Source: Prosapia bicincta
Taxonomy: Eukaryota > Arthropoda > Insecta > Hemiptera > Cercopidae
Direction of reading: 5' to 3'
Length of the DNA stretch: 64,000 nucleotides
Assembly: GCA_036971475.1 (NCBI GenBank)
Contig: JBAIZL010000007.1
Span: forward strand, 32,787,002 to 32,851,001
Shown here: positions 1 to 64,000 of the stretch, piece by piece
Position numbering within the stretch: the first letter of the stretch is position 1
Layout: every line of letters starts with the position of its first letter
Program-made: the position numbers and the translations under genes
The notes under the pieces: model-generated
What the model was told of the DNA's origin: nothing
Seen by the model: the letters and a program-made list of their open reading frames with translations, nothing else
Databases searched by the model: none

Positions 1-1469
1 GCTCCTATAATACTTATTATAGATCAATTCTAAGGGCACAATGCGAATCTATGGTCGATTGTGCGTTTATTATGCCTTTTAAATGAGAAATCCATTTTTT
101 GTAGAAATCGCAAAATCCATGAACTATAATTCATGCATTTTTTTTAGAGCAAACATATGACAATTGCCATAGCTCCTATAATACTTATTATAGATCAATT
201 CTAAGAGCACAATGCGAATCTATGGTCGACCTGCGTTTATTATGCCTTTTAAATGAGAAATCCATTTTTTGTAGAAATCGAAAAATCCATGAACTATAAT
301 TCATGCATTTTTTTTAGAGCAAATATATGACAATTGCCATAGCTCCTATAATACTTATTATAGATCAATTCTAAGAGCACAATGCGAATCTATGGTCGAT
401 TCTGCGTTTATTATGCCATATAAATGAGAAATCCATTTTTTGTAGAAATCGCAAAATCCATGAACTATAATTCATGCATTTTTTTATAGAAAATATATGA
501 CAATTGCGATAGCTCCTATAATACTTATTATAGATCAATTCTAAGAGCACAATGCGAATCTATGGTCGATTCTGCGATTATTATGCCTTTTAAATGAGAA
601 ATCCATTTTTTGTAGAAATCGCAAAATCCATGAACTATAATTCATGCATTTTTTTTAGAGCAAATATATGACAATTGCCATAGCTCCTATAATACTTACT
701 ATAGATCAATTCTAAGGGCACAATGCGAATCTATGGTCGATTCTGCGTTTATTATGCCTTTTAAATGAGAAATCCATTTTTTGTAGAAATCGCAAAATCC
801 ATGAAATATAATTCATGCATTTTTTTTAGAGCAAATATATGACAATTGCCATAGCTCCTATAATACTTATTATAGATCAATTCTAAGAGCACAATGCGAA
901 TCTATGGTCGATTCTGCGTTTATTATGCCTTTTAAATGAGAAATCCATTTTTTGTAGAAATCGAAAAATCCATGAACTATTTTTCATGCATTTTTTTTAG
1001 AGCAAATATGTGACAATTGCCATAGCTCCTATAATACTTATTATAGATCAATTCTAAGAGCACAATGCGAATCTATGGTCGATTCTGCGTTTATTATGCC
1101 TTTTAAATGAGAAATCCATTTTTTGTAGAAATCGCAAAATCCATGAACTATAATTCATGCATTTTTTTTAGAGCAAATATATGACAATTGCCATAGCTCC
1201 TATATTACTTATTATAGATCAATTCTAGGGGCACAATGCGAATCTATGGTCTATTCTGCGTTTATTATGCCTTTTAAATGAGAAATCCATTTTTTGTAGA
1301 AATCGCAAAATCCATAAACTATAATTCATGCATTTTTTTTAGAGCAAATATATGACAATTGCCATAGCTCCTATAATACTTATTATAGATCAATTCTAAG
1401 GGCACAATGCGAATCTATGGTCGATTGTGCGTTTATTATGCCTTTTAAATGAGAAATCCATTTTTTGTA
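1..1469. repeat. 171-bp satellite array, left flank (8-mer HOR)
   Basis: About 8.6 tandem AT-rich monomers of 170-171 bp; monomer starts (GCTCCTATAA) fall at 1, 172 and 342. Diagnostic variants return after eight monomers: the GATTGTGCG variant sits at 57 and again at 1423, giving a higher-order period of 1,366 bp. The GTCGACCTGCG variant, one base shorter than the usual GTCGATTCTGCG, marks the second monomer. The array is cut at 1469 by the inserted element and resumes in register at 13864. No gene is present; short open frames here are by-products of the repeat. Confidence 0.97.
1464..1469. repeat. Target-site duplication, left copy (TTTGTA)
   Basis: The six bases directly before the element terminus AGTAGAACTGGG are TTTGTA, repeated directly after the other terminus at 13864-13869. 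An uninterrupted monomer reads CCATTTTTTGTAGAAATCGC here, so exactly one copy is pre-insertion sequence. One terminal base is ambiguous: a one-base longer inverted repeat with a shorter duplication also fits, but 6 bp is the longest consistent duplication. Confidence 0.9.
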
Positions 1470-1507
1470 AGTAGAACTGGGCATAGAATAGGACAGCCAC
1501 CCCTAAA

Positions 1508-1945
1508 CTCGGCCGCTACGTAACCTAGGACTATAGGGGTAGTTTTGGATGATGCTCAAGGTCATCCCGACCTTGACCCCAGACCAAGGGGTGGTTTCGA
1601 CCACGTTCAGGGGGGGTAGGGGGTAGTTTTTCGAAAAAAAAAAAAAAAATCGGCCGCTACGTAACCTAGGACTATAGGGGTAGCTTCGGATGATGCGGGC
1701 GGACGTCGTGACCCTGACCGTAGCTTTGGGGGTGGTTTCGACCACGTTTAGAGGGGTAGGGGGTAGTTTTTCGAAAAAAATTTTTTTCCAACACACTGAC
1801 CCAAGCCAGCCAAAATGGATCAAACCTAACCTAACCTACGTGTTGGGGGTGACCTCGGCTACGTTCAGGACCATACGCGGGGGATGCTCCGGGGGTGGAT
1901 TGGGGGTGGGGGGTAGTTTTCGAAAAAAAATTTGGAAAAACGTGC
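1508..1945 (+). repeat. Terminal ~140-bp repeat block, left arm
   Basis: Three diverging copies of a G-rich, roughly 140-bp unit. The first two open with the same CGGCCGCTACGTAACCTAGG module followed by a TATAGGGGTAG stretch (about 1509 and 1650). Each unit includes a GTGGTTTCGACCACGTT dyad (replaced by a variant in the third) and ends in GGGGGTAGTTTTTCG plus an A-tract. It is immediately subterminal, the position where many DNA transposons keep transposase-binding repeats, but nothing here proves that role. Confidence 0.8.
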
Positions 1946-1997
1946 CTTGACCGATAGGGTGAGTCTAGAGTGTATTATTGCGTCGGTAGGGGTAGTT

Positions 1998-2350
1998 TCA
2001 CCTAGGGGTAGTTTTTGAATAAAATACGAAAATGCCGAAAATCGAACGGTTTGATCGAATGGCTGTATGGGATATGTCTAGAGTCCAATAAGGAACGCTG
2101 CGGGGGTGGTTTACCTAGGGGTAGTTTTTACAAAAAATATGAAATTGCCAAAAATCGATCGGTTGGACCAACAGACAGTACGGGATACGTGTAGAGTCAA
2201 GTACGGGCTGCTGAGGGGGCTGTTTCACCTAGGGGTAGTTTTTAAAAAAAATACGAAATTGCCAAAAATCGATCGGTTGGATCAAATGACCGTACGGGAT
2301 ATGTGTAGAGTCTATTATGGACCAATGCGGGGGTGGTTTCACCTGTGGGT
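1998..2350 (+). repeat. ~114-bp tandem repeat block, left arm
   Basis: Three copies plus a partial fourth begin with ACCTAGGGGTAGTTTTT or a variant at about 1998, 2113, 2228 and 2341. Each copy contains an ATTGCCAAAAATCGATCGGTT-type segment and a GGGATATGTGTAGAGTC-type segment. The near-114-bp period is a multiple of three, so it keeps a 104-codon frame open across copies; this looks like repeat structure rather than a protein gene. Confidence 0.8.
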
Positions 2351-2378
2351 TGTCTTCAGAATGCCAAAAATAATAGGC

Positions 2379-2512
2379 GGAATAGCTCCGGTGGAGGGGG
2401 TAACTTTTGGAAAGACTTAATGGTTATCTGAAGTAAGGCCTCTTAGGTAGTGTAACCCAGGAATAGCTCCGGTGGAGGGGTAACTTTTGGAAAGACTTAA
2501 TGGTTACCTGAT
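2379..2512 (+). repeat. Short direct duplication in left arm
   Basis: A roughly 53-bp segment (GGAATAGCTCCGGTGGAGGG through AAAGACTTAATGGTT) occurs at 2379-2432 and again at 2460-2512 with only small differences. The two copies are separated by a short linker ending in TAACCCAGG, a phrase typical of the neighbouring GGTAAAGC minisatellite. Confidence 0.8.
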
Positions 2513-2752
2513 GACGTATCAGCGCTCGAGCAACTCTATGCAAGTAGTAGTAGGCTCACCCTAACTATAGTGGTCTACCCAAAATGAATCGGGTGATGAG
2601 GGGCCCAGGGTAAACGACTGCCAAACTCAAAATTTGTCTATCCTACTAAATTAATAAACAATACACTCAGCCTATAAGTAAAGCTACACAAGAGCAGGGC
2701 TAGGATGATTGCTATACCAACTACCAAGACAAATACCCCAACCAAGTCCTAA
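2509..2752 (+). repeat. Modules X and Y, first copies (left arm)
   Basis: Module X (about 2509-2665) holds a GACGTATCAGCGCTCGAGC segment and ends near AAAATTTGTCTATCCTAC. A diverged second copy lies at about 3765-3877. Module Y (about 2664-2752), with AAGTAAAGCTACACAAGAGC and CCAAGACAAATACC, returns at about 3213-3306. The arm was therefore built by successive segmental duplications. No gene is visible. Confidence 0.65.
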
Positions 2753-3240
2753 GTAAAGCTACCACAGAGTTAGACCTTAGGTAAAGCTAACACGGAGCAA
2801 AGCCTCGTGTAAAAGCTATCCCGAAGCCAAGCCCTAGGTAAAGTAACCCAGGAACTAGACCTCCGGTAAAGCTACCACGGAGTTAAACCTTAGGTAAAGC
2901 TAACACGGAGCAAAGCCTCGGGTAAAAGCTATCCCGAAGTCATGCCCTAGGTAAAATAACCCAGGAACCAGACCATCGGTAAAGCTACCATGGAGTCGGG
3001 GCCTAGGTAAAGTAACCCAGGAACCAGACCATCGGTAAAGCTACCACGGAGTTAAACCTTAGGTAAAGCTAACACGGAGCAAAGCCTCGTGTAAAAGCTA
3101 TCCCGAAGCCTTGCCCTAGGTAAAGTAACCCAGGAACCAGACCATCGGTAAAGCTACCACGGAGTCGGGGCCTAGGTAAAGCCTCCTCGGAGCAAGACTT
3201 TAGGTGAAGCAGTCAGCCCTTAAGTAAAGCTGCCCAAGAG
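2745..3240 (+). repeat. GGTAAAGC minisatellite, left arm
   Basis: Tandem units of about 27-30 bp share a GGTAAAGCTA core followed by variants such as ACACGGAG, CCACGGAG or TCCCGAAG. Four unit types alternate (with GTAAAAGCTATCCCGAAG and GTAAAGTAACCCAGGAAC), making a higher-order unit of about 113 bp repeated several times. Related units recur at the inner ends of both arms and in the core, so one minisatellite family seeded several parts of the element. Confidence 0.85.
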
Positions 3241-3306
3241 TCGGGCCTTAGGATGGATGCTATATCAAATACAGCCTCTCGACCAAGACAAATACCTCCA
3301 CCAAGT

Positions 3307-3650
3307 CGTGGTGAGCGTTCAGCCCCTACAGAGTATGGGCCTAGGTTAAAACCACCCCGAAGCCGGGCCCTAGCTAGAGACACCCTGGAGAAAGGCCTGA
3401 GGCAAATTCACACTAGAGCAAGTGGGGGGTTGATTGCCAAAAATGATCGACCAATCACAACACAGGGGCCCTGTAGGTCCACGCAAACGGTCGCTGTAAG
3501 ACGGAAAGGCTTATATACAGCGTTAAACCAATATATATGATAGCCCACATAATGTGTTAAACAAATATGTAAGCCTACATACATACTATGCTAGGCCAAC
3601 ATACATGGGCCTACTATGTTTGTAAACCACAGGCCAAACCCTTATGACCT
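3307..3650 (+). other. Non-coding stretch with a weak promoter-like arrangement
   Basis: This interval starts with decayed minisatellite units and then becomes single-copy within the arm. It has a CCAAT at 3451-3455 and a TATATA at 3513-3518, about 60 bp apart and pointing toward the core. No convincing reading frame follows, so a non-coding transcript or chance are both possible. From about 3540 it runs into short repeats of the type ACATACATACTATGCTA. The mirror copy lies at 11683-12026. Confidence 0.35.
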
Positions 3651-3752
3651 GAGCTATTTTCACCTCTTCTATCAGGTTGATCCTGGCAACCGTATAATAT
3701 GGGAGGTACTATATGGTACATCTACCAATGCATAACCTATCAAGCCCACGTA
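3651..3752 (+). repeat. ~100-bp duplicated module, copy 1 (left arm)
   Basis: The segment running from CTGAGCTATTTTCACCTC through CCTGGCAACCGTATAATA to GTACTATATGGTA and CTATCAAGCCCACG has a diverged direct copy at 4427-4526. Because of the arm symmetry there are four copies in the element. It contains no open frame that is maintained between copies. Confidence 0.8.
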
Positions 3753-3764
3753 AAGGTTTAATAT

Positions 3765-4426
3765 ATTTGACGACGTATCGGCGTTCGAGCGACTCAGGTA
3801 TTAGGCCCTCCATAACTAGAGGGGGCAAGGGTTATGATTGTCAAAATTTGTCTATGCTACAAAATAATAAACAAAGCAATAAAGCCCCGTCGTTTCAGGG
3901 AATACGCTTGACCGTGTGTTAGACATGTACAGACATGCAGAGATAACGCATTATCTAAAAACCGCAACGGCTGCCGGCGACCACTATAGCAGGCATAAAA
4001 ACCCGCACGGCTGTGTCGTTGTGAATTTAGGCACGTGTTTATGTTTTGATTACTGTATCAAATTACTGTGTACTGTCGGCATACCAAGGCCTACATATAT
4101 ATAATCAGAAATCAGTGTAAATAATCAAATAGCCTCAATGGACATCTCCTATAGCTGTAAATGTATCTAGATATAAAGGTATATATGGAGAAACACTAAT
4201 AATGAGGCCTATCACAAAACGTGAATAAATATATGTTATAAAACGATGCTAAGTCAACATGCAAGCTATCATACATGGGCTTGTTAAGCCTACATACATG
4301 ATGGTACACATAATGTGTTAAACAAACATGCGTGTAAACCTGCATACTATGCCTAGCCGACTTACATGAACCCCTAAATGTGCCCACTATGTCGGTAAAC
4401 CACTGGCCAGGGCCTATATGATCTGA
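3765..4426 (+). other. Non-coding arm DNA with module X copy 2 and short AT repeats
   Basis: The first 110 bases repeat module X of 2509-2665. The rest includes a G+C-rich patch (3960-4030), then AT-rich sequence with repeated phrases such as TACATACATGATGG and GTTAAACAAACATGCGTGTAAACC that recur further inward. Short frames of 62-69 codons exist, but they show no motif and lie in repeats. I see no gene here. Confidence 0.6.
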
Positions 4427-4526
4427 GCTAGTTTCACCTCGTCTATCAGGTAGAACCTGGCAACTGTATAATACGGGAAGTACTATATGGTATAGCTAAC
4501 AATGCTAACCTATCACGCCCATGACG
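4427..4526 (+). repeat. ~100-bp duplicated module, copy 2 (left arm)
   Basis: Diverged direct copy of 3651-3752. It keeps TTTCACCTCGTCTATCAGGT, CCTGGCAACTGTATAATA and GTACTATATGGTA, followed by CTATCACGCCCATG. The conserved part is continuous across about 100 bases, so it is a real duplication and not a chance match. Confidence 0.8.
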
Positions 4527-4559
4527 GTCAACAAATATTACAATATAATTTAAAAAAGT

Positions 4560-4800
4560 TACGCAACCTATATACATACAATGCTAACCAATATAGGCAT
4601 ATATACTATGTTAAACCAGCATGCAATATACTCTAAATAGCCATATATACGCTATTAAACAAATATGCGTGTAAACCTACATAAATACCACGCCGGGCCA
4701 ACATCTATGCTATCATAGATAGGCGTATATACTATGTTAGGTCTACATACTGCGTTAAACAAACATGTGTGTAAGCCCGCATGCATATTATGCTAAATCG
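4560..4800 (+). repeat. AT-rich TATACTATGTTAAACCA repeat cluster, left arm
   Basis: Repeated phrases TATATACTATGTTAAACCAG, CGCTATTAAACAAATATGCG and GTGTAAACCTACATAAATA alternate. The corresponding part of the right arm has one additional 181-bp unit of this cluster, the only length difference between the two arms. No gene is visible. Confidence 0.75.
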
Positions 4801-5660
4801 ACAAGGGCCAACAAATTATATCCAATGCATAGTTTAGCTAATGGTTATCACACAGTAGCCTGACTACAACTTGCCCACATAATACCTGATACATAGCTAG
4901 ACTAATCATTAACACATAGTATCCGAAGCGTAGCCCGACGAAGGGTTAACATATAGTATCCGATAAGTAGCTTGAGAATGCCCCAACACATAATATCCGG
5001 TGCATAGCCTCGCTAATGGTTAGCACATAGTAGCCGATGTTGATCCTGGCAGTGGAATATCCGTTGTGTAGCCTGACTAAAGGGTAACATAGCTAGGCTA
5101 ATGATTAACATAAAGTATCCAATGCATGGCTTGGGTAATGTATATAGTTAGCCTACATTCTGTGTTATCTGTGTAAACCCACATACTATGCTAAGCTGGT
5201 TATCCATAGACACAAATCTATGGTGACGCAAGAGTAACCAGCACCCTGACAACAGATACCTAGCATGATCATAGCCTACATTGCCTGATAACAGATACCT
5301 AGCCTGACCATAGCCTACATAGCTAGACAAAAGATACATAACTAGACAATAGATACCTAGCCTGACAACAGACACCAATCCTGGAATCAAATACATAGCC
5401 CGACAAACGATGCATAGCCCGACAAGGGCTAGCACATAGTATCCGAGGTATAGATTGACTAACGGTTAACACATGGTATCCAAAGCATAGCTAGGCTAGT
5501 GAATAACTAGTGGTTAGTTTGACTATGGTTAACACACACAGTGTCCGATGCATAGCTTAGCTAATGGATAACACATAGTAACCTATGCTTAGCCTGACTT
5601 AGCCTAACACATAGTATCCGACGAACGGCTCAACTAAGGCTAACACACAGTATCCGGATC
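4800..5660 (+). repeat. ACATAGTATCCGA(T/A)GCATAGC minisatellite region, left arm
   Basis: Many irregular units of about 40-50 bp share AACACATAGTATCCGA and TGCATAGCCTGACTAA-like phrases. A sub-cluster at 5220-5420 repeats AGATACCTAGCCTGACAA at closer spacing. A 95-codon frame crosses this region on the minus strand in this arm (5148-5435), but its predicted protein is itself repetitive and low in information, so I do not call it a gene. Confidence 0.75.
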
Positions 5661-6028
5661 GAATATGACGTCATCCAGGGCGGAGACGGAGGCTATGTTG
5701 ATACCGTGATGGCCAGTGTAGGCTAGATCAAATAACCAAACCACTGCCTTACGCTAAGTTTAACCAACCAACATACGCGAAGTTCAAACGAACAACATTG
5801 ACACCAAGTCCAAATAGGCTATGGTTAGTGAAGGCTAGATCAGCTAATCAACGTTGAAAAACCTACGCTAATCAACCAGCAAACTGACACCTGGTTCAAA
5901 CGGGCCTATGGTTAGTGAAGGCACCGGCAAAAGCCCTAGGTCTTAGACATAGCTACCAACGCTTACCAAAATAGCTATGCAGAAACCGTCAAGGCCTGTC
6001 TAGGTATGTTGTATCATTTACAGCATAC
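5661..6028 (+). other. Inner arm, mostly single-copy, with CRE-like site
   Basis: Less repetitive DNA with two related segments (GTTAGTGAAGGC phrases near 5823 and 5911; CAAATAGGCTATGG and CAAACGGGCCTATGG). A perfect TGACGTCA lies at 5666-5673. No open frame of interest was seen on either strand. Confidence 0.55.
5666..5673. promoter_or_regulatory. TGACGTCA (CRE/ATF-type palindrome), left arm
   Basis: Perfect 8-bp CRE palindrome, a known CREB/ATF binding sequence. The mirror copy is at 9479-9486, and a third, independent copy lies between the two genes at 7322-7329. Whether this arm copy works is unknown. Confidence 0.35.
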
Positions 6029-6130
6029 TAACTAAGGTAAAGCTACCTTTGAGGTAGGCCCTAGGTAAAGCTACCTTTGAGGTAGGCCTTAGGTAAAACC
6101 ACCTTGAGGTCTTAGGTAAAGCTAGCTTAG
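6029..6130 (+). repeat. GGTAAAGC minisatellite at the arm/core boundary, left
   Basis: Three to four units of the AGGTAAAGCTACCTTTGAGGT type cross the end of the inverted repeat at 6075. Beyond 6075 the left units (CTTTGAGGTAGGCC) no longer match the right units (CTGGAGTCAGGTC), although they belong to the same family. The arm identity therefore ends within a repeat tract. Confidence 0.8.
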
Positions 6131-6536
6131 AGAAGGGCCCGTGTTTTGCCCTAATCAGATTTTAACGCACCTTAACGACAGTTTACATTTCTGTTAGATT
6201 TAGCATGAGTTTACATGTTTTTGCGAAGTTATATTTAACCTAAATTACGCCGGGTGATTGGAATTTTTACAGAGATATGTCTAAGCTAGTGTTAAACTTG
6301 TCTAGAGGCTGAGTTTACTAGATATCTAGTAATGTGTCTCGTGCGGGTTGCGACCTGTCAAACAGATTGTAATGTGTATAATGCAGCTGTAACTAGATTT
6401 AACACTGAATGTTTAATTTGGTTATTGTTCAAATCACATTATTATCAAGACACTAGTACTTATCCTATGTTGACCTCTACCTATATAGTTTGTTTTAGGA
6501 GTTTCAATAAGTACAAACACGTTTAAACAAAATCAT
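6131..6536. other. Single-copy non-coding DNA downstream of the IAP gene
   Basis: About 400 bases of AT-rich unique sequence beyond the IAP poly(A) signal. A 64-codon open frame at 6332-6526 shows no motif and nothing supports it as a gene. No repeats, promoter elements or RNA gene were recognised. Confidence 0.5.
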
Positions 6537-6542
6537 TTTATT
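6537..6542 (-). terminator. Poly(A) signal of the IAP gene (AATAAA)
   Basis: AATAAA on the minus strand, about 30 nt past the IAP stop codon. This is the expected position for a compact 3' UTR. Confidence 0.75.
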
Positions 6543-6570
6543 GATCACATAGTAGTATTATTTACATTAG

Positions 6571-6598
6571 GCTACGATAGATATACTCTTATCGTAGC
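6571..6598. other. Inverted repeat at the 3' end of the IAP coding region
   Basis: GCTACGATA at 6571-6579 and its exact reverse complement TATCGTAGC at 6590-6598 could form a 9-bp stem with a 10-nt loop. It overlaps the stop codon and the last codons of the IAP gene. It could be an RNA structure in the mRNA or a side effect of the coding sequence. Confidence 0.5.
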
Positions 6599-7108
6599 GG
6601 ATGTCCGCACTCTGCATATGCTACACTCTTGAAGGTTCAATGCACACCCCAGACAGGCAAACACATGTCCGCACGGTAGAAGGGCAACCTGTATTTCTTC
6701 GATACAGCAAATCTTGCACAGCGTACGATCATTCTGATTGTTTACACCGTCATCGTCGTCCGAGTAGTCTTCATCGTCTGTTGTACAGATGTCTTCCCCC
6801 ATCTGTGCCTGTTTAGCACATATACCCACTATGTATTTACATTTAGGAAACCACTTTGCATGTTCCTGTAACGGATCATCATTCGCTGACCAATCTTTAA
6901 GGCCTCCGGCGCATGTAAAGCACAATGTTTGATCTTCTGGGCCGGTGTAAAAGAATCCCGCTTCGCTGAGACGCTCGGGGTTGACAGTATCGTTTGACAC
7001 TCCTTTCCAAGTACGAAACGATCTTAATCTACGACGATACGGTGATAGTTTGGGGAAGGCTTTCTTCTCGATTGTGAGAGTGTCTGTCCAGTAGTAGACA
7101 CCTACCAT
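6572..7108 (-). CDS. BIR-RING inhibitor-of-apoptosis protein (IAP), 178 aa, single exon
   Basis: Complete intronless gene. One BIR domain (about residues 25-92) begins with RRLRSFRTW and has GFFYTG, the zinc ligands Cys63, Cys66, His83 and Cys90, and the GGLKDW...DP..EHAKWFP signature of a type II BIR with a peptide-binding groove. An acidic linker (109-120) follows. The C-terminal RING (131-165) has all eight ligands: Cys131, Cys134, Cys146, His148, Cys152, Cys155, Cys162 and Cys165. The protein ends in a short hydrophobic tail (RVYLS) like the one IAP RINGs use for dimerisation. IAPs bind caspases or IAP antagonists through the BIR and act as E3 ubiquitin ligases through the RING, in the cytosol; that role here is inferred from family. 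The start at 7108 is the first ATG after a TATA/initiator pair. One BIR plus one RING resembles compact viral and invertebrate IAPs. It is divergent from the spliced RING-like gene and looks intact. Confidence 0.93.
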   Translation of the reverse strand: MVGVYYWTDTLTIEKKAFPKLSPYRRRLRSFRTWKGVSNDTVNPERLSEAGFFYTGPEDQTLCFTCAGGLKDWSANDDPLQEHAKWFPKCKYIVGICAKQAQMGEDICTTDDEDYSDDDDGVNNQNDRTLCKICCIEEIQVALLPCGHVFACLGCALNLQECSICRVRTSATIRVYLS

Positions 7109-7114
7109 GCTGTT

Positions 7115-7150
7115 GTCTGAGGACTTGGGTCTGTGCTGTCCGTACTTATA
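7115..7150 (-). promoter_or_regulatory. IAP core promoter: TATA box and initiator
   Basis: On the minus strand TATAAG (7150-7145) lies about 32 nt before the A of a TCAGAC initiator-like sequence (7120-7115). This predicts transcription starting near 7118 and a 5' leader of only about 10 nt before the ATG at 7108. The spacing is what is expected for TATA-Inr promoters in animals. Confidence 0.65.
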
Positions 7151-7520
7151 TTGTTGGTTAGGGGATGATTACGTCAAGGTTGATCAGAGGCATGTTGAAC
7201 TCGTTCAGATTTATGCTCAGCAATAGGCCGATTTCTCCTGCAGATGGACTAGTGTTATGGCAAGCAACAGTTAAACCTATACAGATGACCGTCCGGACGC
7301 CATCTTGACAGACATTTTGTTTGACGTCATTTGCTGCGGTTATGTTGATATCGCGGTCATAACAGTATTAATGTATAGGTTTTAAAGAAGCATTGTCGAG
7401 CTCTGTGAGTATGATCTACACCTGCAATGAAACGTTACTCTATTACCGTCGGTCATAGAGGTAATTATATACCGTTTTTCGGCTTGTGATGAGCAATTAC
7501 GCGGGGAGGGGTGAAGTAGG
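7151..7520. promoter_or_regulatory. Shared divergent regulatory region between the two genes
   Basis: This interval separates the two core promoters and has no reading frame. It contains a perfect CGTCCGGACG palindrome (7290-7299), overlapped by GACGCCATCTT (7296-7306), whose complement AAGATGGCGTC matches the known YY1/Pleiohomeotic consensus. A TGACGTCA CRE palindrome (7322-7329) follows, and a half-site TTACGTCA lies near 7170. The clustering within 40 bp suggests a common enhancer for both genes, but this is inference from motifs. Confidence 0.5.
7322..7329. promoter_or_regulatory. TGACGTCA (CRE/ATF-type palindrome) in the core
   Basis: Perfect 8-bp CRE palindrome roughly midway between the two divergent start codons. 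CREB/ATF factors bind this sequence and respond to cAMP or stress. The other two copies in the element are in the arms, at mirror positions. Confidence 0.5.
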
Positions 7521-7557
7521 TATATATGCCGGGAATTTCATACAGAGAGCACCAGTC
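7521..7557 (+). promoter_or_regulatory. RING-like gene core promoter: TATA box and initiator
   Basis: TATATAT at 7521-7527 lies about 33 nt before the A of CCAGTC (7552-7557), an initiator-like sequence. Transcription would begin near 7554, giving a leader of about 42 nt before the ATG at 7596. No other ATG occurs in that leader. Confidence 0.6.
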
Positions 7558-7595
7558 TCCAACGCTTTTTGCAATTAAGTGTCTTAAGATTAACG

Positions 7596-8793
7596 ATGAC
7601 CGATAAAAGTATTCAGTCAGAGGTGAGTATGAAATAGTGTGTTCTTTTTTCTAAATACTTTCTATTTTTCGTTATTCCAATTTTTCCATTGGTTTTTCCA
7701 GCCAACAAACAACGACGATGAAACGGGTATTTGGGATGATAGCAGACGTAGCCCAAGGACATCGTACTATAGCCGCCATTCGATGGAGGCCGAGCCGAGT
7801 ACCTCTGGTACCACATCGCAGGTAATTATATACAATTTAGACTATTATCAGAGGCTCATTTTCATATCTAATAATGATATGTTTCTTTCAGGGGACAAAC
7901 ACTCCGGCCAAAGGACCCGAGTCTACCAACCATCCAACACTGGTGATTATTGTATTCCTATTGCGTTATTAACGTTATCTTTGTATTTTTCATTACTAAT
8001 AAATTGTATTTCATAGGCTGGACCAATAAATCACGCTATCATCAGGGTCGGAAATCGAATTTTCTATTCAAGCGTGTTAGAGGAGGAACTGAAGCACATA
8101 CGAGGGGTCGAGCACGCCCGTATTGACTGTTTACTTTGTTTAGGACGCAGGATACGATATCCTCCTCAATATGCGGTAAGTTTTATTGAACAGTGATAGT
8201 AGTAGTATAGGCTTATACAAGATTTTTTTTAATTTCTATTTATTCCTTTTCTAGACTGTTGTGGAGTATGCACGTGCAGCTGCAGCACGTAGCGTAACGA
8301 CTGATGCACTACATATGCTAAGACGGCTTGTATCGGACCTAGAGGCGGCGTTGCGTAAAGACGCGTGTGAGGATAGCTTCTACGCAGTCGGCGTATGGAG
8401 GATTATTATTGGCGAGCTGGACAAGCTAGTTGAAGAAGGCAGAAGAAGAGTGGCTGTCGCTGAAGCGAAGGCAGTAATGGTCGAGCGAGACCCTCCATAC
8501 ACGGTCGTAAGTGTTACATTTTGTAGCGATACCTGTATTTATACTATTCGTGTACAATAATATAAATTATCCGCTTTGTACGTGTGTTGAAACAGAGAAG
8601 TTCGGGAGAGCAGATTGAAGGAGGCGGCTATCGTATAGCGGACTGCGTTGTATGCTTGGGAAAACCACCATGCACTGTCATCGTACCCTACGGCCACGTT
8701 TATTGCAACGAGTGTGCTGAAAAGGTGCAGATGTGCCCCATATGTAGGAAACACGTAGACAGACGCTACCGGCTATATCTGAACCTGGAGTAA
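7596..8793 (+). CDS. Spliced RING-like zinc-finger protein, six exons, 268 aa
   Basis: Predicted exons are 7596-7622, 7702-7821, 7892-7942, 8017-8175, 8255-8506 and 8596-8793. All five introns are GT-AG, 70-89 nt long and in phase 0, and the joined frame is open from ATG to TAA. The N-terminal part (1-66) is polar and Ser/Thr/Pro-rich. Exon 4 (67-119) ends with RIDCLLCLG (Cys104, Cys107). Exon 5 (120-203) is Ala/Arg/Glu-rich and probably helical. Exon 6 carries an IAP-like RING: Cys220, Cys223, His237, Cys240, Cys243, Cys250 and Cys253. The third ligand position is Tyr235, with a Cys at 229 that might or might not substitute. The C-terminal tail (RRYRLYLNLE) resembles the tail of the neighbouring IAP. 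RING proteins usually act as E3 ligases or dimerisation partners; whether this one binds zinc normally is uncertain. I do not recognise the full-length family. The donor of intron 3 (CTG|GTGATT) and the acceptor of intron 5 are the weakest sites. Confidence 0.75.
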
Positions 8794-8811
8794 TTGTTCA
8801 AAATATTCGTT

Positions 8812-8817
8812 AATAAA
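8812..8817 (+). terminator. Poly(A) signal of the RING-like gene (AATAAA)
   Basis: AATAAA begins 19 nt after the TAA stop at 8791-8793, followed by a T-rich stretch (GAGTTTTATTT). This supports 8793 as the true 3' end of the coding region. Confidence 0.75.
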
Positions 8818-8894
8818 GTCTTACCTGTATATCCAGAGTTTTATTTACACCATCATATTTCACAGCATCGATAGCCGCTTAACTATTGTTAAGG

Positions 8895-9123
8895 GTTGAC
8901 TCCAAGCTAGCTTTACCTAAGGCTCCGGGTTGGCTTTACCTGAGACTTTGCTCAATGATTGCCTTACCTAAGGCCCTGGTGGCTTCACCTAAGACCTGAC
9001 TTCAGGATGGTTTTAACCTAAGTCCAAGGTGGCTTTACCTAAGACCTGGGTGTCTTTACCTACGACCTGACTCCAGGGTAGCTTTACCTAGGGCCTACCT
9101 CAAAGGTAGCTTTACCTTAGTTA
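8895..9123 (-). repeat. GGTAAAGC minisatellite at the core/arm boundary, right
   Basis: About eight units of 27-30 bp, read on the plus strand as GGCTTTACCTAAGACCTGA and variants, i.e. the reverse complement of the left-hand GGTAAAGC family. The first six units (8895-9076) are core sequence without a mirror copy. From 9077 on the tract is part of the inverted arm. Confidence 0.85.
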
Positions 9124-9492
9124 GTATGCTGTAAATGATACAACATACCTAGACAGGCCTTGACGGTTTCTGCATAGCTATTTTGGTAAGCGTTGGTAGC
9201 TATGTCTAAGACCTAGGGCTTTTGCCGGTGCCTTCACTAACCATAGGCCCGTTTGAACCAGGTGTCAGTTTGCTGGTTGATTAGCGTAGGTTTTTCAACG
9301 TTGATTAGCTGATCTAGCCTTCACTAACCATAGCCTATTTGGACTTGGTGTCAATGTTGTTCGTTTGAACTTCGCGTATGTTGGTTGGTTAAACTTAGCG
9401 TAAGGCAGTGGTTTGGTTATTTGATCTAGCCTACACTGGCCATCACGGTATCAACATAGCCTCCGTCTCCGCCCTGGATGACGTCATATTCG
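9124..9492 (-). other. Inner right arm, mostly single-copy
   Basis: Mirror of 5660-6028, with no gene seen. It includes a TGACGTCA palindrome at 9479-9486. Confidence 0.55.
9479..9486. promoter_or_regulatory. TGACGTCA (CRE/ATF-type palindrome), right arm
   Basis: Exact mirror of the site at 5666-5673. It is preserved in both arms, as expected from arm identity alone, so its presence twice is not independent evidence of function. Confidence 0.35.
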
Positions 9493-10352
9493 ATCCGGAT
9501 ACTGTGTGTTAGCCTTAGTTGAGCCGTTCGTCGGATACTATGTGTTAGGCTAAGTCAGGCTAAGCATAGGTTACTATGTGTTATCCATTAGCTAAGCTAT
9601 GCATCGGACACTGTGTGTGTTAACCATAGTCAAACTAACCACTAGTTATTCACTAGCCTAGCTATGCTTTGGATACCATGTGTTAACCGTTAGTCAATCT
9701 ATACCTCGGATACTATGTGCTAGCCCTTGTCGGGCTATGCATCGTTTGTCGGGCTATGTATTTGATTCCAGGATTGGTGTCTGTTGTCAGGCTAGGTATC
9801 TATTGTCTAGTTATGTATCTTTTGTCTAGCTATGTAGGCTATGGTCAGGCTAGGTATCTGTTATCAGGCAATGTAGGCTATGATCATGCTAGGTATCTGT
9901 TGTCAGGGTGCTGGTTACTCTTGCGTCACCATAGATTTGTGTCTATGGATAACCAGCTTAGCATAGTATGTGGGTTTACACAGATAACACAGAATGTAGG
10001 CTAACTATATACATTACCCAAGCCATGCATTGGATACTTTATGTTAATCATTAGCCTAGCTATGTTACCCTTTAGTCAGGCTACACAACGGATATTCCAC
10101 TGCCAGGATCAACATCGGCTACTATGTGCTAACCATTAGCGAGGCTATGCACCGGATATTATGTGTTGGGGCATTCTCAAGCTACTTATCGGATACTATA
10201 TGTTAACCCTTCGTCGGGCTACGCTTCGGATACTATGTGTTAATGATTAGTCTAGCTATGTATCAGGTATTATGTGGGCAAGTTGTAGTCAGGCTACTGT
10301 GTGATAACCATTAGCTAAACTATGCATTGGATATAATTTGTTGGCCCTTGTC
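9492..10352 (-). repeat. ACATAGTATCCGA minisatellite region, right arm
   Basis: Mirror of 4800-5660, here read as TCGGATACTATGTGTTAACC and GGCTATGCATCGGA units of irregular 40-50 bp spacing, with the tighter AGGTATCTGTTGTCAGGCT cluster near 9780-9910. No gene is supported. Confidence 0.75.
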
Positions 10353-10774
10353 GATTTAGCATAATATAAATGCGGGCTTACACACATGTTTGTTTAACGC
10401 AGTATGTAGACCTAACATAGTATATACGCCTATCTATGATAGCATAGATGTTGGCCCGGCGTGGTATTTATGTAGGTTTACACGCATATTTGTTTAACAG
10501 CGTATATATGGCTATTTAGAGTATATTGCATGCTGGTTTAACATAGTATATAAGCTTATGTAGGATAGCATCCATGCTGGTTAGCATGGTATTTATGTAG
10601 GTTTACACGCATATCTGTTTATCACATTATGTAGGCTTAGCATATTATTTATGTAGGTATACACGCATATTTGTTTAACAGCGTATATATGGCTATTTAG
10701 AGTATATTGCATGCTGGTTTAACATAGTATATATGCCTATATTGGTTAGCATTGTATGTATATAGGTTGCGTAA
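10352..10774 (-). repeat. AT-rich repeat cluster with an extra 181-bp unit, right arm
   Basis: Mirror of 4560-4800 plus one duplicated unit. The phrase CGTATATATGGCTATTTAGAG starts at 10501 and again at 10682, a spacing of exactly 181 bp, and the sequence following each (TATATTGCATGCTGGTTTAAC) is the same. The left arm has this phrase once. This tandem duplication, or its loss on the left, is the only length change between the arms. Confidence 0.9.
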
Positions 10775-10806
10775 CTTTTTTAAATTATATTGTAATATTT
10801 GTTGAC

Positions 10807-10906
10807 CGTCATGGGCGTGATAGGTTAGCATTGTTAGCTATACCATATAGTACTTCCCGTATTATACAGTTGCCAGGTTCTACCTGATAGACGAGGTGAA
10901 ACTAGC
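10807..10906 (-). repeat. ~100-bp duplicated module, copy 2 (right arm)
   Basis: Mirror of 4427-4526, with CGTATTATACAGTTGCCAGG and the TACCATATAGTAC phrase. It is one of the four copies of this module in the element. Confidence 0.8.
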
Positions 10907-11568
10907 TCAGATCATATAGGCCCTGGCCAGTGGTTTACCGACATAGTGGGCACATTTAGGGGTTCATGTAAGTCGGCTAGGCATAGTATGCAGGTTTACA
11001 CGCATGTTTGTTTAACACATTATGTGTACCATCATGTATGTAGGCTTAACAAGCCCATGTATGATAGCTTGCATGTTGACTTAGCATCGTTTTATAACAT
11101 ATATTTATTCACGTTTTGTGATAGGCCTCATTATTAGTGTTTCTCCATATATACCTTTATATCTAGATACATTTACAGCTATAGGAGATGTCCATTGAGG
11201 CTATTTGATTATTTACACTGATTTCTGATTATATATATGTAGGCCTTGGTATGCCGACAGTACACAGTAATTTGATACAGTAATCAAAACATAAACACGT
11301 GCCTAAATTCACAACGACACAGCCGTGCGGGTTTTTATGCCTGCTATAGTGGTCGCCGGCAGCCGTTGCGGTTTTTAGATAATGCGTTATCTCTGCATGT
11401 CTGTACATGTCTAACACACGGTCAAGCGTATTCCCTGAAACGACGGGGCTTTATTGGTTTGTTTATTATTTTGTAGCATAGACAAATTTTGACAATCATA
11501 ACCCTTGCCCCCTCTAGTTATGGAGGGCCTAATACCTGAGTCGCTCGAACGCCGATACGTCGTCAAAT
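10907..11568 (-). other. Non-coding right-arm DNA (mirror of 3765-4426)
   Basis: Contains the mirror of module X copy 2 (about 11456-11568) and AT-rich short repeats. A G-to-C difference from the left arm lies near 11457. No gene is visible. Confidence 0.6.
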
Positions 11569-11580
11569 ATATTAAACCTT

Positions 11581-11682
11581 TACGTGGGCTTGATAGGTTA
11601 TGCATTGGTAGATGTACCATATAGTACCTCCCATATTATACGGTTGCCAGGATCAACCTGATAGAAGAGGTGAAAATAGCTC
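11581..11682 (-). repeat. ~100-bp duplicated module, copy 1 (right arm)
   Basis: Mirror of 3651-3752, containing the TACCATATAGTAC phrase and TATTATACGGTTGCCAGG. Confidence 0.8.
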
Positions 11683-12092
11683 AGGTCATAAGGGTTTGGC
11701 CTGTGGTTTACAAACATAGTAGGCCCATGTATGTTGGCCTAGCATAGTATGTATGTAGGCTTACATATTTGTTTAACACATTATGTGGGCTATCATATAT
11801 ATTGGTTTAACGCTGTATATAAGCCTTTCCGTCTTACAGCGACCGTTTGCGTGGACCTACAGGGCCCCTGTGTTGTGATTGGTCGATCATTTTTGGCAAT
11901 CAACCCCCCACTTGCTCTAGTGTGAATTTGCCTCAGGCCTTTCTCCAGGGTGTCTCTAGCTAGGGCCCGGCTTCGGGGTGGTTTTAACCTAGGCCCATAC
12001 TCTGTAGGGGCTGAACGCTCACCACGACTTGGTGGAGGTATTTGTCTTGGTCGAGAGGCTGTATTTGATATAGCATCCATCCTAAGGCCCGA
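11683..12092 (-). other. Non-coding right-arm DNA (mirror of 3241-3650)
   Basis: Carries the mirrored weak TATATA/CCAAT arrangement (about 11815-11882), decayed minisatellite units and module Y. No gene is supported. Confidence 0.5.
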
Positions 12093-12588
12093 CTCTTGGG
12101 CAGCTTTACTTAAGGGCTGACTGCTTCACCTAAAGTCTTGCTCCGAGGAGGCTTTACCTAGGCCCCGACTCCGTGGTAGCTTTACCGATGGTCTGGTTCC
12201 TGGGTTACTTTACCTAGGGCAAGGCTTCGGGATAGCTTTTACACGAGGCTTTGCTCCGTGTTAGCTTTACCTAAGGTTTAACTCCGTGGTAGCTTTACCG
12301 ATGGTCTGGTTCCTGGGTTACTTTACCTAGGCCCCGACTCCATGGTAGCTTTACCGATGGTCTGGTTCCTGGGTTATTTTACCTAGGGCATGACTTCGGG
12401 ATAGCTTTTACCCGAGGCTTTGCTCCGTGTTAGCTTTACCTAAGGTTTAACTCCGTGGTAGCTTTACCGGAGGTCTAGTTCCTGGGTTACTTTACCTAGG
12501 GCTTGGCTTCGGGATAGCTTTTACACGAGGCTTTGCTCCGTGTTAGCTTTACCTAAGGTCTAACTCTGTGGTAGCTTTACTTAGGACT
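12093..12588 (-). repeat. GGTAAAGC minisatellite, right arm
   Basis: Mirror of 2745-3240, read here as GTGGTAGCTTTACC units of 27-30 bp in a roughly 113-bp higher-order arrangement. Unit order matches the left arm without indels. Confidence 0.85.
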
Positions 12589-12982
12589 TGGTGGGGGTAT
12601 TTGTCTTGGTAGTTGGTATAGCAATCATCCTAGCCCTGCTCTTGTGTAGCTTTACTTATAGGCTGAGTGTATTGTTTATTAATTTAGTAGGATAGACAAA
12701 TTTTGAGTTTGGCAGTCGTTTACCCTGGGCCCCTCATCACCCGATTCATTTTGGGTAGACCACTATAGTTAGGGTGAGCCTACTACTACTTGCATAGAGT
12801 TGCTCGAGCGCTGATACGTCATCAGGTAACCATTAAGTCTTTCCAAAAGTTACCCCTCCACCGGAGCTATTCCTGGGTTACACTACCTAAGAGGCCTTAC
12901 TTCAGATAACCATTAAGTCTTTCCAAAAGTTACCCCCTCCACCGGAGCTATTCCGCCTATTATTTTTGGCATTCTGAAGACA
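12589..12982 (-). repeat. Modules X/Y and short duplication, right arm
   Basis: Mirror of 2351-2744: modules X and Y, then the duplicated GGAGCTATTCC segment at 12821-12954. No gene is visible. Confidence 0.65.
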
Positions 12983-13335
12983 ACCCACAGGTGAAACCAC
13001 CCCCGCATTGGTCCATAATAGACTCTACACATATCCCGTACGGTCATTTGATCCAACCGATCGATTTTTGGCAATTTCGTATTTTTTTTAAAAACTACCC
13101 CTAGGTGAAACAGCCCCCTCAGCAGCCCGTACTTGACTCTACACGTATCCCGTACTGTCTGTTGGTCCAACCGATCGATTTTTGGCAATTTCATATTTTT
13201 TGTAAAAACTACCCCTAGGTAAACCACCCCCGCAGCGTTCCTTATTGGACTCTAGACATATCCCATACAGCCATTCGATCAAACCGTTCGATTTTCGGCA
13301 TTTTCGTATTTTATTCAAAAACTACCCCTAGGTGA
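12983..13335 (-). repeat. ~114-bp tandem repeat block, right arm
   Basis: Mirror of 1998-2350: three and a part copies, recognised on this strand by AAAACTACCCCTAGGTGAAAC. Confidence 0.8.
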
Positions 13336-13387
13336 AACTACCCCTACCGACGCAATAATACACTCTAGACTCACCCTATCGGTCAAG

Positions 13388-13825
13388 GCACGTTTTTCCA
13401 AATTTTTTTTCGAAAACTACCCCCCACCCCCAATCCACCCCCGGAGCATCCCCCGCGTATGGTCCTGAACGTAGCCGAGGTCACCCCCAACACGTAGGTT
13501 AGGTTAGGTTTGATCCATTTTGGCTGGCTTGGGTCAGTGTGTTGGAAAAAAATTTTTTTCGAAAAACTACCCCCTACCCCTCTAAACGTGGTCGAAACCA
13601 CCCCCAAAGCTACGGTCAGGGTCACGACGTCCGCCCGCATCATCCGAAGCTACCCCTATAGTCCTAGGTTACGTAGCGGCCGATTTTTTTTTTTTTTTTC
13701 GAAAAACTACCCCCTACCCCCCCTGAACGTGGTCGAAACCACCCCTTGGTCTGGGGTCAAGGTCGGGATGACCTTGAGCATCATCCAAAACTACCCCTAT
13801 AGTCCTAGGTTACGTAGCGGCCGAG
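13388..13825 (-). repeat. Terminal ~140-bp repeat block, right arm
   Basis: Mirror of 1508-1945, ending 38 bp before the element terminus. The subterminal repeats are present in the same number as on the left. Confidence 0.8.
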
Positions 13826-13863
13826 TTTAGGGGTGGCTGTCCTATTCTATGCCCAGTTCTACT

Positions 13864-13869
13864 TTTGTA
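13864..13869. repeat. Target-site duplication, right copy (TTTGTA)
   Basis: Directly follows the terminus CCCAGTTCTACT and repeats 1464-1469. Counting 1423-1469 (47 bp) plus 13864-15188 (1,325 bp) and subtracting 6 gives 1,366 bp, exactly the period of the surrounding 8-mer repeat. This confirms a 6-bp duplication with no other loss or gain. Confidence 0.92.
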
Positions 13870-16800
13870 GAAATCGCAAAATCCATGAACTATAATTCAT
13901 GCATTTTTTTTAGAGCAAACATATGACAATTGCCATAGCTCCTATAATACTTATTATAGATCAATTCTAAGAGCACAATGCGAATCTATGGTCGACCTGC
14001 GTTTATTATGCCTTTTAAATGAGAAATCCATTTTTTGTAGAAATCGAAAAATCCATGAACTATAATTCATGCATTTTTTTTAGAGCAAATATATGACAAT
14101 TGCCATAGCTCCTATAATACTTATTATAGATCAATTCTAAAAGCACAATGCGAATCTATGGTCGATTCTGCGTTTATTATGCCATATAAATGAGAAATCC
14201 ATTTTTTGTAGAATTCGCAAAATCCATGAACTATAATTCATGCATTTTTTTATAGAAAATATATGACAATTGCGATAGCTCCTATAATACTTATTATAGA
14301 TCAATTCTAAGAGCACAATGCGAATCTATGGTCGATTCTGCGATTATTATGCCTTTTAAATGAGAAATCCATTTTTTGTAGAAATCGCAAAATCCATGAA
14401 CTATAATTCATGCATTTTTTTTAGAGCAAATATATGACAATTGCCATAGCTCCTATAATACTTACTATAGATCAATTCTAAGGGCACAATGCGAATCTGT
14501 GGTCGATTCTGCGTTTATTATGCCTTTTAAATGAGAAATCCATTTTTTGTAGAAATCGCAAAATCCATGAAATATAATTCATGCATTTTTTTTAGAGCAA
14601 ATATATGACAATTGCCATAGCTCCTATAATACTTATTATAGATCAATTCTAAGAGCACAATGCGAATCTATGGTCGATTCTGCGTTTATTATGCCTTTTA
14701 AATGAGAAATCCATTTTTTGTAGAAATCGAAAAATCCATGAACTATTTTTCATGCATTTTTTTTAGAGCAAATATGTGACAATTGCCATAGCTCCTATAA
14801 TACTTATTATAGATCAATTCTAAGAGCACAATGCGAATCTATGGTCGATTCTGCGTTTATTATGCCTTTTAAATGAGAAATCCATTTTTTGTAGAAATCG
14901 CAAAATCCATGAACTATAATTCATGCATTTTTTTTAGAGCAAATATATGACAATTGCCATAGCTCCTATATTACTTATTATAGATCAATTCTAGGGGCAC
15001 AATGCGAATCTATGGTCTATTCTGCGTTTATTATGCCTTTTAAATGAGAAATCCATTTTTTGTAGAAATCGCAAAATCCATAAACTATAATTCATGCATT
15101 TTTTTTAGAGCAAATATATGACAATTGCCATAGCTCCTATAATACTTATTATAGATCAATTCTAAGGGCACAATGCGAATCTATGGTCGATTGTGCGTTT
15201 ATTATGCCTTTTAAATGAGAAATCCATTTTTTGTAGAAATCGCAAAATCCATGAACTATAATTCATGCATTTTTTTTAGAGCAAACATATGACAATTGCC
15301 ATAGCTCCTATAATACTTATTATAGATCAATTCTAAGAGCACAATGCGAATCTATGGTCGACCTGCGTTTATTATGCCTTTTAAATGAGAAATCCATTTT
15401 TTGTAGAAATCGAAAAATCCATGAACTATAATTCATGCATTTTTTTTAGAGCAAATATATGACAATTGCCATAGCTCCTATAATACTTATTATAGATCAA
15501 TTCTAAGAGCACAATGCGAATCTATGGTCGATTCTGCGTTTATTATGCCATATAAATGAGAAATCCATTTTTTGTAGAAATCGCAAAATCCATGAACTAT
15601 AATTCATGCATTTTTTTATAGAAAATATATGACAATTGCGATAGCTCCTATAATACTTATTATAGATCAATTCTAAGAGCACAATGCGAATCTATGGTCG
15701 ATTCTGCGATTATTATGCCTTTTAAATGAGAAATCCATTTTTTGTAGAAATCGCAAAATCCATGAACTATAATTCATGCATTTTTTTTAGAGCAAATATA
15801 TGACAATTGCCATAGCTCCTATAATACTTACTATAGATCAATTCTAAGGGCACAATGCGAATCTATGGTCGATTCTGCGTTTATTATGCCTTTTAAATGA
15901 GAAATCCATTTTTTGTAGAAATCGCAAAATCCATGAAATATAATTCATGCATTTTTTTTAGAGCAAATATATGACAATTGCCATAGCTCCTATAATACTT
16001 ATTATAGATCAATTCTAAGAGCACAATGCGAATCTATGGTCGATTCTGCGTTTATTATGCCTTTTAAATGAGAAATCCATTTTTTGTAGAAATCGAAAAA
16101 TCCATGAACTATTTTTCATGCATTTTTTTTAGAGCAAATATGTGACAATTGCCATAGCTCCTATAATACTTATTATAGATCAATTCTAAGAGCACAATGC
16201 GAATCTATGGTCGATTCTGCGTTTATTATGCCTTTTAAATGAGAAATCCATTTTTTGTAGAAATCGCAAAATCCATGAACTATAATTCATGCATTTTTTT
16301 TAGAGCAAATATATGACAATTGCCATAGCTCCTATATTACTTATTATAGATCAATTCTAGGGGCACAATGCGAATCTATGGTCTATTCTGCGTTTATTAT
16401 GCCTTTTAAATGAGAAATCCATTTTTTGTAGAAATCGCAAAATCCATAAACTATAATTCATGAATTTTTTTTAGAGCAAATATATGACAATTGCCATAGC
16501 TCCTATAATACTTATTATAGATCAATTCTAAGGGCACAATGCGAATCTATGGTCGATTGTGCGTTTATTATGCCTTTTAAATGAGAAATCCATTTTTTGT
16601 AGAAATCGCAAAATCCATGAACTATAATTCATGCATTTTTTTTAGAGCAAACATATGACAATTGCCATAGCTCCTATAATACTTATTATAGATCAATTCT
16701 AAGAGCACAATGCGAATCTATGGTCGACCTGCGTTTATTATGCCTTTTAAATGAGAAATCCATTTTTTGTAGAAATCGAAAAATCCATGAACTATAATTC

Positions 16801-16970
16801 ATGCATTTTTTTTAGAGCAAATATATGACAATTGCCATAGCTCCTATAATACTTATTATAGATCAATTCTAAGAGCACAATGCGAATCTATGGTCGATTC
16901 TGCGTTTATTATGCCATATAAATGAGAAATCCATTTTTTGTAGAAATCGCAAAATCCATGAACTATAATT
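13864..16970. repeat. 171-bp satellite, 8-mer HOR (1,366 bp) right of the insertion
   Basis: The array resumes in register. GATTGTGCG markers at 15189 and 16555 are 1,366 bp apart, as on the left (57 and 1423). Other eight-monomer markers repeat at the same spacing: GTCGACCTGCG at about 13992, 15358 and 16724, and the TATAGAAAATATATGACAATTGCG variant. The pattern breaks near 16970, where a TTCATGCCTTTT variant begins a new arrangement. No gene is present. Confidence 0.93.
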
Positions 16971-19900
16971 CATGCCTTTTTTTTAGAGCAAATATATGAC
17001 AATTGCCATAGCTCCTATATTACTTATTATAGATCAATTCTAAGGGCACAATGCGAATCTATGGTCGATTATGCGTTTATTATGCCTTTTAAATGAGAAA
17101 TCCTTTTTTTGTAGAAATCGCAAAATCCATGAAGTATAATTCATGCATTTCTTTTAGAGCAAATATATGACAATTGCCATAGCTCCTATAATACTTATTA
17201 TAGATCAATTCTAAGTGCACAATGCGAATCTATGGTCGATTCTGCGTTTATTATGCCTTTTAAATGAGAAATCCATTTTTTGTAGAAATCGCAAAATCCA
17301 TGAACTATAATTCATGCATTTTTTTTAGAGCAAATATATGACAATTGCCATAGCTCCTATAATACTTATTATAGATCAATTGTAAGTGCACAATGCGAAT
17401 CTATGGTCGATTCTGCGTTTATTATGCCTTTTAAATGAGAAATCCATTTTTTGTAGAAATCGCAAAATCCATGAACTATAATTCATGCATTTTTTTTAGA
17501 GCAAATATATGACAATTGCCATAGCTCCTATAATACTTATTATAGATCAATTCTAAGGGCACAATGCGAATCTATGGTCGATTCTGCGTTTATTATGCCA
17601 TATAAATGAGAAATCCATTTTTTGTAGAAATCGCAAAATCCATGAACTATAATTCATGCATTTTTTTTAGAGCAAATATATGACAATTGCCATAGCTCCT
17701 ATAAAACTTATTATAGATCAATTCTAAGAGCACAATGCGAATCTATGGTCGATTCTGCGTTTATTATGCCTTTTAAATGAGAAATCCATTTTTTGTAGAA
17801 ATCGCAAAATCCATGAACTATAATTCATGCATTTTTTTTAGAGCAAATATATGACAATTGCCATAGCTCCTATAATACTTATTATAGATCAATTCTAAGA
17901 GCACAATGCGAATCTATGGTCGATTCTGCGTTTATTATGCCATATAAATGAGAAATCCATTTTTTGTAGAATTCGCAAAATCTATGAACTATAATTCATG
18001 CATTTTTTTATAGAAAATATATGACAATTGCGATAGCTCCTATAATACTTATTATAGATCAATTCTAAGAGCACAATGCGAATCTATGGTCGATTCTGCG
18101 ATTATTATGCCTTTGAAATGAGAAATCCATTTTTTGTAGAAATCGCAAAATCCATGAAGTATAATTCAGCATTTTTTTTAGAGCAAATATATGACAATTG
18201 CCATAGCTCCTATAATACTTACTATAGATCAATTCTAAGGGCACAATGCGAATCTATGGTCGATTCTGCGTTTATTATGCCTTGTAAATGAGAAATCCAT
18301 TTTTTGTAGAAATCGCAAAATCCATGAACTATAATTCATGCATTTTTTTAGAGAAAATATATGACAATTGCCATAGCTCCTATAAAACTCATTATAGATC
18401 AATTGTAAGAGCACAATGCGAATCTATGGTCGATTCTGCGTTTATTATGCCTTTTAAATGAGAAATCCATTTTTTGTAGAAATCGCAAAATCCATGAACT
18501 ATAATTCATGCATTTTTTTTAGAGCAAATATATGACAATTGCCATAGCTCCTATAATACTTATTATAGATCAATTCTATGGGCACAATGCGAATCTATGG
18601 TCGATTCTGCGTTTATTATGTCTTTTAAATGAGAAATCCATTTTTTGTAGAAATCGCAAAATCCATGAACTATAATTCATGCATTTTTTTTAGAGCAAAT
18701 ATATGACAATTGCCATAGCTCCTATAATACTTATTATAGATCAATTCTAAGAGCACAATGCGAATCTATGGTCGATTCTGCGTTTATTATGCCTTTTAAA
18801 TGAGAAATCCATTTTTTGTAGAAATCGAAAAATCCATGAACTATAATTCATGCATTTTTTTTAGAGCAAATATATGACAATTGCCATAGCTCCTATAATA
18901 CTTATTATAGATCAATTCTAAGAGCACAATGCGAATCTATGGTCGATTCTGCGTTTATTATGCCATATAAATGAGAAATCCATTTTTTGTAGAAATCGCA
19001 AAATCCATGAACTATAATTCATGCCTTTTTTTTAGAGCAAATATATGACAATTGCCATAGCTCCTATATTACTTATTATAGATCAATTCTAAGGGCACAA
19101 TGCGATTCTATGGTCGATTATGCGTTTATTATGCCTTTTAAATGAGAAATCCTTTTTTTGTAGAAATCGCAAAATCCATGAAGTATAATTCATGCATTTC
19201 TTTTAGAGCAAATATATGACAATTGCCATAACTCCTATAATACTTATTATAGATCAATTCTAAGTGCACAATGCGAATCTATGGTCGATTCTGCGTTTAT
19301 TATGCCTTTTAAATGAGAAATCCATTTTTTGTAGAAATCGCAAAATCCATGAACTATAATTCATGCATTTTTTTTAGAGCAAATATATGACAATTGCCAT
19401 AGCTCCTATAATACTTATTATAGATCAATTCTAAGGGCACAATGCGAATCTATGGTCGATTCTGCGTTTATTATGCCTTTTAAATGAGAAATCCATTTTT
19501 TGTAGAAATCGCAAAATCCATGAACTATAATTCATGCATTTTTTTTAGAGCAAATATATGACAATTGCCATAGCTCCTATAATACTTATTATAGATCAAT
19601 TCTTAGGGCACAATGCGAATCTATGGTCGATTCTGCGTTTATTATGCCTTTTAAATGAGAAATCCATTTTTTGTAGAAATCGCAAAATCCATGAACTATA
19701 ATTCATGCATTTTTTTTAGAGCAAATATATGACAATTGCCATAGCTCCTATAATACTTATTATAGATCAATTCTAAGAGCACAATGCGAATCTATGGTCG
19801 ATTCTGCGTTTATTATGCCTTTTAAATGAGAAATCCATTTTTTGTAGAAATCGCAAAATCCATGAACTATAATTCATGCATTTTTTTTAGAGCAAATATA

Positions 19901-21470
19901 TGACAATTGCCATAGCTCCTATAATACTTATTATAGATCAATTCTAAGAGCACAATGCGAATCTATGGTCGATTCTGCGTTTATTATGCCATATAAATGA
20001 GAAATCCATTTTTTGTAGAATTCGCAAAATCTATGACTATAATTCATGCATTTTTTTATAGAAAATATATGACAATTGCGATAGCTCCTATAATACTTAT
20101 TATAGATCAATTCTAAGAGCACAATGCGAATCTATGGTCGATTCTGCGATTATTATGCCTTTGAAATGAGAAATCCATTTTTTGTAGAAATCGCAAAATC
20201 CATGAAGTATAATTCAGCATTTTTTTTAGAGCAAATATATGACAATTGCCATAGCTCCTATAATACTTACTATAGATCAATTCTAAGGGCACAATGCGAA
20301 TCTATGGTCGATTCTGCGTTTATTATGCCTTTTAAATGAGAAATCCATTTTTTGTAGAAATCGCAAAATCCATGAACTATAATTCATGCATTTTTTTAGA
20401 GAAAATATATGACAATTGCCATAGCTCCTATAAAACTCATTATAGATCAATTCTAAGGGCACAATGCGAATCTATGGTCGATTCTGCGTTTATTATGCCT
20501 TTTAAATGAGAAATCCATTTTTTGTAGAAATCGCAAAATCCATGAACTATAATTCATGCATTTTTTTTAGAGCAAATATATGACAATTGCCATAGCTCCT
20601 ATAATACTTATTATAGATCAATTCTAAGGGCACAATGCGAATCTATGGTCGATTCTGCGTTTATTATGCCTTTTAAATGAGAAATCCATTTTTTGTAGAA
20701 ATCGCAAAATCCATGAACTATAATTCATGCATTTTTTTTAGAGCAAATATATGACAATTGCCATAGCTCCTATAATACTTATTATAGATCAATTCTAAGA
20801 GCACAATGCGAATCTATGGTCGATTCTGCGTTTATTATGCCTTTTAAATGAGAAATCCATTTTTTGTAGAAATCGAAAAATCCATGAACTATAATTCATG
20901 CATTTTTTTTAGAGCAAATATATGACAATTGCCATAGCTCCTATAATACTTATTATAGATCAATTCTAAGAGCACAATGCGAATCTATGGTCGATTCTGC
21001 GTTTATTATGCCATATAAATGAGAAATCCATTTTTTGTAGAAATCGCAAAATCCATGAACTATAATTCATGCCTTTTTTTAGAGCAAATATATGACAATT
21101 GCCATAGCTCCTATATTACTTATTATAGATCAATTCTAAGGGCACAATGCGAATCTATGGTCGATTATGCGTTTATTATGCCTTTTAAATGAGAAATCCT
21201 TTTTTTGTAGAAATCGCAAAATCCATGAAGTATAATTCATGCATTTCTTTTAGAGCAAATATATGACAATTGCCATAGCTCCTATAATACTTATTATAGA
21301 TCAATTCTAAGTGCACAATGCGAATCTATGGTCGATTCTGCGTTTATTATGCCTTTTAAATGAGAAATCCATTTTTTGTAGAAATCGCAAAATCCATGAA
21401 CTATAATTCATGCATTTTTTTTAGAGCAAATATATGACAATTGCCATAGCTCCTATAATACTTATTATAG
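16971..21470. repeat. 171-bp satellite, 12-mer HOR (~2,049 bp)
   Basis: The CATGCC variant occurs at 16971, 19020 and 21069, spaced 2,049 bp each, i.e. twelve monomers. The TTTGAAATGAG/AATTCAGCATTT pair repeats at the same spacing (about 18113 and 20161). Two full copies are visible, and the third changes near 21.5 kb. No gene is present. Confidence 0.88.
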
Positions 21471-24400
21471 ATCTATTGTAAGTGCACAATGCGAATCTAT
21501 GGTCGATTCTGCGTTTATTATGCCTTTTAAATGAGAAATCCATTTTTTGTAGAAATCGCAAAATCCATGAACTATAATTCATGCATTTTTTTTAGAGCAA
21601 ATATATGACAATTGCCATAGCTCCTATAATACTTATTATACATCAATTCTAAGGGCACAATGCGAATCTATGGTCGATTCTGCGTTTATTATGCCATATA
21701 AATGAAAAATCCATTTTTTGTAGAAATCGCAAAATCCATGAACTATAATTCATGCATTTTTTTTAGAGCAAATATATGACAATTGCCATAGCTCCTATAT
21801 TACTTATTATAGATCAATTCTAAGGGCACAATGCGAATCTATGGTCGATTATGCGTTTATTATGCCTTTTAAATGAGAAATCCATTTTTTGTAGAAATCG
21901 CAAAATCCATGAACTATAATTCATGCATTTCTTTTAGAGCAAATATATGACAATTGCCATAGCTCCTATAATACTTATTATAGATCAATTCTAAGTGCAC
22001 AATGCGAATCTATGTTCGATTCTGCGTTTATTATGCCTTTTAAATGAGAAATCCATTTTTTGTAGAAATCGCAAAATCCATGAACTATAATTCATGCATT
22101 TTTTTTTAGAGCAAATATATGACAATTGCCATAGCTCCTATAATACTTATTATAGATCAATTGTAAGTGCACAATGCGAATCTATGGTCGATTCTGCGTT
22201 TATTATGCCTTTTAAATGAGAAATCCATTTTTTGTAGAAATCGCAAAATCCATGAACTATAATTCATGCATTTTCTTTAGAGCAAATATATGACAATTGC
22301 CATAGCTCCTATAATACTTATTATAGATCAATTCTAAGGGCACAATGCGAATCTATGGTCGATTCAGCGTTTATTATGCCTTTTAAATGAGAAATCCATT
22401 TTTGTAGAAATCGCAAAATCCATGAACTATAATTCATGCATTTTTTTAGAGCAAATATATGACAATTGCCATAGCTCCTATGATACTTATTATAGATCAA
22501 TTCTAAGAGCACAATGCGAATCTATGGTCGATTCTGCGTTTCTGCGTTTATTATGCCTTTTAAATGAGAAATCCATTTTTTGTAGAAATCGTAAAATCCA
22601 TGAACTATAATTCATGCATTTTTTTTAGAGCAAATATATGACAATTGCCATAGCTCCTATAATACTTATTATAGATCAATTCTAAGGGCACAATGCGAAT
22701 CTATGGTCGATTCTGCGTTTATTATGCCTTTTAAATGAGAAATCCATTTTTTGTAGAAATCGCAAAATCCATGAACTATAATTCATGCATTTTTTTTAGA
22801 GTAAATATATGACAATTGCCATAGCTCCTATAATACTTATTATAGATCAATTCTAAGGGCACAATGCGAATCTATGGTCGATTCTGCGTTTATTATGCCT
22901 TTTAAATGAGAAATCCATTTTTTGTAGAAATCGCAAAATCCATGAACTATAATCCATGCATTTCTTTTAGAGCAAATATATGACAATTGCCATAGCTCCT
23001 ATAATACTTATTATAGATCAATTCTAAGTGCACAATGCGAATCTATGTTCGATTCTGCGTTTATTATGCCTTTTAAATGAGAAATCCATTTTTTGTAGAA
23101 ATCGCAAAATCCATGAACTATAATTCATGCATTTTTTTTTAGAGCAAATTTATGACAATTGCCATAGCTCCTATAATACTTATTATAGATCAATTGTAAG
23201 TGCACAATGCGAATCTATGGTCGATTCTGCGTTTATTATGCCTTTTAAATGAGAAATCCATTTTTTGTAGAAATCGCAAAATCCATGAACTATAATTCAT
23301 GCATTTTCTTTAGAGCAAATATATGACAATTGCCATAGCTCCTATAATACTTATTATAGATCAATTCTAAGGGCACAATGCGAATCTATGGTCGATTCTG
23401 CGTTTATTATGCCTTTTAAATGAGAAATCCATTTTTGTAGAAATCGCAAAATCCATGAACTATAATTTATGCATTTTTTTAGAGCAAATATATGACAATT
23501 GCCATAGCTCCTATGATACTTATTATAGATCAATTCTAAGAGCACAATGCGAATCTATGGTCGATTCTGCGTTTCTGCGTTTATTATGCCTTTTAAATGA
23601 GAAATCCATTTTTTGTAGAAATCGTAAAATCCATGAACTATAATTCATGCATTTTTTTTAGAGCAAATATATGACAATTGACATAGCTCCTATATTACTT
23701 ATTATAGATCAATTCTAAGAGCACAATGCGAATCTATGGTCGATTCTGCGTTTCTGCGTTTATTATGCCTTTTAAATGAGAAATCCATTTTTTGTAGAAA
23801 TCGTAAAATCCATGAACTATAATTCATGCATTTTTTTTAGAGCAAATATATGACAATTGCCATAGCTCCTATAATACTTATTATAGATCAATTCTAAGGG
23901 CACAATGCGAATCTATGGTCGATTCTGCGTTTATTATGCCTTTTAAATGAGAAATCCATTTTTTGTAGAAATCGCAAAATCCATGAACTATAATTCATGC
24001 ATTTTTTTTAGAGTAAATATATGACAATTGCCATAGCTCCTATAATACTTATTATAGATCAATTCTAAGGGCACAATGCGAATCTATGGTCGATTCTGCG
24101 TTTATTATGCCTTTTAAATGAGAAATCCATTTTTTGTAGAAATCGCAAAATCCATGAACTATAATTCATGCATTTCTTTTAGAGCAAATATATGACAATT
24201 GCCATAGCTCCTATAATACTTATTATAGATCAATTCTAAGTGCACAATGCGAATCTATGTTCGATTCTGCGTTTATTATGCCTTTTAAATGAGAAATCTA
24301 TTTTTTGTAGAAATCGCAAAATCCATGAACTATAATTCATGCATTTTTTTTTAGAGCAAATATATGACAATTGCCATAGCTCCTATAATACTTATTATAG

Positions 24401-24940
24401 ATCAATTGTAAGTGCACAATGCGAATCTATGGTCGATTCTGCGTTTATTATGCCTTTTAAATGAGAAATCCATTTTTTGTAGAAATCGCAAAATCCATGA
24501 ACTATAATTCATGCATTTTCTTTAGAGCAAATATATGACAATTGCCATAGCTCCTATAATACTTATTATAGATCAATTCTAAGGGCACAATGCGAATCTA
24601 TGGTCGATTCTGCGTTTATTATGCCTTTTAAATGAGAAATCCATTTTTGTAGAAATCGCAAAATCCATGAACTATAATTTATGCATTTTTTTAGAGCAAA
24701 TATATGACAATTGCCATAGCTCCTATGATACTTATTATAGATCAATTCTAAGAGCACAAAGCGAATCTATGGTCGATTCTGCGTTTCTGCGTTTATTATG
24801 CCTTTTAAATGAGAAATCCATTTTTTGTAGAAATCGTAAAATCCATGAACTATAATTCATGCATTTTTTTTAGAGCAAATATATGACAATTGCCATAGCT
24901 CCTATAATACTTATTATAGATCAATTCTAAGGGCACAATG
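21471..24940. repeat. 171-bp satellite, 6-mer/7-mer HOR with a 9-bp marker
   Basis: A TCTGCGTTT duplication (TCTGCGTTTCTGCGTTTA) marks one monomer at about 22537, 23570, 23749 and 24782. The spacings are 1,033, 179 and 1,033 bp. The HOR is six monomers plus the 9-bp insert, and in one copy the marked monomer was itself duplicated. No gene is present. Confidence 0.87.
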
Positions 24941-27900
24941 CGAATCTATGGTCGATTCTGCGTTTATTATGCCTTTTAAATGAGAAATCCATTTTTTGTA
25001 GAAATCGCAAAATCCATGAACTATAATTCATGCATTTTTTTTAGAGCAAATATATGACAATTGCCATAGCTCCTATAATACTTATTATAGATCAATTCTA
25101 AAAGCACAATGCGAATCTATGGTCGATTCTGCGTTTATTATGCCATATAAATGAGAAATCCATTTTTTGTAGAATTCGCAAAATCCATGAACTATAATTC
25201 ATGCATTTTTTTATAGAAAATATATGACAATTGCGATAGCTCCTATAATACTTATTATAGATCAATTCTAAGAGCACAATGCGAATCTATGGTCGATTCT
25301 GCGATTATTATGCCTTTTAAATGAGAAATCCATTTTTTGTAGAAATCGCAAAATCCATGAACTATATTCATGCATTTTTTTTAGAGCAAATATATGACAA
25401 TTGCCATAGCTCCTATAATACTTACTATAGATCAATTCTAAGGGCACAATGCGAATCTATGGTCGATTCTGCGTTTATTATGCCTTTTAAATGAGAAATC
25501 CATTTTTTGTAGAAATCGCAAAATCCATGAACTATAATTCATGCATTTTTTTTAGAGCAAATATATGACAATTGCCATAGCTCCTATAATACTTATTATA
25601 GATCAATTCTAAGAGCACAATGCGAATCTATGGTCGATTCTGCGTTTATTATGCCTTTTAAATGAGAAATCCATTTTTTGTAGAAATCGAAAAATCCATG
25701 AACTATTTTTCATGCATTTTTTTTAGAGCAAATATGTGACAATTGCCATAGCTCCTATAATACTTATTATAGATCAATTCTAAGAGCACAATGCGAATCT
25801 ATGGTCGATTCTGCGTTTATTATGCCTTTTAAATGAGAAATCCATTTTTTGTAGAAATCGCAAAATCCATGAACTATAATTCATGCATTTTTTTTAGAGC
25901 AAATATATGACAATTGCCATAGCTCCTATATTACTTATTATAGATCAATTCTAGGGGCACAATGCGAATCTATGGTCTATTCTGCGTTTATTATGCCTTT
26001 TAAATGAGAAATCCATTTTTTGTAGAAATCGCAAAATCCATGAACTATAATTCATGCATTTTTTTTAGAGCAAATATATGACAATTGCCATAGCTCCTAT
26101 AATACTTATTATAGATCAATTCTAAGGGCACAATGCGAATCTATGGTCGATTGTGCGTTTATTATGCCTTTTAAATGAGAAATCCATTTTTTGTAGAAAT
26201 CGCAAAATCCATGAACTATAATTCATGCATTTTTTTTAGAGCAAACATATGACAATTGCCATAGCTCCTATAATACTTATTATAGATCAATTCTAAGAGC
26301 ACAATGCGAATCTATGGTCGACCTGCGTTTATTATGCCTTTGAAATGAGAAATACATTTTTTGTAGAAATCGCAAAATCCATGAACTATAATTCATGCAT
26401 TTTTTTTAGAGCAAATATATGACAATTGCCATAGCTCCTATAATACTTATTATAGATCAATTCTAAGGGCACAATGCGAATCTATGGTCGATTCTGCGTT
26501 TATTATGCCTTTTAAATGAGAAATCCATTTTTTGTAGAAATCGCAAAATCCATGAACTATAATTCATGCATTTTTTTTAGAGTAAATATATGACAATTGC
26601 CATAGCTCCTATAATACTTATTATAGATCAATTCTAAGGGCACAATGCGAATCTATGGTCGATTCTGCGTTTATTATGCCTTTTAAATGAGAAATCCATT
26701 TTTTGTAGAAATCGCAAAATCCATGAAGTATAATTCATGCATTTTTTTTAGAGCAAATATATGACAATTGCCATAGCTCCTATAATACTTACTATAGATC
26801 AATTCTAAGGGCACAATGCGAATCTATGGTCGATTCTGCGTTTATTATGCCTTTTAAATGAGAAATCCATTTTTTGTAGAAATCGCAAAATCCATGAACT
26901 ATAATTCATGCATTTTTTTTAGAGCAAATATATGACAATTGCCATAGCTCCTATAATACTTATTATAGATCAATTCTAAGGGCACAATGCGAATCTATGG
27001 TCGATTCTGCGTTTATTATGCCTTTTAAATGAGAAATCCATTTTTTGTAGAAATCGCAAAATCCATGAACTATAATTCATGCATTTTTTTTAGAGCAAAT
27101 ATATGACAATTGCCATAGCTCCTATAATACTTATTATAGATCAATTCTAAAAGCACAATGCGAATCTATGGTCGATTCTGCGTTTATTATGCCATATAAA
27201 TGAGAAATCCATTTTTTGTAGAATTCGCAAAATCCATGAACTATAATTCATGCATTTTTTTATAGAAAATATATGACAATTGCGATAGCTCCTATAATAC
27301 TTATTATAGATCAATTCTAAGAGCACAATGCGAATCTATGGTCGATTCTGCGATTATTATGCCTTTTAAATGAGAAATCCATTTTTTGTAGAAATCGCAA
27401 AATCCATGAACTATAATTCATGCATTTTTTTTAGAGCAAATATATGACAATTGCCATAGCTCCTATAATACTTATTATCGATCAGTTATAAGGGCACAAT
27501 GCGAATCTATGGTCGATTTTGCGTTTATTATGCCTTTTAAATGAGAAATCCATTTTTTGTAGAAATCGCAAAATCCATGAAGTATAATTCATGCATTTTT
27601 TTTAGAGCAAATATATGACAATTGCCATAGCTCCTATAATACTTACTATAGATCAATTCTAAGGGCACAATGCGAATCTATGGTCGATTCTGCGTTTATT
27701 ATGCCTTTTAAATGAGAAATCCATTTTTTGTAGAAATCGCAAAATCCATGAACTATAATTCATGCATTTTTTTTAGAGCAAATATATGACAATTGCCATA
27801 GCTCCTATAATACTTATTATAGATCAATTCTAAGAGCACAATGCGAATCTATGGTCGATTCTGCGTTTATTATGCCTTTTAAATGAGAAATCCATTTTTT

Positions 27901-30900
27901 GTAGAAATCGAAAAATCCATGAACTATTTTTCATGCATTTTTTTTAGAGCAAATATGTGACAATTGCCATAGCTCCTATAATACTTATTATAGATCAATT
28001 CTAAGAGCACAATGCGAATCTATGGTCGATTCTGCGTTTATTATGCCTTTTAAATGAGAAATCCATTTTTTGTAGAAATCGCAAAATCCATGAACTATAA
28101 TTCATGCATTTTTTTTAGAGCAAATATATGACAATTGACATAGCTCCTATATTACTTATTATAGATCAATTCTAGGGGCACAATGCGAATCTATGGTCTA
28201 TTCTGCGTTTATTATGCCTTTTAAATGAGAAATCCATTTTTTGTAGAAATCGCAAAATCCATGAACTATAATTCATGCATTTTTTTTAGAGCAAATATAT
28301 GACAATTGCCATAGCTCCTATAATACTTATTATAGATCAATTCAAAGGGCACAATGCGAATCTATGGTCGATTGTGCGTTTATTATGCCTTTTAAATGAG
28401 AAATCCATTTTTTGTAGAAATCGCAAAATCCATGAACTATAATTCATGCATTTTTTTTAGAGCAAATATATGACAATTGCCATAGCTCCTATAATACTTA
28501 TTATAGATCAATTCTAAGGGCACAATGCGAATCTATGGTCGATTGTGCCTTTATTATGCCTTTTAAATGAGAAATCCATTTTTTGTAGAAATCGCAAAAT
28601 CCATGAACTATAATTCATGCATTTTTTTTAGAGCAAACATATGACAATTGCCATAGCTCCTATAATACTTATTATAGATCAATTCTAAGAGCACAATGCG
28701 AATCTATGGTCGACCTGCGTTTATTATGCCTTTGAAATGAGAAATACATTTTTTGTAGAAATCGCAAAATCCATGAACTATAATTCATGCATTTTTTTTA
28801 GAGCAAATATATGACAATTGCCATAGCTCCTATAATACTTATTATAGATCAATTCTAAGGGCACAATGCGAATCTATGGTCGATTCTGCGTTTATTATGC
28901 CTTTTAAATGAGAAATCCATTTTTTGTAGAAATCGCAAAATCCATGAACTATAATTCAGGCATTTTCTTTAGAGTAAATATATGACAATTGCCATAGCTC
29001 CTATAATACTTATTATAGATCAATTCTAAGGGCACAATGCGAATCTATGGTCGATTCTGCGTTTATTATGCCTTTTAAATGAGAAATCCATTTTTTGTAG
29101 AAATCGCAAAATCCATGAACTATAATTCATGCATTTTTTTTAGAGCAAATATATGACAATTGCCATAGCACCTATAATACTTATTATAGATCAATTCTAA
29201 GGGCACAATGCGAATCTATGGTCGATTCTGCGTTTATTATGCCTTTTAAATGAGAAATCCATTTTTTGTAGAAATCGCAAAATCCATGAACTATAATTCA
29301 TGCATTTTTTTTAGAGCAAATATATGACAATTGCCATAGCTCCTATAATACTTATTATAGATCAATTCTAAAAGCACAATGCGAATCTATGGTCGATTCT
29401 GCGATTATTATGCCTTTTAAATGAGAAATCCATTTTTTGTAGAAATCGCAAAATCCATGAACTATAATTCATGCATTTTTTTTAGAGCAAATATATGACA
29501 ATTGCCATAGCTCCTATAATACTTATTATCGATCAGTTATAAGGGCACAATGCGAATCTATGGTCGATTTTGCGTTTATTATGCCTTTTAAATGAGAAAT
29601 CCATTTTTTGTAGAAATCGCAAAATCCATGAAGTATAATTCATGCATTTTTTTTAGAGCAAATATATGACAATTGCCATAGCTCCTATAATACTTACTAT
29701 AGATCAATTCTAAGGGCACAATGCGAATCTATGGTCGATTCTGCGTTTATTATGCCTTTTAAATGAGAAATCCATTTTTTGTAGAAATCGCAAAATCCAT
29801 GAACTATAATTCATGCATTTTTTTTAGAGCAAATATATGACAATTGCCATAGCTCCTATAATACTTATTATAGATCAATTCTAAGAGCACAATGCGAATC
29901 TATGGTCGATTCTGCGTTTATTATGCCTTTTAAATGAGAAATCCATTTTTTGTAGAAATCGAAAAATCCATGAACTATTTTTCATGCATTTTTTTTAGAG
30001 CAAATATGTGACAATTGCCATAGCTCCTATAATACTTATTATAGATCAATTCTAAGAGCACAATGCGAATCTATGGTCGATTCTGCGTTTATTATGCCTT
30101 TTAAATGAGAAATCCATTTTTTGTAGAAATCGCAAAATCCATGAACTATAATTCATGCATTTTTTTTAGAGCAAATATATGACAATTGCCATAGCTCCTA
30201 TATTACTTATTATAGATCAATTCTAGGGGCACAATGCGAATCTATGGTCTATTCTGCGTTTATTATGCCTTTTAAATGAGAAATCCATTTTTTGTAGAAA
30301 TCGCAAAATCCATGAACTATAATTCATGCATTTTTTTTAGAGCAAATATATGACAATTGCCATAGCTCCTATAATACTTATTATAGATCAATTCTAAGGG
30401 CACAATGCGAATCTATGGTCGATTGTGCGTTTATTATGCCTTTTAAATGAGAAATCCATTTTTTGTAGAAATCGCAAAATCCATGAACTATAATTCATGC
30501 ATTTTTTTTAGAGCAAACATATGACAATTGCCATAGCTCCTATAATACTTATTATAGATCAACTCTAAGAGCACAATGCGAATCTATGGTCGACCTGCGT
30601 TTATTATGCCTTTGAAATGAGAAATCCATTTTTTGTAGAAATCGCAAAATCCATGAACTATAATTCATGCATTTTTTTTAGAGCAAATATATGACAATTG
30701 CCATAGCTCCTATAATACTTATTATAGATCAATTCTAAGGGCACAATGCGAATCTATGGTCGATTCTGCGTTTATTATGCCTTTTAAATGAGAAATCCAT
30801 TTTTTGTAGAAATCGCAAAATCCATGAACTATAATTCATGCATTTTTTTTAGAGTAAATATATGACAATTGCCATAGCTCCTATAATACTTATTATAGAT

Positions 30901-31000
30901 CAATTCTGAGGGCACAATGCGAATCTATGGTCGATTCTGCGTTTATTATGCCATATAAATGAGAAATCCATTTTTTGTAGAATTCGCAAAATCCATGAAC
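24941..31000. repeat. 171-bp satellite, mosaic HOR (2.0-2.4 kb spacings)
   Basis: The array again uses variants of the 8-mer block (GTCTATTCTGCG near 25976, 28197 and 30247; GTCGACCTGCG near 26328, 28710 and 30594), but with extra monomers inserted, so spacings are about 1.9, 2.05 and 2.4 kb. A GATCAGTTATAAGGG variant is shared at 27481 and about 29531. The block looks like an 8-mer ancestor enlarged by insertions of monomer groups. Confidence 0.75.
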
Positions 31001-34000
31001 TATAATTCATGCATTTTTTATAGAAAATATATGACAATTGCGATAGCTCCTATAATACTTATTATAGATCAATTCTAAGAGCACAATGCGAATCTATGGT
31101 CGATTCTGCGTTTATTATGCCATATAAATGAGAAATCCATTTTTTGTAGAATTCGCAAAATCCATGAACTATAATTCATGCATTTTTTTATAGAAAATAT
31201 ATGACAATTGCCATAGCTCCTATAATACTTACTATAGATCAATTCTAAGGGCACAATGCGAATCTATGGTCGATTCTGCGTTTATTATGCCTTTTAAATG
31301 AGAAATCCATTTTTTGTAGAAATCGCAAAATCCATGAACTATAATTCATGCATTTTTTTTAGAGCAAATATATGACAATTGCCATAGCTCCTATAATACT
31401 TATTATAGATCAATTCTAAGGGCACAATGCGAATCTATGGTCGATTCTGCGTTTATTACGCCTTTTAAATGAGAAATCCATTTTTTGTAGAAATCGCAAA
31501 ATCCATGAACTATAATTCATGCATTTTTTTTAGAGCAAATATATGACAATTGCCATAGCTCCTATAATACTTATTATAGATCAATTCTAAAAGCACAATG
31601 CGAATCTATGGTCGATTCTGCGTTTATTATGCCATATAAATGAGAAATCCATTTTTTGTAGAATTCGCAAAATCCATGAACTATAATTCATGCATTTTTT
31701 TATAGAAAATATATGACAATTGCGATAGCTCCTATAATACTTATTATAGATCAATTCTAAGAGCACAATGCGAATCTATGGCCGATTCTGCGATTATTAT
31801 GCCTTTTAAATGAGAAATCCATTTTTTGTAGAAATCGCAAAATCAATGAACTATAATTCATGCATTTTTTTTAGAGCAAATATATGACAATTGCCATAGC
31901 TCCTATAATACTTATTATAGATCAGTTCTAAGGGCACAATGCGAATCTATGGTCGATTCTGCGTTTATTATGCCTTTTAAATGAGAAATCCATTTTTTGT
32001 AGAAATCGCAAAATCCAAGAACTATAATTCATGCATTTTTTTTAGAGCAAATATATGACAATTGCCATAGCTCTTATAATTATTATTATAGATCAATTCT
32101 AAGAGCACAATGCGAATCTATGGTCGATTCTGCGTTTATTATGCCTTTTAAATGAGAAATCCATTTTTTGTAGAAATCGAAAAATCCATGAACCATAATT
32201 CAAGCATTTTTTTTAGAGCAAATATATGACAATTGCCATAGCTCCTATAATACTTATTATAGATCAATTCTAAAAGCACAATGCGAATCTATGGTCGATT
32301 CTGCGTTTATTATGCCATATAAATGAGAAATCCATTTTTTGTAGAATTCGCAAAATCCATGAACTATAATTCATGCATTTTTTTATAGAAAATATATGTC
32401 AATTGCCATAGCTCCTATAATACTTATTATAGATCAGTTCTAAGGGCACAATGCGAATCTATGGTCGATTCTGCGTTTATTATGCCTTTTAAATGAGAAA
32501 TCCATTTTTTGTAGAAATCGCAAAATCCATGAACTATAATTCATGCATTATTTTTAGAGCAAATATATGACAATTGCCATAGCTCCTATAATACTTATTA
32601 TAGATCAATTCTAAGACCACAATGCGAATCTATGGTCGATTCTGCGTTTATTTTGCCTTTTAAATGAGAAATCCGTTTTTTGTAGAAATCGCAAAATCCA
32701 TGAACTATAATTCATGCATTTTTTTTAGAGCAAATATATGACAATTGTCATAGCTCCTATAATACTTACTATAGATCAATTCTAAGAGCACAATGCGAAT
32801 CTATGGTCGATTCTGCGTTTATTATGCCTTTTAAATGAGAAATCCATTTTTTGTAGAAATCGCAAAATCCATGAACTATAATTCATGCATTTTTTTTAGA
32901 GCAAATATATGATAATTGCCATAGCTCCTATATTACTTATTATAGATCAATTCTAGGGGCACAATGCGAATCTATGGTCTATTCTGCGTTTATTATGCCT
33001 TTTAAATGAGAAATCCATTTTTTGTAGAAATCGCAAAATCCATGAACTATAATTCATGCATTTTTTTCAGAGCAAATATATGACAATTGCCATAGCTCCT
33101 ATAATACTTATTATAGATCAATTCTAAGGGCACATGCGAATCTATGGTCGATTCTGCGTTTATTATGCCTTTTAAATGAGAAATCCATTTTTTGTAGAAA
33201 TCGCAAAATCCATGAACTATAATTCATGCATTTTTTTTAGAGCAAATATATGACAATTGCCATAGCTCCTATAATACTTATTATAGATCAATTCTAAGAG
33301 CACAATGCGAATCTATGGTCGATTCTGCGTTTATTATGCCTTTTAAATGAGAAATCCATTTTTTGTAGAAATCGAAAAATCCATGAACTATTTTTCATGC
33401 ATTTTTTTTAGAGCAAATATATGACAATTGCCATAGCTCCTATAATACTTATTATAGATCAATTCTAAGAGCACAATGCGAATCTATGGTCGATTCTGCG
33501 TTTATTATGCCTTTTAAATGAGAAATCCATTTTTTGTAGAAATCGCAAAATCCATGAACTATAATTCATGCATTTTTTTTAGAGCAAATATATGATAATT
33601 GCCATAGCTCCTATATTACTTATTATAGATCAATTCTAGGGGCACAATGCGAATCTATGGTCTATTCTGCGTTTATTATGCCTTTTAAATGAGAAATCCA
33701 TTTTTTGTAGAAATCGCAAAATCCATGAACTATAATTCATGCATTTTTTTCAGAGCAAATATATGACAATTGCCATAGCTCCTATAATACTTATTATAGA
33801 TCAATTCTAAGGGCACAATGCGAATCTATGGTCGATTCTGCGTTTATTATGCCTTTTAAATGAGAAATCCATTTTTTGTAGAAATCGCAAAATCCATGAA
33901 CTATAATTCATGCATTTTTTTTAGAGCAAATATATGACAATTGCCATAGCTCCTATAATACTTATTATAGATCAATTCTAAAAGCACAATGCGAATCTAT

Positions 34001-37000
34001 GGTCGATTCTGCGTTTATTATGCCATATAAATGAGAAATCCATTTTTTGTAGAATTCGCAAAATCCATGAACTATAATTCATGCATTTTTTTATAGAAAA
34101 TATATGACAATTGCCATAGCTCCTATATTACTTATTATAGATCAATTCTAGGGGCACAATGCGAATCTATGGTCGATTGTGCGTTTATTATGCCTTTTAA
34201 ATGAGAAATCCATTTTTTGTAGAAATCGCAAAATCCATGAACTATAATTCATGCATTTTTTTTAGAGCAAACATATGACAATTGCCATAGCTCCTATAAT
34301 ACTTATTATAGATCAACTCTAAGAGCACAATGCGAATCTATGGTCGACCTGCGTTTATTATGCCTTTGAAATGAGAAATCCATTTTTTGTAGAAATCGCA
34401 AAATCCATGAACTATAATTCATGCATTTTTTTTAGAGCAAATATATGACAATTGCCATAGCTCCTATAATACTTATTATAGATCAATTCTAAGGGCACAA
34501 TGCGAATCTATGGTCGATTCTGCGTTTATTATGCCTTTTAAATGAGAAATCCATTTTTTGTAGAAATCGCAAAATCCATGAACTATAATTCATGCATTTT
34601 TTTTAGAGTAAATATATGACAATTGCCATAGCTCCTATAATACTTATTATAGATCAATTCTGAGGGCACAATGCGAATCTATGGTCGATTCTGCGTTTAT
34701 TATGCCATATAAATGAGAAATCCATTTTTTGTATAATTCGCAAAATCCATGAACTATAATTCATGCATTTTATATAGAAAATATATGACAATTGCGATAG
34801 CTCCTATAATACTTATTATAGATCAATTCTAAGAGCACAATGCGAATCTATGGTCGATTGTGCGTTTATTATGCCTTTTAAATGAGAAATCCATTTTTTG
34901 TAGAAATCGCAAAATCCATGAACTATAATTCATGCATTTTTTTTAGAGCAAACATATGACAATTGCCATAGCTCCTATAATACTTATTATAGATCAACTC
35001 TAAGAGCACAATGCGAATCTATGGTCGACCTGCGTTTATTATGCCTTTGAAATGAGAAATCCATTTTTTGTAGAAATCGCAAAATCCATGAACTATAATT
35101 CATGCATTTTTTTTAGAGCAAATATATGACAATTGCCATAGCTCCTATAATACTTATTATAGATCAATTCTAAGGGCACAATGCGAATCTATGGTCGATT
35201 CTGCGTTTATTATGCCTTTTAAATGAGAAATCCATTTTTTGTAGAAATCGCAAAATCCATGAACTATAATTCATGCATTTTTTTTAGAGTAAATATATGA
35301 CAATTGCCATAGCTCCTATAATACTTATTATAGATCAATTCTGAGGGCACAATGCGAATCTATGGTCGATTCTGCGTTTATTATGCCATATAAATGAGAA
35401 ATCCATTTTTTGTAGAATTCGCAAAATCCATGAACTATAATTCATGCATTTTATATAGAAAATATATGACAATTGCGATAGCTCCTATAATACTTATTAT
35501 AGATCAATTCTAAGAGCACAATGCGAATCTATGGTCGATTCTGCGTTTATTATGCCATATAAATGAGAAATCCATTTTTTGTAGAATTCGCAAAATCCAT
35601 GAACTATAATTCATGCATTTTTTTATAGAAAATATATGACAATTGCCATAGCTCCTATAATACTTACTATAGATCAATTCTAAGGGCACAATGCGAATCT
35701 ATGGTCGATTCTGCGTTTATTATGCCTTTTAAATGAGAAATCCATTTTTTGTAGAAATCGCAAAATCCATGAACTATAATTCATGCATTTTTTTTAGAGC
35801 AAATATATGACAATTGCCATAGCTCCTATAATACTTATTATAGATCAATTCTAAGGGCACAATGCGAATCTATGGTCGATTCTGCGTTTATTACGCCTTT
35901 TAAATGAGAAATCCATTTTTTGTAGAAATCGCAAAATCCATGAACTATAATTCATGCATTTTTTTTAGAGCAAATATATGACAATTGCCATAGCTCCTAT
36001 AATACTTATTATAGATCAGTTCTAAGGGCACAATGCGAATCTATGGTCGATTCTGCGTTTATTATGCCTTTTAAATGAGAAATCCATTTTTTGTAGAAAT
36101 CGCAAAATCCATGAACTATAATTCATGCATTTTTTTTAGAGCAAATATATGACAATTGCCATAGCTCCTATAATTATTATTATAGATCAATTCTAAGAGC
36201 ACAATGCGAATCTATGGTCGATTCTGCGTTTATTATGCCTTTTAAATGAGAAATCCATTTTTTGTAGAAATCGAAAAATCCATGAACTATAATTCATGCA
36301 TTTTTTTTAGAGCAAATATATGACAATTGCCATAGCTCCTATAATACTTATTATAGATCAATTCTAAAAGCACAATGCGAATCTATGGTCGATTCTGCGT
36401 TTATTATGCCATATAAATGAGAAATCCATTTTTTGTAGAATTCGCAAAATCCATGAACTATAATTCATGCATTTTTTTATAGAAAATATATGACAATTGC
36501 CATAGCTCCTATAATACTTATTATAGATCAGTTCTAAGGGCACAATGCGAATCTATGGTCGATTCTGCGTTTATTATGCCTTTTAAATGAGAAATCCATT
36601 TTTTGTAGAAATCGCAAAATCCATGAACTATAATTCATGCATTATTTTTAGAGCAAATATATGACAATTGCCATAGCTCCTATAATACTTATTATAGATC
36701 AATTCTAAGACCACAATGCGAATCTATGGTCGATTCTGCGCTTATTTTGCCTTTTAAATGAGAAATCCGTTTTTTGTAGAAATCGCAAAATCCATGAACT
36801 ATAATTCATGCATTTTTTTTACAGCAAATATATGACAATTGTCATAGCTCCTATAATACTTATTATAGATCAATTCTAAGAGCACAATGCGAATCTATGG
36901 TCGATTCTGCGTTTATTATGCCTTTTAAATGAGAAATCCATTTTTTGTAGAAATCGCAAAATCCATGAACTATAATTCATGCATTTTTTTTAGAGCAAAT

Positions 37001-40000
37001 ATATGATAATTGCCATAGCTCCTATATTACTTATTATAGATCAATTCTAGGGGCACAATGCGAATCTATGGTCTATTCTGCGTTTATTATGCCTTTTAAA
37101 TGAGAAATCCATTTTTTGTAGAAATCGCAAAATCCATGAACTATAATTCATGCATTTTTTTCAGAGCAAATATATGACAATTGCCATAGCTCCTATAATA
37201 CTTATTATAGATCAATTCTAAGGGCACATGCGAATCTATGGTCGATTCTGCGTTTATTATGCCTTTTAAATGAGAAATCCATTTTTTGTAGAAATCGCAA
37301 AATCCATGAACTATAATTCATGCATTTTTTTTAGAGCAAATATATGACAATTGCCATAGCTCCTATAATACTTATTATAGATCAATTCTAAGAGCACAAT
37401 GCGAATCTATGGTCGATTCTGCGTTTATTATGCCTTTTAAATGAGAAATCCATTTTTTGTAGAAATCGAAAAATCCATGAACTATTTTTCATGCATTTTT
37501 TTTAGAGCAAATATATGACAATTGCCATAGCTCCTATAATACTTATTATAGATCAATTCTAAGAGCACAATGCGAATCTATGGTCGATTCTGCGTTTATT
37601 ATGCCTTTTAAATGAGAAATCCATTTTTTGTAGAAATCGCAAAATCCATGAACTATAATTCATGCATTTTTTTTAGAGCAAATATATGATAATTGCCATA
37701 GCTCCTATATTACTTATTATAGATCAATTCTAGGGGCACAATGCGAATCTATGGTCTATTCTGCGTTTATTATGCCTTTTAAATGAGAAATCCATTTTTT
37801 GTAGAAATCGCAAAATCCATGAACTATAATTCATGCATTTTTTTCAGAGCAAATATATGACAATTGCCATAGCTCCTATAATACTTATTATAGATCAATT
37901 CTAAGGGCACAATGCGAATCTATGGTCGATTCTGCGTTTATTATGCCTTTTAAATGAGAAATCCATTTTTTGTAGAAATCGCAAAATCCATGAACTATAA
38001 TTCATGCATTTTTTTTAGAGCAAATATATGACAATTGCCATAGCTCCTATAATACTTATTATAGATCAATTCTAAAAGCACAATGCGAATCTATGGTCGA
38101 TTCTGCGTTTATTATGCCATATAAATGAGAAATCCATTTTTTGTAGAATTCGCAAAATCCATGAACTATAATTCATGCATTTTTTTATAGAAAATATATG
38201 ACAATTGCGATAGCTCCTATAATACTTATTATAGATCAATTCTAAGAGCACAATGCGAATCTATGGCCGATTCTGCGATTATTATGCCTTTTAAATGAGA
38301 AATCCATTTTTTGTAGAAATCGCAAAATCCATGAACTATAATTCATGCATTTTTTTTAGAGCAAATATATGACAATTGCCATAGCTCCTATAATACTTAT
38401 TATAGATCAGTTCTAAGGGCACAATGCGAATCTATGGTCGATTCTGCGTTTATTATGCCTTTTAAATGAGAAATCAATTTTTGTAGAAATCGCAAAATCC
38501 ATGAACTATAATTCATGCATTTTTTTTAGAGCAAATATATGACAATTGCCATAGCTCCTATAATTATTATTATAGATCAATTCTAAGAGCACAATGCGAA
38601 TCTATGGTCGATTCTGCGTTTATTATGCCTTTTAAATGAGAAATCCATTTTTTGTAGAAATCGAAAAATCCATGAACTATAATTCATGCATTTTTTTTAG
38701 AGCAAATATATGACAATTGCCATAGCTCCTATAATACTTATTATAGATCAATTCTAAAAGCACAATGCGAATCTATGGTCGATTCTGCGTTTATTATGCC
38801 ATATAAATGAGAAATCCATTTTTTGTAGAATTCGCAAAATCCATGAACTATAATTCATGCATTTTTTTATAGAAAATATATGACAATTGCCATAGCTCCT
38901 ATAATACTTATTATAGATCAGTTCTAAGGGCACAATGCGAATCTATGGTCGATTCTGCGTTTATTATGCCTTTTAAATGAGAAATCCATTTTTTGTAGAA
39001 ATCGCAAAATCCATGAACTATAATTCATGCATTATTTTTAGAGCAAATATATGACAATTGCCATAGCTCCTATAATACTTATTATAGATCAATTCTAAGA
39101 CCACAATGCGAATCTATGGTCGATTCTGCGTTTATTTTGCCTTTTAAATGAGAAATCCGTTTTTTGTAGAAATCGCAAAATCCATGAACTATAATTCATG
39201 CATTTTTTTTAGAGCAAATATATGACAATTGTCATAGCTCCTATAATACTTACTATAGATCAATTCTAAGAGCACAATGCGAATCTATGGTCGATTCTGC
39301 GTTTATTATGCCTTTTAAATGAGAAATCCATTTTTTGTAGAAATCGCAAAATTCATGAACTATAATTCATGCATTTTTTTTAGAGCAAATATATGATAAT
39401 TGCCATAGCTCCTATATTACTTATTATAGATCAATTCTAGGGGCACAATGCGAATCTATGGTCTATTCTGCGTTTATTATGCCTTTTAAATGAGAAATCC
39501 ATTTTTTGTAGAAATCGCAAAATCCATGAACTATAATTCATGCATTTTTTTCAGAGCAAATATATGACAATTGCCATAGCTCCTATAATACTTATTATAG
39601 ATCAATTCTAAGGGCACATGCGAATCTATGGTCGATTCTGCCTTTATTATGCCTTTTAAATGAGAAATCCATTTTTTGTAGAAATCGCAAAATCCATGAA
39701 CTATAATTCATGCATTTTTTTTAGAGCAAATATATGACAATTGCCATAGCTCCTATAATACTTATTATAGATCAATTCTAAGAGCACAATGCGAATCTAT
39801 GGTCGATTCTGCGTTTATTATGCCTTTTAAATGAGAAATCCATTTTTTGTAGAAATCGAAAAATCCATGAACTATTTTTCATGCATTTTTTTTAGAGCAA
39901 ATATATGACAATTGCCATAGCTCCTATAATACTTATTATAGATCAATTCTAAGAGCACAATGCGAATCTATGGTCGATTCTGCGTTTATTATGCCTTTTA

Positions 40001-43000
40001 AATGAGAAATCCATTTTTTGTAGAAATCGCAAAATCCATGAACTATAATTCATGCATTTTTTTTAGAGCAAATATATGATAATTGCCATAGCTCCTATAT
40101 TACTTATTATAGATCAATTCTAGGGGCACAATGCGAATCTATGGTCTATTCTGCGTTTATTATGCCTTTTAAATGAGAAATCCATTTTTTGTAGAAATCG
40201 CAAAATCCATGAACTATAATTCATGCATTTTTTTCAGAGCAAATATATGACAATTGCCATAGCTCCTATAATACTTATTATAGATCAATTCTAAGGGCAC
40301 AATGCGAATCTATGGTCGATTCTGCGTTTATTATGCCTTTTAAATGAGAAATCCATTTTTTGTAGAAATCGCAAAATCCATGAACTATAATTCATGCATT
40401 TTTTTTAGAGCAAATATATGACAATTGCCATAGCTCCTATAATACTTATTATAGATCAATTCTAAGGGCACAATGCGAATCTATGGTCGATTCTGCGTTT
40501 ATTATGCCATATAAATGAGAAATCCATTTTTTGTAGAATTCGCAAAATCCATGAACTATAATTCATGCATTTTTTTATAAAAAATATATGACAATTGCGA
40601 TAGCTCCTATAATACTTATTATAGATCAATTCTAAGAGCACAATGCGAATCTATGGTCGATTCTGCGTTTATTATGCCATATAAATGAGAAATCCATTTT
40701 TTGTAGAATTCGCAAAATCCATGAACTATAATTCATGCATTTTTTTATAGAAAATATATGACAATTGCCATAGCTCCTATAATACTTATTATAGATCAGT
40801 TCTAAGGGCACAATGCGAATCTATGGTCGATTCTGCGTTTATTATGCCTTTTAAATGAGAAATCCATTTTTTGTAGAAATCGCAAAATCCATGAACTATA
40901 ATTCATGCATTATTTTTAGAGCAAATATATGACAATTGCCATAGCTCCTATAATACTTATTATAGATCAATTCTAAGACCACAATGCGAATCTATGGTCG
41001 ATTCTGCGATTATTATGCCTTTTAAATGAGAAATCCATTTTTTGTAGAAATCGCAAAATCCATGAACTATAATTCATGCATTTTTTTTAGAGCAAATATA
41101 TGACAATTGTCATAGCTCCTATAATACTTACTATAGATCAATTCTAAGAGCACAATGCGAATCTATGGTCGATTCTGCGTTTATTATGCCTTTTAAATGA
41201 GAAATCCATTTTTTGTAGAAATCGCAAAATCCATGAACTATAATTCATGCATTTTTTTTAGAGCAAATATATGATAATTGCCATAGCTCCTATATTACTT
41301 ATTATAGATCAATTCTAGGGGCACAATGCGAATCTATGGTCTATTCTGCGTTTATTATGCCTTTTAAATGAGAAATCCATTTTTTGTAGAAATCGCAAAA
41401 TCCATGAACTATAATTCATGCATTTTTTTCAGAGCAAATATATGACAATTGCCATAGCTCCTATAATACTTATTATAGATCAATTCTAAGGGCACAATAC
41501 GAATCTATGGTCGATTCTGCGTTTATTATGCCTTTTAAATGAGAAATCCATTTTTTGTAGAAATCGCAAAATCCATGAACTATAATTCATGCATTTTTTT
41601 TAGAGCAAATATATGACAATTGCCATAGCTCCTATAATACTTATTATAGATCAATTCTAAGAGCACAATGCGAATCTATGGTCGATTCTGCGTTTATTAT
41701 GCCTTTTAAATGAGAAATCCATTTTTTGTAGAAATCGAAAAATCCATGAACTATAATTCATGCATTTTTTTTAGAGCAAATATATGACAATTGCCATAGC
41801 TCCTATAATACTTATTATAGATCAATTCTAAAAGCACAATGCGAATCTATGGTCGATTCTGCGTTTATTATGCCATATAAATGAGAAATCCATTTTTTGT
41901 AGAATTCGCAAAATCCATGAACTATAATTCATGCATTTTTTTATAGAAAATATATGACAATTGCCATAGCTCCTATAATACTTATTATAGATCAGTTCTA
42001 AGGGCACAATGCGAATCTATGGTCGATTCTGCGTTTATTATGCCTTTTAAATGAGAAATCCATTTTTTGTAGAAATCGCAAAATCCATGAACTATAATTC
42101 ATGCATTATTTTTAGAGCAAATATATGACAATTGCCATAGCTCCTATAATACTTATTATAGATCAATTCTAAGACCACAATGCGAATCTATGGTCGATTC
42201 TGCGTTTATTTTGCCTTTTAAATGAGAAATCCGTTTTTTGTAGAAATCGCAAAATCCATGAACTATAATTCATGCATTTTTTTTAGAGCAAATATATGAC
42301 AATTGTCATAGCTCCTATAATACTTACTATAGATCAATTCTAAGAGCACAATGCGAATCTATGGTCGATTCTGCGTTTATTATGCCTTTTAAATGAGAAA
42401 TCCATTTTTTGTAGAAATCGCAAAATCCATGAACTATAATTCATGCATTTTTTTTAGAGCAAATATATGACAATTGCCATAGCTCCTATAATACTTATTA
42501 TAGATCAATTCTAAGAGCACAATGCGAATCTATGGTCGATTCTGCGTTTATTATGCCTTTTAAATGAGAAATCCATTTTTTGTAGAAATCGCAAAATCCA
42601 TGAACTATAATTCATGCATTTTTTTTAGAGCAAATATATGATAATTGCCATAGCTCCTATATTACTTATTATAGATCAATTCTAGGGGCACAATGCGAAT
42701 CTATGGTTTATTCTGCGTTTATTATGCCTTTTAAATGAGAAATCCATTTTTTGTAGAAATCGCAAAATCCATGAACTATAATTCATGCATTTTTTTCAGA
42801 GCAAATATATGACAATTGCCATAGCTCCTATAATACTTATTATAGATCAATTCTAAGGGCACAATGCGAATCTATGGTCGATTCTGCGTTTATTATGCCT
42901 TTTAAATGAGAAATCCATTTTTTGTAGAAATCGCAAAATCCATGAACTATAATTCATGCATTTTTTTTAGAGCAAATATATGACAATTGCCATAGCTCCT
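31001..43000. repeat. 171-bp satellite, large mosaic HOR (4.1 and 2.4 kb spacings)
   Basis: The AAGACCACAATGCG variant lies near 32613, 36711, 39105, 40976 and 42173 (spacings about 4.1, 2.4, 1.9 and 1.2 kb, i.e. 24, 14, 11 and 7 monomers). The GGGCACATGCG single-base deletion lies near 33131, 37225 and 39615 with matching spacings. Long duplicated segments with internal gains or losses of whole monomers explain this. No gene is present. Confidence 0.75.
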
Positions 43001-46000
43001 ATAATACTTATTATAGATCAATTCTAAGGGCACAATGCGAATCTATGGTCGAATCTGCGTTTATTATGCCTTTTAAATGAGAAATCCATTTTTTGTAGAA
43101 ATCGCAAAATCCATGAACTATAATTCATGCATTTTTTTTAGAGCAAATATATGACAATTGCCATAGCTCCTATAATACTTATTATAGATCAATTCTAAGA
43201 GCACAATGCGAATCTATGGTCGACCTGCGTTTATTATGCCTTTGAAATGAGAAATACATTTTTTGTAGAAATCGCAAAATCCATGAACTATAATTCATGC
43301 ATTTTTTTTAGAGCAAATATATGACAATTGCCATAGCTCCTATAATACTTATTATAGATCAATTCTAAGGGCACAATGCGTATCTATGGTCGATTCTGCG
43401 TTTATTATGCCTTTTAAATGAGAAATCCATTTTTTGTAGAAATCGCAAAATCCATGAACTATAATTCATGCATTTTTTTTAGAGCAAATATATGACAATT
43501 GCCATAGCTCCTATAATACTCATTATAGATCAATTCTAAGAGCACAATGCGAATCTATGGTCGATTCTGCGTTTATTATGCCTTTGAAATGAGAAATCCA
43601 TTTTTTGTAGAAATCGCAAAATCCATGAACTATAATTCATGCATTTTTTTTAGAGCAAATATATGACAATTGCCATAGCTCCTATAATACTTATTATAGA
43701 TCAATTCTAAGTGCACAATGCGAATCTATGGTCGATTCTGCGTTTATTATGCCTTTTAAATGAGAAATCCGTTTTTTGTAGAAATCGCAAAATCCATGAA
43801 CAATAATTCATGCATTTTTTTTAGAGCAAATATATGACAATTGCCATAGCTCCTATAATACTTATTATAGATCAATTCTAAGGGCACAATGCGAATCTAT
43901 GGTCGATTCTGCCCTTATTATGCCTTTTAAATGAGAAATCCATTTTTGTAGAAATCGCAAAATCCATGAACTATAATTCATGCATTTTTTTTAGAGCAAA
44001 TATATGACAATTGCCATAGCTCCTATAATACTTATTATAGATCAATTCTAAGTGCACAATGCGAATCTATGGTCGATTCTGCGTTTATTATGCCTTTTAA
44101 ATGAGAAATCCATTTTTTGTAGAAATCGCAAAATCCATGAACTATAATTCATGCATTTTTTTTAGAGCAAATATATGACAATTGACATAGCTCCTATAAT
44201 ACTTATTATAGATCAATTCTAAGGGCACAATGCAATTCTATGGTCGATTCTTCGTTTATAATGCCTTTTAAATGAGAAATCCATTTTTTGTAGAAATCGC
44301 AAAATCCATGAACTATAATTCATGCATTTTTTTTAGAGCAAATATATGACAATTGCCATAGCTCCTATAATACTTATTATAGATCAATTCTAAAAGCACA
44401 ATGCGAATCTATGGTCGATTCTGCGTTTATTATGCCATATAAATGAGAAATCCATTTTTTGTAGAAATCGCAAAATCCATGAAGTATAATTCATGCATTT
44501 TTTTTAGAGCAAATATATGACAATTGCCATAGCTCCTGTAATAATTACTATAGATCAATTCTAAGAGCACAATGCGAATCTATGGTCGATTCTGCGTTTA
44601 TTATGCCTTTGAAATGAGAAATCCATTTTTTGTAGAAATCGCAAAATCCATGAACTATAATTCATGCATTTTTTTTAGAGCAAATATATGACAATTGCCA
44701 TAGCTCCTATAATACTTATTATAGATCAATTCTAAGGGCACAATGCGAATCTATGGTCGATTCTGCGTTTATTATGCCTTTTAAATGAGAAATCCATTTT
44801 TTGTAGAAATCGCAAAATCCATGAACAATAATTCATGCATTTTTTTTAGAGCAAATATATGACAATTGCCATAGCTCCTATAATACTTATTATAGATCAA
44901 TTCTAAGGGCACAATGCGAATCTATGGTCGATTCTGCCCTTATTATGCCTTTTAAATGAGAAATCCATTTTTTGTAGAAATCGCAAAATCCATGAACTAT
45001 AATTCATGCATTTTTTTTAGAGCAAATATATGACAATTGCCATAGCTCCTATATTATTTATTATAGATCAATTCTAGGGGCACAATGCGAATCTATGGTC
45101 TATTCTGCGTTTATTATGCCTTTTAAATGAGAAATCCATTTTTTGTAGAAATCGCAAAATCCATGAACTATAATTCATGCATTTTTTTTAGAGCAAATAT
45201 ATGACAATTGCCATAGCTCCTATAATACTTATTATAGATCAATTCTAAGGGCACAATGCGAATCTATGGTCGATTCTGCGTTTATTATGCCTTTGAAATG
45301 AGAAATGAATTTTTTGTAGAAATCGCAAAATCCATGAGCTATAATTCATGCATTTTTTTTAGAACAAATATATGACAATTGCCATAGCTCCTATAATACT
45401 TATTATAGATCAATTCTAAGGGCACAATGCGAATCTATGGTCGATTCTGCGTTTATTATGCCTTTTAAATGAGAAATCCATTTTTTGTAGAAATCGCAAA
45501 ATCCATGAACAATAATTCATGCATTTTTTTTAGAGCAAATATATGACAATTGCCATAGCTCCTATATTACTTATTATAGATCAATTCTAAGGGCACAATG
45601 CGAATCTATGGTCGATTCTGCGTTTATTATGCCTTTTAAATGAGAAATCCATTTTTTGTAGAAATCGCAAAATCCATGAACTATAATTCATGCATTTCTT
45701 TGAGAGCAAATATATGACAATTGCCATAGCTCCTATAATACTTATTATAGATCAATTCTAAGTGCACAATGCGAATCTATGGTCGATTCTGCGTTTATTA
45801 TGCCTTTTAAATGAGAAATCCATTTTTTGTAGAAATCGCAAAATCCATGAACTATAATTCATGCATTTTTTTTAGAGCAAATATATGACACTTGCCATAG
45901 CTCCTATAATACTTATTATAGATCAATTGTAAGTGCACAATGCGAATCTATGGTCGATTCTGCGTTTATTATGCCTTTTAAATGAGAAATCCATTTTTTG

Positions 46001-49000
46001 TAGAAATCGCAAAATCTATGAACTATAATTCATGCATTTTTTTTAGAGCAAATATTTGACAATTGCCATAGCTCCTATAATACTTATAATAGATCAATTC
46101 TAAGGGCACAATGCGAATCTATGGGTGATTCTGCGTTTATTATGCCTTTTAAATGAGAAATCCATTTTTGTAGAAATCGCAAAATCCATGAACTATAATT
46201 CATGCATTTTTTTAGAGCAAATATATGACAATTGCCATAGCTCCTATATAACTTATTATAGATCAATTCTAAGAGCACAATGCGAATCTATGTTCGATTC
46301 TGTGTTTATTATGCCTTTTAAATGAGAAATCCATTTTTTGTAGAAATCGTAAAATCCATGAACTATAATTCATGCATTTCTTTTAGAGCAAATATATGAC
46401 AATTGCCATAGCTCCTATAATACTTATTATAGATAAATTCTAAGGGCACAATGCGAATCTATGGTCGATTCTGCGTTTATTATGCCTTTTAAATGAGAAA
46501 TCCATTTTTTGTAGAAATCGCAAAATCCATGAACTATAATTCATGCATTTTTTTAGAGCAAATATATGACAATTGCCATAGCTCCTATAATACTTATTAT
46601 AGATCAATTCTAAGGGCACAATGCGAATCTATGGTCGAATCTGCGTTTATTATGCCTTTTAAATGAGAAATCCATTTTTTGTAGAAATCGCAAAATCCAT
46701 GAACTATAATTCATGCATTTTTTTTAGAGCAAATATATGACAATTGCCATAGCTCCTATAATACTTATTATAGATCAATTCTAAGAGCACAATGCGAATC
46801 TATGGTCGACCTGCGTTTATTATGCCTTTGAAATGAGAAATACATTTTTTGTAGAAATCGCAAAATCCATGAACTATAATTCATGCATTTTTTTTAGAGC
46901 AAATATATGACAATTGCCATAGCTCCTATAATACTTATTATAGATCAATTCTAAGGGCACAATGCGTATCTATGGTCGATTCTGCGTTTATTATGCCTTT
47001 TAAATGAGAAATCCATTTTTTGTAGAAATCGCAAAATCCATGAACTATAATTCATGCATTTTTTTTAGAGCAAATATATGACAATTGCCATAGCTCCTAT
47101 AATACTTATTATAGATCAATTCTAAAAGCACAATGCGAATCTATGGTCGATTCTGCGTTTATTATGCCTTTGAAATGAGAAATCCATTTTTTGTAGAAAT
47201 CGCAAAATCCATGAACTATAATTCATGCATTTTTTTTAGAGCAAATATATGACAATTGCCATAGCTCCTATAATACTTATTATAGATCAATTCTAAGGGC
47301 ACAATGCGAATCTATGGTCGATTCTGCGTTTATTATGCCTTTTAAATGAGAAATCCATTTTTTGTAGAAATCGCAAAATCCATGAACAATAATTCATGCA
47401 TTTTTTTTAGAGCAAATATATGACAATTGCCATAGCTCCTATAATACTTATTATAGATCAATTCTAAGGGCACAATGCGAATCTATGGTCGATTCTGCCC
47501 TTATTATGCCTTTTAAATGAGAAATCCATTTTTGTAGAAATCGCAAAATCCATGAACTATAATTCATGCATTTTTTTTAGAGCAAATATATGACAATTGC
47601 CATAGCTCCTATAATACTTATTATAGATCAATTCTAAGTGCACAATGCGAATCTATGGTCGATTCTGCGTTTATTATGCCTTTTAAATGAGAAATCCATT
47701 TTTTGTAGAAATCGCAAAATCCATGAACTATAATTCATGCATTTTTTTTAGAGCAAATATATGACAATTGACATAGCTCCTATAATACTTATTATAGATC
47801 AATTCTAAGGGCACAATGCGAATCTATGGTCGATTCTGCGTTTATTATGCCTTTTAAATGAGAAATCCATTTTTTGTAGAAATCGCAAAATCCATGAACA
47901 ATAATTCATGCATTTTTTTTAGAGCAAATATATGACAATTGTCATAGCTCCTATAATACTTATTATAGATCAATTCTAAGAGCACAATGCGAATCTATGG
48001 TCGATTCTGCGTTTATGATGCCTTTTAAATGAGAAATCAATTTTTTGTAGAAATCGCAAAATCCATGAACTATAATTCATGCATTTTTTTAGAGCAAATA
48101 TATGACAATTGCCATAGCTCCTATAATACTTATTATAGATCAATTCTAAGGGCACAATGCAATTCTATGGTCGATTCTTCGTTTATAATGCCTTTTAAAT
48201 GAGAAATCCATTTTTTGTAGAAATCGCAAAATCCATGAACTATAATTCATGCTTTTTTGTTTTAGAGCAAATATATGACAATTGCCATAGCTCCTATAAT
48301 ACTTATTATAGATCAATTCTAAAAGCACAATGCGAATCTATGGTCGATTCTGCGTTTATTATGCCATATAAATGAGAAATCCATTTTTTGTAGAAATCGC
48401 AAAATCCATGAAGTATAATTCATGCATTTTTTTTAGAGCAAATATATGACAATTGCCATAGCTCCTATAATAATTACTATAGATCAATTCTAAGAGCACA
48501 ATGCGAATCTATGGTCGATTCTGCGTTTATTATGCCTTTGAAATGAGAAATCCATTTTTTGTAGAAATCGCAAAATCCATGAACTATAATTCATGCATTT
48601 TTTTTAGAGCAAATATATGACAATTGCCATAGCTCCTATAATACTTATTATAGATCAATTCTAAGGGCACAATGCGAATCTATGGTCGATTCTGCTTTTA
48701 TTATGCCTTTTAAATGAGAAATCCATTTTTTGTAGAAATCGCAAAATCCATGAACAATAATTCATGCATTTTTTTTAGAGCAAATATATGACAATTGCCA
48801 TAGCTCCTATAATACTTATTATAGATCAATTCTAAGGGCACAATGCGAATCTATGGTCGATTCTGCCCTTATTATGCCTTTTAAATGAGAAATCCATTTT
48901 TGTAGAAATCGCAAAATCCATGAACTATAATTCATGCATTTTTTTTAGAGCAAATATATGACAATTGCCATAGCTCCTATAATACTTATTATAGATCAAT

Positions 49001-52000
49001 TCTAAGTGCACAATGCGAATCTATGGTCGATTCTGCGTTTATTATGCTTTTTAAATGAGAAATCCATTTTTTGTAGAAATCGCAAAATCCATGAACTATA
49101 ATTCATGCATTTTTTTTAGAGCAAATATATGACAATTGACATAGCTCCTATAATACTTATTATAGATCAATTCTAAGGGCACAATGCGAATCTATGGTCG
49201 ATTCTGCGTTTATTATGCCTTTTAAATGAGAAATCCATTTTTTGTAGAAATCGCAAAATCCATGAACAAAAATTCATGCATTTTTTTTAGAGCAAATATA
49301 TGACAATTGTCATAGCTCCTATAATACTTATTATAGATCAATTCTAAGAGCACAATGCGAATCTATGGTCGATTCTGCGTTTATGATGCCTTTTAAATGA
49401 GAAATCAATTTTTTGTAGAAATCGCAAAATCCATGAACTATAATTCATGCATTTATTTAGAGCAAATATATGACAATTGCCATAGCTCCTATAATACTTA
49501 TTATAGATCAATTCTAAGGGCACAATGCAATTCTATGGTCGGTTCTTCGTTTATTATGCCTTTTAAATGAGAAATCCATTTTTTGTAGAAATCGCAAAAT
49601 CCATGAACTATAATTCATGCATTTTTTTTAGAGCAAATATATGACAATTGCCATAGCTCCTATAATACTTATTATAGATCAATTCTAAAAGCACAATGCG
49701 AATCTATGGTCGATTCTGCGTTTATTATGCCATATAAATGAGAAATCCATTTTTTGTAGAAATCGCAAAATCCATGAAGTATAATTCATGCATTTTTTTT
49801 AGAGCAAATATATGACAATTGCCATAGCTCCTATAATAATTACTATAGATCAATTCTAAGGGCACAATGCGAATCTATGGTCGATTCTGCGTTTATTATG
49901 CCTTTTAAATGAGAAATCCATTTTTTGTAGAAATCGAAAAATCCATGAACTATAATTCATGCATTTTTTTTAGAGCAAATATATGACAATTGCCATAGCT
50001 CCTATAATACTTATTATAGATCAATTCTAAGTGCACAATGCGAATCTATGGTCGATTCTGCGTTTATTATGCCTTTTAAATGAGAAATCCATTTTTTGTA
50101 GAAATCGCAAAATCCATGAACTATAATTCATGCATTTTTTTTAGAGCAAATATATGACAATTGCCATAGCTCCTATAATACTTATTATAGATCAATTGTA
50201 AGTGCACAATGCGAATCTATGGTCGATTCTGCGTTTATTATGCCTTTTAAATGAGAAATCCATTTTTTGTAGAAATCGCAAAATCTATGAACTATAATTC
50301 ATGCATTTTTTTTAGAGCAAATATTTGACAATTGCCATAGCTCCTATAATACTTATAATAGATCAATTCTAAGGGCACAATGCGAATCTATGGTCGATTC
50401 TGCGTTTATTATGCCTTTTAAATGAGAAATCCATTTTTGTAGAAATCGCAAAATCCATGAACTATAATTCATGCATTTTTTTAGAGCAAATATATGACAA
50501 TTGCCATAGCTCCTATATAACTTATTATAGATCAATTCTAAGAGCACAATGCGAATCTATGGTCGATTCTGTGTTTATTATGCCTTTTAAATGAGAAATC
50601 CATTTTTTGTAGAAATCGTAAAATCCATGAACTATAATTCATGCATTTCTTTTAGAGCAAATATATGACAATTGCCATAGCTCCTATAATACTTATTATA
50701 GATAAATTCTAAGGGCACAATGCGAATCTATGGTCGATTCTGCGTTTATTATGCCTTTTAAATGAGAAATCCATTTTTTGTAGAAATCGCAAAATCCATG
50801 AACTATAATTCATGCATTTTTTTTAGAGCAAATATATGACAATTGCCATAGCTCCTATAATACTTATTATAGATCAATTCTAAGGGCACAATGCGAATCT
50901 ATGGTCGAATCTGCGTTTATTATGCCTTTTAAATGAGAAATCCATTTTTTGTAGAAATCGCAAAATCCATGAACTATAATTCATGCATTTTTTTTAGAGC
51001 AAATATATGACAATTGCCATAGCTCCTATAATACTTATTATAGATCAATTCTAAGAGCACAATGCGAATCTATGGTCGACCTGCGTTTATTATGCCTTTG
51101 AAATGAGAAATACATTTTTTGTAGAAATCGCAAAATCCATGAACTATAATTCATGCATTTTTTTTAGAGCAAATATTTGACAATTGCCATAGCTCCTATA
51201 ATACTTATTATAGATCAATTCTAAGGGCACAATGCGAATCTATGGTCGATTCTGCGTTTATTATGCCTTTTAAATGAGAAATCCATTTTTTGTAGAAATC
51301 GCAAAATCCATGAACTATAATTCATGCATTTTTTTTAGAGCAAATATATGAAATTGCCATAGCTCCTATAATACTTATTATAGATCAATTCTAAGAGCAC
51401 AATGCGAATCTATGGTCGATTCTGCGTTTATTATGCCTTTGAAATGAGAAATCCATTTTTTGTAGAAATCGCAAAATCCATGAACTATAATTCATGCATT
51501 TTTTTTAGAGCAAATATATGACAATTGCCATAGCTCCTATAATACTTATTATAGATCAATTCTAAGGGCACAATGCGAATCTATGGTCGATTCTGCGTTT
51601 ATTATGCCTTTTAAATGAGAAATCCATTTTTTGTAGAAATCGCAAAATCCATGAACTATAATTCATGCATTTTTTTTAGAGCAAATATATGACAATTGCC
51701 ATAGCTCCTATAATACTTATTATAGATCAATTCTAAGTGCACAATGCGAATCTATGGTCGATTCTGAGTTTATTATGCCTTTTAAATGAGAAATCCATTT
51801 TTTGTAGAAATCGCAAAATCCATGAACTATAATTCATGCATTTTTTTTAGAGCAAATATATGACAATTGCCATAGCTCCTATAATACTTATTATAGATCA
51901 ATTCTAAGAGCACAATGCGAATCTATGGTCGATTCTGCGTTTATTATGCCTTTTAAATGAGAAATCCATTTTTTGTAGAAATCACAAAATCCATGAACTA

Positions 52001-55000
52001 TAATTCATGCATTTTTTTTAGAGCAAATATATGACAATTGCCATAGCTCCTATAATACTTATTATAGATCAATTCTAAAAGCACAATGCGAATCTATGGT
52101 CGATTCTGCGTTTATTATGCCATATAAATGAGAAATCCATTTTTTGTAGAATTCGCAAAATCCATGAACTATAATTCATGCATTTTTTTATAGAAAATAT
52201 ATGACAATTGCGATAGCTCCTATAATACTTATTATAGATCAATTCTAAGAGCACAATGCGAATCTATGGTCGATTCTGTGTTTATTATGCCTTTTAAATG
52301 AGAAATCCATTTTTTGTAGAAATCGCAAAATCCATGAAGTATAATTCATGCATTTTTTTTAGAGCAAATATATGACAATTGCCATAGCTCCTATAATACT
52401 TATTATAGATCAATTCTAAGAGCACAATGCGAATCTATGGTCGATTCTGCGTTTATTATGCCTTTTAAATGAGAAATCCATTTTTTGTAGAAATCGCAAA
52501 ATCCATGAACTCTAATTCATGCATTTTTTTTAGAGCAAATATATGACAATTGCCATAGCTCCTATAATACTTATTATAGATCAATTCTAAGAGCACAATG
52601 CGAATCTATGGTCGATTCTGCGTTTATTATGCCTTTGAAATGAGAAATCCATTTTTTGTAGAAATCGAAAAATCCATGAACTATAATTCATGCATTTTTT
52701 TTAGAGCAAATATATGACAATTGCCATAGCTCCTATATTACTTATTATAGATCAATTCTAAGGGCACAATGCGAATCTATGGTCGATTCTGCGTTTATTA
52801 TGCCTTTTAAATGAGAAATCCATTTTTTGTAGAAATCGCAAAATCCATGAACTATAATTCATGCATTTCTTTGAGAGCAAATATATGACAATTGCCATAG
52901 CTCCTATAATACTTATTATAGATCAATTCTAAGTGCACAATGCGAATCTATGGTCGATTCTGCGTTTATTATGCCTTTTAAATGAGAAATCCATTTTTTG
53001 TAGAAATCGCAAAATCCATGAACTATAATTCATGCATTTTTTTTAGAGCAAATATATGACAATTGCCATAGCTCCTATAATACTTATTATAGATCAATTG
53101 TAAGTGCACAATGCGAATCTATGGTCGATTCTGCGTTTATTATGCCTTTTAAATGAGAAATCCATTTTTTGTAGAAATCGCAAAATCTATGAACTATAAT
53201 TCATGCATTTTTTTTAGAGCAAATATTTGACAATTGCCATAGCTCCTATAATACTTATAATAGATCAATTCTAAGGGCACAATGCGAATCTATGGTCGAT
53301 TCTGCGTTTATTATGCCTTTTAAATGAGAAATCCATTTTTGTAGAAATCGCAAAATCCATGAACTATAATTCATGCATTTTTTTAGAGCAAATATATGAC
53401 AATTGCCATAGCTCCTATATAACTTATTATAGATCAATTCTAAGAGCACAATGCGAATCTATGGTCGACCTGCGTTTATTATGCCTTTGAAATGAGAAAT
53501 ACATTTTTTGTAGAAATCGCAAAATCCATGAACTATAATTCATGCATTTTTTTTAGAGCAAATATATGACAATTGCCATAGCTCCTATAATACTTATTAT
53601 AGATCAATTCTAAGGGCACAATGCGAATCTATGGTCGATTCTGCGTTTATTATGCCTTTTAAATGAGAAATCCATTTTTTGTAGAAATCGCAAAATCCAT
53701 GAACTATAATTCATGCATTTTTTTTAGAGCAAATATATGACAATTGCCATAGCTCCTATAATACTTATTATAGATCAGTTCTAAGGGCACAATGCGAATC
53801 TATGGTCGATTCTGCGTTTATTATGCCTTTTAAATGAGAAATCCATTTTTTGTAGAAATCGCAAAATCCATGAAGTATAATTCATGCATTTTTTTTAGAG
53901 CAAATATATGACAATTGCCATAGCTCCTATAATACTTACTATAGATCAATTCTAAGGGCACAATGCGAATCTATGGTCGATTCTGCATTTATTATGCCTT
54001 TTAAATGAGAAATCCATTTTTTGTAGAAATCGCAAAATCCATGAACTATAATTCATGCATTTTTTTTAGAGCAAATATATGACAATTGCCATAGCTCCTA
54101 TAATACTTATTATAGATCAATTCTAAGAGCACAATGCGAATCTATGGTCGATTCTGCGTTTATTATGCCTTTTAAATGAGAAATCCATTTTTTGTAGAAA
54201 TCGCAAAATCCATGAACTCTAATTCATGCATTTTATTTAGAGCAAATATATGACAATTGCCATAGCTCCTATAATACTTATTATAGATCAATTCTAAGAG
54301 CACAATGCGAATCTATGGTCGATTCTGCGTTTATTATGCCTTTTAAATGAGAAATCCATTTTTTGTAGAAATCGAAAAATCCATGAACTATAATTCATGC
54401 ATTTTTTTTAGAGCAAATATATGACAATTGCCATAGCTCCTATATTACTTATTATAGATCAATTCTAAGGGCACAATGCGAATCTATGGTCGATTCTGCG
54501 TTTATTATGCCTTTTAAATGAGAAATCCATTTTTTGTAGAAATCGCAAAATCCATGAACTATAATTCATGCATTTCTTTGAGAGCAAATATATGACAATT
54601 GCCATAGCTCCTATAATACTTATTATAGATCAATTCTAAGTGCACAATGCGAATCTATGGTCGATTCTGCGTTTATTATGCCTTTTAAATGAGAAATCCA
54701 TTTTTTGTAGAAATCGCAAAATCCATGAACTATAATTCATGCATTTTTTTTAGAGCAAATATATGACAATTGCCATAGCTCCTATAATACTTATTATAGA
54801 TCAATTGTAAGTGCACAATGCGAATCTATGGTCGATTCTGCGTTTATTATGCCTTTTAAATGAGAAATCCATTTTTTGTAGAAATCGCAAAATCTATGAA
54901 CTATAATTCATGCATTTTTTTTAGAGCAAATATTTGACAATTGCCATAGCTCCTATAATACTTATAATAGATCAATTCTAAGGGCACAATGCGAATCTAT

Positions 55001-55700
55001 GGTCGATTCTGCGTTTATTATGCCTTTTAAATGAGAAATCCATTTTTGTAGAAATCGCAAAATCCATGAACTATAATTCATGCATTTTTTTAGAGCAAAT
55101 ATATGACAATTGCCATAGCTCCTATATAACTTATTATAGATCAATTCTAAGAGCACAATGCGAATCTATGGTCGATTCTGTGTTTATTATGCCTTTTAAA
55201 TGAGAAATCCATTTTTTGTAGAAATCGTAAAATCCATGAACTATAATTCATGCATTTCTTTTAGAGCAAATATATGACAATTGCCATAGCTCCTATAATA
55301 CTTATTATAGATAAATTCTAAGGGCACAATGCGAATCTATGGTCGATTCTGCGTTTATTATGCCTTTTAAATGAGAAATCCATTTTTTGTAGAAATCGCA
55401 AAATCCATGAACTATAATTCATGCATTTTTTTTAGAGCAAATATATGACAATTGCCATAGCTCCTATAATACTTATTATAGATCAATTCTAAGGGCACAA
55501 TGCGAATCTATGGTCGATTCTGCGTTTATTATGCCTTTTAAATGAGAAATCCATTTTTTGTAGAAATCGCAAAATCCATGAACTATAATTCATGCATTTT
55601 TTTTAGAGCAAATATATGACAATTGCCATAGCTCCTATAATACTTATTATAGATCAATTCTAAGAGCACAATGCGAATCTATGGTCGATTCTGCGTTTAT
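43001..55700. repeat. 171-bp satellite, mosaic HOR with CCCTTATTATG and TTATAATAG variants
   Basis: Diagnostic variants recur at multi-monomer spacings: GCGTATCTATGG near 43378 and 46964 (about 3,586 bp); GCCCTTATTATG near 43908, 44935, 47494 and 48864; and the pair TACTTATAATAG/CTATATAACTTATT near 46084, 50353, 53255 and 54962 (4,269, 2,902 and 1,707 bp, i.e. 25, 17 and 10 monomers). No gene is present. Confidence 0.75.
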
Positions 55701-58700
55701 TATGCCTTTGAAATGAGAAATCCATTTTTTGTAGAAATCGCAAAATCCATGAACTATAATTCATGCATTTTTTTTAGAGCAAATATATGACAATTGCCAT
55801 AGCTCCTATAATACTTATTATAGATCAATTCTAAGGGCTCAATGCGAATCTATGGTCGATTCTGCGTTTAATATGCCTTTTAAATGAGAAATCCATTTTT
55901 TGTAGAAATCGCAAAATCCATGAACAATAATTCATGCATTTTTTTTAGAGCAAATATATGACAATTGCCATAGCTCCTATAATACTTATTATAGATCAAT
56001 TCTAAGGGCACAATGCGAATCTATGGTCGATTCTGCCCTTATTATGCCTTTTAAATGAGAAATCCATTTTTGTAGAAATCGCAAAATCCATGAACTATAA
56101 TTCATGCATTTTTTTTAGAGCAAATATATGACAATTGCCATAGCTCCTATAATACTTATTATAGATCAATTCTAAGTGCACAATGCGAATCTATGGTCGA
56201 TTCTGCGTTTATTATGCCTTTTAAATGAGAAATCCATTTTTTGTAGAAATCGCAAAATCCATGAACTATAATTCATGCATTTTTTTTAGAGCAAATATAT
56301 GACAATTGACATAGCTCCTATAATACTTATTATAGATCAATTCTAAGGGCACAATGCGAATCTATGGTCGATTCTGCGTTTATTATGCCTTTTAAATGAG
56401 AAATCCATTTTTTGTAGAAATCGCAAAATCCATGAACAATAATTCATGCATTTTTTTTAGAGCAAATATATGACAATTGTCATAGCTCCTATAATACTTA
56501 TTATAGATCAATTCTAAGAGCACAATGCGAATCTATGGTCGATTCTGCGTTTATGATGCATTTTAAATGAGAAATCAATTTTTTGTAGAAATCGCAAAAT
56601 CCATGAACTATAATTCATGCATTTTTTTAGAGCAAATATATGACAATTGCCATAGCTCCTATAATACTTATTATAGATCAATTCTAAGGGCACAATGCAA
56701 TTCTATGGTCGATTCTTCGTTTATAATGCCTTTTAAATGAGAAATCCATTTTTTGTAGAAATCGCAAAATCCATGAACTATAATTCATGCATTTTTTTTA
56801 GAGCAAATATATGACAATTGCCATAGCTCCTATAATACTTATTATAGATCAATTCTAAAAGCACAATGCGAATCTATGGTCGATTCTGCGTTTATTATGC
56901 CATATAAATGAGAAATCCATTTTTTGTAGAAATCGCAAAATCCATGAAGTATAATTCATGCATTTTTTTTAGAGCAAATATATGACAATTGCCATAGCTC
57001 CTATAATAATTACTATAGATCAATTCTAAGAGCACAATGCGAATCTATGGTCGATTCTGCGTTTATTATGCCTTTGAAATGAGAAATCCATTTTTTGTAG
57101 AAATCGCAAAATCCATGAACTATAATTCATGCATTTTTTTTAGAGCAAATATATGACAATTGCCATAGCTCCTATAATACTTATTATAGATCAATTCTAA
57201 GGGCACAATGCGAATCTATGGTCGATTCTGCGTTTATTATGCCTTTTAAATGAGAAATCCATTTTTCGTAGAAATCGCAAAATCCATGAACAATAATTCA
57301 TGCATTTTTTTTAGAGCAAATATATGACAATTGCCATAGCTCCTATAATACTTATTATAGATCAATTCTAAGGGCACAATGCGAATCTATGGTCGATTCT
57401 GCCCTTATTATGCCTTTTAAATGAGAAATCCATTTTTGTAGAAATCGCAAAATCCATGAACTATAATTCATGCATTTTTTTTAGAGCAAATATATGACAA
57501 TTGCCATAGCTCCTATAATACTTATTATAGATCAATTCTAAGTGCACAATGCGAATCTATGGTCGATTCTGCGTTTATTATGCCTTTTAAATGAGAAATC
57601 CATTTTTTGTAGAAATCGCAAAATCCATGAACTATAATTCATGCATTTTTTTTAGAGCAAATATATGACAATTGACATAGCTCCTATAATACTTATTATA
57701 GATCAATTCTAAGGGCACAATGCGAATCTATGGTCGATTCTGCGTTTATTATGCCTTTTAAATGAGAAATCCATTTTTTGTAGAAATCGCAAAATCCATG
57801 AACAATAATTCATGCATTTTTTTTAGAGCAAATATATGACAATTGTCATAGCTCCTATAATACTTATTATAGATCAATTCTAAGAGCACAATGCGAATCT
57901 ATGGTCGATTCTGCGTTTATGATGCCTTTTAAATGAGAAATCAATTTTTTGTAGAAATCGCAAAATCCATGAACTATAATTCATGCATTTTTTTAGAGCA
58001 AATATATGACAATTGCCATAGCTCCTATAATACTTATTATAGATCAATTCTAAGGGCACAATGCAATTCTATGGTCGATTCTTCGTTTATAATGCCTTTT
58101 AAATGAGAAATCCATTTTTTGTAGAAATCACAAAATCCATGAACTATAATTCATGCATTTTTTTTAGAGCAAATATATGACAATTGCCATAGCTCCTATA
58201 ATACTTATTATAGATCAATTCTAAAAGCACAATGCGAATCTATGGTCGATTCTGCGTTTATTATGCCATATAAATGAGAAATCCATTTTTTGTAGAAATC
58301 GCAAAATCCATGAAGTATAATTCATGCATTTTTTTTAGAGCAAATATATGACAATTGCCATAGCTCCTATAATAATTACTATAGATCAATTCTAAGGGCA
58401 CAATGCGAATCTATGGTCGATTCTGCGTTTATTATGCCTTTTAAATGAGAAATCCATTTTTTGTAGAAATCGCAAAATCCATGAACTATAATTCATGCAT
58501 TTTTTTTAGAGCAAATATATGACAATTGCCATAGCTCCTATAATACTTATTATAGATCAATTCTAAGAGCACAATGCGAATCTATGGTCGATTCTGCGTT
58601 TATTATGCCTTTTAAATGAGAAATCCATTTTTTGTAGAAATCGCAAAATCCATGAACTCTAATTCATGCATTTTTTTTAGAGCAAATATATGACAATTGC

Positions 58701-61700
58701 CATAGCTCCTATAATACTTATTATAGATCAAATCTAAGAGCACAATGCGAATCTATGGTCGATTCTGCGTTTATTATGCCTTTTAAATGATAAATCCATT
58801 TTTTGTAGAAATCGAAAAATCCATGAACTATAATTCATGCATTTTTTTTAGAGCAAATATATGACAATTGCCATAGCTCCTATATTACTTATTATAGATC
58901 AATTCTAAGGGCACAATGCGAATCTATGGTCGATTCTGCGTTTATTATGCCTTTGAAATGAGAAATCCATTTTTTGTAGAAATCGCAAAATCCATGAACT
59001 ATAATTCATGCATTTTTTTTAGAGCAAATATATGACAATTGCCATAGCTCCTATAATACTTATTATAGATCAATTCTAAGGGCACAATGCGAATCTATGG
59101 TCGATTCTGCGTTTAATATGCCTTTTAAATGAGAAATCCATTTTTTGTAGAAATCGCAAAATCCATGAACAATAATTCATGCATTTTTTTTAGAGCAAAT
59201 ATATGACAATTGCCATAGCTCCTATAATACTTATTATAGATCAATTCTAAGGGCACAATGCGAATCTATGGTCGATTCTGCCCTTATTATGCCTTTTAAA
59301 TGAGAAATCCATTTTTGTAGAAATCGCAAAATCCATGAACTATAATTCATGCATTTTTTTTAGAGCAAATATATGACAATTGCCATAGCTCCTATAATAC
59401 TTATTATAGATCAATTCTAAGTGCACAATGCGAATCTATGGTCGATTCTGCGTTTATTATGCCTTTTAAATGAGAAATCCATTTTTTGTAGAAATCGCAA
59501 AATCCATGAACTATAATTCATGCATTTTTTTTAGAGCAAATATATGACAATTGACATAGCTCCTATAATACTTATTATAGATCAATTCTAAGGGCACAAT
59601 GCGAATCTATGGTCGATTCTGCGTTTATTATGCCTTTTAAATGAGAAATCCATTTTTTGTAGAAATCGCAAAATCCATGAACAATAATTCATGCATTTTT
59701 TTTAGAGCAAATATATGACAATTGTCATAGCTCCTATAATACTTATTATAGATCAATTCTAAGAGCACAATGCGAATCTATGGTCGATTCTGCGTTTATG
59801 ATGCATTTTAAATGAGAAATCAATTTTTTGTAGAAATCGCAAAATCCATGAACTATAATTCATGCATTTTTTTAGAGCAAATATATGACAATTGCCATAG
59901 CTCCTATAATACTTATTATAGATCAATTCTAAGGGCACAATGCAATTCTATGGTCGATTCTTCGTTTATAATGCCTTTTAAATGAGAAATCCATTTTTTG
60001 TAGAAATCGCAAAATCCATGAACTATAATTCATGCATTTTTTTTAGAGCAAATATATGACAATTGCCATAGCTCCTATAATACTTATTATAGATCAATTC
60101 TAAAAGCACAATGCGAATCTATGGTCGATTCTGCGTTTATTATGCCATATAAATGAGAAATCCATTTTTTGTAGAAATCGCAAAATCCATGAAGTATAAT
60201 TCATGCATTTTTTTTAGAGCAAATATATGACAATTGCCATAGCTCCTATAATAATTACTATAGATCAATTCTAAGAGCACAATGCGAATCTATGGTCGAT
60301 TCTGCGTTTATTATGCCTTTGAAATGAGAAATCCATTTTTTGTAGAAATCGCAAAATCCATGAACTATAATTCATGCATTTTTTTTAGAGCAAATATATG
60401 ACAATTGCCATAGCTCCTATAATACTTATTATAGATCAATTCTAAGGGCACAATGCGAATCTATGGTCGATTCTGCGTTTATTATGCCTTTTAAATGAGA
60501 AATCCATTTTTCGTAGAAATCGCAAAATCCATGAACAATAATTCATGCATTTTTTTTAGAGCAAATATATGACAATTGCCATAGCTCCTATAATACTTAT
60601 TATAGATCAATTCTAAGGGCACAATGCGAATCTATGGTCGATTCTGCCCTTATTATGCCTTTTAAATGAGAAATCCATTTTTGTAGAAATCGCAAAATCC
60701 ATGAACTATAATTCATGCATTTTTTTTAGAGCAAATATATGACAATTGCCATAGCTCCTATAATACTTATTATAGATCAATTCTAAGTGCACAATGCGAA
60801 TCTATGGTCGATTCTGCGTTTATTATGCCTTTTAAATGAGAAATCCATTTTTTGTAGAAATCGCAAAATCCATGAACTATAATTCATGCATTTTTTTTAG
60901 AGCAAATATATGACAATTGACATAGCTCCTATAATACTTATTATAGATCAATTCTAAGGGCACAATGCGAATCTATGGTCGATTCTGCGTTTATTATGCC
61001 TTTTAAATGAGAAATCCATTTTTTGTAGAAATCGCAAAATCCATGAACAATAATTCATGCATTTTTTTTAGAGCAAATATATGACAATTGTCATAGCTCC
61101 TATAATACTTATTATAGATCAATTCTAAGAGCACAATGCGAATCTATGGTCGATTCTGCGTTTATGATGCCTTTTAAATGAGAAATCAATTTTTTGTAGA
61201 AATCGCAAAATCCATGAACTATAATTCATGCATTTTTTTAGAGCAAATATATGACAATTGCCATAGCTCCTATAATACTTATTATAGATCAATTCTAAGG
61301 GCACAATGCAATTCTATGGTCGATTCTTCGTTTATAATGCCTTTTAAATGAGAAATCCATTTTTTGTAGAAATCACAAAATCCATGAACTATAATTCATG
61401 CATTTTTTTTAGAGCAAATATATGACAATTGCCATAGCTCCTATAATACTTATTATAGATCAATTCTAAAAGCACAATGCGAATCTATGGTCGATTCTGC
61501 GTTTATTATGCCATATAAATGAGAAATCCATTTTTTGTAGAAATCGCAAAATCCATGAAGTATAATTCATGCATTTTTTTTAGAGCAAATATATGACAAT
61601 TGCCATAGCTCCTATAATAATTACTATAGATCAATTCTAAGGGCACAATGCGAATCTATGGTCGATTCTGCGTTTATTATGCCTTTTAAATGAGAAATCC

Positions 61701-62270
61701 ATTTTTTGTAGAAATCGCAAAATCCATGAACTATAATTCATGCATTTTTTTTAGAGCAAATATATGACAATTGCCATAGCTCCTATAATACTTATTATAG
61801 ATCAATTCTAAGAGCACAATGCGAATCTATGGTCGATTCTGCGTTTATTATGCCTTTTAAATGAGAAATCCATTTTTTGTAGAAATCGCAAAATCCATGA
61901 ACTCTAATTCATGCATTTTTTTTAGAGCAAATATATGACAATTGCCATAGCTCCTATAATACTTATTATAGATCAAATCTAAGAGCACAATGCGAATCTA
62001 TGGTCGATTCTGCGTTTATTATGCCTTTTAAATGATAAATCCATTTTTTGTAGAAATCGAAAAATCCATGAACTATAATTCATGCATTTTTTTTAGAGCA
62101 AATATATGACAATTGCCATAGCTCCTATATTACTTATTATAGATCAATTCTAAGGGCACAATGCGAATCTATGGTCGATTCTGCGTTTATTATGCCTTTT
62201 AAATGAGAAATCCATTTTTTGTAGAAATCGCAAAATCCATGAACTATAATTCATGCATTTTTTTTTAGAG
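55701..62270. repeat. 171-bp satellite, 19-mer HOR (3,245 bp)
   Basis: Several independent markers repeat at exactly 3,245 bp: GCCCTT at 56035 and 59280, GCCCTT at 57401 and 60646, and GATCAAATC at 58726 and 61971. Inside this unit two half-related segments lie about 1,367 bp apart, echoing the 8-mer spacing. No gene is present. Confidence 0.88.
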
Positions 62271-64000
62271 CAAATATATGAAAATTGCGATAGCTCCTAT
62301 AATACTTATTATAGATCAATTCTAAGTGCACAATGCGAATCTATGGTCGATTCTGCGTTTATTATGCCTTTTAAATGAGAAATCCATTTTTTGTAGAAAT
62401 CGCAAAATCCATGAACTATAATTCATCCTTTTTTTTAGAGCAAATATATGACAATTGCGATAGCTCCTATAATACTTATTATAGATCAATTCTAAGGGCA
62501 CAATGCGAATCTATGGTCGATTCTGCGTTTATTAGGCCTTTTAAATGAGAAATCCATTTTTTGTAGAAATCGCAAAATCCATGAACTATAATTCATGCAT
62601 TTTTTTTAGATCAAATATATGACAATTGTGATAGATCCTATAATACTTATTATAGATCAATTCTAAGTGCACAATGCGAATCTATGGTCGATTCTGCGTT
62701 TATTATGCCTTTTAAATAAGAATTCCATTTTTTGTAGAAATCGCAAAATCCATGAACTATAATTCATGCATTTTTTTTAGATCAAATATATGACAATTGT
62801 GATAGATCCTATAATACTTATTATAGATCAATTCTAAGTGCACAATGCGAATCTATGGTCGATTCTGCGTTTATTATGCCTTTTAAATGAGAATTCCATT
62901 ATTTGTAGAAATCGCAAAATCCATGAACTATAATTCATGCATTTTTTTTAGAGCAAATATATGACAATTGCCATAGCTCCTATAATACTTATTATAGATC
63001 AATTGTAAGTGCACAATGCGAATCTATGGTCGATTCTGCGTTTATTATGCCTTTTAAATGAGAAATCCATTTTTTGTAGAAATCGCAAAATCCATGAACT
63101 ATAATTCATGCATTTTTTTTAGAGCAAATATTTGACAATTGCCATAGCTCCTATAATACTTATTATAGATCAATTCTAAGGGCACAATGCGAATCTATGG
63201 TCGATTCTGCGTTTATTATGCCTTTTAAATGAGAAATCCATTTTTGTAGAAATCGCAAAATCCATGAACTATAATTCATGCATTTTTTTAGAGCAAATAT
63301 ATGACAATTGCCATAGCTCCTATATAACTAATTATAGATCAATTCTAAAAGCACAATGCGAATCTATGGTCGATTCTGCGTTTATTATGCCATATAAATG
63401 GGAAATCCATTTTTTGTAGAAATCGCAAAATCCATGAAGTATAATTCATGCATTTTTTTTAGAGCAAATATATGACAATTGCCATAGCTCCTATAATAAT
63501 TACTATAGATCAATTCTAAGGGCACAATGCGAATCTATGGTCGATTCTGCGTTTATTATGCCTTTTAAATGAGAAATCCATTTTTTGTAGAAATCGCAAA
63601 ATCCATGAACTATAATTCATGCATTTTTTTTAGAGCAAATATATGACAATTGCCATAGCTCCTATAATACTTATTATAGATCAATTCTAAGAGCACAATG
63701 CGAATCTATGGTCGATTCTGCGTTTATTATGCCTTTTAAATGAGAAATCCATTTTTTGTAGAAATCGCAAAATCCATGAACTCTAATTCATGCATTTTTT
63801 TTAGAGCAAATATATGACAATTGCCATAGCTCCTATAATACTTATTATAGATCAAATCTAAGAGCACAATGCGAATCTATGGTCGATTCTGCGTTTATTA
63901 TACCTTTTAAATGATAAATCCATTTTTTGTAGAAATCGAAAAATCCATGAACTATAATTCATGCATTTTTTTTAGAGCAAATATATGACAATTGCCATAG
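62271..64000. repeat. 171-bp satellite, more diverged monomers and return of 19-mer markers
   Basis: Monomers at about 62280-62960 carry less common variants (GATCAAATATATGACAATTG, TGATAGATCC, GAATTCCATT). From about 63300 the sequence resumes variants of the 19-mer block, with GATCAAATC at 63850, 1,879 bp (11 monomers) after 61971. The window ends inside the array. Confidence 0.85.

What the first reader, a model, noticed from the sequence alone, without database searches (positions are those of the whole stretch)
1470..13863. A 12.4-kb element with 4.6-kb near-identical inverted arms and a two-gene core
Seen directly: defined termini (AGTAGAACTGGG and its inverse), a 6-bp TSD and a symmetric arm-core-arm layout with no mobility gene. 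Polintons/Mavericks are known for 6-bp TSDs, AG termini and long TIRs, but not for arms that make up three quarters of the element or a core consisting only of RING genes. It may be an undescribed non-autonomous, cargo-carrying class, or a remnant of an integrated virus with large inverted repeats.
Basis: partly seen in the sequence, partly recalled or inferred. Interest (0 to 1): 0.9.

Follow-up and report, generated by a model that had tools for sequence, protein, structure and literature searches.

The report
Helper-dependent piece of split Maverick virus
A 12.4-kb mobile DNA with giant mirror-image arms carries an apoptosis-inhibitor-type gene and a RING gene but no recognisable machinery of its own; elsewhere in the same genome, elements with the same ends and nearly the same length carry the integrase and capsid genes or the DNA polymerase, so it is likely one part of a virus-like Maverick system split over several elements and would move only with their help.

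Summary
The element (1470-13863) has AGTAGAAC...GTTCTACT ends, a TTTGTA duplication and 4.6-kb arms; the flanks, joined with one duplication copy, match an unoccupied satellite copy at 400 of 400 bases. The core encodes an IAP (BIR+RING) and a six-exon RING gene. It belongs to a family: 121 ends (control pattern 0); 40 of 40 facing end pairs found among the 100 listed are 10.3-13.6 kb long, mean 12.40, sd 0.66; 11 of 11 checked have exact 6-bp duplications. In 10 of 11 elements the two ends resemble each other more than any other element's, one ties. Elements with the same ends carry (i) integrase, ATPase and capsid but no polymerase match, (ii) a PolB, (iii) IAP+RING, or (iv) are palindromic about the midpoint. 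IAP and RING genes are under purifying selection (pN/pS 0.16, 0.26). Best reading: a helper-dependent member of a Maverick/Polinton system divided over several elements, arm length likely set by packaging. Whether polymerase and capsid ever share an element genome-wide could not be tested (tool busy).

The parts
1..1463 (.). left flank: 171-bp satellite array
   Evidence: TRF row 1-1469: 8.6 copies of 171 bp, 96% matches
1464..1469 (.). left target-site duplication TTTGTA
   Evidence: empty-site match 400/400
1470..6075 (+). left arm (inverted repeat); no recognised gene, with 141-, 114- and 28-bp tandem repeats among others
1470..2277 (+). terminal module shared with the capsid/integrase element C7 (91% over about 812 bp)
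6572..7108 (-). IAP gene, one exon, 178 aa, BIR + C-terminal RING
   Evidence: intact in 28 of 30 loci picked by the neighbouring gene, pN/pS 0.16
7109..7595 (.). intergenic stretch between the divergent genes, presumed to hold both promoters
   Evidence: inference from layout; not tested
7596..8793 (+). six-exon RING gene, 268 aa; exons 7596-7622, 7702-7821, 7892-7942, 8017-8175, 8255-8506, 8596-8793 (gene model by splice signals, no RNA data)
   Evidence: splice sites 30 of 30 at five introns, pN/pS 0.26
9077..13863 (-). right arm (inverted repeat of the left)
10552..10732 (.). 181-bp stretch present only in the right arm
13864..13869 (.). right target-site duplication TTTGTA
13870..64000 (.). 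right flank: same satellite array (about 293 monomers)

Best explanation
This is an integrated element without recognisable integrase, polymerase or capsid genes whose ends, 6-bp target duplication and length are shared by elements that do carry them, so it is likely a helper-dependent member of a Maverick/Polinton system divided over several elements, predicted to be replicated, packaged and inserted in trans. Shown: same ends and exact 6-bp TSDs on an element with integrase, ATPase, capsid, phospholipase-like and metalloprotease genes but no polymerase match (C7) and on one with PolB (C146); 40 of 40 facing end pairs found are 10.3-13.6 kb long, and each content type read falls in that range; in 10 of 11 elements the terminal 231 bp of the two arms match each other better than any other element's (one tie); both core genes are under purifying selection. 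Inferred: the shared terminal module is the replication origin and integrase site; protein-primed replication from paired ends re-copies one arm from the other in each cycle; a capsid that takes about 12.4 kb selects for long arms or for inverted dimers as filler; the IAP protein would keep the host cell alive, which would be this element's contribution to the group.
For: 6-bp TSDs 11 of 11. Exact empty site 400/400. 121 ends, control 0; 100 were listed, giving 40 adjacent +/- pairs, all 10,284-13,631 bp, mean 12,400, sd 658, with equal mismatch counts at both ends in 40 of 40. Terminal 231 bp: 1.45 differences within an element, 10.05 between, minimum between 4. C7 interior: rve 3.8e-9, Pox_A32 8.9e-7, DJR capsid 9.8e-109, matrixin 8.9e-31, PLA2-like 7.3e-14; the C146 PolB fragment gives no tblastn match in the C7/C303 pieces. 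C303 is 98% identical to C7 over 2.5 kb. PolB in C146: PF03175 2.8e-42. No match to the sister elements' integrase, capsid or PolB in the window element. Five of seven sampled centres are palindromes with the axis within 2 bp of the midpoint. 0 of 150 IAP hits lie within 25 kb of any of 92 integrase hits. IAP pN/pS 0.16 in 28 of 30 loci chosen by the other gene; RING 0.26 in 30.
Against: Genome-wide positions of PolB and capsid genes were not obtained (43 polymerase requests up, a further one at 139, and the one capsid request were unanswered), so a complete one-piece relative with PolB, integrase and capsid is not excluded. Only one PolB element was seen, in 6.2 of its 13.1 kb plus the ends, with degenerate-looking sequence after PolB. 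Of the 40 pairs, 7 hold a listed IAP hit, 3 a listed integrase hit and 4 more were read in part (C146, C199, C247, C350); the content of 26 is unread, and 20 of the 100 listed ends are unpaired. Only 9 of the 150 listed IAP copies could be tied to a listed end of this type (7 in pairs, 2 near unpaired ends). 12 of those 150 IAP copies and 8 of the 30 best integrase rows have stops. In C7 the two ends differ as much as from the nearest other element. No virion, extrachromosomal form or new insertion was seen. Purifying selection could also come from selection on the host.
Confidence: 0.62

Rival explanations
1. The family is driven by an ordinary one-piece Polinton (PolB, integrase and capsid together) not sampled here; the window element, C7 and C146 are internally deleted or rearranged derivatives that travel on its proteins.
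For: A described adintovirus carries PolB, integrase and capsid on one 14.5-kb contig, and two relatives of 13.3 and 13.9 kb are reported beside it (PMC8363768, passages read). The PolB element keeps a 63% similar stretch of the window's 6179-6657 region, as if the types derive from one another. Genome-wide PolB mapping is missing.
Against: The C7-type element is complete with TSD; none of its ten ORFs scanned is a PolB and tblastn with the C146 PolB finds none in its pieces, which cover it end to end. Length clusters at 12.4 kb although the content types read differ; deletion derivatives should scatter in length. IAP and RING genes are kept by selection.
Confidence: 0.28
2. A transposon that captured host IAP and RING genes and is kept because they serve the host (domesticated cargo).
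For: The nearest solved relatives of the IAP are animal IAPs, the RING gene has spliceosomal introns, and pN/pS is low.
Against: The selection signal is seen across 28-30 dispersed copies, i.e. within the propagating lineage; arms within the window copy are 99.9% identical apart from one indel, so this copy is young. Whether one fixed host locus exists was not tested.
Confidence: 0.07
3. The inverted arms are an assembly artefact.
For: Long palindromes inside satellite arrays are hard to assemble.
Against: The arms differ by five bases and a 181-bp indel; TSD and exact empty site; 40 facing end pairs on 18 contigs.
Confidence: 0.01

Closest known systems
Polintons/Mavericks (polintoviruses)
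   Same: 6-bp TSD and AG...CT ends with inverted terminal repeats (definition recalled); sister elements with the same ends carry RVE integrase, A32-type ATPase, DJR capsid and, on another element, PolB
   Different: described as 15-20 kb elements that encode these proteins (PMC4028283, passages); here the genes found lie on different elements of about 12.4 kb, and this one has 4.6-kb arms, IAP+RING and no recognised mobility gene
Adintoviruses
   Same: adenovirus-like virion genes with retrovirus-like integrase and chromodomain (chromodomain here below cut-off); anti-apoptotic homologues reported in most mammal-associated ones (PMC11071296, passages)
   Different: PolB, integrase and capsid on one molecule in the one whose gene list I saw (PMC8363768, passages)
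Segmented bidna-like viruses (Vesanto virus, up to twelve segments)
   Same: PolB of Polinton descent, segments with inverted terminal repeats, genes spread over segments (PMC8363768, PMC4061559, passages)
   Different: small ssDNA segments of 3.3-5.8 kb; parvovirus-type capsid in the group; integrase-made insertions with TSD not mentioned in the passages seen
Virophages, satellite viruses and self-complementary AAV (recalled)
   Same: helper dependence; short genomes packaged as inverted dimers to reach capsid length (analogy only)
   Different: unrelated replication genes as far as I recall; common descent not tested

Membership tests
Polinton/Maverick | 6-bp target-site duplication (as the finding states; recalled) | tested here: met
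   11 of 11 elements
Polinton/Maverick | AG...CT termini with inverted repeats (recalled) | tested here: met
   arms about 0.9 kb in C7, 4.6 kb here
Polinton/Maverick | RVE-family integrase on the element | tested here: not met
   no match in the window element; present in C7 with the same ends
[quoted passage not shown]
   no match in the window element or C7; PF03175 in C146 with the same ends; protein priming itself not testable
Polinton/Maverick | FtsK/A32-like ATPase and cysteine protease | tested here: not met
   no ATPase match here; in C7 ATPase 8.9e-7, protease only PF00770 at E=0.18, below cut-off
Polinton/Maverick | double-jelly-roll capsid gene | tested here: not met
   no match here; C7 9.8e-109
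Polinton/Maverick | length 15-20 kb (PMC4028283) | tested here: not met
   12.4 kb; 40 pairs 10.3-13.6 kb
[quoted passage not shown]
   N-terminus of the C146 PolB was not fetched; no adintovirus reference was compared
Bidnavirus-like segmented virus | parvovirus-type capsid and NS1-type helicase | tested here: not met
   the capsid of the C7 element is DJR and no helicase family matches its ten ORFs scanned at E<=0.01

The most novel reading that the evidence does not exclude
A multipartite, chromosomally integrating dsDNA virus of an animal: a Maverick whose capsid/integrase, polymerase and anti-apoptosis genes sit on separate segments with common ends, each segment held at about 12.4 kb by packaging, short segments reaching that length by arm expansion or by becoming inverted dimers.
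Probability: 0.42. Interest if true: 0.92.

Novelty: new variant of a known kind. Interest (0 to 1): 0.82.

Why it matters
Polintons are seen as ancestors of many eukaryotic dsDNA viruses and are described as one-piece genomes. A split, length-constrained set of integrated segments would show how a self-synthesising transposon can become a segmented virus, would give indirect genomic evidence that Mavericks are packaged, and would explain very long inverted arms and palindromes as packaging filler. The kept IAP gene also raises the question whether a helper-dependent part pays its way by blocking host cell death.

Tried and rejected
Assembly artefact: rejected (arm differences, TSDs, 40 pairs). 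IAP relatives in viral contigs: none. Capsid relatives in viral contigs: none with one sequence or with an alignment. RING protein: no relative at E<=0.001 among 2524 candidates; IAP: 5 among 42 candidates, best 39% identity. First pN/pS of the IAP (0.08) was set aside because those 30 loci were ranked by IAP protein similarity; the value used (0.16) is from loci chosen by the other gene. One search is void (copies not oriented). The 442/1631 figure is a misalignment of repeats, replaced by BLAST. In one search locus L065 seemed to lack a stop; its match was cut one base short, so this is not counted. The orientation of the palindrome loop differs between copies but says nothing, since the arms are alike and insertion can be either way. 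Paper searches: I saw no title or abstract start describing a segmented integrating Polinton; the library is open-access only, the lists were cut, and only passages of four papers were read.
Full report
What is there. Inside a long array of a 171-bp satellite sits an insertion at 1470-13863. Its ends are AGTAGAACTGGG and the inverse, flanked by TTTGTA twice. Joining 200 bases of each flank with one TTTGTA copy gives a sequence found unbroken in the same array at 15036 with 400 of 400 bases equal, so insertion made exactly a 6-bp duplication. Arms 1470-6075 and 9077-13863 differ at five bases and by one 181-bp stretch.

Core genes. The minus-strand ORF 6572-7108 is an inhibitor-of-apoptosis protein with one BIR and a C-terminal RING. 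The plus-strand gene 7596-8793 has six exons, each a multiple of three bases, and a C-terminal RING; its N-terminal part has no Pfam match at E<=0.1 and the whole protein no relative at E<=0.001. tblastn with the sister elements' integrase, ATPase, capsid, an unassigned ORF beside the capsid gene, phospholipase-like, metalloprotease and PolB sequences finds nothing in the window element.

Family. A DNA search with the first 231 bases gave 41 hits (40 of 1715 candidates scored). Eleven pairs face each other on one contig, 11.3-13.4 kb apart; 19 hits are unpaired. All 11 pairs have a perfect 6-bp duplication, of 11 different sequences. A pattern search with the 22-base end (up to 2 mismatches) counts 61 forward and 60 reverse matches; the reversed pattern gives 0. 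Of the 100 places listed, 80 form 40 adjacent facing pairs; every pair is 10,284-13,631 bp long (mean 12,400, sd 658) and both ends of each pair have the same number of mismatches. The other 20 listed ends are unpaired in the list.

Arms are copied from each other. In the terminal 231 bp, the two ends of one element differ by 1.45 events on average, ends of different elements by 10.05, never less than 4 (11 elements). In 10 of 11 elements the within-element difference is 0-2; in C7 it is 4, equal to the distance from its nearest neighbour. The C7 arms are 99.45% identical over 915 bp, but 91.3% to the window's arm over about 812 bp. This is the pattern expected if one arm templates the other in each replication cycle, as happens with retroviral LTRs; the mechanism is inferred.

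Where the machinery is. The C7 element (667423-679987) has arms of about 915 bp, and its interior (L087, with L003 and L005 covering the rest) encodes an RVE integrase, an A32-type ATPase, a fibre-like protein, a matrixin (hemopexin match below cut-off), a phospholipase-A2-like protein, an ORF with a sub-threshold adenovirus-protease match (0.18) and a double-jelly-roll capsid protein. No PolB is among the ten ORFs scanned and tblastn with the C146 PolB finds none. The C303 element matches it at 98% over the 2.5 kb read and also holds an integrase hit. The C146 element (298004477-298017597) has a PolB (PF03175, 2.8e-42). After PolB lies a 63% similar stretch of window 6179-6657.

Palindromes. 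The centres of seven other paired elements were sampled. Five (C247, C350, C199, C313, C361) are palindromes with an asymmetric loop of about 50 bp, flanked by inverted copies of a subterminal stretch (window about 1675-1833); the axis lies within 2 bp of the midpoint between the ends in all five. The other two are C303 and C146. The five look like inverted dimers of a unit of about 6 kb; only their centres (2.0-2.5 kb) and ends were read.

Selection. Of the 150 best IAP hits (2808 candidates), 138 have no stop; identity is 90-100%, but this list is ranked by protein similarity. In 30 loci chosen by RING-gene DNA instead, 28 have an intact IAP frame (L041 and L063 do not); pooled pN/pS is 0.16 with 37 of 67 variable sites at third positions. 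For the RING gene, pN/pS is 0.26 and GT-AG is kept at five introns in 30 of 30; one copy (L057) has an internal stop. So both proteins matter to whatever propagates. These 30 are the closest relatives by DNA, two of them from one mirrored locus.

No linkage of IAP and integrase. 0 of 150 IAP hits lie within 25 kb of any of 92 integrase hits; one lies within 50 kb. The 92 are the best of 122 rows (3634 candidates); the last 30, a lineage at 64-66% identity, were left out. Of the 40 pairs, 7 contain an IAP hit, 3 an integrase hit, none both; 4 others were read in part and 26 are unread.

Explanation. I read the set as one Maverick-type system split over elements with common ends. Steps shown: common ends, 6-bp duplications, narrow length range, split of genes among the elements read, within-element similarity of ends, selection on both core genes. 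Steps inferred: replication and integration in trans, packaging in the capsid coded by the C7 type, length filling by arms and dimers, protection of the host cell by the IAP. The main rival is an unsampled one-piece driver. I could not test it because genome-wide searches for PolB (44 requests) and capsid (one request) did not complete.

Comparison. Polintons are described as 15-20 kb with PolB, integrase, ATPase and protease (PMC4028283, passages); Drosophila-associated adintovirus 1 carries PolB, integrase and capsid on one 14.5-kb contig (PMC8363768, passages). In the passages I read, segmented relatives are ssDNA bidna-like viruses (PMC8363768, PMC11071296; Polinton descent of their PolB: PMC4061559). 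As the window element fails the gene-content tests, I do not file it as a Polinton; it has Polinton-type ends and, by inference, uses Polinton proteins. The capsid of the C7 type has 1065 relatives at E<=0.001; of the 120 listed, the four that bear an organism name are from leafhoppers.

Noticed in passing
window 13870-64000: The satellite shows a local higher-order repeat of eight monomers (1366 bp): the empty-site sequence recurs at 15036 and 16402 with 400 and 399 of 400 bases; array-wide the 171-bp period is stronger.
   Followed up: partly
G000:C260:223575476-223580262, C313:82145090-82151663, C313:267176912-267182503: IAP genes occur in oppositely oriented pairs 4-6 kb apart; at C260 two RING copies also face each other, so even the core can become mirrored.
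   Followed up: no
G000, e.g. C79:188370547-188371482: A second integrase lineage at about 66% identity has 24 nearly equal-scoring copies without stops, a likely young second Polinton family.
   Followed up: no
L094:1380-1783: The PolB element keeps a 63% similar stretch of the window's 6179-6657 region (around the IAP 3' end), hinting that element types derive from one another.
   Followed up: partly
L087:5136-6572: The capsid/integrase element encodes a matrixin metalloprotease with a Thr-rich stretch, unusual cargo for a Polinton as far as I recall.
   Followed up: no
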